NCBI RefSeq assembly: GCF_011299555.1
Contig: NZ_CP049857.1
Coordinates: 496,001-560,000, forward strand
Direction: 5' to 3'
Length of the DNA stretch: 64,000 bases
Source of the DNA: Dysgonomonas sp. HDW5A
GTDB lineage: Bacteria; Bacteroidota; Bacteroidia; Bacteroidales; Dysgonomonadaceae
Positions 1 to 64,000 of the stretch are shown in pieces (position 1 is the stretch's first letter; each line of letters begins with the position of its first letter). The notes under the pieces are model-generated. The model had not been told where the DNA came from. It worked only from the letters and a program-made list of their open reading frames with translations, and did not search any database. Position numbers and translations under genes: made by a program.

Positions 1-252
1 GACCTACGAAGCGGACATGAAATTGAGTTTGACAGCAATGGCAACTGGATTAAAATAAAAGGAGAATACACACCTATGCCTAAATCTATAATTGACTTAT
101 TACCTATAGGCATATCTCAATACATCTCAAAAAATTATCCACGCCGAGCAATTATTAAGATAAAGAAGAAAAAATATGGGTATAATGTAGAATTAGCCAG
201 CTCTGTAGAGCTTAAATTCGGACACAAAGGTGAATTTATAGGGAAAGATTAA
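1..252 (+). CDS. PepSY-like (DUF2874-type) protein, C-terminal part
   Basis: Reading frame 1 is open from the window edge to a TAA at 250-252 and encodes 83 residues; the 5' end lies outside the window. The visible part has the pattern of a PepSY-like repeat: a G-E-I-E-F-D strand, W-I-K-I-K-G, P-x-S-I-I-D-L-L-P-x-G-I, then a lysine-rich basic strand pair and a final F-x-H-K-G-E-F-I-G. Proteins of this family in Bacteroidetes are small periplasmic proteins often encoded beside a two-component system, and here a histidine kinase and response regulator follow immediately, in convergent orientation. The family call is from pattern memory; ligand and function are unknown. Confidence 0.6.
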   Translation, partial: DLRSGHEIEFDSNGNWIKIKGEYTPMPKSIIDLLPIGISQYISKNYPRRAIIKIKKKKYGYNVELASSVELKFGHKGEFIGKD

Positions 253-285
253 TCTTGTAGGCTTTTTATTCTCAGAATAATATCA

Positions 286-1551
286 TCAAGTAAAATCTAG
301 AATTGTAAAAAATACATTCTTATCGGGATAAGAGTATTCTATCTTAAATTTATTTTTATCACATATCGACTTTATAATACTCATTCCTAACCCGGTAGAG
401 TCTCCTTTTCTGTTACTCACCATTCTTTCGAATAAGTTTGCAGATTTTCCTTCGATTATCTCGCAAGAGTTTTCGATTGTTAACCTTTGTGTATCTAAGC
501 TAATCTTGATATATCCTCCCTGTATATTATGACGTATCGAATTACTAATTAGATTGGATATTAAGAATTCTGCAAGATGAGCATCCATGCGTAAAATACA
601 ATCGGAGATATTTAAGGTTAACGTAATTTCTTTTGCTTCAATTAATTCAACAAGTCCTTCAATATAATTATTTATTATAACGGAAATATTTACTTCGTTA
701 ACTTCCTGGAATTGATCATTACGAATCTTCGTTAATAACAAAAGTGATTTGTTTAGTTTTGACAAACGTAAAACGGCCTTTGATATAGTATTGAGAGATA
801 ATGAAGCATCTTTATCATCAAATGTTCTTTGTTTTAAAATTTCTAATTTCGATTGTACTATAGCTAATGGGGTCTGCATCTCATGAGAAATATCTTCCGA
901 AAAGTTTTTCATATTTTCATAATCAGCGTTTATTTTACGAACCATCTTGTTTAAGACATTATTGAGGTCATCGAACTCTTTAATACCCGAATCATTGAGA
1001 TTAAGCTCCTCTCCTATTCCCAAATCATAATCCTGTAATTTATTCATCGTATTATAGAAGGGGGACCATGCCTTCCTTTTCAGGTAAAAATCTATTAAAT
1101 AGATAAATATACCGAACAACACAAATATTAGGATAAGTAATCCGACAATAATATATAATAAATCATCAAGCACTATTGTAGGCTGATTCAAGGTAATAAG
1201 ATGCTGTTGTTGCTTATACTCTACAACAAAATAAAGTTGACGATAAGGTTGAAAATCGCCTGTAGCCTCGCTATATAACAAAGTATCTTTAAGACCTAAA
1301 GTATAATTATCTGAGTTATTTATCAGTCTTTCTTCTATGCGGTTAGGCTGAAATACCGATGATGTTATAATCGTTAGCGTATCATTTAACTTTACATAGT
1401 TTTCTACTCGATCTTTATATTCATAAAGAATCTGATCGGTAGATTGGTGTATAAATGTATTGAAGATAAAGAATGTAGATACACACCCCAATACTATGAT
1501 AAAAAGTAAGGTAAGTAATAAATAACGTCTTATGACATGGAATAGGCTCAT
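286..1551 (-). CDS. Sensor histidine kinase (two-component system)
   Basis: A 421-residue inner-membrane sensor kinase. Two membrane segments (about residues 10-30 and 131-153) flank a roughly 100-residue periplasmic sensor. A HAMP-like linker leads to a HisKA motif S-H-E-M-Q-T-P with the phospho-accepting His223, an N box S-N-L-I-S-N-S-I-R-H-N near 332-342, and a G box S-T-G-L-G-M near 385-390. I chose the ATG at 1551, one base after the regulator's stop (TGA-A-ATG). The longer upstream reading begins inside the regulator and adds no recognisable sequence. It presumably phosphorylates the regulator encoded immediately upstream; the stimulus is unknown. Confidence 0.92.
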   Translation of the reverse strand: MSLFHVIRRYLLLTLLFIIVLGCVSTFFIFNTFIHQSTDQILYEYKDRVENYVKLNDTLTIITSSVFQPNRIEERLINNSDNYTLGLKDTLLYSEATGDFQPYRQLYFVVEYKQQQHLITLNQPTIVLDDLLYIIVGLLILIFVLFGIFIYLIDFYLKRKAWSPFYNTMNKLQDYDLGIGEELNLNDSGIKEFDDLNNVLNKMVRKINADYENMKNFSEDISHEMQTPLAIVQSKLEILKQRTFDDKDASLSLNTISKAVLRLSKLNKSLLLLTKIRNDQFQEVNEVNISVIINNYIEGLVELIEAKEITLTLNISDCILRMDAHLAEFLISNLISNSIRHNIQGGYIKISLDTQRLTIENSCEIIEGKSANLFERMVSNRKGDSTGLGMSIIKSICDKNKFKIEYSYPDKNVFFTILDFT

Positions 1552-1552
1552 T

Positions 1553-2233
1553 TCATTTATCTTCGAATTGATAACCGACACCATACGCTGTATGGATATA
1601 ATCTTTGCAACCTGCATCAATAAGCTTCTTACGAAGGTTTTTGATGTGCGTATATATAAAATCAAAAGAGTCGGCTACAAGGCTCATATTATCACCCCAC
1701 AAATGTTCGGCTATTGCTTCTTTGTCCAATACTTTCGACTTATTGGTAATGAAAAACAAAAGTAAATCGTACTCTTTACGGGTTAGGGTAACTTCTTTAT
1801 CGTTAACAAATACTTTCCGACTATCAAATGAAATTTTTATTTCATTAAAGTCCAGCACATTCCCACCCTTAAAACTCCGTCTTCTTATTATTGATTTTAT
1901 ACGTGCATTCAGTTCCGAAAGATGAAAGGGTTTTGTTAGATAGTCGTCCGCACCTATATCTAAGCCTGTTAATTTATCATCAAGGGAATCCTTTGCGGAA
2001 ATAATAATGACTCCAGCTTCGGTATCTTTTTCTTTAAGTAATCGGATCAAATCAAGCCCACTACCACCGGGCAGTGAAATATCAATTATAAGGCAATCGT
2101 AATTGTACATTGAAATTTTATCTTCTCCATCCGGATAATTAGAAGCCGTTTCAATAGAAAAACCTTCCGATTGGAGATATTCGACTACTGATTCCTGTAA
2201 ATCCAATTCATCTTCAACTAATAGTAGTTTCAT
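1553..2233 (-). CDS. OmpR/PhoB-family response regulator
   Basis: A 226-residue DNA-binding regulator with an N-terminal receiver domain and a C-terminal winged helix. The receiver shows the acidic pair E-D at 7-8, the phospho-acceptor Asp51 in I-I-D-I-S-L-P-G-G-S-G, and the conserved lysine in L-T-K-P-F near 101. The winged-helix part contains L-T-R-K-E-Y-D-L-L and ends in Y-I-H-T-A-Y-G-V-G-Y-Q-F, typical of the family. It is the first gene of a two-gene unit with the kinase and lies 37 bases after gldH, so read-through from the gldH operon is possible. Target genes are not evident; the PepSY-like gene opposite is a candidate from general family context. Confidence 0.95.
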   Translation of the reverse strand: MKLLLVEDELDLQESVVEYLQSEGFSIETASNYPDGEDKISMYNYDCLIIDISLPGGSGLDLIRLLKEKDTEAGVIIISAKDSLDDKLTGLDIGADDYLTKPFHLSELNARIKSIIRRRSFKGGNVLDFNEIKISFDSRKVFVNDKEVTLTRKEYDLLLFFITNKSKVLDKEAIAEHLWGDNMSLVADSFDFIYTHIKNLRKKLIDAGCKDYIHTAYGVGYQFEDK

Positions 2234-2270
2234 GGTCGGTCGAAGTGTTAGTTTGTAATAAGAGAGAACC

Positions 2271-2750
2271 TTAGTTCTCTGTACTCTCTATCTTTAAGCC
2301 TATTTTCTCAATACCCTGCAAAGGTTCATCACGCATGCCATGAACGACCTTTAACTGGTAATTTCGCTTCTCAGGAAAAACAACATCTTTTTTATAGAGT
2401 AAAGGTAACTGATACAATGAACCAAAACCTGATCCATGCCATTTGCCTAGTTTATCAGCCAGTTCATATTGCTTTTCTTCCAATGTGAAATTTTGAGATT
2501 CAAAATCATCCAGAATATATAACCAGATATTCTGATATGGGTAATCTGAGTTATTCACCAGTTCAATTGTTACATCATAAGGGACATTAGGTAGGACTGA
2601 TAAAGAATCTATATCAAAGTAAATTGTATCTAACTTACTCCACTCATCTTCTTGAAGTTCGCTAAAACGATAATATGCCTCTCGTTTTTCACACGAGAGA
2701 CATACAAATCCTATTATCAATATACTTATGTATACAAATTTATGCTTCAT
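2271..2750 (-). CDS. gldH: Gliding-motility-type lipoprotein GldH
   Basis: A 159-residue predicted lipoprotein. Starting at the ATG at 2750 gives a signal peptide ending in a lipobox-like G-F-V-C-L-S-C, with Cys near residue 20, followed by the family-like Y-Y-R-F and a beta-rich body (I-E-L-V-N-N-S-D-Y-P-Y-Q-N-I-W-L). The start overlaps the end of the upstream RicT-like gene by 11 bases, which suggests translational coupling. A longer reading exists but lacks a signal peptide. GldH is required for gliding in Flavobacteria but also occurs in non-gliding Bacteroidales, so motility cannot be inferred; a role in outer-membrane assembly or type IX secretion is plausible. Confidence 0.85.
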   Translation of the reverse strand: MKHKFVYISILIIGFVCLSCEKREAYYRFSELQEDEWSKLDTIYFDIDSLSVLPNVPYDVTIELVNNSDYPYQNIWLYILDDFESQNFTLEEKQYELADKLGKWHGSGFGSLYQLPLLYKKDVVFPEKRNYQLKVVHGMRDEPLQGIEKIGLKIESTEN

Positions 2751-4341
2751 TCTGAGGCGAATTGTCATTTCGGTTGTTCCGATTCTCATTATTTCGAGGT
2801 CTGTTTCTAAACCTGTTATTATTGTTTCGATTCTTATTACGTTGAGAATTAGGAGCAGATTCCTTATTTTCATTGCTTACTGCAACATTCTTAGGTTCTT
2901 TCTCCGTAGTTGTTGCTTGAGCAGTAGCTTCGGTCTGAGGACGTCCTCCGCCTTTGACAACTTTCTTCTTTCTGTTCTTGTTATTCGAATTATTATCGAA
3001 ACGATTAATGTTATCTTCCAGAATATCCATAGCTCCGGCTTTCTCCTGCACTTCGGCATTCTCGATATCTATTCTCACAGGCTTATTGCCGTTGCGATTC
3101 ATCTTCATTACCTCATAGACACGATCTTTATTGACCGTCACCAAATTGGCTGCAAAGTGCTTATCTGTTGAATAAGTCATCATACCCGAAAGTATATCTG
3201 TCTTAAAATGGAAAAACGATCCGTCCTTTGTATCCAGAACAATCTCACGTGAAGGCAGCTTTTTCTGAGCTTCTACGTAAGTATCCACTTCGTAATTAAG
3301 ACAGCATTTGAGTTTTCCACATTGACCAGCAAGTTTTTGAGGATTCAGAGATATATCCTGAAAACGGGCTGCGGAGGTAGATACCGAAACAAAATTCGAC
3401 ATCGAGCTTGAACAGCAGAGTTCTCTTCCACAAGGGCCGATACCTCCTACTCTTCCTGCTTCCTGACGGGCTCCGATCTGCTTCATCTCAATTTTTACAC
3501 GGAATTGTTCTGCATAAACCTTGATCAGCTGACGAAAATCGACACGTTCATCAGCAATATAATAGAATATTGCTTTGTTTCCATCGCCTTGATATTCCAC
3601 ATCACTGATCTTCATATTCAGATTCTGACTTTCGGCTAGTTCACGGGCCCTTAGCATCGTTTTATGTTCTAATGCTTTAGCTTCATTGTATTTATCAATA
3701 TCCAGAGGTTTAGCAATTCTATAGATACGTTTTTGTTCGCCTGGCTGACCTCTGTAATTGCTTTTCTTCATTTGCAGAAGAACCAATTTTCCGGTCAGGG
3801 TAACCTCTCCGATATCATGACCGGGAGTAGCTTCTACTGCAACAATATCTCCTTTATACAAATCGAGATTGTTACTATTTAAATAGTAGCCTTTTCGCGT
3901 ATTTTTGAATTGAACCTCTACCATCTGAGTCTCTAATTGCGACTCGGGCATATCATAAAGCCAATCAAAAACTTCTAACTTGTGAGTACCTTTAGTACTA
4001 CTGCAGCAGCCTCCGCCACCTGATGAACAGCCACCCGAAGAGCAACCACCTGATGAACAACCGCCACCGCCGGACGAACAACAACTGCCTCCTGTGGGGG
4101 CTGACGGTGCATTAGCATCTGTTGGAGAACCTCCGGAAGTAGCCTCGGCCTCAGCCTTTTTCAATGCTCCTCCACAAGCTCCTCCTGGATTTTTGCCACA
4201 ACCACAAGCTTTCACTTGCATTCCATTTACTACAACGGTTTGTTTCTTTTTACCGCATGTGCAACCGATCGGAGTTTTGCATGTGCCTAAACAATCGTTT
4301 ACCGGCTTGTACTGTTTATTGGGATTTAAATTAAGTTCCAT
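2740..4341 (-). CDS. PSP1-domain protein, RicT/YaaT-like, with cysteine-rich N-terminus
   Basis: A 533-residue cytoplasmic protein. Residues about 125-400 carry the PSP1 core with the diagnostic cysteine motifs G-P-C-G-R-E-L-C-C and G-Q-C-G-K-L-K-C-C. In Bacillus the homologue RicT (YaaT) acts with RicA and RicF in an iron-sulfur-containing complex that affects RNA processing; its role in Bacteroidetes is unsettled. The N-terminus is unusual: 14 cysteines within the first 113 residues, including C-x-C pairs and a stretch from about 83 to 115 made almost only of Gly, Ser and Cys. The C-terminus (about 440-533) is a low-complexity Asn/Arg/Lys-rich tail that may bind nucleic acid. It lies between holB and gldH on the same strand. 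Confidence 0.88.
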   Translation of the reverse strand: MELNLNPNKQYKPVNDCLGTCKTPIGCTCGKKKQTVVVNGMQVKACGCGKNPGGACGGALKKAEAEATSGGSPTDANAPSAPTGGSCCSSGGGGCSSGGCSSGGCSSGGGGCCSSTKGTHKLEVFDWLYDMPESQLETQMVEVQFKNTRKGYYLNSNNLDLYKGDIVAVEATPGHDIGEVTLTGKLVLLQMKKSNYRGQPGEQKRIYRIAKPLDIDKYNEAKALEHKTMLRARELAESQNLNMKISDVEYQGDGNKAIFYYIADERVDFRQLIKVYAEQFRVKIEMKQIGARQEAGRVGGIGPCGRELCCSSSMSNFVSVSTSAARFQDISLNPQKLAGQCGKLKCCLNYEVDTYVEAQKKLPSREIVLDTKDGSFFHFKTDILSGMMTYSTDKHFAANLVTVNKDRVYEVMKMNRNGNKPVRIDIENAEVQEKAGAMDILEDNINRFDNNSNNKNRKKKVVKGGGRPQTEATAQATTTEKEPKNVAVSNENKESAPNSQRNKNRNNNNRFRNRPRNNENRNNRNDNSPQNEA

Positions 4342-4423
4342 AATGTTTTAAATAAAACAAAGCCCCTTTTTCGACTTTGTGGGTTTATATAAGCAAAAGT
4401 AAGTATTTAATGCAACATCTTTT

Positions 4424-4482
4424 AATTATAACTGTCAGTTGTACTTATACTTGCCAAAGCAATAAATAGGTCTACGACCTTA
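4424..4482 (-). repeat. Intergenic palindromic element, copy 1
   Basis: Core AGGTC-TAC-GACCT at 4468-4480, touching the TAA stop of holB. On the minus strand the core is followed by TTATTGCTTTGGCAAGTATA. It belongs to a family of nine similar sites in the window and probably folds into a hairpin at the 3' end of holB. Confidence 0.65.
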
Positions 4483-5598
4483 TCTTTTCAAAAGCATGGT
4501 TATTTTCAGACATAAGTCAAAAAAGACCATCTTTGCATTTACATTCTGTTCGATATGCCGTTCGGCTAAAGCCAATTCGGCTGTAAAATCTATTATATTT
4601 TTTTCGTTGATAAAAGGAGCAAAACGATTTCCAAAACGGTTCTCCTCTTGATTTAAATATATCATTTCCGAATGTTTGAGATTACTTACAAAGTACTCAC
4701 GTATCATTCTTTGACAATATACTAAAAAATTCTTCTGACGTTCTCTTCCAACTGTTGCTATTTCATTTGCAATCGCCTTAATATCTTTGATACTACGGGC
4801 ATAGGAAGATCGCATCATTTGAACAAAAAGATTAAAAAAGAACTTATGTTCTTCATCCAAACTAATGGTTTCAATAGCTTTCAGATAGCTGCCATTGGCT
4901 ATGTGAGCTACCGTAACTGCATCTTCGGGTGTTATATTATATTCTGACTTTAGAGCTTCTACAATAGCACTCTCTGCAATATTATGTATATTGACACGCT
5001 GACATCTCGACTGTATGGTTGTTATTATCTGGTCAGGAGTATTAGAAACCAATATGAAAACCGTTTTATCATAAGGTTCTTCTATTATTTTAAGGAGCTT
5101 ATTGGCACATGCTTCGTGCATTTTTTCAGGTAGCCAGATGATCATCGTTTTATACTTTGCCTCGTATATTTTAAGGCTCAGTTTTCGGATAATCTCTTCG
5201 CTTTCCTTTGCATAGATCATACCCTGGGCATTCTCAGCTCCAACATATGCTAACCACTGGCTTAAGCTGAAATAATGATGCTCGCCTACAAATGTCCTCC
5301 ATTCATTGATATAATCATCACATACTTCTTTTTTGTCTTTCTTGATTACAGGAAAAACAAAATGAAGATCGGGGTGTGCGAGTTTCTTATATTTAAGACA
5401 AGAACTGCACTTTCCACACGAATCGTTATCCTGAGGGTCAAGGCAGTTCAGATATTGAGCATAAGAGAGTGCAAGAGATAGTTTACCTACCCCTTCCGGT
5501 CCGCAAAAGAGTCGGGCATGAGGTATAATACCTTTTTTAACCGAACTTATCAATTGTTCTTTTACGTCTTCTTGCCCTATTATATCTTTAAAAAACAC
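4480..5598 (-). CDS. holB: DNA polymerase III delta-prime subunit
   Basis: A 372-residue clamp-loader subunit. An AAA+ fold starts at residue 1 (M-F-F-K-D-I-I-G-Q-E) with a Walker A motif G-P-E-G-V-G-K-L-S, then a zinc module C-G-K-C-S-S-C-L preceded by another Cys, and a sensor-1 region with the S-R-C motif in Q-S-R-C-Q-R-V typical of clamp-loader subunits. The C-terminal third is helical and poorly conserved, as usual for this subunit. It opens the sliding clamp together with delta and gamma/tau. The gene follows metF after 82 bases. That gap contains a perfect GCGAATA/TATTCGC hairpin at 5630-5645, so the two genes may be partly uncoupled. Confidence 0.92.
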   Translation of the reverse strand: MFFKDIIGQEDVKEQLISSVKKGIIPHARLFCGPEGVGKLSLALSYAQYLNCLDPQDNDSCGKCSSCLKYKKLAHPDLHFVFPVIKKDKKEVCDDYINEWRTFVGEHHYFSLSQWLAYVGAENAQGMIYAKESEEIIRKLSLKIYEAKYKTMIIWLPEKMHEACANKLLKIIEEPYDKTVFILVSNTPDQIITTIQSRCQRVNIHNIAESAIVEALKSEYNITPEDAVTVAHIANGSYLKAIETISLDEEHKFFFNLFVQMMRSSYARSIKDIKAIANEIATVGRERQKNFLVYCQRMIREYFVSNLKHSEMIYLNQEENRFGNRFAPFINEKNIIDFTAELALAERHIEQNVNAKMVFFDLCLKITMLLKR

Positions 5599-5629
5599 TA
5601 TTCTTTATCTTCTTTTATTTAGTTTTCGA

Positions 5630-5645
5630 GCGAATATTTATTCGC
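5630..5645. other. Short perfect hairpin between metF and holB
   Basis: GCGAATA at 5630-5636 pairs with TATTCGC at 5639-5645. It has only a two-base gap and no clear T-run on the minus strand, so it is a weak terminator at best and may be an mRNA end or processing structure of metF. Confidence 0.4.
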
Positions 5646-5680
5646 CCCCTATACTCACCGCTTTGTTAACTGTTGACGGA

Positions 5681-6631
5681 TTAATACACCTCTTTAGCTA
5701 TGCGGCGTACACTTTCGGTAGCCATTAGAGCATAAAAATGAATACTGGGGACTCCGTATTGAATCAATTCTTTACATTGTTTAATCCCCCACTCTATTCC
5801 GACTTCTTTTGCATCTGCATCCGACTGACATTTTCTCAATTCGGAAGCCAGCTCTTCGGGAATATCAGACCTGAATGTTCTGGGTAAAAGAGTCAGATGA
5901 TTCGTTTTATATATCGGCTTCACTCCGGGAATAATCGGTATAGAAATACCTTCGGCACGACAACGTTCTACGAATGAAAAATATTTACTGTTATCAAAAA
6001 ACATTTGAGTCACAAAATATTCTGCACCTTGCTCTTGTTTCATTTTCAAGTAATGAATATCCGACTCTAAGTTGGGAGCTTCTTCATGCTTCTCGGGGTA
6101 ACAAGCCATTCCATAAGAAAATGGAGTTTCGAATCGATCAAAAGTTCCTCCATCGGCTGTTATTCCTTCGTTAAATTGATTGACCTGCACCTGCAAATCA
6201 GTTGCATACTGATTCATATTACCCGCCAATTGATCCGACTCAAGCTTATGAGCATCTCCTCTTAAAAGAAGAAGATTATGAATTCCCAAGAAATTTAAAT
6301 CTATCAAAGCATATTCTGTTTCTTCTTTCGTAAATCCTTTACAGATCATGTGAGGAATAGCAGTAATATTATATTTATTCTGTATAGAAGCTGCAATTGC
6401 TACAGTACCCGGGCGTTTTCTTACATTCACCTTAGTTACTGTCCCATCGGGCATTTCCTTGTATATATTTTCGCTGTGATGCGTAGTTATATTTATATAC
6501 TTGGGATCAAATTCGATCAGCTTGTCTATTATGTTGTACGCTTTCTGAATACTATTACCTTTCAAAGGGGGCAATATCTCAAAAGAGAAAGCGGTTTTTC
6601 CATTATTTTCGATTAAATCTGTAACTTTCAT
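5681..6631 (-). CDS. metF: 5,10-methylenetetrahydrofolate reductase
   Basis: A 316-residue flavoprotein of the MetF (TIM-barrel) family, close to the bacterial family length of about 300. It begins with F-S-F-E-I-L-P-P-L-K-G, the catalytic-glutamate strand. It continues with Y-I-N-I-T-T-H-H, an I-P-H-M-I-C-K-G strand, the L-L-L-R-G-D motif, and the Y-F-V-T-Q-M-F-F-D strand that contacts FAD and folate. It reduces methylene-THF to methyl-THF for methionine synthesis. It lies 105 bases downstream of rseP on the same strand, separated by a hairpin at 6701-6720. Confidence 0.96.
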   Translation of the reverse strand: MKVTDLIENNGKTAFSFEILPPLKGNSIQKAYNIIDKLIEFDPKYINITTHHSENIYKEMPDGTVTKVNVRKRPGTVAIAASIQNKYNITAIPHMICKGFTKEETEYALIDLNFLGIHNLLLLRGDAHKLESDQLAGNMNQYATDLQVQVNQFNEGITADGGTFDRFETPFSYGMACYPEKHEEAPNLESDIHYLKMKQEQGAEYFVTQMFFDNSKYFSFVERCRAEGISIPIIPGVKPIYKTNHLTLLPRTFRSDIPEELASELRKCQSDADAKEVGIEWGIKQCKELIQYGVPSIHFYALMATESVRRIAKEVY

Positions 6632-6700
6632 TATCCGTATTTACCTTATAAGTAAAGAATAAAATTTATTGGTCTATTTTATAGTTGTAACTAACTATTA

Positions 6701-6720
6701 TACCACTTTAGTCAGTGGTA
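6701..6720. terminator. Hairpin between rseP and metF
   Basis: TACCACT at 6701-6707 pairs perfectly with AGTGGTA at 6714-6720, with a six-base loop. On the minus strand it lies just downstream of rseP. There is no strong T-run, so it may be a weak or partial terminator, or an mRNA-stabilising structure. Confidence 0.4.
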
Positions 6721-6736
6721 AGATAAATCTGATACT

Positions 6737-8074
6737 TTACTTGAATATGGCTTTAAAAAGGTCATTTCCGTTTGCATAAATCAGTAAAGCAAAAATAAAT
6801 ACCATACCTGCAACCTGAGCATACTCTTGGAATTTTTCATTCGGTTTTCGGCGAGTAATCATTTCGTAAAGCAAAAACATCACATGTCCACCGTCCAACA
6901 TGGGTATAGGTAAGATATTCATCACAGCCAAAATCACAGATAAGAATGCAGTCATAAACCAAAATGCCTGCCAATCCCAAGTAGCAGGGAACATACTTCC
7001 GATACCACCAAACCCACTAAGATTAGATAAACCTTCTTTTGTGAATACAAATCTGAATTGTGCAATATATCCTTGTAGGGTTTCTTTTGCCAGATTCACT
7101 CCCGCCGGAAATGAAGCAAAGAAACCAATATTATCATGTCTCAACTGACAAATCGCTGTCAATGGGATAGAAGTAAATCCTAAAACACCCGAACTATCTA
7201 CAATTGCGGTAGTACTATATAGAGAATCGCCTCTGTAATAACTGATAACTACTTCTGAATTTAGATTCTCCCCTATATTTTTCCGAATTCCGGCGAAAGA
7301 TTCTACCGCTTTACCATTAACCGATACAATACTATCTCCTTTGATTAAACCGCTTTTTTGGGCGATACTGCCTACAATTACACTGTCTACAACAGGTGGA
7401 ATTTTCATTTCATAAGCCATCTTTTTTGAGCCTATCATCTTATCGGCAAAATCTAAAGGCATAGTTACAGTTTGTAGCTCTCCGTTTCGCTCAATAACAA
7501 CTTCTTTAGCATTGGCAAACTTCATCAGGGTATTTATATCCAATGTTTTATCCATGTGATATTTTAACTCTTTGCCATCAGCACTTATAATTTTATCGCC
7601 ATCCTGAAAGCCTGCATCTTTTGCAACCTGACTAAACTCCATACCACGGCTTACATCTTTAAAAGAGATATAAGAATCGCCCCATGAGAAGAGAATCATT
7701 GAGTAGATAAATATTGCCAAAATTATATTGAAAAGAACACCTCCAATCATCACCAATAGACGTTGCCATGTCGGTTTAGATCTGAACTCCCAAGGTTGTT
7801 CGGGCTGTTTCAGTTGCTCTTTATCCATCGACTCGTCGATCATTCCGGCAATTTTCACATACCCTCCCAAAGGTAACCAACCGATACCATATTCTGTATC
7901 GCTATTTTTAGGTTTAAACTTGAATAAAGAAAAACCTATATCGAAAAAGAGGTAAAATTTCTCGACCTTAATTTTAAATACACGGGCAAAAAAGAAATGT
8001 CCGAATTCGTGGACAATAACCAATATTGATAAACTTAAAATTAATTGTAACGCTTTTATGAAAAATGTTTCCAT
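6737..8074 (-). CDS. rseP: RseP-type site-2 intramembrane metalloprotease
   Basis: A 445-residue inner-membrane zinc protease. The zinc-binding motif H22-E-x-x-H26 lies in the first membrane helix (I-V-H-E-F-G-H-F-F-F-A), and the third ligand is in M-L-D-G-G-H near the C-terminal helices. Two PDZ-like segments lie between, around residues 125-290. RseP cuts single-pass membrane substrates such as anti-sigma factors and remnant signal peptides. It follows dxr by 69 bases; dxr and rseP are commonly neighbours in bacteria. Zinc ligands, helices and length are all intact. Confidence 0.95.
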   Translation of the reverse strand: METFFIKALQLILSLSILVIVHEFGHFFFARVFKIKVEKFYLFFDIGFSLFKFKPKNSDTEYGIGWLPLGGYVKIAGMIDESMDKEQLKQPEQPWEFRSKPTWQRLLVMIGGVLFNIILAIFIYSMILFSWGDSYISFKDVSRGMEFSQVAKDAGFQDGDKIISADGKELKYHMDKTLDINTLMKFANAKEVVIERNGELQTVTMPLDFADKMIGSKKMAYEMKIPPVVDSVIVGSIAQKSGLIKGDSIVSVNGKAVESFAGIRKNIGENLNSEVVISYYRGDSLYSTTAIVDSSGVLGFTSIPLTAICQLRHDNIGFFASFPAGVNLAKETLQGYIAQFRFVFTKEGLSNLSGFGGIGSMFPATWDWQAFWFMTAFLSVILAVMNILPIPMLDGGHVMFLLYEMITRRKPNEKFQEYAQVAGMVFIFALLIYANGNDLFKAIFK

Positions 8075-8143
8075 TAGTCTGTTTTAGAAAATAAATAATT
8101 AAGATCGTTGATCTCTTTACTATGATTTGTTAGTGACCTAAGC

Positions 8144-9289
8144 TTAAATAAAAGCAGCGGCCACTTCTCTGGCTTCGATATTTGACAACACATAGTCGTC
8201 ATACGTTGGCTTTTGAATAAATGAAGCTTTCTGCATGGTTTTCTCTATAATGTCGCTCATCTCGAGAAAGCCTATTTTTTCTTTTAGAAAGGCTTCTACA
8301 ACTATTTCGTTTGCAGCATTTACGATGCAAGGCATATTTCCCCCTTTATTGGCTGCATCAAAAGCAAAGGCCAGATTACGGAATCGATCCATATCAGGCT
8401 CTTCGAAAGTCATAGTACCCAGTTTAAATATATCCAGTCGTTCGAAATTAGATTTCAGACGATTCGGATAGGCAAACGCATATTGAATCGGTAAACGCAT
8501 ATCAGGTAAACCCATCTGCGCTATAATAGAAGAATCTTCGAATTGTACCATCGAATGAATAATAGACTGAGGATGTACAACTACCTGCACTTGATCGGGA
8601 GTAAGCCCAAAGAGCCACTTAGCTTCGATCATTTCAAAGCCTTTATTCATTAACGTCGCCGAATCGATGGTAATCTTAGCTCCCATCTCCCAATTAGGAT
8701 GTTTTAGAGCCTGATGCTTAGTCACTTTTTGCAATTCATCTTTGTTGAATTTACGGAAAGGGCCACCCGAAGCAGTCAGTAATATTTTCTCGATAGGACT
8801 ACATTCGCCATTTAAACATTGAAAGATAGCCGAATGTTCCGAATCGACCGGTAATATAGGCACTTTATTTTCTAATGCCAATTCTGTGATTAATTCACCC
8901 GCAACTACCAATGTCTCTTTATTGGCCAATGCAATAGGCTTTTTAGCTTTAATAGCACTGATAGTTGGAGCCAATCCGGCATAACCAACCATAGCTGTAA
9001 GCACTATATCGATAGGTTCGCTCTGAACTACCTGAACAATAGAATCCATTCCTGCCCAAACCTTAATAGGCAGATCAGCCAATGCTGCTTTAAGGGCTTC
9101 ATATTTATCTTCATTAGCAATCACGACCACCTCAGGCTGAAATTCACGGGCTTGTTTCACCAGCAAATCCAAGCTATTATTTGCAGTGATAGCATATACC
9201 TCAAATTTATCGGAATGCTCTCTGACCACGTCTAATGCCTGTGTGCCTATAGATCCTGTTGATCCTAATATAGCGAGTTTACGTTTCAT
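8144..9289 (-). CDS. dxr: 1-deoxy-D-xylulose-5-phosphate reductoisomerase
   Basis: A 381-residue cytosolic enzyme of the MEP isoprenoid pathway that converts DXP to MEP with NADPH. The NADPH-binding motif G-S-T-G-S-I-G-T-Q is at the N-terminus (residues 9-17). The central A-N-K-E-T-L-V, the P-V-D-S-E-H-S-A-I-F-Q-C metal and substrate motif, and the flexible-loop region H-P-N-W-x-M-G are all visible. Its start lies seven bases downstream of the degenerate LytM gene, so the two are probably co-transcribed. Confidence 0.97.
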   Translation of the reverse strand: MKRKLAILGSTGSIGTQALDVVREHSDKFEVYAITANNSLDLLVKQAREFQPEVVVIANEDKYEALKAALADLPIKVWAGMDSIVQVVQSEPIDIVLTAMVGYAGLAPTISAIKAKKPIALANKETLVVAGELITELALENKVPILPVDSEHSAIFQCLNGECSPIEKILLTASGGPFRKFNKDELQKVTKHQALKHPNWEMGAKITIDSATLMNKGFEMIEAKWLFGLTPDQVQVVVHPQSIIHSMVQFEDSSIIAQMGLPDMRLPIQYAFAYPNRLKSNFERLDIFKLGTMTFEEPDMDRFRNLAFAFDAANKGGNMPCIVNAANEIVVEAFLKEKIGFLEMSDIIEKTMQKASFIQKPTYDDYVLSNIEAREVAAAFI

Positions 9290-9296
9290 CTATTTT

Positions 9297-10163
9297 TTAG
9301 AATGATATATATAATTCGGGATTGATAGGGTTACCCTTATACCAAAGTTCGAATTGTAATGTTGTTTTTTCTGAATTGTCTTTTCCATTACCTACCATGG
9401 CAATAGCTTCCCCGGTTCTGACTTTATCTCCTGTTTTTTTCAAGATCATCGAGACTCCTTTGTAAACAGATATAAATCCGTTTTTATGTTGTAATTGAAG
9501 CATATACCCATTATCGGCATAGCCTGCAAAGACAACGGATCCTTCGAGAGTTGCTACCACACTTTCACCGGCAGTAACAATCTTCACCCCGTAATTCCGC
9601 GAAGGAAGATTAAATTTCCCTGTGATTATACCTTTTACCGGACGAAAGAAAGTAACGCCTTCGGTGGGTGTTGCATCGGAAGTGGAAATAGTTGACAGGT
9701 TGTATTTTTCAGCCTCTTCATACTCTTCCCTGTATTTTCGTTCTTTATCGGTACTTTGTAAAGATTTGTCGGTTTCGGAGATTGTAACAGTATCCACTTT
9801 ATTTTCGGAATCAGGCTGTACTTTTCCTGCAAAAATATCTTTTATATTTTCCAAATATGCCAACTGGTAACTTTGTTGGAGTTCTAACGAATCGACCTGA
9901 ATAGCTGCACGTATTGCCTGTTCTCTAATCTCGGAATCTAAATAACCGGGTAAGTAGTTGCGAATAGGTGTTGATATTATTATCACAGAGGCAATTACCA
10001 TCAAAATAAAAAAGGACGTCAAATACAACATAATACCGTAAAACATCGAAACACGAAGTTTCCACACTTCTTCAAGTGTGTTCTCATTCAATATAGACAA
10101 ACGGTACTTGAAGTGTAGCCGTTTCCAAAAACTATGTCGATTTTTATCTTTTCTTTTTGCCAT
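9297..10163 (-). CDS. LytM/M23-domain protein with lost zinc ligands
   Basis: A 288-residue single-pass protein. A short basic cytosolic N-terminus precedes one membrane helix (about residues 40-65), followed by a linker with helical segments and a C-terminal M23 (LytM) fold at about 175-285. The fold is recognisable from N-Y-G-V-K-I, V-V-A-T-L-E-G-S-V-V-F-A-G, L-Q-H-K-N-G-F-I-S-V-Y and the V-R-T-G-E-A-I-A-M-V-G-N-G strand. The usual zinc ligands are missing: the first His/Asp pair is replaced by N/K, and the final H-x-H is T-L-Q. The protein is therefore probably an inactive activator or scaffold, like the EnvC or NlpD LytM domains, not a peptidase. It begins the dxr-rseP unit. Confidence 0.85.
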   Translation of the reverse strand: MAKRKDKNRHSFWKRLHFKYRLSILNENTLEEVWKLRVSMFYGIMLYLTSFFILMVIASVIIISTPIRNYLPGYLDSEIREQAIRAAIQVDSLELQQSYQLAYLENIKDIFAGKVQPDSENKVDTVTISETDKSLQSTDKERKYREEYEEAEKYNLSTISTSDATPTEGVTFFRPVKGIITGKFNLPSRNYGVKIVTAGESVVATLEGSVVFAGYADNGYMLQLQHKNGFISVYKGVSMILKKTGDKVRTGEAIAMVGNGKDNSEKTTLQFELWYKGNPINPELYISF

Positions 10164-10173
10164 TAAATCATTT

Positions 10174-10212
10174 TAAGGTCTCAGACCTCATTAAAACCTT
10201 ACTTGATTCATT
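10174..10212 (+). repeat. Intergenic palindromic element, copy 2
   Basis: Core AGGTC-TCA-GACCT at 10176-10188, preceded by TTTTA, with a diverged tail CCTTACTTGATTCATTATAC. Its core is identical to the copy at 49489. It lies 12 bases upstream of the LytM gene start, a placement different from the copies found at stop codons. Confidence 0.6.
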
Positions 10213-10407
10213 ATACCTAAGCGTACTAATTCTTTGATATTTCTCACCAAATATAATCAAGCATGCAAATTTAATAAAAGAAATACAGATTGTGGCTTTG
10301 CGTTTTAGTATTTCATTAAAGAAAATTAAATTCGATCATTTTAATTCAACAAATAGGCTATTCGGTAAAATATTTCTATCAGAATCGTTTCTTTAATTTT
10401 TTTTAGC

Positions 10408-10415
10408 TATTTTTG
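10408..10415 (+). promoter_or_regulatory. Bacteroidetes -7 box for spt
   Basis: TATTTTTG matches the TAnnTTTG consensus. It lies 75 bases before the spt ATG, giving a leader of roughly 65-70 bases. No convincing TTTG -33 box was seen at the usual spacing. Confidence 0.5.
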
Positions 10416-10489
10416 CAGCCTGCTTTTTCCAGAAAAAAAGCTTGAAAAAGTGGTTATAATTAATATTTCTATTTATTATAAAGTTATAT

Positions 10490-11701
10490 ATGAGCCTATT
10501 AAGTAATAAGCTATATCGATATGATGCTGCCAGAAACGCTCGCGCTGCAGGTATCTATCCTTATTTCAGAGAAATTCAGAGTGACCAAGACACTGAGGTA
10601 GTTATCAACGGTAGAAAAGTCTTGATGTTTGGCTCAAATGCCTATCTTGGATTGACTAATCACCCCAAAGTTGTAGAAGCTTCAATTGCTGCAACCCGTA
10701 AATACGGGACAGGAATGGCAGGCTCTCGTTTTTTAAACGGAACTTTGGACATTCATGTTCAATTAGAGAAAAAATTAGCCGCATTTGTGGGCAAAGAGGA
10801 TGCATTAGTGTATTCAACCGGCTTTAATGTTAACCAAGGTGTAGTAGGCTGTATTACAGGCCGTGAAGATTACATCATTTGGGATGAACTAGATCATGCT
10901 TCAATAATTGAAGGAAACAGAGCTTCTCTTTCTACGAAATTGAAATTCCGCCACAATGATATGGATTCTTTGGAGAAACAACTCCAAAAATGCGAACCTG
11001 ACAAAGTTAAACTAATTGTGGTTGATGGTGTTTTCAGCATGGAAGGTGATGTTATCAATCTACCAAAAGTTGTAGAGCTATCTAAAAAGTACAATGGTAA
11101 TATTATGATCGATGAAGCTCACGGTTTAGGAGTATTCGGTCGTAACTTCAATGGTAAAGGCGTTCATGACTATTTCGGTCTGACTGACAGCATGGATCTT
11201 ATCATGGGAACTTTTAGTAAATCATTGGCATCTATCGGTGGTTTTATTGCTGCAGAGGAAACAATTATTGATTATCTTCGTCACAATTCACGTCCTTATA
11301 TATTCAGTGCAAGTGTTACTCCGGGAGCTACTGCTGCTGCAAATGCTGCTCTTGATATATTGATGAGTGAACCTGATCGTGTAGAGAATTTGTGGAATAT
11401 CACAAACTATGCATTAGAAGGATTCCGTCAGTTGGGTTGTGAAATAGGACATACCAATAGTCCGATTATTCCTTTATATATACGTGATAATGAAAAAACA
11501 TTCATTATAACCCGTACTTTATTTGAAGAAGGTGTTTTCGTGAATCCGGTAGTATCTCCGGCTGTTGCTCCTAAAGACACGCTTATACGATTCTCATTAA
11601 TGGCTACTCATACAAAAGAACAAGTGGACATTGCTTTAGATAAAATCGGGGCGATATTCAAAAAAATGGGCGTACTCGCAAACAATATGGAAAAAGCTTA
11701 A
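10490..11701 (+). CDS. spt: Serine palmitoyltransferase (alpha-oxoamine synthase)
   Basis: A 403-residue PLP enzyme of the alpha-oxoamine synthase family that condenses serine with a long-chain acyl-CoA in the first step of sphingolipid synthesis. Visible motifs are S-N-A-Y-L-G-L, G-T-G-M-A-G-S-R-F-L-N-G-T, D-E-L-D-H-A-S-I-I-E-G, the PLP aspartate in M-I-D-E-A-H-G-L-G-V-F-G, and the Schiff-base Lys244 in G-T-F-S-K-S-L-A-S-I-G-G-F. The S-K-S-L-A-S-I-G-G-F context resembles bacterial SPT more than 2-amino-3-ketobutyrate ligase or BioF. Sphingolipids are a hallmark of Bacteroidetes. The gene stands alone between a -7 box and a strong terminator. Confidence 0.88.
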   Translation: MSLLSNKLYRYDAARNARAAGIYPYFREIQSDQDTEVVINGRKVLMFGSNAYLGLTNHPKVVEASIAATRKYGTGMAGSRFLNGTLDIHVQLEKKLAAFVGKEDALVYSTGFNVNQGVVGCITGREDYIIWDELDHASIIEGNRASLSTKLKFRHNDMDSLEKQLQKCEPDKVKLIVVDGVFSMEGDVINLPKVVELSKKYNGNIMIDEAHGLGVFGRNFNGKGVHDYFGLTDSMDLIMGTFSKSLASIGGFIAAEETIIDYLRHNSRPYIFSASVTPGATAAANAALDILMSEPDRVENLWNITNYALEGFRQLGCEIGHTNSPIIPLYIRDNEKTFIITRTLFEEGVFVNPVVSPAVAPKDTLIRFSLMATHTKEQVDIALDKIGAIFKKMGVLANNMEKA

Positions 11702-11726
11702 ATTTAAGTTTCCTACATAATAAAAT

Positions 11727-11761
11727 AAAACCCTCTTTCGTTTAAAGATAGAGGGTTTTTA
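11727..11761 (+). terminator. Rho-independent terminator of spt
   Basis: AAAACCCTCT at 11727-11736 pairs perfectly with AGAGGGTTTT at 11750-11759 and runs into T's. It separates spt from the T9SS cargo gene. Confidence 0.85.
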
Positions 11762-11810
11762 TTTTTATATATACGACTAAGCATTCATTAAAAGATCTCA
11801 ATATCAAAAT

Positions 11811-13106
11811 ATGAAGTATTTTCTTACATGTTTATTCTTATTCGCAATTACAATTACATCATCGGCACAATACACAGTATCAGGAGGTATTGGAGAAAAG
11901 CCTTATGAATATACTGACGGACTTGGAGGCACAGGTATTTCTAAAATATACATTTTAAATACTTTCTCGGGAGCTACCATAACGTATACGTCAAATGCAG
12001 CTGTTGTTCGTTTCTACAAATACAGCCGATCTTTATCGGATAAAGTATTAATCCCCTATTCTGATATATCGACAAGTAACAGTGGAAATAATACAACATA
12101 TACAATAACTAATCTGGAAGATTCAAGAGGATATTTCGCAGAGGTAAATGGTGTAAATAATGCTGTAATATGGATAATTGACTACAGTAAGCATCTGCCC
12201 ATATTAAATTCAATCGAACCCTCTGAGGGAGGAGACAGATGCGAATTCCTGAAGTTATTGATAAACAAATCTGATGATCTACCTTATTATGCTACCACCG
12301 GAGGTGAATATTCGGTCATAAGAAAATACACAATAGAATATCCTGATTTTGATGGAACTTCAAAGGAGTTCAAAGAGGTAATCAAGACGATAGGTCCTCG
12401 TGATATTGGTATAGATGCTACAATTGATGCACCACTAAAGGATACTAAATTCACGCTCAGTGGTGATCAGATTGCAAAGCATTTCGGACTGGATATACAT
12501 ATTGACAGTAAAGAATATACGGCAATTGCGGTTAAAGCTTTTATGGATGCAGTGCAAGTGAATAGCAGTGAAGAATCAACCGGCCTGGGAGGTTCTGCTC
12601 CTGCTCAGATTAACTTCTCGGGATATGGCAATGATCCTACCGCCCGCTTCTATACATGGTTTATTTATAATACATCCGATATGGAGAACCCGATAGTTCG
12701 CTATACCGATCAAAATATTCGATATACATTTAATAATGCTGGAACATTTCGGGTTGTATTAGAAGTTGCGGACAGAGGTTCTGTCTGTGCAGATACTGTA
12801 AATGTTCAATTCTCTATTGCTGAATCAGAACTTAAAGTACCGAATATTTTCTCTCCGGATGCAAACAGCGAAGAAGCTAAAGTTTTTAGGGTTACTTACA
12901 AATCGTTAGTTAAATTTAAATGTACGATTTTCAACCGATGGGGGAATAAGCTTTACGAATGGACTGATCCGTCAAAAGGATGGGATGGTAAATACAATGG
13001 TAAATATGTGAATACAGGAGTTTATTTTTATGCGATAGATGCTCTCGGTTCGGAAGGCAAGCATTATAAAATGGCAGGAGATATAAATGTGATACGAAAG
13101 AAGTAA
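11811..13106 (+). CDS. Secreted protein with type B T9SS C-terminal (gliding-motility-associated) domain
   Basis: A 431-residue exported protein. Residues 1-20 are a signal peptide ending S-S-A-Q. The middle (about 20-340) is beta-rich and unrecognised, with a PKD-like stretch T-F-R-V-V-L-E-V-A-D-R. The last ~85 residues form the CHU_C-type domain: V-P-N-I-F-S-P-D, F-N-R-W-G-N-K-L-Y-E-W, G-W-D-G-K-Y-N-G-K and N-T-G-V-Y-F-Y. This domain is the type B sorting signal for the type IX secretion system, which would place the protein outside the cell or on its surface. Its function is unknown. Confidence 0.88.
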   Translation: MKYFLTCLFLFAITITSSAQYTVSGGIGEKPYEYTDGLGGTGISKIYILNTFSGATITYTSNAAVVRFYKYSRSLSDKVLIPYSDISTSNSGNNTTYTITNLEDSRGYFAEVNGVNNAVIWIIDYSKHLPILNSIEPSEGGDRCEFLKLLINKSDDLPYYATTGGEYSVIRKYTIEYPDFDGTSKEFKEVIKTIGPRDIGIDATIDAPLKDTKFTLSGDQIAKHFGLDIHIDSKEYTAIAVKAFMDAVQVNSSEESTGLGGSAPAQINFSGYGNDPTARFYTWFIYNTSDMENPIVRYTDQNIRYTFNNAGTFRVVLEVADRGSVCADTVNVQFSIAESELKVPNIFSPDANSEEAKVFRVTYKSLVKFKCTIFNRWGNKLYEWTDPSKGWDGKYNGKYVNTGVYFYAIDALGSEGKHYKMAGDINVIRKK

Positions 13107-13129
13107 AGACGTAGTATTTAATAGAAACA

Positions 13130-13161
13130 AAAAAGATGAAAGCTTTAACTTTCATCTTTTT
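13130..13161. terminator. Bidirectional terminator
   Basis: AAAAAGATGAAAG at 13130-13142 pairs with CTTTCATCTTTTT at 13149-13161 around a six-base loop. It lies between convergent genes and gives a T-run on either strand. Confidence 0.9.
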
Positions 13162-13167
13162 CTATTT

Positions 13168-14499
13168 TTATAAACCACTGAAACTTACATTTTCAAATAG
13201 GAGCGATGGTATTTGCCGTGAAGAATTTAATGAGAGAGGGTCATTCCCAACTTCTACCAAATTATTCCATAGCTCAAGAATATTTCCTGTTATATTCATT
13301 TCACCGATTGGAGTTGTTACAATTCCATTCTCAATAAAAAAACCTTCTATTCCGAATGAAAAATCGCCTGTGGTACTATTCGTATTTCCTCCATTAAAAC
13401 CTGTTACCCAAATTCCATGATGCATTGTGTTCAATAGCTGAGAATGATTTTTGGAGCCATGTTTCAGTTTCACTATTGATGGAGATGCGATAGTAGGCTG
13501 CGTATTTAATTTAAGGGCATTATAGGAATCAATAAAGTAAGTATTTAAAACTCCTTTATCAATCAATATCTGATCTTTAGTAGCAACACCTTCACCATCG
13601 TACCAACGAGAACCGAATGATCTTCTCTGATGGGGATTATCTATAACGGTAAGTTTATCCGACACAATTTTGTCTCCTAACCTGTTTAATAGGAATGTAT
13701 TTTTTTGCTGAATTGCAGTACCATACATAGCAGAAATAAGTGGAGATACTAATTTCATGGATACCGTATTGTCTAGGAGCAAATTATACTTTCCTGACTT
13801 TATCTTGGTTTGCCCAAGCTTCTGAAAAGCCCTCTTTAGTGCCTTCCGGGCAATCCCCTCGGTTTGCAGATCTGTCCAATATAATTTACTGTCATACCAA
13901 TAAGACTCGGGACGTGCGTCACCTGCGGTTTTGAGTGCAACTTCTGCGGTTAAACTATAAGCTGTATCTTGAATCTCTCCCTCAAATCCGTTACTTGCCA
14001 CCATGTACTCGGCACCGCATCCGTCATCGTAACTGGATACGACTGATACTATACGGTCATCTGTTCCGTAAATCTCCTCAACTGTAGCTTTTGCAACAGC
14101 TAATTTCTGATCGACTGTATAATCAAAAAAAGTAGCATCGAATAAATCTAAATCATCCTCGGAGTTCATCTTATAATAACGATCCATATCGGGCAATTGA
14201 CGACATAAATCGGGAGCTAGGAAGCGTGTCGAAGCAATACCATCTTTGATAAACGCCTCCAATTCGGACTTTTCAAGTCTATTTGTCGAAAGGGTTCCAT
14301 ATCTGCCATCCACATATAATTCTATGTATAACTTATTTTCGGAACTCTGATGCAGCTTATCCAACTGAGTATTTCGATACTCAAAAGAGTTATTATTGGC
14401 TACGGTTAGAGACACTCTGGAAGAAGAACAGCCATTTTTCAAGGCTATTTCCATCGCCCATTGTGCTATATCTTTGTGTTGACGGGTTATAAGTGTCAT
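13168..14499 (-). CDS. tldE: TldE/PmbA-family metalloprotease subunit
   Basis: A 443-residue protein of the TldD/PmbA (U62) family. It has the N-terminal segment with E-Y-R-N-T-Q-L-D-K-L and V-D-G-R-Y-G-T-L-S-T-N and the C-terminal barrel with F-S-F-G-I-E-G-F-F-I-E-N-G and W-N-N-L-V-E-V-G-N-D. It lacks the H-E-x-x-x-H zinc motif, which identifies it as the TldE (PmbA) partner; the catalytic TldD partner is encoded upstream at 17003-18439 on the same strand. The heterodimer degrades unfolded peptides and processes some peptide natural products. Here an NCS2 permease, a DUF5020 gene and a DUF1003 fragment separate the two subunits. Confidence 0.9.
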   Translation of the reverse strand: MTLITRQHKDIAQWAMEIALKNGCSSSRVSLTVANNNSFEYRNTQLDKLHQSSENKLYIELYVDGRYGTLSTNRLEKSELEAFIKDGIASTRFLAPDLCRQLPDMDRYYKMNSEDDLDLFDATFFDYTVDQKLAVAKATVEEIYGTDDRIVSVVSSYDDGCGAEYMVASNGFEGEIQDTAYSLTAEVALKTAGDARPESYWYDSKLYWTDLQTEGIARKALKRAFQKLGQTKIKSGKYNLLLDNTVSMKLVSPLISAMYGTAIQQKNTFLLNRLGDKIVSDKLTVIDNPHQRRSFGSRWYDGEGVATKDQILIDKGVLNTYFIDSYNALKLNTQPTIASPSIVKLKHGSKNHSQLLNTMHHGIWVTGFNGGNTNSTTGDFSFGIEGFFIENGIVTTPIGEMNITGNILELWNNLVEVGNDPLSLNSSRQIPSLLFENVSFSGL

Positions 14500-14551
14500 C
14501 TTTTAGTTGTTTTTAAATAAATAAAGTGCTTTAGTATCTGTATATCTAAAT

Positions 14552-15880
14552 TTACATTTTCTCCCAGATATGGGCAGCGTCAAGTCCTAATTTTATAATG
14601 AACAGAGCTGATAAAACATAAATCATTGTAGAAACATCCTTATATCTTCCCGATAATATTTTAACAAAGAAATAGGTAAGTATACCAAAAACAATACCTT
14701 GTGCAATACTGTATGTAAAAGGCATAAAAATGAGTGTAACGAAAGCCGGTAAAGACTCCGTAATATCATCGAAATTTATTTTAGCTACTGCCGAAATCAT
14801 AAACAGCCCCACAACGATAAGCGCGGGTGATGTTGCCGAAGCAGGTACTATGAGAAACAAGGGGGCAAAAAACAGTGCCAGCACAAACATAAAAGCTGTA
14901 CTTACCGAAGTTAGGCCTGTACGCCCTCCGGCTGCAACCCCTGACGAACTTTCGATGTAGGCTGTAATTGGACTTGTACCCAAAACCGATCCTATAGTTG
15001 TACCTAAAGCATCTGCAAATAATGCTTTTTTCATCTGAGGGAAGTTACCGTCTTTATCTAATAAACCGGTTCTCGAAACTACCCCGATAAGAGTTCCTAC
15101 GGTATCAAAAAGATTTACAAATAAGAATGTAAATACGACTAATGCCATATCGAATGTAAATACTTTATCCCATTGGAATTGAGCAAATGTAGGAGCCAAA
15201 GACGGAGGAAGACTTACCCAATTACCTTCGGGAAAATGAACTATTCCAGCAAAAACACCGCCAATCGTCGCAGCGACTATACCTATCAGAATAGCTCCAT
15301 TTACATTGAGTGCCAACAAAGCTCCCGTAATAACCACTCCTGCCAGTGCAATCCAAACATTCGGATTTGCCATATCTCCCAAAGAAACCAAAGTGGCATC
15401 ATTTCCAACTACTACCCCTGCACTTTTTAATCCGACGAGTGTAATAAATAAACCGACACCTACGGGAATGGCTTCTTTCAAAACCCGAGGGATACTGTTT
15501 ACTATTAATTCCCGAACATTAAAAAAAGTAAGAAGTATAAATATAAGTCCTTCAATGAAAACCGCTGTTAAAGCAAATTGCCACGTATAACCCATCGTGA
15601 GCACAACCGTAAAGGCGAAAAAATTATTAAGCCCCATCCCCGGAGCTTGTGCAACAGGCAGATTGGTAAAAAATGCCATAAAAAGAGTAGCTATAACCGA
15701 ACCTAAAACCGTAGCTGTAAATACTGCAGCCCTATCCATTCCGGTTTCTCCCAAAATATTCGGATTTACAACCAGAATATAAGACATGGTAAGAAAGGTT
15801 ATCAGTCCTGCGAATAATTCGGTACGGACAGTCGTATTATTTTCTTTCAGTTTAAAAATTTTCTCTAACATATTATTCAT
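14552..15880 (-). CDS. NCS2/AzgA-type purine permease
   Basis: A 442-residue inner-membrane transporter, likely for guanine, hypoxanthine or adenine. About 12 hydrophobic segments are evident. Motifs match the AzgA branch: E-L-F-A-G-L-I-T-F-L-T-M-S-Y-I-L-V-V-N-P near the start, A-Q-A-P-G-M-G-L-N-N-F-F-A-F-T-V, L-F-D-T-V-G-T-L-I-G-V, and G-T-S-P-I-T-A-Y-I-E-S-S-S-G-V-A-A-G-G-R-T-G. Start choice is between 15880 and the internal ATG at 15871. It follows the DUF5020 gene by 62 bases, so an outer- and inner-membrane import pair is likely. Confidence 0.92.
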   Translation of the reverse strand: MNNMLEKIFKLKENNTTVRTELFAGLITFLTMSYILVVNPNILGETGMDRAAVFTATVLGSVIATLFMAFFTNLPVAQAPGMGLNNFFAFTVVLTMGYTWQFALTAVFIEGLIFILLTFFNVRELIVNSIPRVLKEAIPVGVGLFITLVGLKSAGVVVGNDATLVSLGDMANPNVWIALAGVVITGALLALNVNGAILIGIVAATIGGVFAGIVHFPEGNWVSLPPSLAPTFAQFQWDKVFTFDMALVVFTFLFVNLFDTVGTLIGVVSRTGLLDKDGNFPQMKKALFADALGTTIGSVLGTSPITAYIESSSGVAAGGRTGLTSVSTAFMFVLALFFAPLFLIVPASATSPALIVVGLFMISAVAKINFDDITESLPAFVTLIFMPFTYSIAQGIVFGILTYFFVKILSGRYKDVSTMIYVLSALFIIKLGLDAAHIWEKM

Positions 15881-15942
15881 TGGGTATATTTATGAAGTAG
15901 ATGAAAGTATTTAATGGTCTTTTAGAGTTATAGAAAGAGACC

Positions 15943-16659
15943 TTAGAAGGTCCATTTACCGGCAATGGTCGGAAATACATACAATTTATTTTTATAGTTT
16001 GAAGTGCCATAAAAATTATTGGTAATTTCTATTTCACTACCAAAAGACAGATTCTGATCTATATTATACCAAAACTGAGGTTCTGTAAGCAGAATAACTT
16101 TTTTACCTCCTTTACCGGATACTCTGTCTTTATTTTCAGTCCAAACATCAATAAACCCGGTTAATGTTACTTTATTATCAAACAAGTTTGTATTCCAGAT
16201 TCCTGTCCATTGCACATCGTGGCTCACTTTATCAAAGGTATTATACTTGTAAGTTAAATAGGTGCTAATAAATACAGATCCAAAAGCATGATCGTACGCT
16301 CCTCCGATCATATAGGCATTAGGTATCGAAAATCCTGAAAAATTGTCACCTCGAACTATCCCACCATTAAATTCGACATGCGGCATAATAGGACTATTAC
16401 CTACTTTTATATTCCTATAAATTTCTAAATAAGCAAGACCAATATTGCCTCTGCTTTGATTGAAATCAATATCGATAAAACCAAAAGTAGATCCCCATTT
16501 ATCGGGTTTAAACATTTGAAATGTTGCCGTAAAGTAATTTCGTGGTGCGACATCATTGTTTAAACTGTGTCTTGGATCGAAGTGCAGTTGAATTTCCTGC
16601 GAATAAGAGATAATAGATACTGCGAATAGAAGTAACGAAAGAAGTAAATGTTTTTTCAT
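15943..16659 (-). CDS. DUF5020 outer-membrane protein, Tsx-like channel
   Basis: A 238-residue protein with a signal peptide (1-20, I-S-Y-S-Q) and a body of alternating strands typical of a small beta-barrel. It ends in an aromatic residue (G-K-W-T-F), the usual outer-membrane insertion signal. The pattern resembles the DUF5020 family, distantly related to nucleoside-specific Tsx channels; this is a recognition from pattern only. The gene for an NCS2 purine permease lies directly downstream in the same direction, which supports a role in nucleobase or nucleoside uptake across the outer membrane. Confidence 0.75.
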   Translation of the reverse strand: MKKHLLLSLLLFAVSIISYSQEIQLHFDPRHSLNNDVAPRNYFTATFQMFKPDKWGSTFGFIDIDFNQSRGNIGLAYLEIYRNIKVGNSPIMPHVEFNGGIVRGDNFSGFSIPNAYMIGGAYDHAFGSVFISTYLTYKYNTFDKVSHDVQWTGIWNTNLFDNKVTLTGFIDVWTENKDRVSGKGGKKVILLTEPQFWYNIDQNLSFGSEIEITNNFYGTSNYKNKLYVFPTIAGKWTF

Positions 16660-16754
16660 AGAGTTCTTTGCTCAATAAATTATTAAACGTGTATTATTTA
16701 GACAGAATAAATTATTTACTAAAGTTATAAAGAGTTATCAATCTCAGATTGATA

Positions 16755-16982
16755 CTAGAATTGGTTGTTCTTATTATTTTTTTCAACCTGTGCCAATATA
16801 TCATTCATCATCTCAATCTGAATCTTTTGAATTTCGATGAGCTCCTGCTGTTGATATATCATCAGGTGATCTATCTTTTCATGCAAAGTGCGAACTTCCA
16901 ATTCCGATTTCAGATTAATCATATAATCTTTCTTTGAGCGATCGCGATCTTTTTCTTCCTGACGATTCTGACTCATCATCAT
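16755..16982 (-). CDS. DUF1003-family C-terminal fragment
   Basis: A 75-residue cytoplasmic, charged, helical protein beginning M-M-M-S-Q-N-R-Q. It closely resembles the cytoplasmic tail of DUF1003 membrane proteins (S-Q-N-R-Q-x-x-K-D-R, then D-Y-x-x-N-L-K-x-E, then L-H-E-K-I-D-x-L). Those proteins normally carry two membrane helices just before this point; here they are absent and only 20 bases separate the ATG from the tldD stop. It is either a 5'-truncated remnant or a tail-only protein that is still made. The start shown uses the first of three consecutive ATGs. Confidence 0.65.
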   Translation of the reverse strand: MMMSQNRQEEKDRDRSKKDYMINLKSELEVRTLHEKIDHLMIYQQQELIEIQKIQIEMMNDILAQVEKNNKNNQF

Positions 16983-17002
16983 TATTAGAAGTTTAGTTAA
17001 GT

Positions 17003-18439
17003 CTACTCTCCTCCTACAGTCAACTTACTCACCAACACCGAAGGCAGCCCTTGTCCTACTGGAACACTTTGTCCATCCTTTCCACACGTCCACGAACTTT
17101 CGTCAATCTTCAGATTATTACCGACCATAGTTATATCAGCTAAGGCTTTAGGCCCGTTGCCTATAATATTTATATCTTTTATCGGCTGGGTTAATTTTCC
17201 GTTTTCTATTAAATAGCCGGTTTTCACATAAAATGTAAAATCACCTGCACCGATCTGTACTTGACCGTTACTAAAGTTATCAACATAAACACCTTGCTTT
17301 ACGCTGGCAATCATCTCCTCATTGGTCATATTGCCCGATTCCATATAGGTCACACGCATGCGTGGCATAGGTACATGACGGAACGACTGACGTCTTCCAT
17401 TTCCGGTAGGTTTTACACCATAGTATTTTGCACTGATTCTATCGTGTAAATAGCTTTCAAGAATACCGTTTCTTACGATATATGTCTTTTGGCTTTCGAC
17501 ACCTTCGTCATCAAAATTAATTGCACCTCTGGCATACTCTATAGTACCATCATCAACTACATTTATATTGGAGTTACAGATTGATTTCCCTAACAAATCG
17601 GAAAATATAGAAACATTCTTACGATTAAAATCGGCTTCAAAAGCATGTCCTATTGCCTCATGCAGTAATATCCCCGAACCTCCTGCACCCATGACAACAG
17701 GCATTTCGCCTCCTTTAGGTTTTACGGCATCAAACATAAGGGCTGTTTGCGAAACTGCTTCATTAGCCAATGTTTCCAGTAAACCATCATTTAAGAACTC
17801 AAAGCCTTTACGGTAAGCACGTGATGCAAAACCATTCTCGATCTTCCCGTTTTGTTCCATCGTACATCCTCCGTACATTATCGCCATAGGGCGGTAATCC
17901 CATGAAAGAATACCTTCGGAATTAAAGAATAATATATAGGAAGTGGAATGATTCAGACTAACCGAAGCTTTTATCACTCGGGGATCAAGTTCAAATATGC
18001 GGGCATTAAGCTTTTCTATAAATTCTTTTTTCTCATTTACCGAGACATCCTGCCAAGACTTATTTATTTTATAGTAATTTGTAAAATGCGTTTCGGTTAT
18101 ATTTATTGAAGTGCTTTGTTTTAAAGTATGTGCTATTCCGGCTGCGGTCTTTGCAGCTTTCAGCATATCCGCAAGCGTTGTATTTTCGACATAGGCATAG
18201 CCTGTTTGCTCTCCTACAACCACTCTCACACCTACTCCATAATCTATGTTGGAAGAGGTTCTGTTTACCTCTCCATCGCGAAGAGAGATGCTACTATTGA
18301 TGGTATGTTCAAAATAAAGATCTGCATAATCTCCTCCTTTTGCCAGAGCTTCATTTAACACTTTCTGAAGATCTTCTGTCGTAACACGAAAATGAGCTAA
18401 AACATCATATATATTTACATCTGCACCCAATCCTATCAT
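17003..18439 (-). CDS. tldD: TldD metalloprotease, catalytic subunit
   Basis: A 478-residue zinc protease subunit. The diagnostic motif H-E-A-I-G-H-A-F-E-A-D lies near residue 262, giving H-E-x-x-x-H and the downstream acidic ligand. The N-terminal domain contains Y-A-D-L-Y-F-E and I-S-L-R-D-G-E-V; the C-terminal region ends with G-K-D-G-Q-S-V-P-V-G-Q-G-L-P. It pairs with TldE encoded at 13168-14499. An in-frame stop immediately precedes the chosen ATG, so no longer start exists. Confidence 0.94.
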   Translation of the reverse strand: MIGLGADVNIYDVLAHFRVTTEDLQKVLNEALAKGGDYADLYFEHTINSSISLRDGEVNRTSSNIDYGVGVRVVVGEQTGYAYVENTTLADMLKAAKTAAGIAHTLKQSTSINITETHFTNYYKINKSWQDVSVNEKKEFIEKLNARIFELDPRVIKASVSLNHSTSYILFFNSEGILSWDYRPMAIMYGGCTMEQNGKIENGFASRAYRKGFEFLNDGLLETLANEAVSQTALMFDAVKPKGGEMPVVMGAGGSGILLHEAIGHAFEADFNRKNVSIFSDLLGKSICNSNINVVDDGTIEYARGAINFDDEGVESQKTYIVRNGILESYLHDRISAKYYGVKPTGNGRRQSFRHVPMPRMRVTYMESGNMTNEEMIASVKQGVYVDNFSNGQVQIGAGDFTFYVKTGYLIENGKLTQPIKDINIIGNGPKALADITMVGNNLKIDESSWTCGKDGQSVPVGQGLPSVLVSKLTVGGE

Positions 18440-18500
18440 CTATTATGTTCTTTCAACTATTTAAAACCATATTATTCAATCTATCACCCTTTGGTTATGG

Positions 18501-18535
18501 CACTTACCAAAGCAATTGGCAGGTCTTGGACCTTA
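18501..18535 (-). repeat. Intergenic palindromic element, copy 3
   Basis: Core AGGTC-TTG-GACCT at 18521-18533. On the minus strand the tail reads CCAATTGCTTTGGTAAGTG. It lies in the divergent spacer between tldD and the locus regulator, not at a stop codon. Confidence 0.6.
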
Positions 18536-18632
18536 TAACATTTTCGTGCATCAAAATTAATCTATTTTTCTATATCTTTATCCTTTCGTTACAGAAACCA
18601 TACAACAAATACAATAAAAAGTCAGAGAAAAT

Positions 18633-21431
18633 ATGACTCGTAATATATTTTTGACAGTTATAAGTGTCCTTATATTATCATGCGCCGGAATATCAGCCAA
18701 CAATCCTAACATTATCAACTTTAGCAGGAACGACTACCAGGCCGGAAATAAAAACTGGTCTTTGAGCGAAGACGAGAAAGGCATAATGTATATTGGAAAT
18801 GATTTAGGTTTATTGGAGTTTGACGGAATAGACTGGCATCTGAACAAATTGCACAAAGCCGATGTAGTAAGAGCCATATACGCAGCTTCCAATCAGACGA
18901 TATATACCGGAGGTTATGAAGAATTTGGCAGATGGGACAGAGATATCAGCGGCATTCTTAAATATACTTCTTTGAGCGATAACCTTCCCGGAGGACCTTT
19001 GCATAATGATGATATCTGGAGAATCTGGAAGAGAGACAATCTTGTGTATTTCCAGTCATTCAAAAACATATACATATACGATCAGAATAATGTGTATAAA
19101 TTTCCGGAACAAAAAAACATCCTTTTTCTGATAAAAGTAAGGGATGAATTATGGGTTCAGGAAATGGGAGGAAGCCTCTTTAAAATCGAAGGGAACAGGT
19201 ATGAAAAAATAGCGGGCAGTGATATATTTTCCAAAACAGAAGTCAAGACTGTACTGCCGACTTCGGATAATAAATACATTATAGGTACATCTTCGATGGG
19301 GCTCTATATTTACGACGGATCAGAGTTCAAAGTCTGGAATAACAACAGAGAGCTTATAGACAATAATGTTAATTGCGGATTAGCTGCACGAAATGGTAAT
19401 TACTATTTCGGTACAATACTTGGAGGCATATATGAGGTGTCTCCCAGTGGCAATATAACCAATCATTTCAATACTGAAACATATCTCCATAACAATACCG
19501 TACTGGCCTTATATGAAGATCGCTCCAATAATATCTGGGCAGGGCTGGATAGAGGTATTTCATGTATACAATACCTAAATGGCATTAGCTGTATGACCGA
19601 TCCTAAGGGCAAAATAGGAGCAGTATATTCGGCTGCATTGTATGACAACAAATTATTCATTGGCACCAACCAAGGCACATATTATATAGAAAAAAATGAT
19701 TTATATAGTATGAACGCTCTTTCTAAGTTCAAGTTGGTTCCCAGAACCGAAGGTCAGGTATGGAGTTTAAATGTTATTGATGGTCAACTGTACTGTTCAC
19801 ATAACCGGGGTCTATTAATTATAGACCGGAATCTATCGGTAACATCCCCCTATAAAATAAACACAGGAGTATTCTATACACTGGAAAAAGATAAAGACCA
19901 TCTTCTTTTAGGAACTTATATCAGTTTAATGTCTATAGATAAAAGCACAAAGACTCTCTATAAACTCAATGAAATTCAGGAACCTATAAATAAAGTCCAG
20001 ACGGATCATCTCAATAATGTTTGGTTGCAGCACATGAACAAAGGCATATACCGAACCAGACTCAATGATGATTTTTCGAAAATAGAATCATTCAAATATT
20101 ACGGAAACGAAGGACAACAAGACATTCCCTATAAATTAAAGTTATTCAAAGTAGGAGGAAGGGTTGCTTTTCTAGGTAATAATAAATTTTACACCTATAA
20201 CGATATTGACGGTACCATTGTACCTGAGCATGCTTTAAATGAATGCTTCCGTGATATTTCAGGGCTCAAAGAGGTTGTAAATATATCCCCTAATAATTTC
20301 TGGATCATAGGTAATGATCTTATTTATAATGTAACTTACAATGATAACACAGCCCAAATAAAATTCAGAATAGACATCGGTTATAAGAACTTCTCGATGA
20401 TCGATAATTATGAAAATATTGTAAATCTGGATGATGACTATAGCCTGGTTTGCTTGGATAACGGTTTTCTATTATGTAAAAATAAAGTCACAGCCGAAAA
20501 CAAACCAATAGCTCAACCTTATTTTAAATCTATCAGAATATCTAATTCAGGGGGTGAATCGGTTTATCTTGATAATAACTTCAATCAAATAAGCCATTCG
20601 TTCAATACTATAAGATTTCAATTTTCAACAGCTGAAACCTTAACGCGTAATATATCCTTTAAATATAAGCTTGAAGGGTTAGACGATCAGTGGTATGTGT
20701 TGAAAAATCAAAATAATATTACCTATGAACGTCTTCCTAAAGGAAAATATACCTTCGTTGTTGTTGCCATAGATCGTCAAGGAAACAAATCGGAGGAGAT
20801 AAAATTCTCTTTCGAAATACTCGCACCATGGCATCAATCCGGTTGGGCCGTTCTAGCCTATTGCCTATTATTTATTTTGTTCATCACTTCTATAATTATG
20901 TATATCCAATACAAGTACAAAAAATTGCATATAAAGAAGTTACGCATATTGGAGACCAAACGCTTAAACCTTATCAACGAGCTTCTAAAGCAGGAAGTAG
21001 AAGAAAAAAATGCAGAATTACTTTCTCAAACTTCATTTATTATACAACGTAATGAACTTATTCTTAAAATAAAAAATGAAGTAGAAGAGTTCTACACGAA
21101 ACAAAACAACAAAACATTGACTCCACTTTTTCAAAAGATAAATACCCTATTGAATAGTAATCTTGATAGCGAAGAAGACTGGAAAACATTCCTTATTAAA
21201 TTCGAACAAAAGCACACAAATTTCTTTAAAAAAATAAAAGAAACTTACCCTCAGCTTACAGCAAATGACCTGAGATTATGTGCCTGTTTAAAACTGAATT
21301 TAGACTCAAAAGAGATAGCTGCATTAATGAACATTTCGGTAAGAGCTGTAGAAAATAGCAGATATCGACTACGCAAAAAGCTTGATATACCTTCGCACCA
21401 GCATCTAAACGATTTCTTTTTGCAAATATAA
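18633..21431 (+). CDS. Membrane-spanning propeller sensor with LuxR-type DNA-binding domain
   Basis: A 932-residue regulator at the head of the carbohydrate locus. Signal peptide 1-22 is followed by a long periplasmic beta-propeller (about 30-640) with repeated D-G-x-x-W, G-T-x-x-G-x-Y and N-N-I-W-A-G-L-D-R-G-I blades. Next come a Y_Y_Y domain (about 655-730), one membrane helix near 735-755, a cytoplasmic coiled coil (about 765-810), and a LuxR-like helix-turn-helix near 874-917 (L-T-A-N-D-L-R-L-C-A-C-L, L-D-S-K-E-I-A-A-L-M-N-I-S, R-A-V-E-N-S-R-Y-R-L-R-K-K-L). There is no kinase or receiver domain, so it is a one-component, membrane-tethered transcription factor. It probably senses the glycan in the periplasm and controls susC onward. 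Confidence 0.88.
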   Translation: MTRNIFLTVISVLILSCAGISANNPNIINFSRNDYQAGNKNWSLSEDEKGIMYIGNDLGLLEFDGIDWHLNKLHKADVVRAIYAASNQTIYTGGYEEFGRWDRDISGILKYTSLSDNLPGGPLHNDDIWRIWKRDNLVYFQSFKNIYIYDQNNVYKFPEQKNILFLIKVRDELWVQEMGGSLFKIEGNRYEKIAGSDIFSKTEVKTVLPTSDNKYIIGTSSMGLYIYDGSEFKVWNNNRELIDNNVNCGLAARNGNYYFGTILGGIYEVSPSGNITNHFNTETYLHNNTVLALYEDRSNNIWAGLDRGISCIQYLNGISCMTDPKGKIGAVYSAALYDNKLFIGTNQGTYYIEKNDLYSMNALSKFKLVPRTEGQVWSLNVIDGQLYCSHNRGLLIIDRNLSVTSPYKINTGVFYTLEKDKDHLLLGTYISLMSIDKSTKTLYKLNEIQEPINKVQTDHLNNVWLQHMNKGIYRTRLNDDFSKIESFKYYGNEGQQDIPYKLKLFKVGGRVAFLGNNKFYTYNDIDGTIVPEHALNECFRDISGLKEVVNISPNNFWIIGNDLIYNVTYNDNTAQIKFRIDIGYKNFSMIDNYENIVNLDDDYSLVCLDNGFLLCKNKVTAENKPIAQPYFKSIRISNSGGESVYLDNNFNQISHSFNTIRFQFSTAETLTRNISFKYKLEGLDDQWYVLKNQNNITYERLPKGKYTFVVVAIDRQGNKSEEIKFSFEILAPWHQSGWAVLAYCLLFILFITSIIMYIQYKYKKLHIKKLRILETKRLNLINELLKQEVEEKNAELLSQTSFIIQRNELILKIKNEVEEFYTKQNNKTLTPLFQKINTLLNSNLDSEEDWKTFLIKFEQKHTNFFKKIKETYPQLTANDLRLCACLKLNLDSKEIAALMNISVRAVENSRYRLRKKLDIPSHQHLNDFFLQI

Positions 21432-21576
21432 AAGGCACACAATATCAATTACAAAAACCTAATTAACAGCATATTATTTTTTTTTGAGTAGTAATAATGA
21501 GGTATGGTTATTGTTAAATATAAGACCTATGTATACATTATGAGACAAATTTCATAGCGACTGACCTTAGTGTTTT

Positions 21577-21584
21577 TACATTTG
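21577..21584 (+). promoter_or_regulatory. -7 box of the susC promoter
   Basis: TACATTTG matches TAnnTTTG exactly and lies 92 bases before the susC ATG. The 245-base spacer otherwise shows no open frame. No good -33 TTTG is present at standard spacing, as expected if the promoter needs an activator such as the upstream regulator. Confidence 0.55.
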
Positions 21585-21676
21585 CTGCAACTCATTCAAG
21601 AAAAACAAGATATTTTTTACTAAAATTCTTATGGCGTTTTTTAGAAATATTTAGACTTGTCAGGCTGAATGAAAAA

Positions 21677-24600
21677 ATGTTAAACAGTAAAAATCAGAAA
21701 TCCATGAAAGAAACTAGATTGACCTCTACGAGGAGAATCAGTATGAAGTTTTGTCTTCTACTATTCTTAATCTTCTCAGCAAGCATCTCAAATGCTTTTG
21801 CTCAGACTACAGTAACAGGAGTAGTCACCGATGAGCAAAAAGATCCACTACCGGGTGTTAGTGTTACAGTCAAAGGTTCCACTACAGGAACAGTTACCGA
21901 TTTTGACGGTAATTATTCCGTTACCGTAAAATCAGGCGATGTACTTGAATTTACATTTTTAGGAATGAAACCACAATCAATTCCAGTTGGGTCTAAAACA
22001 AAAATCGACGTTGTATTAATTGATGATACCCACGAATTAGAAACAGCAATTGTAATTGGTTATGGTACTGCAAAAAAAAGAGATTTAACAGGATCTATCG
22101 TAACAGTAAAAGGAGATGATGTATTTACAAAACCGGCATCTAATCCATTGGCCTCTATACAAGGTAAAGTAGCAGGGGTACAAGTAATAAATACCGGTAA
22201 AGCTGGACAAGATCCTGAAATTCGTATACGAGGAACAAACTCTATCAATGGTTACAAGCCTTTATATGTGGTAGACGGATTATTTAATGACAACATTAAC
22301 TTCCTGAATCCTGCCGATATCGAATCTATGGAAATTCTTAAAGATCCCTCATCATTAGCAATTTTCGGGGTACGTGGTGCAAATGGTGTTATCATCATTA
22401 ATACTAAAAGAGCAAAAGAAGGGCAAACCCTTGTGAATATAAATACAGCTTTTGGCTTCAAGCAAGTTGTAGATAAAATAAAAATGACTAATGCTCCTCA
22501 ATTTAAAGAACTTTATAATGAGCAATTAGTCAATCAAGGAGATAAGCCTTACGATTTTACAGACTGGCAAGCAAACACAAATTGGCAGGATGAAATTTTC
22601 CAAACCGGATTTATGTCTAACAGTAACGTTAGTGTAACAGGTTCTACAGATAAAAGTAAGTTTTATCTAGGAGTAGGATATGCTTCTGAAGAAGGAAATA
22701 TTAAGCATGAAAAATTCGGAAAAGTAACTGTCAATTTAAGCAGTGACTATAATCTAACTAAAGACATTAAAGTTGGGTTTCAATTTAATGGTGCAAGAAT
22801 GACCCCTGCTGATCAAAAATCCGTACTTAAAGCTTTATATGCAGCTCCAGTAGCTCCCGTATTCAATGAAGAGTTTCAACTATATCACGCTCTGCCTAGC
22901 TTTCAAAAAGCACAAATTGAAAACCCAATGGTTGATATTAGTGCAAGAAGCAACACAACGAAAGCTTTAAACTATCGTGGTGGCGGTAATGTATATGGAG
23001 AAGTAAACTTCCTTAAGAACTTCAATTTCAAAGCAATGTTTGCTCTTGACTACAGATCTGACGATAGCCGTAAATATACTCCTATAGTTGCAGTATACGA
23101 TCCATCGATTGGAGGCCCCAACCCTATTGACACTTTAGGTACCAAAAAAACGAGTGTACAGCAGATAAAAGAAGATGAAACTAAAGTACAGGCTGATTAT
23201 GTATTAACTTATACCAATAAGATTAACGACCATAGCATTACAGCAACCGCAGGTTTCACAACATTCTATAATAGTTTAACAAAACTTACCGCAGAAAGAG
23301 GTCAAGGAGAAGGTTTACCTATACCTAATAACCCTGATAAATGGTATGTGAGCATGGGTGATCCTAGTACATCTAAAACTGAGAGCGAACAATGGGAGAG
23401 ATCAACAGTATCATTCCTTTTACGAGCTCTTTATAGCTACAAGAACAAATATCTGTTTAACGGTTCATTCCGTCGCGATGGATCTTCGGCATTCTTCTAT
23501 ACAGGTAATCAATGGCAAAATTTCTACTCTGCAGGTGGAGGTTGGGTTATGTCTGAAGAAGACTTTATGCAAAACCAATCTGTTATTGACTTCTTAAAGA
23601 TTAAAGGATCTTGGGGTACACTAGGTAATCAAAACATGTCGACTCCATATCCGGCACAACCTCTTTTGACAAACGAAACATCTGCTATATTTGGCAATCC
23701 TTCAGTGGAATACCCTTCATATTCTTTGAAATACATCCCAAATCCAAATTTGAGATGGGAAAAGATTGAAGCTTGGGAAGCCGGATTTGAAATGAATATG
23801 CTTGCAAATAGATTGCGCTTAGAAAGTGTATATTACAAGAAAAACACAAAAGATCTTCTAGCTGAGATCCCAGGAATCGCAGGAACAACACCTGGCCTAG
23901 GAAACTTAGGAGAAATTCAAAATAAAGGTTTTGAAGTTGTAGTTTCGTGGAATGACAAGATTAATACTGACTGGGGATATAGTATAAGTGGAAACTTAAC
24001 AACAATAGACAACAAAGTAAAATCACTGGTACAAGATGGATATACTATCATCAAAGGTGATAAAAACATATCACATACTACAGCAGGATATCCTATTGGA
24101 TTCTTCTATGGCTATACTGTAGATGGTGTATACCAATCCGATGCAGATATTGCTAATTCTCCTAAAAATACTTTAACAACTGTAAAGCCCGGAGACCTTA
24201 AGTTCAAAGATATGGATGGTGATGGCAAAATAACAACTGCCGATAGAGGTATGATTGGTAACCCAACTCCTGATTTTACTTATGGTATTTCACTAGGACT
24301 TAATTACAAAAATTTTGACCTTGGAGTTGACTTGATGGGGGTATATGGAAATGAGATATACAGAACTTGGGATAACTATAACTGGTCACAATTCAATTAT
24401 ATGTCTCATCGCCTTGACAGATGGCACGGAGAAGGTACATCTAACTCAGAACCGATATTGAATACAACCCGTACAATAAATAATGAAAACTCAACTTATT
24501 ATATCGAAGACGGAAGTTTCTTTAGAATCAGAAATATCCAAGTAGGTTATACTTTTGACCAAAATGCACTAAAAAAAGTACGTGTAAAAGCCTTGAAAGT

Positions 24601-24748
24601 ATTTGTTAATGCTCAAAACTTGAAAACTTGGAAAAACAATACAGGTTATACGCCTGAATTAGGAGGTGATGCTACAGCATTTGGTATAGACAATGGATCT
24701 TACCCTATGCCTGCAATATACACTTTTGGTCTAAATCTTACTTTCTAA
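21677..24748 (+). CDS. SusC-family TonB-dependent outer-membrane transporter
   Basis: A 1023-residue outer-membrane importer. A long signal region ends N-A-F-A-Q near residue 43. A carboxypeptidase-regulatory-like domain follows (about 46-130, V-T-D-E-Q-K-D-P-L-P-G-V-S-V), then the SusC signature G-Y-G-T-A-K-K-R-D-L-T-G-S and the plug (about 145-245) with I-R-G-T-N-S-I-N-G and V-V-D-G. The remainder is a 22-strand barrel ending in G-L-N-L-T-F. It forms a glycan uptake complex with the SusD-like lipoprotein encoded 20 bases downstream. The substrate is inferred from the neighbouring enzymes. Confidence 0.96.
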   Translation: MLNSKNQKSMKETRLTSTRRISMKFCLLLFLIFSASISNAFAQTTVTGVVTDEQKDPLPGVSVTVKGSTTGTVTDFDGNYSVTVKSGDVLEFTFLGMKPQSIPVGSKTKIDVVLIDDTHELETAIVIGYGTAKKRDLTGSIVTVKGDDVFTKPASNPLASIQGKVAGVQVINTGKAGQDPEIRIRGTNSINGYKPLYVVDGLFNDNINFLNPADIESMEILKDPSSLAIFGVRGANGVIIINTKRAKEGQTLVNINTAFGFKQVVDKIKMTNAPQFKELYNEQLVNQGDKPYDFTDWQANTNWQDEIFQTGFMSNSNVSVTGSTDKSKFYLGVGYASEEGNIKHEKFGKVTVNLSSDYNLTKDIKVGFQFNGARMTPADQKSVLKALYAAPVAPVFNEEFQLYHALPSFQKAQIENPMVDISARSNTTKALNYRGGGNVYGEVNFLKNFNFKAMFALDYRSDDSRKYTPIVAVYDPSIGGPNPIDTLGTKKTSVQQIKEDETKVQADYVLTYTNKINDHSITATAGFTTFYNSLTKLTAERGQGEGLPIPNNPDKWYVSMGDPSTSKTESEQWERSTVSFLLRALYSYKNKYLFNGSFRRDGSSAFFYTGNQWQNFYSAGGGWVMSEEDFMQNQSVIDFLKIKGSWGTLGNQNMSTPYPAQPLLTNETSAIFGNPSVEYPSYSLKYIPNPNLRWEKIEAWEAGFEMNMLANRLRLESVYYKKNTKDLLAEIPGIAGTTPGLGNLGEIQNKGFEVVVSWNDKINTDWGYSISGNLTTIDNKVKSLVQDGYTIIKGDKNISHTTAGYPIGFFYGYTVDGVYQSDADIANSPKNTLTTVKPGDLKFKDMDGDGKITTADRGMIGNPTPDFTYGISLGLNYKNFDLGVDLMGVYGNEIYRTWDNYNWSQFNYMSHRLDRWHGEGTSNSEPILNTTRTINNENSTYYIEDGSFFRIRNIQVGYTFDQNALKKVRVKALKVFVNAQNLKTWKNNTGYTPELGGDATAFGIDNGSYPMPAIYTFGLNLTF

Positions 24749-24768
24749 TTATATAAAATAATATTTTT

Positions 24769-26295
24769 ATGAAACGATTAATAAAAAAATATATACTTCC
24801 GGCAGTACTTATAGCCGGATTGAGCCTAACAAGTTGTAGCGACTTTTTAGATAGAAGTCCTCTCGGAAATTTAACAGAAGACGATGCACCGGGAGGTATA
24901 AATCAGGGAAGAGTATTCCAGATTTACGGGCTTATGAGAGGTTATAATATTACAGCTGGTATACCTGCATTTGCTATACATAATTTCCGTTCTGAAGATT
25001 CGGAAAAAGGTAGTGATGCTGGGGACGGATCTGATCAGGCAGCTTTTTTCGATAATTTTGAATACAATACAACCAATGGTGTATTGGCTTCTTATTGGAC
25101 AGAAAACTATAAGGTTATAGTTAATTGCAATACAGCGATAACAAGTATTGAGGAGCAAGCAACCAGAACAAAACAAGATACTATAAATTATGGGGAAGCT
25201 AAATTTTTTAGAGCTTACGCTTTCTTCAATTTAGTAAGAGCTTTCGGAGAAGTACCTAAAATAGATTTTAGAGTAACAGACCCTGCTCAAGCTAATATCG
25301 CAAAATCTCCAGCAGCTGATATTTATGCACTGATTGACGCAGATTTGGCTGTTGCAGTTAAATACTTGCCTACACACTGGTCAAATGATTTTACAGGTCG
25401 TTTAACATGGGGGGCTGCAAGATCATTACAAGCAAGAACTTATATGATGCGTAGCGATTGGAACAATATGCTAGCCGCTTCAAAAGACGTAATTAATTCG
25501 GGATTTTACAATCTAAGTACTCCTTATGATAAAATCTTTACTGATAGCGGTGAAAACTCTCCTGAATCGATATTCGAACTACAATGTATGTCTACAGCGG
25601 CTAAACCAAACTCCACTAGTATTGGTAGCCAATTTGCAGAAGTACAAGGTGTAAGAGGATCAGGTCAATGGAACCTAGGCTGGGGATGGCATATGGCTAC
25701 TACTGAGCTTATGAATAAGGCTTACGAAAAAGGTGACCCTCGTAAAGATGCAACATTATTATATTTCCGCAGAAGTGTAACAGATCCTATTACTCCAGAG
25801 AACACCAACACTCCTTTCGGAGAGTCGCCTGTATCTACTGCAATGGGAGCGGCATACAATAAAAAAGCATATACAGATCCTGCTTTACGTAAACAATTTA
25901 CAAATGGAGGTTTTTGGGTAAATATAAGATTGATACGCTATGCAGATGTTCTTCTTATGGCTGCTGAAGCTTCAAACGAGTTAGGAATGAGTTCTGATGC
26001 TCTTAACTATTTAGAACAAATAAGAAGCCGTGCCCGTGGAAACAACACCGCTATTCTACCTAAAGTTACCACTACTAGCCAAACTGAATTGAGAGATGCT
26101 ATTCGTCATGAAAGACGTGTAGAACTAGGCTTAGAACCAGACCGTTTCTATGATTTAGTACGCTGGGGAATCGCTAAAGAAGTATTACATGCTGCCGGTA
26201 AATTAAATTATCAAGATAAACATGCATTACTTCCTATACCTCAGGTTGAAATAGATAAATCAAATGGAGTATTAGTTCAGAACCCTAATTTCTAA
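24769..26295 (+). CDS. SusD-family glycan-binding lipoprotein
   Basis: A 508-residue surface lipoprotein. Signal peptide and lipobox L-S-L-T-S-C place the lipidated Cys at residue 23. The body follows the SusD/RagB pattern: N-C-N-T-A-I near 123, E-A-K-F-F-R-A-Y-A-F-F-N-L-V-R-A-F-G-E-V-P, L-T-W-G-A-A-R-S-L-Q-A-R near 210, and a C-terminal R-Y-A-D-V-L-L-M-A-A-E-A, R-H-E-R-R-V-E-L-G-L-E-P-D-R-F-Y-D-L-V-R-W and L-P-I-P-Q-x-E-I-D-K. It caps the SusC channel and binds oligosaccharide. Confidence 0.96.
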   Translation: MKRLIKKYILPAVLIAGLSLTSCSDFLDRSPLGNLTEDDAPGGINQGRVFQIYGLMRGYNITAGIPAFAIHNFRSEDSEKGSDAGDGSDQAAFFDNFEYNTTNGVLASYWTENYKVIVNCNTAITSIEEQATRTKQDTINYGEAKFFRAYAFFNLVRAFGEVPKIDFRVTDPAQANIAKSPAADIYALIDADLAVAVKYLPTHWSNDFTGRLTWGAARSLQARTYMMRSDWNNMLAASKDVINSGFYNLSTPYDKIFTDSGENSPESIFELQCMSTAAKPNSTSIGSQFAEVQGVRGSGQWNLGWGWHMATTELMNKAYEKGDPRKDATLLYFRRSVTDPITPENTNTPFGESPVSTAMGAAYNKKAYTDPALRKQFTNGGFWVNIRLIRYADVLLMAAEASNELGMSSDALNYLEQIRSRARGNNTAILPKVTTTSQTELRDAIRHERRVELGLEPDRFYDLVRWGIAKEVLHAAGKLNYQDKHALLPIPQVEIDKSNGVLVQNPNF

Positions 26296-26306
26296 ATAAT
26301 AAATTG

Positions 26307-26345
26307 ATATAATAGGGGCATATTTCTGTCCCTATTATATTTTTA
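26307..26345 (+). terminator. Intercistronic hairpin after susD
   Basis: ATATAATAGGG at 26307-26317 pairs perfectly with CCCTATTATAT at 26330-26340, followed by TTTT. It lies between susD and the enzyme genes. It probably terminates part of the transcripts, keeping susC/susD message above that of the downstream enzymes. Confidence 0.75.
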
Positions 26346-26359
26346 TATCAAATCAACCC

Positions 26360-27394
26360 ATGAGAACGCTAAGAATACTACTGTTTCTATTAATTTGTGT
26401 ACCGTATATTTCGCTTTCAGCATCTTCTAGATTAGTGACTCTTGACAAATATATTATACCTGTCAATGTAAAAGGAGCTATAATTGGAAAGGTCGTAATA
26501 GAAGGCAATGACAAGGTCACTTTAGAAAAGGATACTTCAAAGCTTTTTCTAATAGATCAATCGGGTTACATTAAATTAAAACCAACCGTAGCACTTTCGG
26601 CCTCATCACCTATCAAATACGAGATTATACTAAAAACAGGCAGTGGAAATAAAGCTTTTGAATTAGTCAAAGACGAATTTATTCACAACAAAGTAATAGC
26701 CCATCGTGGTGCATGGAAAAACCATGAGGCGAGTCAGAATTCACTGAGTTCATTAAGAAAAGCCATCGAATTAGGATGCGAAGCTGCAGAGTTTGACGTT
26801 TGGCTATCATCAGACAACAAAGTAGTTCTTTCTCATGACCCTACAATTGGAGGCAAAACAGTTGAAGATACTCCAGCCAAAACATTAATGGAGATTCCCC
26901 TGAAAAATGGAGATTTCGTTCCCTCACTAGAGGAATACCTTGGGTGTATTAAACACCAAAATAAAACACGATTAGTGTTAGAACTTAAAGGTTCGCAAAA
27001 AGGGAAAGACCGCAGTTTAGCACTTGCTGACTCGGCTGTTCAATTAGTTCACCGCTACAAAGCTCAAGCTTGGGTTGACTATATCAGTTTCGATTATGAA
27101 GCATTGCTGCGTGTAAAGGAATTAGATCCGACAGCGGTGATTTCATACTTGGAAACAAATAAAACGTTAGAAGAATTATCTGCTGACAGAGTAGATGGGA
27201 TAGATTATCATTACAGTGCATTCTATAATGATGAAAAACTGACAGATAAAGCAAAAAAATTGGGTTTAACAACCAATGTATGGACGGTAAATACCGAAGA
27301 ACAAATGCAATATCTCCTACAACAGGGTGTCGATTATATAACAACCGATGAACCCGAATTACTTTTGAAATTTATAGAAACACATTATAAATAA
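26360..27394 (+). CDS. Glycerophosphodiester phosphodiesterase (GDPD family)
   Basis: A 344-residue exported phosphodiesterase. Signal peptide 1-21 precedes an extra N-terminal beta domain of about 85 residues and then the GDPD barrel from residue 110. Catalytic and metal positions are visible: His115-Arg116 in A-H-R-G-A-W, Glu144 and Asp146 in E-F-D-V, and His159 in S-H-D-P. The loop that usually reads P-E-N-T is S-Q-N-S. The family releases glycerol phosphate from glycerophosphodiesters. It lies inside a glycan utilisation operon, five bases before the GH3 gene. I infer that it may strip phosphoglycerol groups from a decorated glucan rather than act on lipid head groups. Confidence 0.9.
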   Translation: MRTLRILLFLLICVPYISLSASSRLVTLDKYIIPVNVKGAIIGKVVIEGNDKVTLEKDTSKLFLIDQSGYIKLKPTVALSASSPIKYEIILKTGSGNKAFELVKDEFIHNKVIAHRGAWKNHEASQNSLSSLRKAIELGCEAAEFDVWLSSDNKVVLSHDPTIGGKTVEDTPAKTLMEIPLKNGDFVPSLEEYLGCIKHQNKTRLVLELKGSQKGKDRSLALADSAVQLVHRYKAQAWVDYISFDYEALLRVKELDPTAVISYLETNKTLEELSADRVDGIDYHYSAFYNDEKLTDKAKKLGLTTNVWTVNTEEQMQYLLQQGVDYITTDEPELLLKFIETHYK

Positions 27395-27399
27395 TAGAT

Positions 27400-29685
27400 A
27401 TGAAAAAACTATTAACTATGCTTTTTTGCTGTGCCGCAATTAGTGTCGGAGCCCAGCAGAGCAGTACAAGAGATGTAAAAATGGATCGATTCATCGACGA
27501 TCTGATGAGTAAGATGACTCTCGAAGAGAAAATCGGACAGCTTAATCTACCCGGTGCAGGAGACATTACCACCGGTCAGGCTAAAAGCAGTGATATCGCA
27601 ACCAAGATCAAACAGGGTCAAGTTGGAGGTTTATTCAACATCAAGGGTGTTGAAAAAATCCGTGAAGTACAACGTGTAGCTGTAGAAGAAAGCCGCATGA
27701 AAATACCTATGATTTTCGGTATGGACGTTATTCACGGATACGAAACCGTATTTCCTATTCCATTAGGATTAGCTGCAACATGGGATTTGAAAGCAATAGA
27801 ACACTCAGCACGTATAGCAGCCACAGAAGCTAGTGCCGATGGTATATTCTGGACATTCAGCCCAATGGTTGATATCTCACGTGACCCACGTTGGGGACGT
27901 GTATCGGAAGGCAACGGAGAAGACCCTTTCTTAGGTGGAGCAATTGCGAAAGCAATGGTTCGCGGTTATCAGGGTGATAATACTTATTCTGACAATACTC
28001 ATATTATGGCTTGTGTAAAACACTATGCACTATATGGTGCAGGTGAAGCCGGACGTGATTATAACACGGTAGATATGAGCCGCAACCGTATGATGAATGA
28101 ATACATGTATCCATACAAGGCAGCAGTAGAAGCCGGTGTAGGTAGTGTTATGGCTTCATTCAACGAAGTAGACGGAGTGCCTGCAACTGCCAATAAATGG
28201 TTAATGACAGACGTACTTCGCAAGCAATGGGGATTCGAAGGTTTTGTTGTTACTGATTTTACAGGAATCAGCGAAATGATAGAACACGGTATCGGCGACT
28301 TACAAGAAGTATCGGCACGTGCCCTAAAAGCAGGTGTAGATATGGACATGGTAGCTGAAGGCTTTACTGGTACAATTGCGAAATCGTTGAAAGAAGGTAA
28401 AGTATCGCAAGCTGATATTGACCAGGCTTGTCGTCGTATACTTGAAGCCAAATATAAATTAGGCTTATTCAAAGATCCATACAAATATATGGATGTTAAG
28501 CGTCCTAAAAAAGAAATCTACACGGAAGCAAATCGTGCAGTAGCTCGTAAAATAGCTTCAGAAAGTTTCGTATTGTTGAAAAATGCAGGAAATGTTCTTC
28601 CTCTTAAAAAACAAGGAAAAATTGCAGTAGTAGGTCCATTGGCTAATACTCGCTCTAATATGCCCGGAACTTGGAGTGTAGCTGTTAATCTGGATAAACC
28701 TCAAACGGTTATCGAAGCTATGCAAGCTGTTGGTGGAAAGGATGTAAAAATAGTATATGCCAAAGGAAGCAACCTTACAGCTGATGCTAAACTGGAAGAA
28801 AATGCAACTATGTTTGGACGTACTCTAAACAGAGACAACCGTACTAAAGAAGAACTATTGAACGAAGCTCTTGAAGCATCTAAAGATGCAGATGTTATTG
28901 TTGCAGCATTAGGTGAATCTTCGGAGTTTAGTGGTGAAGCAAGTAGCCGTTCAAACATTGATATTCCTGATGTTCAAAAAGAACTATTGGCAGAACTTCT
29001 AAAAACAGGTAAACCAGTTGTACTAGTATTGTTCACAGGTCGCCCATTGACTCTTACTTGGGAAAACGAAAACGTACCCGCTATACTTAACGTATGGTTT
29101 GGTGGAAGTGAAGCTGCCCCTGCAATTGCAGACGTAGTATTCGGTGATGTTAACCCTAGCGGTAAACTGGTTGCCACTTTCCCACAAAATGTAGGTCAAA
29201 TTCCTCTTTTCTACAATCATAAAAACACAGGTCGTCCTTTGGCCGAAGGTAAATGGTTCGAGAAATTCCGTAGTAACTACATTGATGTTAGCAACGAACC
29301 TCTTTATCCATTCGGATACGGTTTGAGCTATACTCAATTTACATATGGCGATGTTGTTCTTAGCTCTGCTAATTTAGATCAAAACGGCGAACTGACTGCC
29401 AGCATTACTGTTACAAACAGCGGTAAATATGATGGAAAAGAAGTGGTGCAAATGTATATCCGCGATTTAGTGGGTAGCATAACCCGTCCGGTTAAAGAAT
29501 TAAAAGGTTTCGAGAAAATAGAATTAAAAGCAGGAGAAACTAAAACAGTTAGTTTCAAGATTACTCCTGAATTACTTAAATTCTATAACTACGATTTAGA
29601 ATATGTATTTGAACCCGGAGATTTTGATGTTATGATTGGTGGTAGCAGCCAAGATGTCAAGACAGCCAGATTCACTTTAAATTAA
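27400..29685 (+). CDS. bglX: GH3 beta-glucosidase, BglX-like
   Basis: A 761-residue periplasmic glycoside hydrolase family 3 enzyme. Signal peptide 1-19 is followed by the N-terminal barrel with D-V-I-H-G-Y, H-Y-A-L-Y-G-A-G-E-A-G-R-D-Y-N and the nucleophile Asp286 in G-F-V-V-T-D-F-T-G. The alpha/beta sandwich contains a candidate acid/base loop (L-G-E-S-S-E-F-S-G-E-A-S-S-R). The C-terminal fibronectin-III-like domain ends at 761. The domain order matches BglX-type exo-beta-glucosidases. Some Bacteroides homologues act on beta-1,2-linked glucose oligomers; the neighbouring GH144 gene favours that specificity here. Confidence 0.94.
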   Translation: MKKLLTMLFCCAAISVGAQQSSTRDVKMDRFIDDLMSKMTLEEKIGQLNLPGAGDITTGQAKSSDIATKIKQGQVGGLFNIKGVEKIREVQRVAVEESRMKIPMIFGMDVIHGYETVFPIPLGLAATWDLKAIEHSARIAATEASADGIFWTFSPMVDISRDPRWGRVSEGNGEDPFLGGAIAKAMVRGYQGDNTYSDNTHIMACVKHYALYGAGEAGRDYNTVDMSRNRMMNEYMYPYKAAVEAGVGSVMASFNEVDGVPATANKWLMTDVLRKQWGFEGFVVTDFTGISEMIEHGIGDLQEVSARALKAGVDMDMVAEGFTGTIAKSLKEGKVSQADIDQACRRILEAKYKLGLFKDPYKYMDVKRPKKEIYTEANRAVARKIASESFVLLKNAGNVLPLKKQGKIAVVGPLANTRSNMPGTWSVAVNLDKPQTVIEAMQAVGGKDVKIVYAKGSNLTADAKLEENATMFGRTLNRDNRTKEELLNEALEASKDADVIVAALGESSEFSGEASSRSNIDIPDVQKELLAELLKTGKPVVLVLFTGRPLTLTWENENVPAILNVWFGGSEAAPAIADVVFGDVNPSGKLVATFPQNVGQIPLFYNHKNTGRPLAEGKWFEKFRSNYIDVSNEPLYPFGYGLSYTQFTYGDVVLSSANLDQNGELTASITVTNSGKYDGKEVVQMYIRDLVGSITRPVKELKGFEKIELKAGETKTVSFKITPELLKFYNYDLEYVFEPGDFDVMIGGSSQDVKTARFTLN

Positions 29686-29713
29686 ACTGTTCTTAGGTTC
29701 TATAACGCCAAGT

Positions 29714-29751
29714 GAAAGAGGTTGTCAGAACAAATTCGGGCAATCTCTTTC
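29714..29751 (+). terminator. Hairpin after the GH3 gene
   Basis: GAAAGAGGTTG at 29714-29724 pairs with CAATCTCTTTC at 29741-29751 with one G-T pair. No clear T-run follows, so it may stabilise or process the mRNA rather than stop transcription. Confidence 0.45.
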
Positions 29752-29800
29752 CATATTTAAGCAACAGAACTTTTTTTATACTAACTAGAAAAATTATCTT

Positions 29801-31165
29801 ATGAAAAAGGTATTCACTCCGTTTATAATATTTAGTCTTGCACTGTTATTTACAAATTGTAAAAATAACAGCAATAATGCTCAAGACGCAATTGCGGAAA
29901 ATCCATCCGTAGAAATTAGTGACGAGGCTCTACTCGACAGTGTTCAACGACGCACTTTTAATTATTTCTGGGATGGTGCCGAACCAACCAGCGGTATGGC
30001 TCGTGAACGTTATCATGTGGATGGAGAATATCCTCAGAATGATGCAAACGTTGTTACTTCTGGAGGTAGCGGATTTGGTATCATGGCAATTATTGCCGGA
30101 ATAGATCGTGGTTATGTGACTCGCGAAGAAGGTGTAGCCAGAATGGACAAGATTGTAACTTTCTTGGAGAAAGCCGATAGTTTTCATGGAGTATTCCCTC
30201 ACTGGTGGTATGGCGAAACAGGTAAAGTCAGAGGTTTCAGCGACAAGGATAATGGTGGTGATCTAGTAGAAACATCATTCCTGATGCAAGGTCTTTTGGC
30301 TGCACATCAATACTATGTAAACGGATCGGATGCCGAAAAAGCAGTAGCTGCACGTATCGATAAATTATGGAAAGCAGTAGACTGGAACTGGCATCGTAAC
30401 GGAAAAAATGTACTATACTGGCACTGGAGTCCTGAGCATTCTTGGGAAATGAACTTTGCTATCCGCGGTTTCAACGAATGTTTAATTACATATATTCTTG
30501 CAGCAGCCTCTCCAACTCACGGAGTACCTGCACCTGTATATCACGAAGGTTGGGCCGAAAACGGAGCAATAGTAGATCCTCATACTGTAGAGGGTATTAA
30601 ACTTAACCTGCGCTACCAAGGAACAGAGGCCGGTCCTTTATTCTGGGCTCAATATTCTTTCTTAGGATTGAACCCTACAGATTTGAAAGACGATTATAGT
30701 GCCAACTATTTTGATGAAATGAAAAACTATACGCTTGTTAATCGTGCTTATTGTCTTCGCAATCCAAAAGGATATAAAGGATATGGTGAAAATGCATGGG
30801 GATTAACTGCCAGCTATTCTACCGTTGGATATGCTGCACATGAACCTTCCGAAAGAGGCGATCATGGGGTTATTACTCCAACCGCTGCTGTAGCTTCAAT
30901 TGTTTATACTCCCGAAGAATCGATGAAAGTAATACGCAATCTTTATTCGATGGGAGACAAAATGTGGGGTAAATATGGTTTCTACGATGCTTACAGCGAA
31001 ACAGACAACTGGTATCCTCAACGATATTTGGCTATCGACCAAGGTCCTATAGCTGTAATGATTGAGAACTACCGTACCCAATTACTTTGGAAATTATTTA
31101 TGAGTCATCCTGATGTTCAAAATGGTTTGAAAAAATTAAATTTCGGAAGTCCTTCTTTAAAATAA
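29801..31165 (+). CDS. GH144-type (glycoamylase-like fold) lipoprotein, probable beta-1,2-glucanase
   Basis: A 454-residue predicted lipoprotein (lipobox L-L-F-T-N-C near residue 20). The sequence follows the glycoamylase-like (Pfam Glycoamylase, GH144) pattern: Q-R-R-T-F-N-Y-F-W, V-T-S-G-G-S-G-F-G-I-M-A-I, H-W-W-Y-G-E-T-G, D-L-V-E-T-S-F-L-M-Q-G-L-L, W-H-W-S-P-E-H-S-W-E-M-N, Y-G-E-N-A-W-G-L-T-A-S and a C-terminal D-Q-G-P-I-A-V-M-I-E-N-Y-R. Characterised GH144 enzymes cut beta-1,2-glucans in endo or exo mode. It follows the GH3 gene, and lipidation suggests it is exposed on the cell surface or in the periplasm. Confidence 0.85.
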   Translation: MKKVFTPFIIFSLALLFTNCKNNSNNAQDAIAENPSVEISDEALLDSVQRRTFNYFWDGAEPTSGMARERYHVDGEYPQNDANVVTSGGSGFGIMAIIAGIDRGYVTREEGVARMDKIVTFLEKADSFHGVFPHWWYGETGKVRGFSDKDNGGDLVETSFLMQGLLAAHQYYVNGSDAEKAVAARIDKLWKAVDWNWHRNGKNVLYWHWSPEHSWEMNFAIRGFNECLITYILAAASPTHGVPAPVYHEGWAENGAIVDPHTVEGIKLNLRYQGTEAGPLFWAQYSFLGLNPTDLKDDYSANYFDEMKNYTLVNRAYCLRNPKGYKGYGENAWGLTASYSTVGYAAHEPSERGDHGVITPTAAVASIVYTPEESMKVIRNLYSMGDKMWGKYGFYDAYSETDNWYPQRYLAIDQGPIAVMIENYRTQLLWKLFMSHPDVQNGLKKLNFGSPSLK

Positions 31166-31178
31166 TAAGTGTAAAATA

Positions 31179-31216
31179 ATAGAGAGCTTGTATTTACAAC
31201 AGGCTCTCTATCTTAT
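31179..31216 (+). terminator. Hairpin after the GH144 gene
   Basis: ATAGAGAGC at 31179-31187 pairs with GCTCTCTAT at 31203-31211, followed by CTTATT. It is a moderate intercistronic terminator candidate. Confidence 0.6.
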
Positions 31217-31240
31217 TAAATAATATATCTAACCTCTATC

Positions 31241-32995
31241 ATGAAAATATTAAAATACGCTATACTATCCATACTCTGCATATTGGGAGCGAATACCTAT
31301 GCACAGCAGAAAACATATTGTAATCCTATTAATATTGATTATGGATATTGTCCGATCCCTAACTTCACGGAATGGGGAAAACACCGTACCTCTGCCGATC
31401 CTGCCATTGTGAATTACAAAGGCGATTACTATCTTTTTTCTACTAATCAGACCGGATACTGGTGGAGCAGCGATATGCTGAACTGGAATTTCGTTTCCCG
31501 CCCTTTCCTTACAGAAGAAGCAATAGAGCAAACTCCTAATAAATGGGACGACCTTTGTGCTCCGGCTGCATGGACAATGGGAGATACTCTGGTAGTTTTC
31601 GGATCTACTTACTCTCGTATATTTCCAATCTGGATAAGTACCGATCCTAAGAATAACAAATGGGAAAAAGCTGTCGAGCATTTCGATATCGGAGGTTGGG
31701 ATCCTGCATTCTTTACCGATGACGATGGTAAACTCTATATGTATAACGGTAGCAGTAACGTATATCCATTGTATGGAATCGAATTGGACAGGAAAACATT
31801 CCAACCGATAGGAACCCGTAAAGAGTTACTCTTAACTGATGGGGATAGAATAGGATGGCATCGTTTTGGAGAACACATGGATAATACTTTCCTTAAACCA
31901 TTTATGGAAGGTGCGTGGATGACCAAACACGATGGTAAATACTATCTGCAATGGGGAGGTCCCGGAACCGAATTCAGCCATTATGCCGATGGTTATGCTG
32001 TAAGCGACAGTCCTCTCGGATTCTTCGAACATGCATCATTGCCATTAAGTATGAAAGCCGGTGGTTTTATTCGCGGAGCAGGTCATGGTGCTACTTTCCA
32101 AGACCGTTGGAATAATTACTGGCATACATCGACTATGGTTATCAATGTAAAGAATAACTTCGAACGCCGTATCGGAATATGGCCTGCCGGATTCGACAGC
32201 GAAGGCAATATGTATTGCAATACTGCATTTGGAGATTATCCTCACTATATACCAACAGGAGAAGCCGATCACTTGAAAAGCCAGTTTACCGGATGGATGC
32301 TTTTAAATTATAATAAGCCTGTGCAGGTTTCATCTACTTTAGGTACGCATTATGCCAATAATATTGTAGACGAAAATATCAAAACTTACTGGAGTGCTAA
32401 AAGTGCCGACAAAGGTGAGTGGCTGATTTCGGATTTAGGTGAAGTTTCGACAGTATATGCCATACAAATAAATTATGCTGACCAAGATGTCGAATTTATG
32501 GGAAAAACTTTAGGTAAATTTCATCAATATAAAGTATATTCGTCTCTAGATGGAAAAAAATGGGATGTACTCATAGATAAGAGCAACAATAAAACGGATG
32601 TTCCTCATGACTATGTAGAATTAGAGAAGCCCGTTAAAGCCCGTTACGTAAAACTCGAAAACATACACATGCCTACAGGTAAATTTGCCATTTCGGGATT
32701 CCGTGTATTCGGATTCGGTGCCGGCGAGAAACCTGCTCCTGTTGAACAGTTCATGGTATTACGTACCGAAACGGATAAACGCAGTGCTTGGTTGAAATGG
32801 AAACCGGTAGAAGGTGCATATGCGTATAATATCTATATCGGAATAGAACCCGACAAATTATATAGCAGCGTAATGGTTCACAATACAAACGAGTATTATT
32901 ATGCAGGGATGGATAGAACCAAACCTTACTATTTTGCGATTGAAGCCATTAACGAAAACGGCACATCGACTTGGACCAGAGGCGAAGCTAAGTAA
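31241..32995 (+). CDS. GH43-like five-bladed propeller protein with discoidin and fibronectin-III domains
   Basis: A 584-residue exported protein. Signal peptide 1-21 is followed by a GH43-like catalytic propeller (about 40-340) with the probable general base Asp53 in S-A-D-P-A-I, G-G-W-D-P-A-F-F, and the probable acid glutamate in M-E-G-A-W-M-T-K. A discoidin (F5/8 type C) carbohydrate-binding domain follows at about 360-485 (N-I-V-D-E-N-I-K-T-Y-W-S-A, R-Y-V-K-L-E-N-I-H). A fibronectin-III domain closes the protein (W-L-K-W-K-P-V-E-G-A-Y-A-Y-N-I-Y). The substrate cannot be read from sequence; GH43-like enzymes cleave arabinosyl, xylosyl or galactosyl units. It may remove a side group from the locus substrate. 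Confidence 0.85.
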   Translation: MKILKYAILSILCILGANTYAQQKTYCNPINIDYGYCPIPNFTEWGKHRTSADPAIVNYKGDYYLFSTNQTGYWWSSDMLNWNFVSRPFLTEEAIEQTPNKWDDLCAPAAWTMGDTLVVFGSTYSRIFPIWISTDPKNNKWEKAVEHFDIGGWDPAFFTDDDGKLYMYNGSSNVYPLYGIELDRKTFQPIGTRKELLLTDGDRIGWHRFGEHMDNTFLKPFMEGAWMTKHDGKYYLQWGGPGTEFSHYADGYAVSDSPLGFFEHASLPLSMKAGGFIRGAGHGATFQDRWNNYWHTSTMVINVKNNFERRIGIWPAGFDSEGNMYCNTAFGDYPHYIPTGEADHLKSQFTGWMLLNYNKPVQVSSTLGTHYANNIVDENIKTYWSAKSADKGEWLISDLGEVSTVYAIQINYADQDVEFMGKTLGKFHQYKVYSSLDGKKWDVLIDKSNNKTDVPHDYVELEKPVKARYVKLENIHMPTGKFAISGFRVFGFGAGEKPAPVEQFMVLRTETDKRSAWLKWKPVEGAYAYNIYIGIEPDKLYSSVMVHNTNEYYYAGMDRTKPYYFAIEAINENGTSTWTRGEAK

Positions 32996-33012
32996 AGGTT
33001 ATAGACCTTTTA
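32993..33012 (+). repeat. Intergenic palindromic element, copy 4 (diverged)
   Basis: TAAAGGT-TATAG-ACCTTTTA forms a palindrome overlapping the TAA stop of the GH43-like gene. The arms are AGGT/ACCT rather than AGGTC/GACCT, and the tail is not conserved. Confidence 0.45.
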
Positions 33013-33052
33013 CTAGTCTAGTGAATTATTGAGATCTTTAACTATTGACAAT

Positions 33053-33817
33053 ATGAAATCGAAACTATTAATTGTATTCTTATTTTTATGTTCTGCTCTT
33101 ACTTATGCACAGTTTGAGTCTGCCAGCTATATGATCAACGGATATACTATTCCCTATCAGGTTATGTTTCCCAAAGATTATGACGCAACTAAACAATACC
33201 CTCTTTTGGTATTCCTCCATGGTGCGGGTGAGCGTGGCAGTGACAATGAAAAACAGCTTACTCATGGTAAAGATTTTATGATTGATCATTTTCAAGCTGA
33301 ATATCCTGCAATAGTTATTGCTCCACAATGCCCCGAAGAAACCTATTGGTCTAATGTAGAGAAACAAACTTTAGGCAATAAAACCACATTTACATTCGGG
33401 TTGTCAGATAAAGCCACCCCTTCGATGGAAACTTTGGTTTATCTGATAACGAACTGGATCAACTCCGGAAAGGTCGATCAAAGTAAAGTATATGTAGGAG
33501 GTCTTTCGATGGGCAGTATGGGTACATACGAACTTTTGTGGCGTATGCCCAATACCTTCGCTGCCGCTTTTGCCATATGTGGAGGCGGTGATGTTTCGAA
33601 GGTTCAATACTATACCAAGAATACAGCTCTCTGGATATTTCACGGATCGGCAGACAGTGTAGTGCCCGTACAATTTTCACAACAGATGTACGAAGCTCTC
33701 AAATCGGCAGGAAACGAAGTAAAATATACAGAGTATCCGGATGTTAATCATGGCAGTTGGATAAATGTATTTCAGAATAAAGAACTAGTTCCATGGCTGC
33801 TAAGCCATAAAAAATGA
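33053..33817 (+). CDS. Exported alpha/beta-hydrolase, probable carbohydrate esterase
   Basis: A 254-residue exported hydrolase when started at the ATG at 33053, which places the signal peptide (1-20, ending T-Y-A-Q) at the N-terminus; the nine-residue longer reading has no such feature. The catalytic triad is probably Ser152 in G-G-L-S-M-G-S, Asp201 in H-G-S-A-D-S-V-V-P and His233 in D-V-N-H-G-S-W. The oxyanion region is F-L-H-G-A-G-E-R-G-S-D. It resembles poly-domain phospholipase/carboxylesterase and CE1-like enzymes found in glycan loci. It is the last gene of the locus, before a strong terminator, and may remove ester groups from the substrate. Confidence 0.87.
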   Translation: MKSKLLIVFLFLCSALTYAQFESASYMINGYTIPYQVMFPKDYDATKQYPLLVFLHGAGERGSDNEKQLTHGKDFMIDHFQAEYPAIVIAPQCPEETYWSNVEKQTLGNKTTFTFGLSDKATPSMETLVYLITNWINSGKVDQSKVYVGGLSMGSMGTYELLWRMPNTFAAAFAICGGGDVSKVQYYTKNTALWIFHGSADSVVPVQFSQQMYEALKSAGNEVKYTEYPDVNHGSWINVFQNKELVPWLLSHKK

Positions 33818-33838
33818 TTCTTCATAGAAAATCAGATT

Positions 33839-33876
33839 AAGAGTCTTTGGGATGAGAATTCCAAAGACTCTTTTTT
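33839..33876 (+). terminator. Terminator of the polysaccharide utilisation locus
   Basis: AAGAGTCTTTGG at 33839-33850 pairs with CCAAAGACTCTT at 33861-33872 and runs into T's. It defines the 3' end of the locus. Confidence 0.9.
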
Positions 33877-33881
33877 ATTCG

Positions 33882-33889
33882 TATCTTTG
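33882..33889 (+). promoter_or_regulatory. -7 box for the phosphopantetheinyl transferase gene
   Basis: TATCTTTG matches TAnnTTTG exactly, 21 bases before the ATG, just downstream of the preceding terminator. The leader would be short, about 15 bases. Confidence 0.5.
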
Positions 33890-33910
33890 TCTTGCTAAAA
33901 ATAGTATCGA

Positions 33911-34528
33911 ATGCTTATCTATACAGAAGAAAATAAGGGTTGTAAGTGGGGAATCTGGAAGATGGAAGAAACTCCCGAACTTTTATTATCTCAATTAACG
34001 AATAAAGAGGATCTGATTCGTTTTATTGATACTACAACTTCTCCTGCAAGAGTTCTTGAACGAATTTCGGTAAGAGTACTTCTCAAAACACTTCTCGGAG
34101 AAGAGAAAACAATAAGCTACCAATCGAATGGAAAACCGTACTTCGAAGACCGTTCTGTAAACATATCCATTTCGCATACAAAAGATTATGTAGCGATTAT
34201 ACTTTCGCAGTCGCCCCTATTAGGTATCGATATAGAGTATACTTCAGACCGGGTAAGACGTATTCGTTCGAGGTTTATATCTGATGTGGAATACATTAAC
34301 CCTGAAAACGAAACATTACATTTACTACTTCATTGGTCAGCTAAAGAAACTATGTATAAGGCGTTGAGCCGTGAAAAAATCGACTTGAAGAATAATTTCC
34401 ACATTAAGAAATTCATCCCGCAAAACCAAGGTTACTTCGAAGCACAGGAAACATTTACGGAAGATAGCCTCAACTTCCGGATTCAATACATTGTAACTGA
34501 TGATTATGTAGTTACATATACGCTATAA
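33911..34528 (+). CDS. 4'-phosphopantetheinyl transferase superfamily protein
   Basis: A 205-residue Sfp-type enzyme that moves 4'-phosphopantetheine from CoA to carrier proteins. The family motifs are present: G-K-P-Y-F near residue 77, S-I-S-H-T-K-D-Y, the magnesium-binding G-I-D-I-E-Y, and W-S-A-K-E-T-M-Y-K-A-L. Its length matches Sfp-like rather than AcpS-like members. No carrier protein or synthase lies nearby, so the target is unknown; fatty-acid acyl carrier protein is the default candidate. Confidence 0.9.
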   Translation: MLIYTEENKGCKWGIWKMEETPELLLSQLTNKEDLIRFIDTTTSPARVLERISVRVLLKTLLGEEKTISYQSNGKPYFEDRSVNISISHTKDYVAIILSQSPLLGIDIEYTSDRVRRIRSRFISDVEYINPENETLHLLLHWSAKETMYKALSREKIDLKNNFHIKKFIPQNQGYFEAQETFTEDSLNFRIQYIVTDDYVVTYTL

Positions 34529-34553
34529 ACAGGGAGCTAACTGCGCATTTTGA

Positions 34554-35042
34554 TTACACATGGATTTGGCATAACTCATGGATCTCGTTTATATGGAGAT
34601 GCAAATGAGGCAGATAATCTTCTATCATACTCCTCAAAGATATCTTATCTCCGAATGTATTCAGCCATTCATTATTTAATTTACTCTGATCTACATGGTT
34701 GATTACATGAATAACATGCAGGTTAGAATATTTCCAAAGTTGAATTAAATTATTCCAGTTTTCTGTCTGATAGTTTTGAATAGCTATCCATCTATCATTA
34801 TTTCCAAGATTGGCATAATCGGGAAAGATCAGCGGACTTGGTTGGTTTTGCAAATGTATAATACGATGGGTATTGTTAGAAGCCGAATCAATTAAATGCC
34901 CAAGTATCTGTTTGATTGTTCTATTCTGCTTATTGAACCTTGAGGCTACAACATCCTCACTTAAAGAACTCAATAGAGGTTCTTCACGCTCTAAAACCTG
35001 TATGATACCATTCGTAGTTTGAGAAAAATCGACTCTTGACAT
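34554..35042 (-). CDS. DinB-like four-helix protein
   Basis: A 162-residue helical cytoplasmic protein resembling the DinB/DfsA-like metalloenzyme superfamily. It has an N-terminal helix with Q-T-T-N-G-I-I-Q-V-L, then I-K-Q-I-L-G-H-L-I-D-S-A with a likely metal-ligand His near 49, and a C-terminal L-P-H-L-H-L-H-I-N-E-I cluster. Members bind divalent metals and some transfer thiols; no activity can be assigned here. It is convergent with the phosphopantetheinyl transferase gene, 25 bases away. Confidence 0.75.
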   Translation of the reverse strand: MSRVDFSQTTNGIIQVLEREEPLLSSLSEDVVASRFNKQNRTIKQILGHLIDSASNNTHRIIHLQNQPSPLIFPDYANLGNNDRWIAIQNYQTENWNNLIQLWKYSNLHVIHVINHVDQSKLNNEWLNTFGDKISLRSMIEDYLPHLHLHINEIHELCQIHV

Positions 35043-35110
35043 AATAATAGAACTTTAATTGTTTATATAATTATTCGCTATTTGCTTCAAATAATCCCAA
35101 CATTATCAAT

Positions 35111-35140
35111 TAAGATACGAGACCTTTTTATTGCTTCTTG
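35111..35140 (+). repeat. Intergenic palindromic element, copy 5 (left arm degraded)
   Basis: TAAGATACGAGACCT followed by TTTTTATTGCTTCTTG aligns with the copy at 39114, but the left arm has changed so that the palindrome is broken. Confidence 0.5.
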
Positions 35141-35414
35141 TTTATCTATATTATAAAGAAATAGGAATGATTGAGAATAGCAAAATAAAAACAATACAAA
35201 AAAGTGTCACTTTTGTAACCTTTGTAACCTTTTCGATACTTTTCTGCTGATTATAAACAATTTACGAAATACAGAAAAGTAACACTTTTGAGACGAATTT
35301 GTACTCCAATTGTATAGTATGTAGTATATAATTGTCACCTTTATGCAACGAGTGTCACCTAAAATGTTTTATGGGCTATCCATATTTTGCATACCCATCA
35401 GCATTTCTAATTAA

Positions 35415-37451
<2,037 letters not shown>

Positions 37452-37454
<3 letters not shown>

Positions 37455-37494
37455 GGTCTGAGATCCTATTCTTACTTTGGCAAGTATGACTGCA
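37452..37494 (+). repeat. Intergenic palindromic element, copy 6
   Basis: TAAGGTC-TGA-GATCCT begins with the TAA stop of ligA, followed by CTTACTTTGGCAAGTATGAC. The right arm carries one change (GATCCT). Confidence 0.6.
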
Positions 37495-37542
37495 ATAGCC
37501 GGCTATAATTGTAAAGTTTATCATTAAACACTTAATTTATAT

Positions 37543-38064
37543 ATGCTTGATTATTTTTTACGAAGAAGTATAAAATCAGAATTAAACAATAACAATCGGA
37601 AACATACTTTCCTCAACTTTGAGGGAATTAAAAATGTACTTGTCTTATTCGATATACAAGACTGGGAAATAGTATCTCCTATTATCGAAGATCTTGTACA
37701 ACACGGAAAATATGTGATGGCGTGGACTATAAAACCCAAGCCAATACAAGGACAAACACTTCCTGCCAATCTTCCACAGAATGTCAGGGTTGTCGATACT
37801 CAAAAAGACCTCGATTGGAAACGCTTAATTCGCCCTGCCATACTTGCTGAGTTTGATAATCTTAAATACGATACTTTTCTTGATTTATCCTTAGAGCCAA
37901 ATGATTACAGCAAACTACTACTTGTGCGTAATAAGAGTAACTTTTGCTTAGGCTTTACTAAGAGAGAAGAAAAGTTATATGATTTTACGATACTCAAAGA
38001 AGATGATCAAAGCTTATTTGAAGCTTATGAACAACTCAAAATTTATCTGGCTCATATAAAATAG
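37543..38064 (+). CDS. DUF6913-like conserved protein
   Basis: A 173-residue cytoplasmic protein without a signal peptide. It alternates short strands and helices (V-L-V-L-F-D-I, V-M-A-W-T-I-K-P-K-P, Y-D-T-F-L-D-L-S-L-E, F-C-L-G-F-T-K-R-E-E-K-L-Y-D-F), suggesting a Rossmann-like fold. Similar proteins occur between ligA and dapA in other Bacteroidales, from memory of gene order. No catalytic motif is visible and the function is unknown. Confidence 0.7.
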   Translation: MLDYFLRRSIKSELNNNNRKHTFLNFEGIKNVLVLFDIQDWEIVSPIIEDLVQHGKYVMAWTIKPKPIQGQTLPANLPQNVRVVDTQKDLDWKRLIRPAILAEFDNLKYDTFLDLSLEPNDYSKLLLVRNKSNFCLGFTKREEKLYDFTILKEDDQSLFEAYEQLKIYLAHIK

Positions 38065-38222
38065 GTTCTTTTAAACTTTTCACTTTTCGGGCTAGATAGG
38101 CTAAGCACTGGTACCAAAACAATAAAAAGGGAAATATAGTATTTTACAGTAGTTAAAATTGTTTATCTTTACGTCAAACTTTAAGAAAGAAGATCAGCAA
38201 GATAAAAGATTGAATTGAACTT

Positions 38223-39116
38223 ATGTCAAGAATTAATCTAAGAGGTGTAGGAGTTGCGTTTATCACTCCTTTCAAAGAGGACGAGAGTGTCGATTATGAA
38301 GCTCTTATCAGACTTGTTGATTATCAGATACAAAATAATACAGATTATCTTGTCGTTCTGGGAACAACTGCCGAAACCGCCACCCTCACCGAAGAGGAGA
38401 AAACAAAAATTGTAGAAACTGTTATCAACAGGGTAAATGGACGAATCCCGATTGTTTTAGGAGTCGGAGGAAATAATACCCGTGCAGTTGTAGATCATTT
38501 AAAAAATGGTAATTTCGAAGGTATAGATGCTATTCTTTCCGTAGTACCTTATTATAACAAACCCTCACAAGAAGGTATATACCAACACTATAAGGCGATC
38601 GCAGAGGCATCTAAGCTTCCGGTTATCCTCTATAATGTTCCGGGGCGTACCGCCGTGAATATGACTGCCGAAACTACTTTGCGTTTAGCCAATGAGTTCA
38701 GCAACATAGTAGCCATCAAAGAGGCTTCGGGTGACATGGCTCAAATGGATGATATTATCAAACGTAAGCCCGATAATTTTGATGTTATTTCGGGTGACGA
38801 TGGTATTACATTTCCGCTTATCACATTAGGTGCAATTGGCGTTATATCGGTTATAGGCAATGCTTTCCCAAAGGAGTTCAGCCGCATGACACGTCTTGCT
38901 CTTGAAGGTGATTATCAAAGTGCACTCACTATCCATCATAGCTTTAGCGAACTGTTTAAACTCTTGTTTATTGACGGTAATCCGGCAGGGGTAAAATCGA
39001 TGTTGCACATGATGGGATATATCGAGAATAAACTTCGTTTGCCATTAGTTCCGACTCGTATTACGACTTTCGAGCAGATACGCTTGGTATTGAATGAATT
39101 GAACATAAAATGCTAA
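38223..39116 (+). CDS. dapA: 4-hydroxy-tetrahydrodipicolinate synthase
   Basis: A 297-residue TIM-barrel enzyme of lysine and diaminopimelate synthesis, condensing aspartate semialdehyde with pyruvate. Motifs are G-V-G-V-A-F-I-T-P-F, L-G-T-T-A-E-T-A-T-L-T-E-E-E-K, the catalytic tyrosine in L-Y-N-V-P-G-R-T, and the Schiff-base lysine in V-A-I-K-E-A-S-G-D. The length is standard. Its TAA stop is the first base triplet of a palindromic element. Confidence 0.97.
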   Translation: MSRINLRGVGVAFITPFKEDESVDYEALIRLVDYQIQNNTDYLVVLGTTAETATLTEEEKTKIVETVINRVNGRIPIVLGVGGNNTRAVVDHLKNGNFEGIDAILSVVPYYNKPSQEGIYQHYKAIAEASKLPVILYNVPGRTAVNMTAETTLRLANEFSNIVAIKEASGDMAQMDDIIKRKPDNFDVISGDDGITFPLITLGAIGVISVIGNAFPKEFSRMTRLALEGDYQSALTIHHSFSELFKLLFIDGNPAGVKSMLHMMGYIENKLRLPLVPTRITTFEQIRLVLNELNIKC

Positions 39117-39160
39117 GGTCGCAGACCTTTTTTATTGCTTTGGTCAGTAAAACAGCAATT
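39114..39160 (+). repeat. Intergenic palindromic element, copy 7 (best conserved)
   Basis: TAAGGTC-GCA-GACCT starts with the dapA stop codon and is followed by TTATTGCTTTGGTCAGTAAA. It is the clearest match to the copy near holB. Confidence 0.7.
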
Positions 39161-39205
39161 ATTAGTTATAACTATCAACTGTAGTAATACACAGTGCATC
39201 ATACA

Positions 39206-39236
39206 AAAAGAGCTTGCAATATTTGCAAGCTCTTTT
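39206..39236. terminator. Bidirectional terminator between dapA and the dipeptidyl peptidase gene
   Basis: AAAAGAGCTTGCAA at 39206-39219 pairs perfectly with TTGCAAGCTCTTTT at 39223-39236 around a three-base loop. It lies between convergent genes. Confidence 0.92.
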
Positions 39237-39260
39237 CATTTATAAAGTAATCCCAAATAA

Positions 39261-41318
39261 TCAATTATAGGTTGGCAATGAAGAGAAGTCTTTTGAATAT
39301 CTCAACATTTGATCTACATAACCTTCGTTATATGAAATCTTTACATCCGTAATCTTTCCGTCCTTATCTGTTACTGCTTCAAAGACAGGATTCACAAAGC
39401 CTTTGTAGGGCTTTAAGTTAAGGGCTTTGTATCTTGCCAAAACTTCTGCCAATAGTTTCTGATCTACTTGTACAGCATAATTCTCAACCAGACTTTTAGC
39501 TCCGTTGAAATCTCCTTCCGATTTCACTCGTTGTATCTCAGCTAATAGCTGTCCGAATAAGTTGCGAAGTTTAGCATAGTCATTAACAACAACGAAAGTC
39601 TTTCCGTCACGTTCTTTAAATTCAACTACATTATCTGCTTTGCCTTTTTCATAGACCCATCTGGCAATCAATTGACGATTACGCATGTGTGCTTCTTCGA
39701 TGGTTTTACCCGGTTCGATACGTGTCAATTGGGTCATCAAACCATTCATCATAAAACGATAGTATTCTGCTTTATAAGCGTCAGCACTCGGGATGATTCC
39801 CAGCTCTACTAATTTGGGGTCGGCAATATAATATAATCCGAATAGATCGGCACGAGCTTCCTCAATAGTAGAACCATAAGCTTTCAGAGCATCGGGGTCA
39901 ACTCCGGGCATTAACTGACCTGATCCATGACCTAGTATCTCATGCAAATCAGTATGCAACACGTCGGTGATAAAGCCGTATTTGTGGAGCAATTCCAATT
40001 CTACAGGTGACCATACAAACTCATCACTGAATCCGCTATGCTCGGCTGCCTTATCGTATGCTTCCATTATATTTTCGATAGTTACCGATTTCGATCCATA
40101 ATCTTTACGTATCCAGTTCGAGTTTGGTAAATTGATTCCAATAGGAGTAGATGGATAGCAATCGCCTCCTAATTGAGCAACTGTAATTACTTTAGCAGTT
40201 ACACCTTTTACTTCTTCTTTTCTGAAACGAGGATCAACAGGTGAGTGATCTTCAAACCACTGTGCATTGGTACTGATTATTTCGGTACGCTTTGTTGCTT
40301 CGGTATTCTTGAAGTTTACTGTTGCTTCCCAGCTGGCTTTCATGCCCAGAGGATCACCGTAGCTTTCGGTAAAGCCATTCACAAAATCTACCCGAGATAA
40401 AGAATCTTGTACCCAAGCTATAGCATATTGGTCGAATGTTTTCAGGTCTCCGGTTGTATAGAAAGAAATCAATTTATCAATTGCTTTCTTCTGACCGTCA
40501 TTCTCGGCAACACCTTTCGCTTTTTCAAGCCATCCTACGATGCGTTCTATAGCGGGAGAGTATAAGCCTCCTACTTTCCATACTTTCTCTACCAGCTTGC
40601 CGTCTTCTTTTACCAAGCGGCTATTCATACCATACATGATAGGAGTAGAATCATTCGGATTCTTCATTTTAGCATAGAAAGCTTCTACTTCGGCTTGTGT
40701 TACTCCTTCGCCGTAATAGTTATTAGCTGATGTTTTGATTAAATCTACTCCATCCGCCTGATTCACTTTCTTGGGCATTACATTCGGATTGAACATTACA
40801 GGCTCGATCATAACCAAGAAATCATCTACGCTTTGGTTTTCCATTGCGGGAACTTTATCAGCAGGTAACTTCTTTACTTCAGCTTCAAAAAATTCCTTCG
40901 AAAATCCGGGTAAGAATTTCTCCTCTCCGTAATGGTGGTGTATTCCGTTCGAGAACCATACTCGTTTCAAGTAAACTTCAAACTCCTGATAGTTCTTATC
41001 TGTTTTATCTCCTTTATAATTCTCATAGATTGCTTCCAGAGTACGGCGTATTGCCAGATTATACTTCCCATTCTGATCGTACAATATATCACGCCCTTCG
41101 GCTGCTGCCTGAGATAGATAATAGATCAACTCTTTTTGTTCTAAGCTCAGTGATTCGAATTCGGGTACTTTATAACGCAATATTTGCAAATCTGCAAAAG
41201 CGTCTACCTCATACGTAAAGTCGTCATTTTGAGAAGCTGTATCCTGAGGTTTATTACCTCCACAACTTCCAAAGACGATCGACAGTCCTGTCATTGCCAT
41301 CGCGATAGTCTTCTTCAT
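39261..41318 (-). CDS. Dipeptidyl peptidase III (M49 family) lipoprotein
   Basis: A 685-residue zinc exopeptidase that removes N-terminal dipeptides. The M49 motif lies at His459-Glu-Ile-Leu-Gly-His464 (H-E-I-L-G-H-G-S-G), and the third ligand region is E-E-A-R-A-D-L-F-G. A signal peptide with lipobox V-F-G-S-C near residue 19 indicates a lipoprotein, whereas eukaryotic members are cytosolic. The size matches the bacterial family. It is a single gene between a shared terminator and its own -7 box. Confidence 0.94.
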   Translation of the reverse strand: MKKTIAMAMTGLSIVFGSCGGNKPQDTASQNDDFTYEVDAFADLQILRYKVPEFESLSLEQKELIYYLSQAAAEGRDILYDQNGKYNLAIRRTLEAIYENYKGDKTDKNYQEFEVYLKRVWFSNGIHHHYGEEKFLPGFSKEFFEAEVKKLPADKVPAMENQSVDDFLVMIEPVMFNPNVMPKKVNQADGVDLIKTSANNYYGEGVTQAEVEAFYAKMKNPNDSTPIMYGMNSRLVKEDGKLVEKVWKVGGLYSPAIERIVGWLEKAKGVAENDGQKKAIDKLISFYTTGDLKTFDQYAIAWVQDSLSRVDFVNGFTESYGDPLGMKASWEATVNFKNTEATKRTEIISTNAQWFEDHSPVDPRFRKEEVKGVTAKVITVAQLGGDCYPSTPIGINLPNSNWIRKDYGSKSVTIENIMEAYDKAAEHSGFSDEFVWSPVELELLHKYGFITDVLHTDLHEILGHGSGQLMPGVDPDALKAYGSTIEEARADLFGLYYIADPKLVELGIIPSADAYKAEYYRFMMNGLMTQLTRIEPGKTIEEAHMRNRQLIARWVYEKGKADNVVEFKERDGKTFVVVNDYAKLRNLFGQLLAEIQRVKSEGDFNGAKSLVENYAVQVDQKLLAEVLARYKALNLKPYKGFVNPVFEAVTDKDGKITDVKISYNEGYVDQMLRYSKDFSSLPTYN

Positions 41319-41365
41319 TAGTTTAATTAATATTATATATTGTTTTGAGTATCTCCTTATTACAA

Positions 41366-41373
41366 CAAATATA
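41366..41373 (-). promoter_or_regulatory. -7 box for the dipeptidyl peptidase gene
   Basis: CAAATATA on the plus strand reads TATATTTG on the minus strand, matching TAnnTTTG, 48 bases upstream of the ATG. It overlaps the foot of the preceding terminator hairpin. Confidence 0.5.
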
Positions 41374-41411
41374 GAATCTGCCCAATATTTAAACCGGGCG
41401 GATTCTATATT
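41368..41411 (-). terminator. Terminator of the universal stress protein operon
   Basis: AATATAGAATCTGCCC at 41368-41383 pairs with GGGCGGATTCTATATT at 41396-41411, broken only by one T-G pair. It lies 30 bases past the stop at 41441. Confidence 0.8.
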
Positions 41412-41440
41412 CGATATTAGTTGTAAATACAGATAAACTG

Positions 41441-42559
41441 TTATCCTCGTAAAACGAATAACGGAATATCGGATTGAAATAACATTTTGCGTGACACGCT
41501 TGGACGGAACATACGTGTAAATAGATTCCTCTTAGCGGTAGTCAAAGCTATTATGTCTATATTGGCTGCTTCAACGAATTGCTCTAAACTGACCAGGCTA
41601 TCAGTACTTGATATCAGTTTATAATCAATCTTGATATTGCTGTATTGTTTTTCGAAATACGATTGTATTCCTTCGAGTTTTATAAGAGTCCACTTATCCG
41701 TTTTTTTATCTTCAATATGAGTTAGATGTATTTTAACCTCCTCATGATTGAAAAACTCCATCATTGCAGCAAAAGATACCAGATCTCGCTGACTAAAGTT
41801 AGTGAGAAAAGAAATATTCTTCACTTGGTGGAAATCGGTAAAAGATGTTCTCTCGGGAATTGCCAATAGGGGTATTCCGGTCATCTCAATAACTTCTGCT
41901 GTAACACTACCGATAAGGTCAGCACTTTTCTGATCTTTACCTCGTGTTCCCATCACTATCAATGCAGGTTTGTAATCCTTAGCATAGGCTACAATTTCTT
42001 CTTCGGGTAATCCTTCTTTCAATACGTAAGAATAATTAATCGGAGGAAACTCACCACTTGCTATTTTTTCATCAATAGTATTACATAGTTTTTGGATATC
42101 CTTATTTACCCTTTCCAGTATATTCTGAAAATCGGCTTCCTCTTTGCCTTGATAGGCAAATGCTTCTGCCATAGGCAAAGCTGTAGGATAGTAGGGATTA
42201 AAATATACGTGGATAATTTTAACTTTAGCCTTTATTTCTTTGGCTAGGTTAAAAGCTATACGACAAGCCTTTAATGAATAATCGGAAAAATCAACCGGAA
42301 CCAGAATGCGTTTTCGTCCATCGTCAGTTCTGTAAGTTTCAGGTTCGCTGTAGCTAAACAAGTTACGACTTTCCACCACATTCAAAGCCTTAGGTAAATC
42401 CGATTCTTTTATTCTAAGACGTACCCCTGCGGAAGTATTGGAATTTTGATCTCCTACATCTTCCATCAATACAGAGATGTTTTCACTCTCTAATACTGAT
42501 TTTAAAATCTGAGCCTTTTCATTTGTATGAATGGCAAGTGTTACTAATTTATCGGCCAT
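41441..42559 (-). CDS. Tandem universal stress protein with N-terminal DUF2007-like domain
   Basis: A 372-residue cytoplasmic protein when started at 42559 (M-A-D-K-L-V-T-L-A-I-H), seven bases after the upstream gene. Residues 1-70 resemble a DUF2007-type signal-transducing domain. Two UspA domains follow: the first (about 85-230) opens R-I-L-V-P-V-D-F-S-D-Y-S and has a nucleotide-binding G-T-R-G-K-D-Q-K-S-A-D-L-I-G-S-V motif; the second (about 235-372) lacks a clear G-x2-G-x9-G motif and ends I-P-L-F-V-L-R-G. It is likely a stress or energy-state sensor. A nine-residue longer start is possible. Confidence 0.87.
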   Translation of the reverse strand: MADKLVTLAIHTNEKAQILKSVLESENISVLMEDVGDQNSNTSAGVRLRIKESDLPKALNVVESRNLFSYSEPETYRTDDGRKRILVPVDFSDYSLKACRIAFNLAKEIKAKVKIIHVYFNPYYPTALPMAEAFAYQGKEEADFQNILERVNKDIQKLCNTIDEKIASGEFPPINYSYVLKEGLPEEEIVAYAKDYKPALIVMGTRGKDQKSADLIGSVTAEVIEMTGIPLLAIPERTSFTDFHQVKNISFLTNFSQRDLVSFAAMMEFFNHEEVKIHLTHIEDKKTDKWTLIKLEGIQSYFEKQYSNIKIDYKLISSTDSLVSLEQFVEAANIDIIALTTAKRNLFTRMFRPSVSRKMLFQSDIPLFVLRG

Positions 42560-42566
42560 AATGTAT

Positions 42567-42827
42567 TTACTTTTTGTCTTTATCAATCATCTCTAAAGCC
42601 ATATCCAGTATAGCGGTATCTTCGAGCAATACAATCCCTCCATTGGGACCTGCTTCGATGTGTACCCCACAACTTTCACCGTCTTTATAACTGTGTCCTC
42701 CGAAATAATTCCATACGGTTTCTACAGTCAGGTTCAACTCTTTTGCCATCTTATGGATACTTCCATCGGGCAAACTGTCTTTAATCTTACGAAGCTCATT
42801 GTACTCAATTGTTTTTGTCATAATCAC
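42567..42827 (-). CDS. Small helix-turn-helix protein
   Basis: An 86-residue protein with an apparent helix-turn-helix (S-I-H-K-M-A-K-E-L-N-L-T-V-E-T-V-W-N-Y-F) at about 22-43. A conserved-looking G-G-H-S-Y-K-D-G-E-S-C-G-V-H-I-E-A-G-P-N-G-G segment follows. It probably binds DNA and may regulate the adjacent universal stress gene, with which it forms a unit. Start could also be the third residue. Confidence 0.7.
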   Translation of the reverse strand: MIMTKTIEYNELRKIKDSLPDGSIHKMAKELNLTVETVWNYFGGHSYKDGESCGVHIEAGPNGGIVLLEDTAILDMALEMIDKDKK

Positions 42828-42853
42828 ATATGTTAAGGTTGAGACTAAGATTG

Positions 42854-42871
42854 TTGCTTAAAATTAAGCAA
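42854..42871 (-). terminator. Weak hairpin after the PAP2 gene
   Basis: TTGCTTA at 42854-42860 pairs with TAAGCAA at 42865-42871 around AAAT. The minus strand lacks a long T-run, so termination would be partial. Confidence 0.4.
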
Positions 42872-42876
42872 TCATT

Positions 42877-43605
42877 TTAGAAAAACCAACGAAACCCGTA
42901 CATAAAATTCATAAAGCTTATAATAAATAATGTTATGACTATTACACCAATGGTTACAGAGATGATATTCGCATGAAGTGCAGAGTAAGCCGGTACTTTT
43001 ACTTCTTCGATAGTTTGCTTTAATAAACGGATACGCCCATATTGAAAAAGCAAATATATTAGAAAGCCAACTAAAACACCTAAAAACATGCCACCTATCA
43101 CATCCGAAATAAAATGCACACCTAAATAGATACGTGAATAACATGTTATTGTTGCCCAGGTAAATATAACAACCGTAAACCGGCGGTACTTAAACATTAG
43201 GGACAGAAAAGTTGCAATACCAAAACCATTGGCTGCATGAGCGGATATGAAACCAAAGCGTCCTCCTCTATAATTATTTACAATAGTTACGTAATCTTTA
43301 AAATCGGGGTGATGACTGGGACGTAACCTTTCAAATATCGGTTTTATAACTCCTGCTGACAGCTGATCACACAATGTACCCAGCAGAACCATACAGAAGA
43401 GCAACAACACAGCTTGTTGCCATTTCGTCTTGTAGAAAAAAACACCTAAACCAACTAATACAAGAGGAATCCAAGTAGCTTTGCCGCTATACATCCACAT
43501 AAAGCTGTCCCAAAAGACATTATGGAATTCATTCAACCAAAGAAAAGCTCCTCTTTCGTAGGGAAGAATCTGTTCAACCAGATTCTCGGGGTTAGTTTCT
43601 ATCAT
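42877..43605 (-). CDS. PAP2-family membrane phosphatase
   Basis: A 242-residue inner-membrane enzyme with about five to six helices. The three acid-phosphatase signatures are present: K-P-I-F-E-R-L-R-P, S-A-H-A (replacing P-S-G-H) and S-R-I-Y-L-G-V-H-F-I-S-D. The family dephosphorylates lipid phosphates such as undecaprenyl pyrophosphate or lipid A. It lies downstream of batE with a 77-base gap and may be a separate unit. Confidence 0.9.
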   Translation of the reverse strand: MIETNPENLVEQILPYERGAFLWLNEFHNVFWDSFMWMYSGKATWIPLVLVGLGVFFYKTKWQQAVLLLFCMVLLGTLCDQLSAGVIKPIFERLRPSHHPDFKDYVTIVNNYRGGRFGFISAHAANGFGIATFLSLMFKYRRFTVVIFTWATITCYSRIYLGVHFISDVIGGMFLGVLVGFLIYLLFQYGRIRLLKQTIEEVKVPAYSALHANIISVTIGVIVITLFIISFMNFMYGFRWFF

Positions 43606-43682
43606 ATTTATGTTACGAGTTACAGGTTACAAATTACAAGAACTATCGACTAATAACTCGCAATTTATAATTTATTTACTTA

Positions 43683-44441
43683 TCAGATTATTTCCAATTT
43701 GTCTTTTTGTATCCAACCGACACTTCCATTATCAATTTCAATTTCATACCAGCTTCCATCTTCTTTTGTTATTGATACTTTTGTGCCAGCATGAAGTATA
43801 AACAACTCTTTTGAGGTTGTGTTTGGTGAACTCACAACAGGAGCCGAACCTGCCATAATAATAGCCGTATCTCTATTCTCTACGTTCTTCTTCTGTGTAT
43901 ATGCGAATATATTTGTGAAAAGAAGAAATACAAACAATACAACACCTGAATAAAAGCCTGCTTTCTTTAAACTAAGCTTTGGACTAAAGAAGAATAAAAA
44001 CAAGCTTCCTATAAAAAGAAGAAAAAATACGATGGATAACTTTGCCCAGCTATTTGAAGGTAGAAGATCTCTTACTCCATTAAACCACATCTTTAAAAAG
44101 AAGTTATCGGCAGTTAATATCTTATCTTCTATTTTGGTTTGGGCATATTCAATATTATGCTTTATATCACGGTCTCCGGGGTCATAAAGTTGTGCACGTT
44201 CGTAATTAAGCAAGGCTAAAGGAATCTCATTCACTCTGAAATAAGCATTCCCCAGATTATAATACAATTCGGCAGAAGCCTTACCTTGTTCTTTCTGAGC
44301 TTTAATTTCACCTTCGAGGAGCGTTATCGCATCTCTGAAATCGCCATTATCATATGCCTTTTGAGCTTGCTCTGCCACACTTTGTGCACTTATGCCTAGT
44401 GTAGAAATTATTATAAAAATTGATATAAATAACTGTTTCAT
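43683..44441 (-). CDS. batE: BatE: TPR and SH3-domain membrane protein
   Basis: A 252-residue protein started at 44441, where a signal peptide begins (M-K-Q-L-F-I-S-I-F-I-I-I-S-T-L-G-I-S-A-Q); the longer reading overlaps batD. Residues 22-105 are tetratricopeptide repeats (Y-Y-N-L-G-N-A-Y-F-R, L-N-Y-E-R-A), followed by two membrane helices (about 130-180) and a C-terminal bacterial SH3 domain (L-H-A-G-T-K-V-S-I, W-Y-E-I-E-I-D-N-G-S-V-G-W-I). It is the last gene of the Bat (Bacteroides aerotolerance) operon. Confidence 0.9.
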   Translation of the reverse strand: MKQLFISIFIIISTLGISAQSVAEQAQKAYDNGDFRDAITLLEGEIKAQKEQGKASAELYYNLGNAYFRVNEIPLALLNYERAQLYDPGDRDIKHNIEYAQTKIEDKILTADNFFLKMWFNGVRDLLPSNSWAKLSIVFFLLFIGSLFLFFFSPKLSLKKAGFYSGVVLFVFLLFTNIFAYTQKKNVENRDTAIIMAGSAPVVSSPNTTSKELFILHAGTKVSITKEDGSWYEIEIDNGSVGWIQKDKLEII

Positions 44442-44448
44442 AACAATC

Positions 44449-46296
44449 TTATTTTTTAATTCTAGAATTTTCCATTTCTCCAATTGCATCTACTGCATCC
44501 TTATACAAATCGTCCATTGCGGTATCTGACTCAACAGGAGCATAGCGTGCAAATTCGCAGGTATCCAATATCGAAATGAATTTAGTTACCAGCTCCTGTG
44601 AAGCTCCAAATCGAATAAGTTCCTGCTCTATATTGTCTCGACTCAAATCAGCTACAGGAATAACGAGTTTATCGCTCAAATATCCCCAAGCCGCACGCAG
44701 CACTTCTTCATAGAATTGCTCTTTCTTATGAGCTTGTAGATATTTACCTGCCAATTTAAGACGTTTAACAGCTACTTTATTAGCCCGTTTAGTTTTCATT
44801 CGGGCGATATCTGCATTTTCTTTAATTTGTTTGCGATACAATACTAAGAAAACAAGAAACAATACCAATGGTATTATATACCAAAACCAGTATCCTAATG
44901 ATCCGAACAGAAAACTATTTATAGTAACCAAAGAAGGATTACCTGTCTTAATATGCCTGATATCCTGCTCTACCTGAACATCTGTTTGAGTAAAACTTGT
45001 CGCGGAATTACTACCTGCATGCGGATCTTTCGCCACATTCAGAGTGTATTCGGGAGTAGATATTGTTTTATATGATCTCGATTTAATATCGAAATAAGAG
45101 AATACCAAAGGTGGTATCTTAAAGGTTCCTTGATAACGGGGTATAAACAGGTATTCGATTGTTTTTGTACCAGTAAGACCATTATCCGTATAGGTTAAGT
45201 CATTCGTAATCTTAGGATCATATGACTCAAAATCTTTAGGAAGTACTAATTCGGGAGTTTTAATCAACTTCATATTTCCTGTACCCGAGATAACAAGCTT
45301 GATCGTCACCGGATCATTTGCCTTTATATCGGTAGCCGAAATAGAAGGGGTCATAGAAAATGTTCCCACCCCATTCGAAAAGTCAGCAGGTTTCCCTTCG
45401 GGTAAAGGACTAACATCAATAGTCAGAGGACTTGTTGTCATTGTCTTCTTAACATCTGTCATTACATATTGAGGTCCAAAGAATGTCTCAACGGTTTTCC
45501 CGGATCTTACATTAAAGACCATTTCAATCTTACCCGATGGTATTGTTATCTTGCCCGAACGTTGCGGGAAAAGAAGGGTTCTACGCAAATCGACAGCATA
45601 GTAATTACGTCCGTTATAATGCTCGAATGTCATCTGACGTGTAGCTGGTAAAGGTTGTTCTTCGACCATAAACCCATCAAATTCGGGGAATTCTATTTTA
45701 CCGATATCACGCACTTCCAGCGTTGTATAAAAACGGAAAGTCACGACAAAGGATTCTTGTTCCGAAACTTTTGATTTTGATACGATAGCACGAATAAACG
45801 CATCCGATGAACTTATATTCTGTGCTGTAGAAGTTGCAGCTGAAGTCTGACCTCCGCCGCCTCCGCCCGATTGTTGAGCCTGAGCATTTTTATCGGGAGG
45901 TAGTACCTTTACCTGAATAGAGTTCGAGGTATAACTTTTCCCTTTAACAGTTATGGTAGCTGCCGGAATAGTAAATGTACCCTCCGCACTTGCTGATAGT
46001 GTATAAATATATGACTCCGAAGAATCGGTGGTAACATTACCATTTATAACCTGTGTACTGGAACTCGACGATATAGCCGGTCCATATAAAATTTCGAATC
46101 CTTTGATGGAAGATGGTACATTAATATTATCACCATTTCCTCCTCGTAGTGTATAAGTCAACCGAAACTGATCTCCCTTAGCTACTGCACTGGGAGCACT
46201 GGCCGTAAATTTTACTTGTGCATTTAATCCTAAACCAAGGAATAAAAGTATCCATAATAACAAATGTCTTTGCATCTTTTGCCTGTACATTTTCAT
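44449..46296 (-). CDS. batD: BatD, full-length
   Basis: A 615-residue membrane protein. A signal peptide (ending N-A-Q near residue 26) precedes beta-sandwich repeats. These include A-K-G-D-Q-F-R-L-T-Y-T-L-R-G, I-K-G-F-E-I-L-Y-G-P-A-I-S-S and D-A-F-I-R-A-I-V-S-K-S-K-V-S-E-Q-E, typical of BatD. A membrane helix near 455-480 follows, then a cytoplasmic helical tail of about 130 residues. A glycine-rich stretch (Q-S-G-G-G-G-G-G) near 140 is a linker. BatD is implicated in oxygen tolerance in Bacteroides. An alternative start six or seven codons downstream is possible. Confidence 0.92.
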   Translation of the reverse strand: MKMYRQKMQRHLLLWILLFLGLGLNAQVKFTASAPSAVAKGDQFRLTYTLRGGNGDNINVPSSIKGFEILYGPAISSSSSTQVINGNVTTDSSESYIYTLSASAEGTFTIPAATITVKGKSYTSNSIQVKVLPPDKNAQAQQSGGGGGGQTSAATSTAQNISSSDAFIRAIVSKSKVSEQESFVVTFRFYTTLEVRDIGKIEFPEFDGFMVEEQPLPATRQMTFEHYNGRNYYAVDLRRTLLFPQRSGKITIPSGKIEMVFNVRSGKTVETFFGPQYVMTDVKKTMTTSPLTIDVSPLPEGKPADFSNGVGTFSMTPSISATDIKANDPVTIKLVISGTGNMKLIKTPELVLPKDFESYDPKITNDLTYTDNGLTGTKTIEYLFIPRYQGTFKIPPLVFSYFDIKSRSYKTISTPEYTLNVAKDPHAGSNSATSFTQTDVQVEQDIRHIKTGNPSLVTINSFLFGSLGYWFWYIIPLVLFLVFLVLYRKQIKENADIARMKTKRANKVAVKRLKLAGKYLQAHKKEQFYEEVLRAAWGYLSDKLVIPVADLSRDNIEQELIRFGASQELVTKFISILDTCEFARYAPVESDTAMDDLYKDAVDAIGEMENSRIKK

Positions 46297-46373
46297 ATTT
46301 CTTTAACTAATCCCTATTTTATTTATAATATCACTATTCATTATTTCCTGCGAAGATAATTATATCCTTCTAT

Positions 46374-47627
46374 TTATCGGTAAGCAATCACACTACCTTT
46401 AATCTTAGGTTCTATTATTGAAACTGTATGTTCCGAAGAAAGCAGTGTTTTATAGTTACCCGACTCCACGTCTAAATACACAAACCGAGCTGAAGGGATT
46501 TTATATGTTCCAGCCTTGTTCGCAACCAACAAATATCCGAAAATACGCTCACTTTGTAAGCCGAAGTCTGAAAACATAACATCGTCATCGTTACTTACCA
46601 TATCATATACCTCAACCCCATCAGGTAAATCTAGAACAGGAGCAGATGCACTATTCAAATCACCATATCCGTCAACGATCACTTTGAGAGCGAAAAGTTC
46701 ACCGACTTTAACCTGAGAACCTTTTACTTCGGATTGTATTTTGAATCGCCCTATTGCCCCCGAAAAATCTGTCGGCTTCTTTTTGGGTAATGTAACAACT
46801 TTTACAAAGGTTGGTTCAGATTTTAATTGTTTATCAACACTTTCAATTGCAGCTTCCCCCGGATAGAATCCTCTTTTTGTATTTAAACTTCTGGTATTAA
46901 AAGTCAAATTCGCTTTAACTTCAGGTATAACCAATTGTCCGATACGATTAGGGTATATAGTTATTATCCTCAAATCTCCGACATAATACTCAGTTCCGTT
47001 GTATTCCTCTTTTTTAAATATCGGGATACCTTGATGGTCATAGAACGGTTTTCCACCGACATCGAAGCCATCCAATACCGGATAATCGATTTCTTTGACT
47101 GAGAGTAAAGGTACTTTTGTATATAATTGACAAGACAAAACAAGTGCCTCGTCTTCATATATTTCAGGTCTGGAAACTTGTGTCCTAATAAAGGCATCAA
47201 TATTATACTGATATTGTCCCCAATTCTCATTCTCTGGCAGAACCTTTAATTGAACCTCATTCGTTTTATATTGAGTACCCCTAAAGTCGATGGAGGCAAC
47301 TGGTAACGAAATAATTCCCTTCTTTTTAGCAGCCACAATATACATAAACGATTGCCACATTTCTACAATACCTGCTATCCTTCCATTATTTGAGATGTGA
47401 GGACCACTTTTAATTTCAAGCCCCTCAAAAGATTTAGGGACATTAAAATTTGCACCTTCTACAGAACCTTTCAAAATATACTCTAAACGAAATGGCTCAT
47501 CGACACTTACTACAGAAGGGCTTTCAATCTCAAAAGTGACATCTTGCGCAATCAGACTTTGAGTAAGACAACATAATAATAGAATAAAAACTTTTGAAAC
47601 TGTTTTAGCCTCAGTTATTAAACCCAT
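46374..47627 (-). CDS. Second BatD-like protein, without membrane tail
   Basis: A 417-residue exported protein with the BatD beta-domain pattern: V-D-E-P-F-R-L-E-Y-I-L-K-G, F-E-G-L-E-I-K-S-G-P-H-I-S, D-A-F-I-R-T-Q-V-S-R-P-E-I-Y-E-D-E-A. These align with the neighbouring full-length BatD. A signal peptide ends at L-I-A-Q near residue 27. It stops after the beta domains and has no C-terminal membrane helix or cytoplasmic tail, so it should be periplasmic. It starts five bases after batC and probably arose by tandem duplication of batD. Confidence 0.86.
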   Translation of the reverse strand: MGLITEAKTVSKVFILLLCCLTQSLIAQDVTFEIESPSVVSVDEPFRLEYILKGSVEGANFNVPKSFEGLEIKSGPHISNNGRIAGIVEMWQSFMYIVAAKKKGIISLPVASIDFRGTQYKTNEVQLKVLPENENWGQYQYNIDAFIRTQVSRPEIYEDEALVLSCQLYTKVPLLSVKEIDYPVLDGFDVGGKPFYDHQGIPIFKKEEYNGTEYYVGDLRIITIYPNRIGQLVIPEVKANLTFNTRSLNTKRGFYPGEAAIESVDKQLKSEPTFVKVVTLPKKKPTDFSGAIGRFKIQSEVKGSQVKVGELFALKVIVDGYGDLNSASAPVLDLPDGVEVYDMVSNDDDVMFSDFGLQSERIFGYLLVANKAGTYKIPSARFVYLDVESGNYKTLLSSEHTVSIIEPKIKGSVIAYR

Positions 47628-47632
47628 TTATT

Positions 47633-48376
47633 TTACCAGTCTTTACCTTGTCTTCTATTACTATCGTTTTGTTTTTGTCTTTCAGCAGCTTTCAATTGTT
47701 GTACACGCTCTTGTGTTTCTTTTTCATCCTGCTCTATCGCTTTCAACAATTGTTGAATATTTTCCTGCGACATTTGATTTTGCTGATCCTTGTTTTGATC
47801 TTTCTGATTTTGATCTTTCTGATCTTTATTTTGGTCTTTGTTTTGATCCTGATCCTTGTTTTGATCTTTATTCTGGTCTTTATTTTGATCCTTGTTCTGA
47901 TCTTTGTTTTTGTCCTTATCCTTATCTTTATCCTTATTCTCTTGATCCTGAATCATTTTTTGAACTGTTGCCAGGTTATAACGGGTTTCCTCGTCATTCG
48001 GATTCAATCGTAAAGCTTTTTTATAGGCTTCCATTGATTCCTTTAAGGCTTTTTTTCTCAAAAACGAGTTCCCTATATTGTGCCATGCATTACTCATCTT
48101 GGTAGGATCGGTATTTTCGGCCGCCAGATATTGCTGATAAGTCTTCAATGCCTCATCTATATTCCCTTGTTTATAATATGTATTTGCCAGATTATAAATA
48201 GCTTCCTTAGAGGATGCATTTTTGGTAAGAGCTTCTTTATAACTAGCTTCGGCAGCATTGTATAATTGCTCGTTATAGGACTTGTTTCCTTGCCTTATAT
48301 CTTTTCGCACTTCACGTTGTGCAAAAAGTCCAAACGAAACAGCCAGCAGTAATATAGTAAGAGTAATTTGTTTCAT
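47633..48376 (-). CDS. batC: BatC: TPR protein with Lys-Asp-Gln repeats
   Basis: A 247-residue exported protein started at the ATG at 48376, which begins the signal peptide (ending G-L-F-A-Q). Residues about 25-145 form tetratricopeptide repeats (A-I-Y-N-L-A-N-T-Y-Y-K-Q-G-N, A-W-H-N-I-G-N-S-F-L-R). About 148-198 is low-complexity sequence made only of K, D, N and Q. A Q/E/K-rich tail follows. It belongs to the Bat operon between batB and the BatD genes. Confidence 0.9.
   Translation of the reverse strand: MKQITLTILLLAVSFGLFAQREVRKDIRQGNKSYNEQLYNAAEASYKEALTKNASSKEAIYNLANTYYKQGNIDEALKTYQQYLAAENTDPTKMSNAWHNIGNSFLRKKALKESMEAYKKALRLNPNDEETRYNLATVQKMIQDQENKDKDKDKDKNKDQNKDQNKDQNKDQNKDQDQNKDQNKDQKDQNQKDQNKDQQNQMSQENIQQLLKAIEQDEKETQERVQQLKAAERQKQNDSNRRQGKDW
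47785..47940 (-). repeat. In-gene tandem repeat coding for N-K-D-Q units
   Basis: Short direct repeats of the type GATCTTTGTTTT / GATCCTTGTTTT run through the middle of batC and encode repeated N-K-D-Q. Unit lengths vary between 9, 12 and 18 bases in frame. The tract is prone to replication slippage and length change. Confidence 0.75.
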
Positions 48377-48444
48377 AATCAACTTATAAGTACTTTCAAG
48401 TATTTAGGTTATATCATTTTGACTTTACAAATGCACTAACCTTG

Positions 48445-49467
48445 TTATCTGAATAATCTGATATTTCTGAATATTTTATTTTTCTTATCGAATATGCATA
48501 TTTCTACCAATAATAGAACCAACATACACCATGCAAAGAATTGAAATTTCTCATCGTATTCCGAATAAGCACTTCCTTCGACATTCTTCTTTTGCAGTTT
48601 ATCCAATTCAGCCTGCAAACTCTTCAGTGCATTATTAGAATTATCTGCTCTGACATACATTCCTTTTCCTGCCTGAGCGATTTGCTTACACATCTCTTCA
48701 TTCAACTTAGTGACAACAATATTACCCTCATTGTCTTTTTTCATTTCATTGCTTGTTGCCGACATTGGAACAGGCGAACCTTCAGGAGTTCCGACACCTA
48801 CCACATTAATCTGTATGCCCGCTGATGCTGCTTGCTCTGCCAATTGTACTCCATTATCCTCATGGTCTTCACCATCGGTAATAAGAATTATCGATTTATC
48901 GACCTCCTTATCATTCGTAAAACTATTCATGGCAATATTTATCGCACTTCCAATTACAGTACCTTGAACCGGAACTAAAGAAGGGTCTATATTTTCGAGG
49001 AATATTTTTGCAGATTGGATATCCGTAGTCATGGGTAATTGTACATACGCCTCTCCGGCAAATACTACGATCGCTACCTTATCATTTTTTCTTTCGTCAA
49101 TGATTCGTGTAAGTATCTGTTTTGCTTTGGATAATCTATCGGGGTTGACATCTCTCGCCAACATCGAATTAGATACGTCGATGGCAATCACTAATTCGAT
49201 TCCTTTTTTATCGACCTTTTCTATTTTAGTACCGAATTGAGGGCGTGCTGCTACAATTATTCCAAAAACAATTACAGCAAAAATCAACCAAAATTTCAAA
49301 TACGAACGTTTTAAAGAAAGCTCAGGCATCAAGCGTTTTATCAGCTTCAAATCTCCAAGTTTCTTTACAGATTTTAGTTTCTGCATGTTTAACAGGATAA
49401 ATCCCACTACCAAAACAGGCAGTATAAACAACAGATACAAATATTCGGGGTTAGCAAATCGAAACAT
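48445..49467 (-). CDS. batB: BatB: membrane-anchored von Willebrand factor A protein
   Basis: A 340-residue protein with two N-terminal membrane helices (about 10-28 and 60-80), a VWA domain at about 90-290 and a C-terminal helix. The metal-ion-dependent adhesion site reads D-V-S-N-S-M, with the later T residue in M-T-T-D-I and D-G-E-D-H. It is paralogous to BatA encoded just upstream. VWA proteins next to MoxR ATPases form a chaperone-like system. Confidence 0.93.
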   Translation of the reverse strand: MFRFANPEYLYLLFILPVLVVGFILLNMQKLKSVKKLGDLKLIKRLMPELSLKRSYLKFWLIFAVIVFGIIVAARPQFGTKIEKVDKKGIELVIAIDVSNSMLARDVNPDRLSKAKQILTRIIDERKNDKVAIVVFAGEAYVQLPMTTDIQSAKIFLENIDPSLVPVQGTVIGSAINIAMNSFTNDKEVDKSIILITDGEDHEDNGVQLAEQAASAGIQINVVGVGTPEGSPVPMSATSNEMKKDNEGNIVVTKLNEEMCKQIAQAGKGMYVRADNSNNALKSLQAELDKLQKKNVEGSAYSEYDEKFQFFAWCMLVLLLVEICIFDKKNKIFRNIRLFR

Positions 49468-49487
49468 ATCTAAATTTTATATTCGGT

Positions 49488-49520
49488 GAGGTCTCAGACC
49501 TTTTTATTACTACTTAATAC
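49488..49520 (+). repeat. Intergenic palindromic element, copy 8
   Basis: Core AGGTC-TCA-GACCT at 49489-49501, identical to the core at 10176, with tail TTTTATTACTACTTAATACC. It lies between batA and batB. Confidence 0.6.
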
Positions 49521-49537
49521 CATATACATTACTATAC

Positions 49538-50521
49538 TTACGGAATACTACGGAATATTGTCCGACGCAATACAAGCTCTCCCAACAACAGAGCGATAGC
49601 CATTAAAGCATAAGGCAGATAGAGCTCTTGTTTACGGGTAACTTTATTTACACTGATCAGGTATTTTTCCATTTCATCAATCTGTGTATATATATTCTTA
49701 AGACTCTTGTTATCCACTGCCCTGAAATACTCGCCACTAGTTACGGAAGCTATCTCGGAAAGTGTTTTTTCATCTATATCTACAGGTACATTTTGTATAC
49801 GTTCTCCAAAAGGAGTCATAACCGGAGCGGGTGCTGTTCCTTGCGTTCCTACACCAATTGTATAAACACGTATACCGTAACTTTTAGCCAGTTCGGCAGC
49901 AGTTATAGGAGCAATCTGTCCTCTGTTATTCGAACCATCGGTCAACAAAATAACTACTTTCGATTTCGATTGACTATCCTTAAGCCTGTTTACTGCATTT
50001 GCCAAACCAAGTCCAATGGCTGTACCATCTTCAATCATTCCCGGTCTTATCTCATGCAACAGATTAAGAAGTACACCATGATCTGTAGTTAGAGGAGCTT
50101 GTGTAAAACTTTCTCCTGCAAAAATCACGAGACCGATCTTATCCTGTTCACGATCGGATATAAATTCCGAAGCAACTTTTTTGGCAGCCTCCACACGGTT
50201 AGGCTTTAAGTCTTGTGCCAACATTGATCCGGATACATCGAGTGCCATCACAATATCAATACCTTCCGACTTAGATGTTTCCCATGAATTACTTGCCTGA
50301 GGGCGAGCAATTACAACGATGACCAAAGCTATTACAATAAGTCTGATCACAAAAGGAAGATGCCTCAAATGCACTTTCCATGAAGCATGAACACCTCTAA
50401 AAGCGGCTGTTGACGACATTTTTATAGTCGCTTGAACTTTCCGCAATTTAAAGATATACCACCCAATAAGTGGAATCAATAATAAAAGCAAAAATAAATA
50501 TCGAGGGTTTGCAAATTCCAT
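49538..50521 (-). CDS. batA: BatA: membrane-anchored von Willebrand factor A protein
   Basis: A 327-residue protein of the same layout as BatB: two N-terminal membrane helices, a VWA domain with D-V-S-G-S-M (near residue 94), P-L-T-T-D and L-T-D-G-S-N-N-R-G, and a C-terminal helix. Its start lies 14 bases after the preceding DUF4381-like gene. Confidence 0.94.
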   Translation of the reverse strand: MEFANPRYLFLLLLLIPLIGWYIFKLRKVQATIKMSSTAAFRGVHASWKVHLRHLPFVIRLIVIALVIVVIARPQASNSWETSKSEGIDIVMALDVSGSMLAQDLKPNRVEAAKKVASEFISDREQDKIGLVIFAGESFTQAPLTTDHGVLLNLLHEIRPGMIEDGTAIGLGLANAVNRLKDSQSKSKVVILLTDGSNNRGQIAPITAAELAKSYGIRVYTIGVGTQGTAPAPVMTPFGERIQNVPVDIDEKTLSEIASVTSGEYFRAVDNKSLKNIYTQIDEMEKYLISVNKVTRKQELYLPYALMAIALLLGELVLRRTIFRSIP

Positions 50522-50535
50522 TTTGGACTTATTTT

Positions 50536-51642
50536 TTAGCTATTAGCGTTTGTTGTTCTATTTTCATTACCATCTTTATCTCCTGAAATCTTCCAGTTAT
50601 CAGAATCGCCTTTCTCAGAATCATCACGTTCGTTTAGTTGATTGGGATTCACAGGCTCTAAGACCTCTTCTTTTTTAGTTTGGTTGACAAATAAGTAGGC
50701 ATTCACCAAGCTTAAGTCATTTTCGTCAGGGAATGGCTTGTATTTAGCGAATTTCACTAAATCGGATAATTTCAATACCTGATGCAAACTTTCGGTTGAA
50801 GATTCGGCAATCATGAAGTTTTTCACAACATTCAATATCTCATCAGATGTCATTTCAAAAGCACTGACACCAAAACGATCTTCTATATATTTACGTAAAA
50901 TATCGGTTACCTCGGTAAAGTATTCCTTCTCTTTACCTTGCTGCCAAAGTTTCTCTACTTTCACATGATCAAGGGCATGAAGAGCAATAACATGTGGAGG
51001 TTCGACAACTACAGGTTTGAAATAATATCCTTTCTTCTTCTTTTGAATATACATGTATACACCGACTCCAATTGCAGCCAGAATAAGCAGGATTAGCAAA
51101 CCTATAAGTATATAATATATGTAGTCTTGCCATACAAAAGGAGGGGTTTGGATATTCTTTATATCAAAAACACCCAGTTTATCAAACTCAATAGAGTCTG
51201 TTTGCTGAGTATTTAATTGCTCCAAGTAATTCAATGTAGCTTCTGATAAAACAGGTGAGATCACCTTCAATCCAAAACCGTTTGACTGTATGGTATCTTT
51301 TCCATCCAACACTGGCAGATATGGTATGTGATACAATGCCGAATCGAACGAAGTAACTATATATTTTTGAGTTATAGTCATTACCTCATGAGCATATACA
51401 GTATCGGGCTTAGGCATAGCAAGTACTTCTACCCCACTCACCAGAGAGTCTACATAAGCCGGAAATACAAGCTGCCGACCTTTGGGAGCGATAACCTCTA
51501 AACTAATGGTAGCTTGTTGTCCTATCGCTATTTCATAAGGCTGTACAGTTGCTTTTGCGGTCGATCGTTGAGCGAAAACAGCAAACTGTATAGAAATACA
51601 ACTTAATAGAATAGTTAGTATTAATATTTTTTTCCTTAACAT
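50536..51642 (-). CDS. DUF4381-like Bat-operon membrane protein
   Basis: A 368-residue protein with a signal peptide (about 1-24), a beta-sandwich periplasmic domain (about 27-150) that resembles a short BatD domain, one membrane helix near 172-197, and a cytoplasmic helical domain with L-W-Q-Q-G-K-E-K-E-Y-F-T-E-V-T-D-I-L-R-K-Y-I-E-D-R-F. The last pattern resembles the DUF4381 and BatD cytoplasmic tails. The end is acidic and low in complexity. It lies between the DUF58 and batA genes, as in other Bacteroidetes Bat operons. Confidence 0.75.
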   Translation of the reverse strand: MLRKKILILTILLSCISIQFAVFAQRSTAKATVQPYEIAIGQQATISLEVIAPKGRQLVFPAYVDSLVSGVEVLAMPKPDTVYAHEVMTITQKYIVTSFDSALYHIPYLPVLDGKDTIQSNGFGLKVISPVLSEATLNYLEQLNTQQTDSIEFDKLGVFDIKNIQTPPFVWQDYIYYILIGLLILLILAAIGVGVYMYIQKKKKGYYFKPVVVEPPHVIALHALDHVKVEKLWQQGKEKEYFTEVTDILRKYIEDRFGVSAFEMTSDEILNVVKNFMIAESSTESLHQVLKLSDLVKFAKYKPFPDENDLSLVNAYLFVNQTKKEEVLEPVNPNQLNERDDSEKGDSDNWKISGDKDGNENRTTNANS

Positions 51643-51659
51643 AAATATTCTGACATATT

Positions 51660-51700
51660 TAAGGTCTAAAGACCTATTTGTTACCTTGATAAGTATAAAA
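51660..51700 (+). repeat. Intergenic palindromic element, copy 9
   Basis: AGGTC-TAAA-GACCT at 51662-51675 with a four-base loop and tail ATTTGTTACCTTGATAAGTA. It lies in the 210-base gap between the DUF58 gene and the DUF4381-like gene. Confidence 0.55.
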
Positions 51701-51852
51701 AAGGATTGACGAGTAAGCGAATTATAAGTAAACTTAATTTGTGAACCTGTTTACCGAAAGCTTGTAAAACCCGAAAATCATTAAATACTTATTATTACTT
51801 ATATATGATTCTGATATTTCAACCTGATGGATAAAAAACCTCAAGGAAGGTA

Positions 51853-52731
51853 TCATCTCATATAATTTCGTTTCTGAAATAAAGCTAAAAGACCCTTTAC
51901 GTAATCCTGATCGGTACTCATAGACACATTATCGACTCTACTCTTTGTGAAAGACTGTTGCACTTCAAACAGCAATTTTTGATAATGTCTGTTGTAACGC
52001 TCTCTGACTTTCTTCGAAGATGTATCTACCCATGTTTCTTCCTGAGTTTCGGCATCTACCATTTTCATTAAACCTACTGATGGCAATTCGACCTCCAACT
52101 TATCATAGATCTGCAATGCAACCAAATCATGTTTACGATTGGCTATTGTCAAGGCATTTTGATAATCATATACATCCAAAAAGTCTGAGATAAGAAAAGC
52201 TGTACATCTCTTCTTTATGGCATTCGTCAAGAACTTTAATGCCATAGTCAAATCTGTTTGAGTCTGTGTCGGCTGAAAATCGAGAAGTTCACGAATGATA
52301 TACAAAATGTGCTTCTTTCCTTTTTTAGGAGGTATAAACTTTTCGATCTTATTCGTAAAGAATATTACGCCAATCTTATCATTATTCTGAATGGCCGAAA
52401 ACGATAAAGTAGCCGCTATTTCGGTTACAATATCACGTTTGGTTGCGTTTTGAGTTCCAAAGTCAAGACTTCCCGAAACATCGATAAGCAGCATAACAGT
52501 CATTTCGCGCTCTTCTTCAAAAATCTTGATAAAGGGCTTATTATATCGGGCAGTCACATTCCAATCAATATCGCGAATATCATCACCATAATTATATTCC
52601 CTTACCTCCGAGAAAGCCATCCCCCTGCCTTTAAATGCAGAGTGATACTGCCCTGCAAAAATATTGCGAGACAATCCCCGGGTTTTGATTTCTATCTGAC
52701 GTACTTTTTTTAGTAATTCACTTGTTTCCAT
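51853..52731 (-). CDS. DUF58 VWA-like protein of the Bat operon
   Basis: A 292-residue cytoplasmic protein. The DUF58 signature R-E-Y-N-Y-G-D-D-I-R-D-I-D-W-N-V-T-A-R lies near 42-60, and a VWA-like strand with a metal site D-V-S-G-S-L follows near 89. DUF58 proteins form the usual partner set with MoxR ATPases. The gene starts 83 bases after moxR. Confidence 0.93.
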   Translation of the reverse strand: METSELLKKVRQIEIKTRGLSRNIFAGQYHSAFKGRGMAFSEVREYNYGDDIRDIDWNVTARYNKPFIKIFEEEREMTVMLLIDVSGSLDFGTQNATKRDIVTEIAATLSFSAIQNNDKIGVIFFTNKIEKFIPPKKGKKHILYIIRELLDFQPTQTQTDLTMALKFLTNAIKKRCTAFLISDFLDVYDYQNALTIANRKHDLVALQIYDKLEVELPSVGLMKMVDAETQEETWVDTSSKKVRERYNRHYQKLLFEVQQSFTKSRVDNVSMSTDQDYVKGLLALFQKRNYMR

Positions 52732-52814
52732 AATTGTTCAGTTATCATCGCTTTTGTATTTATTGGGTAACTACCCATTATTTGATGACCGTTAACTATT
52801 TACAGCTAACTGAT

Positions 52815-53807
52815 TTATGGAACTTCTATCTTATTTAGTATTTCACTAATAATTTCGTCTGAAGTTGTGTTACTTGCTTCGGCTTCATAAGTAAGACCAA
52901 TACGGTGACGTAATACATCATGAGCAACGGCTCTTACATCTTCGGGAATTACATATCCTCGGCGTTTGATAAATGCATAAGCTCTTGACGCTAGTGCTAA
53001 ACTGATTGATGCACGAGGTGATGCTCCAAATGCAATCATATTTTTCAATGATGGTAAACCATTATCAGCAGGAAAACGTGTAGCAAATACTATATCAACA
53101 ATATATTTTTCGATCTTTTCATCCAGATATACATCCTTTACTACTTTACGAGCTTCCAATATCTCATCTGCTTTCAATACAGGTTTTACCTCTTCGTAAG
53201 CATCGTTGATATTTTGACGAAGAATTAATTTTTCTTCTTCTTTCTTTGGGTAATTAATTACCACCTTCAACATAAAACGGTCAACCTGAGCTTCAGGTAG
53301 CGGATATGTACCCTCTTGCTCTATCGGGTTTTGGGTAGCCATTACAAGGAATGGTTTTGGCAATTTCAATGTAGTTTCGCCAATAGTTACCTGACGTTCC
53401 TGCATAGCTTCTAGTAAAGCACTTTGTACTTTAGCAGGAGCACGGTTAATCTCATCCGCCAATACAAAGTTGGCAAATACAGGCCCTTTTTTAATCAGGA
53501 ATTCTTCGTTTTTTTGACTGTATATCATTGTACCGACAACATCGGCAGGCAACAAGTCGGGCGTAAACTGTATACGGTGATAATCGGCTTCAATTAGAGA
53601 AGCTAGGGTTTTAATAGCCAGCGTTTTTGCCAACCCGGGTACCCCTTCGAGCAATATATGACCGTCAGACAACAATCCGATCAGTAGTGATTCGACCAAA
53701 TGCTTTTGTCCGACTATCACTTTGTCCATACCCATCATTATCATATTAACGAACGCACTCTTACTTTCTATGCGTTCATTTAATTCGCGAATATCAACTT
53801 GAGCCAT
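52815..53807 (-). CDS. MoxR-family AAA+ ATPase
   Basis: A 330-residue ATPase. Walker A is G-V-P-G-L-A-K-T near 55-62, Walker B is L-A-D-E-I-N-R, and the sensor motif A-T-Q-N-P-I-E-Q-E-G-T-Y-P-L-P-E-A-Q-x-D-R-F is complete. MoxR proteins act as chaperones with VWA-domain partners; it is the first gene of the Bat operon and is preceded by its own -7 box. Confidence 0.95.
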   Translation of the reverse strand: MAQVDIRELNERIESKSAFVNMIMMGMDKVIVGQKHLVESLLIGLLSDGHILLEGVPGLAKTLAIKTLASLIEADYHRIQFTPDLLPADVVGTMIYSQKNEEFLIKKGPVFANFVLADEINRAPAKVQSALLEAMQERQVTIGETTLKLPKPFLVMATQNPIEQEGTYPLPEAQVDRFMLKVVINYPKKEEEKLILRQNINDAYEEVKPVLKADEILEARKVVKDVYLDEKIEKYIVDIVFATRFPADNGLPSLKNMIAFGASPRASISLALASRAYAFIKRRGYVIPEDVRAVAHDVLRHRIGLTYEAEASNTTSDEIISEILNKIEVP

Positions 53808-53856
53808 AAGTAGAAATATTATATTGTTTATTTTTTGATTTTCGTTAAAAGACTGA

Positions 53857-53864
53857 CAAATTTA
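53857..53864 (-). promoter_or_regulatory. -7 box for the moxR-bat operon
   Basis: CAAATTTA reads TAAATTTG on the minus strand, matching TAnnTTTG, 50 bases before the moxR ATG. The expected -33 sequence was not found at 19 bases. Confidence 0.5.
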
Positions 53865-54026
53865 TTAATGTTAAATCTCAGAATGAATATTTTGTCGTTA
53901 AAAAAGATTAAGCTAAGGCAACAATCTTAGTGTGAACAACGGTTTTTTGCAATTTACAACATTATAAACCTAAAGATCACTTTTTTTATAAAAAAACACC
54001 CACTTACGGCTCTGACTATTCGAGAC

Positions 54027-54057
54027 TTTGAACTATTAGATATTATTTATACTTTTG
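54027..54057 (+). promoter_or_regulatory. Full Bacteroidetes promoter for the small membrane protein
   Basis: TTTG at 54027-54030 and TACTTTTG at 54050-54057 are separated by 19 bases, matching both boxes of the Bacteroidetes housekeeping consensus. The leader would be about 55 bases. Confidence 0.75.
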
Positions 54058-54119
54058 CACCTCTCTTAAGAAATCCTTGTATAGAGGAATCTTATTTACA
54101 CACTAAAGAATAGCTATTT

Positions 54120-54554
54120 ATGAAAAAAATGATTGTAATTATTTTTGCTTTATTCACACTTTGTGCAGCTCAAGATATCCAAGCCAAAGGGGTAGTTGTA
54201 TATCACAACGGGCCTAAATTTGAAACTCTGAAAGAATTGCCTGCTGATGTTATATTAGAAGGAAAACATGTAAATGTAGGCGTCGCTTACGATCAGTTTG
54301 GTATCTTTTGGCTTCCGTTGTGGAACTATGGCACACCCGAGTATTCGCTTGTATCTGACGATGAAGAAACTGCCTGGGCATTAACCAGCGAAGATATAGA
54401 AGCAATCAAAAAAGAATACAACATTGAACTTCCTGAGAATCCAAGTCCTTCGCTTTGGAACAAGATAGGATTAAAGCCTATAGTAATATTATTTATTGTT
54501 TGGGTTTTATGGGGGTATTTCAGAAAAGAAAAAACAGACGAAACAGTAGCATAA
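54120..54554 (+). CDS. Small exported membrane protein of unknown function
   Basis: A 144-residue protein not recognised as a named family. A signal peptide (1-22, ending I-Q-A-K) is followed by a periplasmic part of about 95 residues with V-V-V-Y-H-N-G-P-K-F-E and an aromatic Q-F-G-I-F-W-L-P-L-W-N-Y segment. A C-terminal membrane helix (about 119-135) and a short charged tail follow. It is transcribed divergently from the Bat operon from a consensus promoter and ends at a terminator, so it is a single-gene unit. Confidence 0.8.
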   Translation: MKKMIVIIFALFTLCAAQDIQAKGVVVYHNGPKFETLKELPADVILEGKHVNVGVAYDQFGIFWLPLWNYGTPEYSLVSDDEETAWALTSEDIEAIKKEYNIELPENPSPSLWNKIGLKPIVILFIVWVLWGYFRKEKTDETVA

Positions 54555-54587
54555 TTATCGTGTGATGACCATATAGAATATACAAGA

Positions 54588-54624
54588 CGGCTTTAGTGGG
54601 AAAAATCAACTAAAGCCGCTTTTA
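54588..54624 (+). terminator. Terminator of the small membrane-protein gene
   Basis: CGGCTTTAGT at 54588-54597 pairs perfectly with ACTAAAGCCG at 54609-54618, followed by CTTTT. Confidence 0.85.
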
Positions 54625-54770
54625 CATTTATACACAAAGTATTATTTACCATATTATCGGCAACGATAACGAATGTTTGGCGGCAAAATCAGAGCAAAGT
54701 AAACCTCTGGATATTTAGTATTGGATTTTCTTAGAAGTTTTTGTACCAAAACAAAAAATATCTTCAAACA

Positions 54771-54786
54771 TAATTTTGTATATTTG
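54771..54786 (+). promoter_or_regulatory. Tandem -7 boxes for pgk
   Basis: TAATTTTG at 54771-54778 and TATATTTG at 54779-54786 each fit TAnnTTTG, 75-90 bases before the pgk ATG. Which one is used cannot be decided from sequence. Confidence 0.45.
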
Positions 54787-54860
54787 TGTCCCTTTGGATT
54801 AAAACCCATCCAGGAAAAGCAAAAACGATAAAAACTAAATATTTTTAATTACAAACAGTT

Positions 54861-56123
54861 ATGATAACAATTGACAAATTCAACTTTGCCGGTAAAAAAG
54901 CATTTGTGAGAGTTGACTTTAATGTGCCTCTTGATGCTGATTTCAACATTACAGATGACACACGTATTCGTGCGGCTCTTCCTACTTTGAAAAAAATTCT
55001 TGCAGACGGAGGTAGCCCTATTATTGCATCTCACTTAGGTCGTCCTAAAGGAGTTGAAGACAAATATTCATTGAAACACATTCTTGGACATGTATCTAAA
55101 CTTTTAGGTGTAGACGTTCAGTTTGCGAATGACTGTGCTGGAGAAGAAGCTGCAATGAAAGCTGCTGCTTTACAACCGGGAGAAGCTCTTTTGTTAGAAA
55201 ACCTTCGTTTCTATGCTGAAGAAGAAGGCAAACCTAGAGGTTTAGCTGATGATGCTTCGGATGACGAAAAAGCTGCTGCAAAAAAAGCAATTAAAGAAAA
55301 ACAAAAAGATTTTACTAAAACTTTGGCTTCTTATGCTGATGTTTATGTAAATGATGCATTTGGTACCGCTCACCGTGCTCATGCTTCTACAGCATTGATC
55401 GCTGATTATTTTGATGCAGAACACAAAATGTTTGGATTTTTGATGCAAAAAGAAATCGATGCTGTTGATAAGATCATGCTAGATCCAGCTCGTCCATTTA
55501 CTGCAATCATCGGAGGATCTAAAGTTTCTTCTAAAATTGATATTATCGAGAATCTACTTTCGAAAGTAAATAACCTAATCATCGGTGGTGGTATGGCATT
55601 TACATTTGAGAAAGCTAAAGGCGGAAAAATCGGTAATTCTCTTTGTGAAGACGATAAATTAGAGTTGGCTAAAGAAATTATGGCTAAGGCTAAAGCTAAC
55701 AATGTAAATATTATACTTTCTAGCGACGCTAAACTAGGAGACAAATTCAGCAACGACGCTAATACTCAGTTTGCTGAAGCTAATGCAATTCCTGACGGAT
55801 GGTCTGGTTTTGACATAGGTCCTAAAGGTGAAGCTGAATTTTCGGAAGTTATCAAAAACTCTAAAACTATTCTTTGGAATGGTCCGGTTGGAGTATTTGA
55901 ATTCGATAATTTTGCTCACGGATCAGAAGTAGTTGCTAAAGCTATTGCTGAAGCTTCTAAACACGGTGCTTTCTCTCTTGTTGGAGGAGGTGATTCAGTT
56001 GCATGCGTAAATAAATTTGGTCTTGCTGATCAGGTTTCTTATGTATCAACCGGTGGTGGTGCATTACTTGAGTTCATCGAAGGTAAAATTCTTCCTGGAA
56101 TCAAAGCGATCAGAGGATTTTAA
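54861..56123 (+). CDS. pgk: Phosphoglycerate kinase
   Basis: A 420-residue glycolytic enzyme that makes ATP from 1,3-bisphosphoglycerate. Motifs are [16 protein letters not shown] near 51-58, [37 protein letters not shown] and G-G-G-D-S near the end. An Ala/Lys-rich insertion (about 131-155) makes it slightly longer than the usual 390-400. Codon use is regular, fitting high expression. Confidence 0.98.
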
Positions 56124-56146
56124 GCCAAGCTTAAATATATAAAAGC

Positions 56147-56182
56147 AAAAAGAGCCTGTTCCGATTGGAACAGGCTCTTTTT
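56147..56182 (+). terminator. Terminator of pgk
   Basis: A 16-base perfect stem, AAAAAGAGCCTGTTCC at 56147-56162 with GGAACAGGCTCTTTTT at 56167-56182, around a four-base loop. Confidence 0.95.
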
Positions 56183-56196
56183 CTATTTGAGAGTTA

Positions 56197-56213
56197 AATG
56201 TCCTTTTTTTACA
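56197..56213 (+). promoter_or_regulatory. Putative operator upstream of the AraC-family gene
   Basis: AATGTCCTTTTTTTACA begins 39 bases before the TA of the -7 box at 56236. An identical 17-mer lies at the same distance from the -7 box of the VOC gene. It is likely a site for the AraC-family regulator; this is inferred from the duplication. Confidence 0.65.
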
Positions 56214-56235
56214 AGTATTGAAACAAATTATCGTT

Positions 56236-56243
56236 TACCTTTG
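56236..56243 (+). promoter_or_regulatory. -7 box for the AraC-family gene
   Basis: TACCTTTG fits TAnnTTTG, 38 bases before the ATG at 56274. There is no good -33 box, in line with activation by a bound regulator. Confidence 0.6.
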
Positions 56244-56273
56244 ATTCTTGCTAATCATCTCATTTGATCTATT

Positions 56274-57077
56274 TTGGAAACTTTCAACATAATATACCCA
56301 TCACCTTTACTTGCTCCTTACATCAGATATTATTGGCTATTGAAAGTAGATACTATTTCCGAAATATCAGAGACAAGTATTCCCGTTGGCTGCATTAATC
56401 TTATCTTTCATCGGGCAAGCAGAATGTTTTCCGAAACATCCAACGAATTACAACCACAATCATTTGTAGGCGGCCTATCCACCGGATTTACGGAACTGAC
56501 TTCAACAGGAAATATAGATATGATTGTTGTTGTATTTCAACCCTTCGGAGCAAGAGCCTTTTTCAGTTTACCAATGAGTGAATTTTTCAATAATTGTATT
56601 TCAGTACATGACATTGGAGATATTGCACTCAAAGAATTGGAAAAACAAATTCAAGATAATCGCGATAGTCTATCATCGATTGAACTTATTGAGAAACATT
56701 TCATTAAACAGCTACATGCTTTTGATGATTATAACTATAAACGAATTGTAGCAGCCATAGAGGCAGTGAATAACCAACCTCAAATAGAGATTACTTCACT
56801 TTCTGATATAGCTTGTCTCAGCTACAAACAATTCACTCGTATATTCACTGAATATGTGGGTGCTAAGCCCAAAGAGTTTACACGTATTATTCGTTTTCAA
56901 AGGGCATTGTATATTCTGCAGACTAATCCGAAAATAAGCCTTACTCGGTTAGCTTTTGAATGTGGGTATTACGATCAACCACATCTTATCAAAGAATTTA
57001 GAATCTTTGCAGGCTGTACTCCGACTGAATTTATTGCAGCTTGTAATCCTTACTCCGATTACTTTTCGACCCTGTAA
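56274..57077 (+). CDS. AraC-family transcriptional regulator
   Basis: A 267-residue regulator. The N-terminal ~150 residues resemble the DUF6597-type domain (P-L-L-A-P-Y-I-R-Y-Y-W, S-I-P-V-G-C-I-N-L-I-F-H). The C-terminal ~100 residues carry two helix-turn-helix units with L-S-D-I-A-C-L-S-Y-K-Q-F-T-R-I-F-T-E-Y-V-G-A-K-P-K-E-F and L-A-F-E-C-G-Y-Y-D-Q-P-H-L-I-K-E-F. The ligand is unknown. The following VOC gene, 93 bases downstream, has the same upstream motif and is its probable target. Confidence 0.92.
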   Translation: METFNIIYPSPLLAPYIRYYWLLKVDTISEISETSIPVGCINLIFHRASRMFSETSNELQPQSFVGGLSTGFTELTSTGNIDMIVVVFQPFGARAFFSLPMSEFFNNCISVHDIGDIALKELEKQIQDNRDSLSSIELIEKHFIKQLHAFDDYNYKRIVAAIEAVNNQPQIEITSLSDIACLSYKQFTRIFTEYVGAKPKEFTRIIRFQRALYILQTNPKISLTRLAFECGYYDQPHLIKEFRIFAGCTPTEFIAACNPYSDYFSTL

Positions 57078-57079
57078 GG

Positions 57080-57096
57080 AATGTCCTTTTTTTACA
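57080..57096 (+). promoter_or_regulatory. Putative operator upstream of the VOC gene
   Basis: AATGTCCTTTTTTTACA is identical to the copy at 56197 and begins 39 bases before the -7 box at 57119. It starts three bases after the AraC stop codon. Confidence 0.65.
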
Positions 57097-57118
57097 TGTT
57101 TAGCCAAATGAGTAATTC

Positions 57119-57126
57119 TACTTTTG
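57119..57126 (+). promoter_or_regulatory. -7 box for the VOC gene
   Basis: TACTTTTG fits TAnnTTTG, 52 bases before the ATG at 57171. Confidence 0.6.
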
Positions 57127-57170
57127 TAAAGTCAAACAGAGATCAATATCTCTAATTAAAATCAGATTTT

Positions 57171-57539
57171 ATGAAAAAGTTAATTGCATTTTTTGAGATT
57201 CCGGCTACTGATCTAAACAGAGCTGTCAAGTTTTACCAATCGGTTTTAAACACTAAACTATCAGTCCATGATTGGGGACAAGAAAAAATGGCATTCTTCC
57301 CTGAAGAAAGTGGAGTTTGCCCCGGAGCTATCTCATGGTCGCCGACTTTTATACCTTCTAAAGACGGCGTACTGATTAGTTTAAATTGCGATAGCATCGA
57401 AGACTCTCTTGCTATAGTTGAAGCAAATGGAGGAAAAACTGTAATTCCTAAAACTAAAATTGAAGCCGAAAATAGGGGTTACTTCTCTGTTTGTATCGAC
57501 TCCGAAGGAAACAGTATCGGCTTGTACTCTGATCTATAA
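57171..57539 (+). CDS. VOC-superfamily (glyoxalase-like) protein
   Basis: A 122-residue protein with the paired beta-alpha-beta-beta-beta units of the vicinal-oxygen-chelate fold: F-F-E-I-P-A-T-D-L-N-R-A-V-K-F-Y-Q-S-V-L-N at the start and C-I-D-S-E-G-N-S-I-G-L-Y at the end. A candidate metal-ligand Glu8 and a central P-G-A-I-S-W are visible, but the classical His ligand set is not clear. It may be a binding or detoxification protein controlled by the adjacent AraC-type regulator. Confidence 0.85.
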   Translation: MKKLIAFFEIPATDLNRAVKFYQSVLNTKLSVHDWGQEKMAFFPEESGVCPGAISWSPTFIPSKDGVLISLNCDSIEDSLAIVEANGGKTVIPKTKIEAENRGYFSVCIDSEGNSIGLYSDL

Positions 57540-57546
57540 AAAGCAC

Positions 57547-57578
57547 AAGAGTCAGCATTATTAAACGCTGACTCTTTC
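57547..57578. terminator. Terminator between the VOC and SGNH-like genes
   Basis: AAGAGTCAGC at 57547-57556 pairs with GCTGACTCTT at 57567-57576, followed by TCT. It sits between convergent genes and can serve both. Confidence 0.8.
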
Positions 57579-57611
57579 TGATAATAGCTTTAAGCAACAG
57601 GTAAACTGATT

Positions 57612-58565
57612 CTATTTCATTCTTTGTGCTCTAATATTTCGCTCAATATACTCTTGGTTATCATCAACAATCCAAAGGCTATCTTTTATTAAGCTACTTA
57701 AAAAAGATGAAAACTTTGTAGCCCCTAAATAATTGAGGTGATCTAAGTCTAGGAATTCTTTGTTTTCAAGAGGAAAGTCCTGAAAATCCAGAAAAGTAAT
57801 ATCTGACAGATTTTCTTTTCTGTAAGTTTGAAGGAATTCCTCGTTAGCCCGATAAGGATCCAGGGCATGTGTAGGAGTTCTAAATAAAATCAAATTAACA
57901 CCTTTCTCAACACATACCTCTTTTATCTTTACCAGATATTCTAAATTAACAGAACCCACTTCGAATATGTCTTGTTGTGTAGCTTTAGCTTGATGGTTAG
58001 CTCTAATCAGTGAATCGGTTTTCGAGAAATGAAATTCATCGTAACCTCCCCAATATTTATAGGAAGGATAAAAAGTCCCGCCCCATTTAAGGAAACCAAT
58101 ATTATCTCTGGCAATTATAGGTTGTATTGATAAAAAGCCAAGAGGATTCTCTCCTAAAACAGCTAATTTTTCACGATTTTCAATAAGAGGAGCATATCTC
58201 AAATACTGGGTAGATAAATACATATCTGTCCATATAAACCTATCCATTATCTTAGTTAGCTTAAAATTAGAATAGTCAAGAAAAATATACTTCAATTCAG
58301 GATTTACATCTATTATTTTTTTGATTTTTGTGTACGAGTAGAAGAACGACTCTCCCGCTAAGGCTAAATTTACAGCCCCATCAATTTCGGAATCACGTAT
58401 ACTACAAGAAACAAAAGAGCTACCTACAAATAGATATTTTGTATGTGGCGATAATTTATAATATCGATTATCTTGTATTATTTTATTCAAAAAGAAGATA
58501 ATAAAGAAAGTAATACTGCTCAATAATACAACAAAGAACAATACTTTTCTACAAAAAAGTTTCAT
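57612..58565 (-). CDS. SGNH-like membrane-anchored protein
   Basis: A 317-residue protein with one N-terminal membrane helix (about 8-26) and an exported body. It shows an SGNH-like layout: V-G-S-S-F-V-S at the first block with the candidate nucleophile Ser, N-L-A-L-A-G-E-S at the second, and the C-terminal D-L-D-H-L-N-Y-L-G-A with the Asp/His pair. Similar anchored SGNH-like proteins take part in O-acylation of cell-surface polymers; no acyltransferase gene is nearby, so the role is open. Confidence 0.7.
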   Translation of the reverse strand: MKLFCRKVLFFVVLLSSITFFIIFFLNKIIQDNRYYKLSPHTKYLFVGSSFVSCSIRDSEIDGAVNLALAGESFFYSYTKIKKIIDVNPELKYIFLDYSNFKLTKIMDRFIWTDMYLSTQYLRYAPLIENREKLAVLGENPLGFLSIQPIIARDNIGFLKWGGTFYPSYKYWGGYDEFHFSKTDSLIRANHQAKATQQDIFEVGSVNLEYLVKIKEVCVEKGVNLILFRTPTHALDPYRANEEFLQTYRKENLSDITFLDFQDFPLENKEFLDLDHLNYLGATKFSSFLSSLIKDSLWIVDDNQEYIERNIRAQRMK

Positions 58566-58803
58566 TCTATGATATTTGAATAATATAAATATTAAGGTTT
58601 ATTCTCATAATAGTTAGTATAATGTGTAAACGTAAATAAAATAATAACCTCATAAAATAGGCTATAAGGTTTTACAGAAGAGATTTCATACAGAAATAAA
58701 AGTAATATAAAAGTTTGGTATATTAACACATTACCTTCAACTTTCTACTACTTTTACAAATCTATTTATGTAGAATGGAATCACATTTGTTAACTTGCTC
58801 TAA

Positions 58804-59502
58804 TTAGAGAAGTCCTTTTTCGATATTCTTCACTCTTGGAATAACCAAACTGTCCTCGATAAAAGTATGTGCCTCAAGCTCTTCTTCCGACATATACAAT
58901 TCGAGCAAAATATTAGTCATCAAAGCCTGATCTTTTACTCCTGATACATATTTGAGCAGAATACGTTTAAGGTCAGCTATTTTTTCTTCTATATTGTTGT
59001 GGCGCTCCTCAAAGATATTAATAGAGTATTTATCCTCATTAGACTTGTTCATCAATGACTGCACATATGGAAATACTGTATTATCTTCGTATTTCATATG
59101 TTCATATACTTCTTTCTTATAATTGTCAAAGAAGTCCAACACCAACTTCTCAAGGCTTGACTCTTCTTCCGAAAAAATCAGCTTTAATTTGCGTCTGATA
59201 TTGGGTAATCGACTTTCCAGAAAATATTCATGGGAACATTTCAAATAATATAGAAATGGCTCTAGAGGCAGCTTATCAAACTCCTCCTGAACATCCATAA
59301 TCGGTTTGTTAGACTGAATATTTGCCAGAAACAAGAAGCATCTCGGATCAAAATTGTATTGTTCACAAACAGCTTCAACACTTTTATCTCCAAATCCCAA
59401 AGAGAACTTAAGACGAGTCAACAAAAGCAATAATTTGTAATCAGCATCAATAAGATCCGACATTTTCATTGCCTTACTATATTTTACCGTTATATTGCTC
59501 AT
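58804..59502 (-). CDS. Hemerythrin-domain protein (RIC/ScdA-like)
   Basis: A 232-residue cytoplasmic protein. The N-terminal ~75 residues include L-F-L-A-N-I-Q-S-N-K-P-I-M-D and resemble a ScdA-type region. The rest is a hemerythrin-like four-helix bundle with di-iron ligand candidates in K-C-S-H-E-Y-F-L, H-M-K-Y-E-D-N-T-V-F-P-Y and E-E-R-H-N-N-I-E-E, and E-A-H-T-F-I-E-D at the end. Related proteins repair iron-sulfur centres damaged by oxidative or nitrosative stress. Its start overlaps the stop of the LuxR-type gene by four bases (ATGA), so the two are translationally coupled. Confidence 0.85.
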   Translation of the reverse strand: MSNITVKYSKAMKMSDLIDADYKLLLLLTRLKFSLGFGDKSVEAVCEQYNFDPRCFLFLANIQSNKPIMDVQEEFDKLPLEPFLYYLKCSHEYFLESRLPNIRRKLKLIFSEEESSLEKLVLDFFDNYKKEVYEHMKYEDNTVFPYVQSLMNKSNEDKYSINIFEERHNNIEEKIADLKRILLKYVSGVKDQALMTNILLELYMSEEELEAHTFIEDSLVIPRVKNIEKGLL

Positions 59503-60098
59503 AATTGTATGTCTTTAATGTCTACTAATTTATTTAATATTGCATAGATTGTAAGTCCCGAAACACTATGAATTTCGAGTTTGCGTCCTATATTTCGTCT
59601 GTGTGTAATAACTGTATGTATCGATATATTATGGTGTTCGGCAATCTCTTTATTGCTCATCCCTTTTACAATACTTATAAGTATTTCCTTTTCACGGTCG
59701 CTTAATTCTTCCTGATCGGAAGCTTTCGATACATCCTTATTTAAACATGTCGAAAGTACTTCTTCAATCTTAGACTCCGAATCATTTATTCTGATTACAG
59801 CATCATATGACTGATAAAACCGTTCGTCTATCATATTATATACCAATGCAATCAACGGTATATGTTTTTCTATATTCAGATGCTGCCTCACATCTCCCTT
59901 GTGCGAATGCCCCAACAACATGGGGTTGATAAGAACTGCATCCGGCTTCAATATTCCAAGCTGATAATTAATATCCTCCAATTCTTTCAACTCAACCACC
60001 TTCGATACAATAGGCAATTGAGAAAGTGTGTATACTAATCCCTTTCTTATAATATATGAAGTTTCAGCAACTGCTAAGACCTTACTTAAATTTGCCAT
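59499..60098 (-). CDS. LuxR-family regulator with degenerate receiver
   Basis: A 199-residue regulator. Residues 1-120 follow a receiver-like alternation but the phospho-acceptor position reads L-I-N-P (Asn in place of Asp), and the conserved lysine is absent, so it is a pseudo-receiver. The C-terminal GerE/LuxR domain (about 130-195) is complete: L-S-D-R-E-K-E-I-L-I-S-I-V-K-G-M-S-N-K-E-I-A-E-H-H-N-I-S, then H-T-V-I-T-H-R-R-N-I. It is coupled to the hemerythrin gene and may respond to redox signals without phosphorylation. Confidence 0.88.
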   Translation of the reverse strand: MANLSKVLAVAETSYIIRKGLVYTLSQLPIVSKVVELKELEDINYQLGILKPDAVLINPMLLGHSHKGDVRQHLNIEKHIPLIALVYNMIDERFYQSYDAVIRINDSESKIEEVLSTCLNKDVSKASDQEELSDREKEILISIVKGMSNKEIAEHHNISIHTVITHRRNIGRKLEIHSVSGLTIYAILNKLVDIKDIQL

Positions 60099-60215
60099 TG
60101 TTTTAGCTTCTTATCTAGAATCATTCTTTATAAGCACAAAGAACGTTATTTAAATCCGAGCAGACAAGTACCAGTTTAAACTTTTAACAGAAAAATAATG
60201 GAAAACTAATCAAAA

Positions 60216-61202
60216 TCACTTAAATATCTTATTTAAATAATCAGTCATGTACTTTACAGTGGTTTTAAACCAAGGTTCAAACAACCAGAACGGGTGAGGT
60301 GTATCGGGTAATGAGTGCATTTCGGCAGGTATGTTGTATGCTGATAGTTTATCAATAATCTCATCCCGGCCTCCATGAAACCGCGGAATAGAACTGTTTA
60401 TGAAACAAATAGGGGCAGACTTACCGGTCACCCAATAAACGGGTGAAGCTTCCATCCAAAGCTCTTTTTTCTCCTCATAAGTGCCTACCAACCATTTAAC
60501 TGAGGCAGAAACTTTATTCTTAGAAATTGCTTCTACAACACCATCCAGAGATTCTTTAGTAGTAAAGTCTGAGATTCCGTCTATGTTTATCACCGCTTGT
60601 ACTTCACTCGAATGATTAGGATATTCCCTATTAACTCCTTCATAAGAAAGCTGTCCATTAGTTACTCCGATTAAGGTAGCCAACTGACCTCCTGCCGAGC
60701 ATCCCGACACTGCTATTCGGGTAGTATCAATTCCGTACCGTTCGGCATTAGCCCGCATCCATCGAAGAGCTGTTTTCAGATCATGTACAGCCGCAGGATA
60801 AAGGGCTTCGGGGGATAAGCGGTATTCAACAGGAACAGTAACATATCCCTGTGAAGCTATTTGCAGTGCCATAGGTATCTCCTGAGATAAATCGCCTGAA
60901 CTCCAACCTCCCCCATGTATCATCAATAAGGCAGGGTATTTTTTGTCATCGTCAGGTCTATAAAGATTTACATGTAACGATCTGTCTGCCGTCGGTTGCG
61001 AATAAACAATACTTTCTCTGGCAATGACATTATCAGGCAAATGGGGTTTGACGATTTTTATGTAAGGACGTTTTTTACTCTCCTTAATATAAGTACTATA
61101 GACAGTAAAGGATGTATCACGAGGTATGCCGTCAATCATTACCTGAGCGGAGAGCATATTTCCGGCTAGCAGGAGAACTATCGCTATTATTATATATTTC
61201 AT
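60216..61202 (-). CDS. Exported alpha/beta-hydrolase (esterase/lipase family)
   Basis: A 328-residue exported esterase. A signal peptide ends near residue 19 (M-L-S-A-Q). The oxyanion motif is M-I-H-G-G-G-W and the nucleophile Ser lies in V-S-G-C-S-A-G-G; a C-terminal His in P-D-T-P-H-P-F-W is the probable triad member. It resembles the BD-FAE/HSL-like esterases found in plant-polysaccharide loci. It lies 96 bases downstream of the GH43 gene on the same strand. Confidence 0.88.
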   Translation of the reverse strand: MKYIIIAIVLLLAGNMLSAQVMIDGIPRDTSFTVYSTYIKESKKRPYIKIVKPHLPDNVIARESIVYSQPTADRSLHVNLYRPDDDKKYPALLMIHGGGWSSGDLSQEIPMALQIASQGYVTVPVEYRLSPEALYPAAVHDLKTALRWMRANAERYGIDTTRIAVSGCSAGGQLATLIGVTNGQLSYEGVNREYPNHSSEVQAVINIDGISDFTTKESLDGVVEAISKNKVSASVKWLVGTYEEKKELWMEASPVYWVTGKSAPICFINSSIPRFHGGRDEIIDKLSAYNIPAEMHSLPDTPHPFWLFEPWFKTTVKYMTDYLNKIFK

Positions 61203-61298
61203 TAGCTGCTTTTTATACTAATCAAGAGCAGAGGTAAAACTACTAAACCTCCGCTCTTAATAACCATAACTAGATACAAAACTAATAATCATTGCTGA

Positions 61299-62927
61299 CT
61301 ACTTTTCTAACCTAAACCAATCTAGATCGACCCTTCCGCCATCATTTTTCGGAATGGGACGAGAGCAGAATGTGCCAATCTTAGCACCAATCCATTTACC
61401 TTCTTTCGCTTTGAACTCATTACCTAATGTTATATATTTTTTGTCATCAGTACTATAACTGAATGTACATTTGTTTCCTTCGGTCATTTTTACCCGTAGA
61501 TAAACGGTAGGCTCTTTTAACTTTACTGAAGCGTTTACCAATTCTTTAGTTCCTTTTTCCGCATTTATACATTCCGATTGAGACAACACGAAACCCTCGG
61601 CAGTATTTTCAAACGATAGCAAAGCATAATCCAATCCCATTACTACAAGCCCTGTTCTTTCACCCGCAAAACGGGGATCGGGTTTGAGGGTCAACTTCAC
61701 GGTAGCCGTAAAGTCGGGTGCAGGAATCTTTTGCAAAAGTAGATTCGGAACATCCCATAAGCTTTTATAATCATCTGCAACAGGCACTGAATACAAACTC
61801 AAACAACCTTTCTCTTGATTGGCAAAATACCACCACGATAGAGGGTTACCGTGCCACTGCCATTGCAAACCTAATGTATTAGCCGAGAATTCGTCACTTT
61901 CGGCGGGGGTAGCTATCGGATATGTTTTACCTACATTGGGTTTCTTGTAAGTGAGTACGGGTTCGCCGCAACCGTCACCATCTTTATCAACTCCAATCAC
62001 AGGCCAGTCATTTTTCCACACCATCGGTTGAAGATGAGTGATTCGCCCCACTGCTCCTACATCCTGAAAATGTATAAACCAATCTTCGCCCGTTTCGGTA
62101 TCCACCCAAGCACCTTGGTGAGGTCCATTAATCGGAGTTTTACCCTGATCCATTACCACCTTACGTTCATAAGGGCCAAAAACATCTTTCGAACGCATAG
62201 CCAGTTGCCAACCTGTAGCAACGCCTCCTGCGGGAGCAAATATGTAATAATATCCGTTGCGTTTGTAGAATTTAGGTCCTTCGATAGTAGGATCAAGATC
62301 GTGTCCGTCATAAACAATACGCGACTCTCCTACCGCTTTCTTTCCATCGGGAGTAAGGCGTGTTACTGCCAAAAGACTCTTTATTCCTGCACGGCTTCCG
62401 GCATACGCATGAGCCAAATATACATCTCCATTGTCATCAAATAAAGGACAAGCATCGATCAGACCCTTTCCCTCTTTTACCATCACAAGAGGCTCCCAAG
62501 TTCCGGCAGGGTCTTTCGTTTTTGTCATGAATATCCCCTGATCGGGGTCTCCATAATAAATACAAAACTCCCCTTTATGATATCGAATGGCGGGAGCCCA
62601 AACTCCACCACCATGTTCTACCTTCGAAAAAATTGAGTCGGGGGCCAGTTTATCAATAGCATAACCAATAACAGTCCAGTTAACCAAATCTTTAGAATGA
62701 AGAATGGGTAATCCGGGTACACAATTGAAACTCGATGCCGTCATATAATAATCGTCCCCTACCCTGCAAACATCAGGATCGGAATAATCAGCATACAAAA
62801 CCGGATTTTTATACATTCCGTTTCCCTGATCCGAAACCCATGTTTTTGAGATATTATTTTGAGCATTCATTCCTGACATTGCACAACACAGCAATAGTCC
62901 AAGTATGCTTTTTCTGATCATTTTCAT
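61299..62927 (-). CDS. GH43 glycoside hydrolase with C-terminal beta-sandwich
   Basis: A 542-residue exported enzyme. Signal peptide 1-22 precedes a five-bladed GH43 propeller (about 38-330) with the probable general base Asp50 in Y-S-D-P-D-V and acid Glu in D-P-T-I-E-G-P-K-F. A C-terminal sandwich of the GH43-C2/DUF1349 type follows (about 345-540). It likely releases xylose or arabinose from plant cell-wall polymers. Its ATG overlaps the stop of the upstream CE12-like gene by one base (TAATG). Confidence 0.93.
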   Translation of the reverse strand: MKMIRKSILGLLLCCAMSGMNAQNNISKTWVSDQGNGMYKNPVLYADYSDPDVCRVGDDYYMTASSFNCVPGLPILHSKDLVNWTVIGYAIDKLAPDSIFSKVEHGGGVWAPAIRYHKGEFCIYYGDPDQGIFMTKTKDPAGTWEPLVMVKEGKGLIDACPLFDDNGDVYLAHAYAGSRAGIKSLLAVTRLTPDGKKAVGESRIVYDGHDLDPTIEGPKFYKRNGYYYIFAPAGGVATGWQLAMRSKDVFGPYERKVVMDQGKTPINGPHQGAWVDTETGEDWFIHFQDVGAVGRITHLQPMVWKNDWPVIGVDKDGDGCGEPVLTYKKPNVGKTYPIATPAESDEFSANTLGLQWQWHGNPLSWWYFANQEKGCLSLYSVPVADDYKSLWDVPNLLLQKIPAPDFTATVKLTLKPDPRFAGERTGLVVMGLDYALLSFENTAEGFVLSQSECINAEKGTKELVNASVKLKEPTVYLRVKMTEGNKCTFSYSTDDKKYITLGNEFKAKEGKWIGAKIGTFCSRPIPKNDGGRVDLDWFRLEK

Positions 62928-63712
62928 TATTTTATTTCTTTGATTAAAGGTTTTACATTGTTCTCTTTCAATCCTTCGACGAATAAGGATGCCATTATTC
63001 GTGCGCCGGTTTCTTTGAAATGTGTATTATCTGTTTTTCCTTGGGGGAAGATTTTATTTTCCCCTGCTTCGATATGTAAGAATAGCGATGCCGATTGATC
63101 CTTTCCCAAATCGATAAGAAGTTCTTTGCTCTTCTCATACATATCTATCATCAATACATTTTTATCTTGTGCCACCTGACGAGCCAGTTCTACATACTCA
63201 CCATGTGAATCCTGAAATACACCTTTCGAGTCGAAACGCCTTCTTACCACCGAAGTACAAATAATGGGAGTTGCCCCTTTGGCTTTTACCTCATCCACAA
63301 AACGAGTAAGGTTTTCGACATACTGCTTAGGTGGAGTATAACGATCGGGACGATCTTCCGCCGAGTCGTTATGCCCGAATTGGATTACTACATAATCTCC
63401 CGCTTGCACATTATCCAGAATCTTTTGCCACCATCCCTGCTCAATAAATGTGCGTGAACTTCTTCCATTTTGAGCATAGTCTTCGATTACAATATTCTGA
63501 TTAAAAAACTCAGGAAGAAGTTGTCCCCATCCTCTTTCGGGAAAAGCTTCCGAAATACTGTCACCTGCTATACTATCCCACACATTTTTGTACAAAGGCT
63601 TAAGAGCCATAGTAGAATCGCCTGCCATAAATAGATGTACAGGTCGATTTTTCCCTGCAAAAAACATGCAAAAAGTTACAAGAGTTACGGATATTACAAT
63701 TAGTTTCTTCAC
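62927..63712 (-). CDS. CE12-like rhamnogalacturonan acetylesterase (SGNH hydrolase)
   Basis: A 261-residue exported SGNH hydrolase. The nucleophile Ser33 lies in M-A-G-D-S-T-M-A. Block II is Q-N-G-R-S-S-R-T-F, block III is Q-F-G-H-N-D-S-A-E-D, and the Asp/His pair is in D-N-T-H-F-K-E-T-G-A near the C-terminus. The family removes acetyl groups from rhamnogalacturonan or xylan. It is translationally coupled to the GH43 gene, so both probably act on one pectic or xylan substrate. Confidence 0.92.
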   Translation of the reverse strand: MKKLIVISVTLVTFCMFFAGKNRPVHLFMAGDSTMALKPLYKNVWDSIAGDSISEAFPERGWGQLLPEFFNQNIVIEDYAQNGRSSRTFIEQGWWQKILDNVQAGDYVVIQFGHNDSAEDRPDRYTPPKQYVENLTRFVDEVKAKGATPIICTSVVRRRFDSKGVFQDSHGEYVELARQVAQDKNVLMIDMYEKSKELLIDLGKDQSASLFLHIEAGENKIFPQGKTDNTHFKETGARIMASLFVEGLKENNVKPLIKEIK

Positions 63713-64000
63713 TGTTATTCAAGGTATTAATTAAGAAAAAGTAACAACATGCCCAATTAAGTTACAAATAAGCTAACACAGTACACTTTTGCGAATCACC
63801 TAAATAGCTATCTATCAACAAATAAGACCTAAAAACATTACAAAAGTGACAAAAGTGACAACTTTTTCGATGTTTTGTTATTGTCACCTATTTTCCATTT
63901 TTCAAAGAGCCTTTATATTACTTATGTCAATCAATAGTTGAGATTATATGTTCTATTTAATTGTCTTTTTACTACGCGCAATCACAGATTGCTTGTATTC
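63713..64000. other. Upstream region of the CE12-GH43 cluster
   Basis: The last 288 bases are AT-rich and hold no recognisable gene. A block with repeated AAAGTGAC and TTTTTCGAT (about 63840-63875) and ATTGTCACCT resembles the spacer upstream of ligA. A perfect GCAATC-ACA-GATTGC hairpin lies at 63978-63992. Confidence 0.55.

Follow-up and report, generated by a model that had tools for sequence, protein, structure and literature searches.

The eight genes located between positions 18,633 and 33,817 of the window (i.e., the whole stretch of 64,000 nucleotides of Dysgonomonas sp. HDW5A that was analysed) may well form a polysaccharide utilisation locus (PUL) for the β-1,2-glucan of other bacteria, in a version equipped for the charged, substituted forms of this polymer. 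The firm basis of this reading is the gene content, the intact active-site residues, and the repeated linkage, in distant lineages, of genes coding for a GDPD-family phosphodiesterase (GDPD) and a GH144 enzyme. Loci of the GH144-GH3 kind are already known, since PULs of Bacteroidota with β-1,2-glucan as the suggested target have been published (PMC6499787, PMC6786605, PMC8072126); in the available parts of these papers, SusC/D, GH144, and GH3 are joined in one locus, as in the window, whereas sulfatases are reported in the marine versions and a GDPD is not mentioned. The new part of the window locus is the GDPD.

The initial annotation had described a co-directional block, and all of its genes were found at the places claimed, on the + strand; the profile search assigned to each of them at least one domain scoring above the Pfam or NCBIfam cut-off. 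The features of the block are the following:

18633..21431, + strand: one-piece membrane regulator (Reg_prop propeller, Y_Y_Y domain, TM segment, LuxR-like HTH)
21677..24748, + strand: SusC-type TonB-dependent transporter (TIGR04056, 884 bits)
24769..26295, + strand: SusD-type surface glycan-binding lipoprotein (PF07980, E 5e-36)
26306..26341, + strand: terminator-like hairpin between the SusD and GDPD genes (15 pairs, T tail)
26360..27394, + strand: GDPD-family phosphodiesterase (PF03009, 96.9 bits vs. a cut-off of 23.6)
27400..29685, + strand: GH3 β-glucosidase, BglX type (PF00933/PF01915; BglX model)
29801..31165, + strand: predicted GH144 endo-β-1,2-glucanase (PF10091, 274.7 bits), probable lipoprotein
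31241..32995, + strand: GH43-like protein (PF04616, 74.4 bits vs. a cut-off of 32.2; F5/8 type C, PF00754; probable C-terminal FN3)
33053..33817, + strand: secreted α/β-hydrolase esterase (PF02230, 57.5 bits vs. a cut-off of 23, E 2e-15)
33839..33872, + strand: terminator-like hairpin ending the block (15 pairs, T tail)

The block thus contains adjacent susC and susD genes together with at least one CAZyme gene, which defines a PUL. In the regulator, the Y_Y_Y and Reg_prop domains scored 56.4 and 38.5 bits, respectively, the C-terminal LuxR-type HTH was slightly below the Pfam cut-off (21.7 vs. 23.5), and the TM segment was called by eye. As for the esterase, the ATG at 33053 is a more likely start than the listed TTG at 33029, because the signal peptide begins there.

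The proposal that β-1,2-glucan is the backbone target is well supported by the two central enzymes. The window GH144 matches CpSGL, the GH144 of Chitinophaga pinensis (PDB 5gzh, 5gzk), with 648 bits over residues 26-454 (5gzh), and its E226 and E157 align with E211 and E142, both important in CpSGL mutation work; this correspondence was established by visual counting along the alignment, with the offset in chain 5gzk taken as a constant 20. The relation to CpSGL and the two conserved acidic residues place the enzyme in GH144, its activity being predicted from sequence; its lipobox was spotted by eye. The window GH3 matches PDB 5xxl, which is presumably BT3567 of B. thetaiotaomicron, active on β-1,2-glucooligosaccharides, with 1226 bits over residues 21-760, a measure of overall similarity; another GH3 chain, 5tf0, scored higher (1281 bits). 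It might be argued that the target is a different glycan, with β-1,2 linkages or a phosphodiester backbone, on which the specificity of the GH144 has drifted. Indeed, the GH35 of another GH144 PUL is inactive on β-1,2-glucooligosaccharides and is a β-1,2-galactosidase (PMC11739564), so that PUL neighbours may mislead, and neither the GH43-like gene nor an α-galactosidase-like gene found in locus L210 would be expected for a pure glucan. The GH43-like protein belongs to its family on the basis of PF04616, scoring above the cut-off; solved GH43 structures match it weakly, and its FN3 domain is based on a weak match to 7jgt. Nevertheless, the extent of the match to CpSGL and the aligned glutamates speak against such a drift, which appears very improbable.

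The GDPD gene precedes the GH3 gene by five bases from stop codon to ATG (27395-27399), as originally noted; among the loci examined, this gap is common only to the window and two close relatives. The predicted structure of the protein (mean pLDDT 94.0) has the TIM-barrel fold and matches 7ww4, 3no3, and GlpQ (5t9b), and the HR...ExD...HD...E residues of the family are all present together with PF03009. In an alignment of 34 sequences, including that of the window, residues H115, R116, E144, D146, H159, E208, and K210 are invariant, and they match by motif the GlpQ residues H43, R44, E70, D72, H85, and E152 (PMC7086022). In the PENT-like motif, which reads SQNS here, the E is replaced by Q; the possibility that this has left the enzyme dead was rejected, because the aligned solved chains 7ww4 and 3no3 share the Q and because the metal and histidine residues show no variation in the alignment. 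A β-rich domain, cadherin-like to the eye, occupies about residues 25-107 at the N-terminus; all the 50 matches listed by Foldseek for the model were, judging by their titles, to the GDPD part. Among solved structures, the closest GDPD domain is the first half of 7ww4/7wwc (44% identity, 1.0 Å), a multidomain β-1,3(4)-glucanase according to its title, whose second half is taken for a GH16 on account of this title and of L038 and L257, which are built alike; the window GDPD differs in carrying another extra domain, at the N-terminus. Other relatives are fused to GH16 (L038, L257, L272), to GH29 (L274), or to LamG or BACON domains, which are likely sugar-binding. Twelve long-frame GDPD loci, picked for length, were fetched and ten of them scanned; an extra domain was found in all ten.

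The best reading of these data is that the GDPD would remove a phosphodiester-linked group from β-1,2-glucan, most likely sn-1-phosphoglycerol. The substituent might also be another one, such as phosphoethanolamine or phosphocholine: phosphocholine is present on Bradyrhizobium glucans, and the GH16 fusions suggest that the GDPD family also meets β-1,3-type glucans. Phosphoethanolamine is found on the osmoregulated periplasmic glucans (OPGs) of E. coli (PMC10514313). However, catalysis by GlpQ has been proposed to involve the C2 hydroxyl of the glycerol (PMC7086022), which is absent from both groups; such a substrate is considered quite unlikely. Phosphoglycerol, the favoured candidate, is consistent with what is known of the glucans themselves, the cyclic β-1,2-glucans of S. 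meliloti bearing glycerophosphoryl or succinyl groups at C6 (PMC7569799) and the glucans of Agrobacterium bearing sn-1-phosphoglycerol, as stated in the title of a cited reference. GlpQ of B. subtilis, which has the same fold and, by motif, the same catalytic and calcium residues as the window GDPD (22% identity), accepts only sn-glycero-3-phosphoryl groups (PMC7086022), whereas the substrate proposed here is sn-1; the window GDPD would therefore need the opposite handedness, a point against the proposed role.

The following route may be proposed from the protein families and conserved residues. The GH144 would cut the chain into oligosaccharides, which would be imported by SusC/D; in the periplasm, the GDPD would hydrolyse the substituent phosphodiester, most likely that of sn-1-phosphoglycerol attached to C6 of glucose, while acyl groups may be taken off by the esterase; the cleaned oligosaccharides would then be accessible to the exo-acting GH3, releasing glucose. 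That the acyl group removed is succinyl is a guess, for which the recurrence of esterases of the same broad fold in GH144 loci is the sole support. Many Gram-negative bacteria produce osmoregulated and cyclic β-1,2-glucans, which have roles in infection and symbiosis (PMC10514313, PMC11842490). Neither the breakdown of their charged substituents by other bacteria nor a GDPD in PULs was found among the literature matches listed, nor was a paper on 7ww4 or on GDPD with glucanases.

The pairing of GDPD and GH144 is not a one-off, since it recurs in three lineages, i.e., that of the window, the distant genus g189, and the family f122. In g189, a GDPD lies about 3 kb from GH144 in 25/61 GH144 genomes; all the 25 GDPDs sharing at least 74% identity with the query are 2651-3281 bases from GH144, and none of eight more distant ones is linked to it (four of these eight being in genomes without a GH144 match). 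Sixteen g189 loci (15 of the 25 linked ones plus G464) were examined: in all of them, the GDPD gene belongs to the operon and is flanked by GH3 and GH43 in the same orientation, and the full set of eight families found in the window PUL occurs in 15. The identity with the window proteins is 28-31% for SusC and 31-34% for SusD (47% and 44% in L189), suggesting that the transporters are not common to g189 and the window. In f122, the two genes are at most 10 kb apart in 5 of the 35 genomes having both, vs. 0.22 expected (P 2.7e-6 under even placement, about 8.5e-5 without the query's own genome); the query was one of the linked GDPDs, which favours linked relatives, and 5 of 40 genomes, having no GH144, were left out. 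Given the recurrence in g189 and f122, the view of the GDPD as a chance neighbour confined to this genome was rejected. In a sample at the order level, 35 GDPD matches were obtained outside the window and none of them adjoins GH144, with about 0.3 expected, i.e., no excess; taken alone, this sample would have favoured a chance neighbour. Genomes of one genus do not provide independent linkage counts, and in the many draft genomes linkage is hidden by contig ends.

A different possibility is that the PUL serves for plain β-1,2-glucan and that the GDPD simply happens to share the operon, either as a passenger or as a general scavenger of diesters from phospholipid head groups. A GDPD is present in 5 of 100 GH144 loci examined and absent from 95, which makes it an accessory component; these loci, some of them shortened by contig ends, were hand-chosen, one per genome, from the GH144 genomes in sets of 70 and 125, leaving out the window's own genome. 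In the family of the window, 18 of the 21 members having a near GDPD carry it away from GH144 (four of the 18 without a GH144 match), and in L034 a close orthologue has non-PUL neighbours, as judged by eye. Within the genus, two of five GH144 genomes (G713 and G714) harbor the same enzyme set without the GDPD, with a SusC/SusD pair different from that of the window. In G165 (L146), SusC, SusD, GH3, and GH144 are close to those of the window (65-75%), and its 20 kb contain no GDPD. A passenger would nevertheless leave unexplained both why the GDPD repeatedly entered GH144 operons, in three lineages, and the fusions to glycoside hydrolases and lectin-like domains, and this explanation is considered unlikely.

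The reading in which the GDPD acts on the glucan is also supported by a GDPD tree (148 of 149 rows kept, one without a usable motif being dropped; an earlier tree had been reduced from 132 rows to 130 by removing the window's own gene, present twice, and to 127 by removing three rows with identical ends). The GH144 linkage must change label six times, at least five of which are forced by starred branches, pointing to several separate gains or losses, and the lineage of the window stays apart. Tentatively, this Bacteroidota branch might be a true carbohydrate-active family that strips sn-1-phosphoglycerol and like groups from glycans, having entered GH144 loci several times and, in other places, having fused with GH16, GH29, and lectin-like domains. 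If so, it would mirror GlpQ in handedness and, to the extent of the literature searched, would provide the first described bacterial route recycling the charged periplasmic glucans of neighbours. The defined set of GDPDs in GH144 operons supplies a candidate for acting on the sn-1-glycerophosphoryl group, which GlpQ reportedly refuses, and a few proteins suffice for testing this.

Concerning the boundaries of the block, the strong terminator suggested at its end corresponds to the hairpin at 33839-33872, which tops the list of terminator-like sites. Across the region, such sites are not in excess overall (11 observed vs. 12.7 in shuffles); two of the 11 have 15-pair stems, the other one being the hairpin at 26306-26341. 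The latter is conserved in Dysgonomonas sp. HGC4 and in D. alginatilytica (loci L065 and L094), with one pair varying between G-T, G-C, and A-T across the window and these two relatives. By its position, it separates the enzyme genes from susC and susD, as a terminator or a processing hairpin.

The eight-gene co-directional block described in the initial annotation as a polysaccharide utilisation locus (PUL) is present, and a second hairpin, absent from that annotation, lies within it:

18633-33817, + strand: window PUL, all eight genes on the same strand in the order regulator, SusC, SusD, GDPD (a PF03009-family phosphodiesterase), GH3, GH144, GH43-like, esterase
26306-26341: inner terminator-like hairpin in the SusD-GDPD gap, 15 pairs, with a T tail
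33839-33872: terminator-like hairpin closing the PUL, 15 pairs

The host genome is a single contig of 4.30 Mb, and the closest named relatives at the PUL are Dysgonomonas sp. HGC4 and D. alginatilytica. The inner hairpin is conserved in both; one of its pairs, G-T in the window, appears as G-C in HGC4 and as A-T in D. alginatilytica, and since this pair has changed and yet has been kept, selection for pairing is suggested. The hairpin may separate the transcript amounts of SusCD from those of the enzyme genes. In the D. alginatilytica locus (L094, around 11041-13400), GH3 appears as two open frames with 40 bases between them, owing to either a gene break or a sequencing error. Just past the closing terminator, on the same strand, a gene for an Sfp-type phosphopantetheinyl transferase (33911-34528) is seemingly unrelated to the PUL.

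GH144 loci are described as abundant in Bacteroidota, with beta-1,2-glucan as the assumed target and sulfatase-bearing versions in marine members (portions of PMC6499787 and PMC8072126). A GH3-GH144 locus that all Elizabethkingia genomes in one comparison share, and that occurs widely across the phylum, has been taken to suggest activity on beta-1,2-glucans of bacteria (portion of PMC6786605). The backbone target is guessable from the existing literature. No paper joining a GDPD to a GH144 locus was found among the matches listed in the open-access literature, and the GDPD-equipped variant seems new. In a phylum-wide sample of 100 GH144 neighbourhoods (up to 20 kb each, one per genome), the GDPD profile matched in five, four of them in g189, a distant genus of Bacteroidota, and one in f122, a third family. 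Clustering of the same loci placed the GH3 cluster in 66 of them, the GH43-like cluster in 36 and the esterase type in 30; 10 have a sulfatase cluster, identified by Pfam on one member.

When the window GDPD was used as query on 101 genomes of its own family, 81 had a match (E-value no higher than 1e-25), and 21 of these 81 have the near form (at least 56%). The near form lies about 2.4 kb from GH144 in three of the 21 (the window, G712 and G715) and away from it in the other 18: at least 80 kb off on a shared contig in five, on another contig in nine, and in a genome without a GH144 match in four. Of the five genomes in the window's genus that carry GH144, two (G713 and G714; loci L261 and L262) harbor the enzyme set without the GDPD; their enzymes are close to those of the window (GH3 82-84%, GH144 76-77%, GH43 85%, esterase 72-74% identity) and their SusC and SusD differ from the window pair (34% and 32-33% identity), the pair seeming to have been swapped as a unit. 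G165 has close SusC, SusD, GH3 and GH144 (65-75%) but no GDPD within the 20 kb examined. In the order sample, GH144 was found in 70 of 295 genomes and a GDPD match in 32 of these 70; besides the window's, no GDPD of the 32 is near a GH144. On their own, the family and order results count against the GDPD-GH144 pairing made by the initial annotation.

A different picture emerged in g189, where a sample of 150 genomes, taken from a larger group, contained GH144 in 61 and a GDPD in 32 (33 matches). All 25 GDPDs of at least 74% identity lie 2651-3281 bases from GH144, and none of the eight more distant ones has such spacing. The near GDPD occurs in 25/61 genomes with GH144 versus 0/89 without (Fisher 4.5e-12, phylogeny ignored). 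Sixteen loci were read (15 of the 25, plus G464). In all of them the GDPD has GH3 on one side, 75-157 bases away, and GH43 on the other, 4-141 bases away, all on the same strand; 15 contain each of the window PUL's eight families, L189 being without the esterase. The order regulator, SusC, SusD, GH144, esterase, GH3, GDPD, GH43 holds in 15 of the 16, and transporters and esterase resemble the window's only weakly.

In f122, a GDPD (E 1e-30 or better) was found in 40 of 167 genomes, 35 of which also have GH144; the two are no more than 10 kb apart in five of the 35, belonging to five genera, where even placement would give 0.22 (P 2.7e-6, or about 8.5e-5 when the query's genome is excluded). 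The matches are separated by 7 bases in G444 and 174 in G1007, and G1000, G1062 and G997 have an esterase, GH3 or GH43-like gene in addition. In G584 the GDPD is accompanied by SusC, SusD and LamG genes of the same type, the GH144 genes being elsewhere. Recurring in the window lineage, g189 and f122, the association proposed in the initial annotation is real. In G444, an alpha-galactosidase-like (Melibiase_2) gene straight after GH144 and GDPD (L210:7012-8376) hints at an alpha-linked sugar on the target. In another GH144 PUL (L279:7384-19998), the GDPD adjoins a GDSL hydrolase and a gene of the endonuclease/exonuclease/phosphatase family.

In a quick tree of 148 GDPD domains, supported by SH-aLRT only and unable to distinguish gain from loss, linkage to GH144 requires six changes, at least five of them forced by starred branches. 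The window GDPD clusters with its two relatives in a single starred group, which lies within a starred set of 62 rows, the remaining 59 being unlinked to GH144; on this tree, the window GDPD most likely entered its GH144 locus separately from those of g189 and f122.

The window GH144 matches CpSGL (5gzh) with 648 bits, its E226 and E157 aligning on CpSGL E211 and E142; PMC12102758 gives E211 as the general acid position, E211Q cutting activity drastically, and E142 as the most plausible base. GH3 passes the BglX model and scores 1226 bits to 5xxl. The GDPD matches PF03009 with 96.9 bits; its AlphaFold model (mean pLDDT 94.0) has the fold of 7ww4, 3no3 and GlpQ 5t9b. H115, R116, E144, D146, H159, E208 and K210 are invariant in a 34-sequence alignment, and GlpQ H43, R44, E70, D72, H85 and E152 (PMC7086022, in part) are counterparts by motif. 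Signal peptides, read by eye, suggest that GH144 is a lipoprotein and that GDPD, GH3, the GH43-like protein and esterase are periplasmic.

Removal of phosphoglycerol by the GDPD and of succinyl or acetyl by the esterase, as the initial annotation had it, are predictions from sequence. Cyclic beta-1,2-glucan is stated to carry phosphoglycerol and succinyl both on C6, on separate molecules (section of PMC7569799), and E. coli OPG substituents are listed as phosphoglycerol, succinate and phosphoethanolamine (section of PMC10514313). A C6 substituent should hinder the exo-acting GH3, so that its removal before glucose release would be sensible. Since Agrobacterium glucans carry sn-1-phosphoglycerol, according to a reference title within PMC7569799, and GlpQ is described as strict for sn-3 (excerpt of PMC7086022), the PUL GDPD should accept the opposite hand.

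The nearest solved relative of the window GDPD is 7ww4, whose title calls it a multidomain beta-1,3(4)-glucanase. Long open frames of the same GDPD family join the GDPD to other domains elsewhere in Bacteroidota:

L038:685-2271, L257:3804-5354, L272:1207-2805: GDPD-GH16 fusions, Bacteroidota
L274:1180-3267: GDPD-GH29 fusion, Bacteroidota
L268: GDPD and LamG with BACON
L265, L266, L267, L276: GDPD and BACON
L271: GDPD and LamG
L270: GDPD and DUF4855
L273: GDPD and alkaline phosphatase

Since its fusion partners include glycoside hydrolases and binding domains, the GDPD domain likely acts on glycans. The same GDPD form also occurs in another type of SusCD locus (L093:5786-17384; Pfam on this locus only), with genes for a GlcNAc 2-epimerase, an ADP-ribosylglycohydrolase, a calcineurin-like phosphatase, GDPD, DUF4434, SusC and SusD; judged by the place of SusC/SusD, L097, L099, L100, L111, L113 and L116 are perhaps of this type as well.
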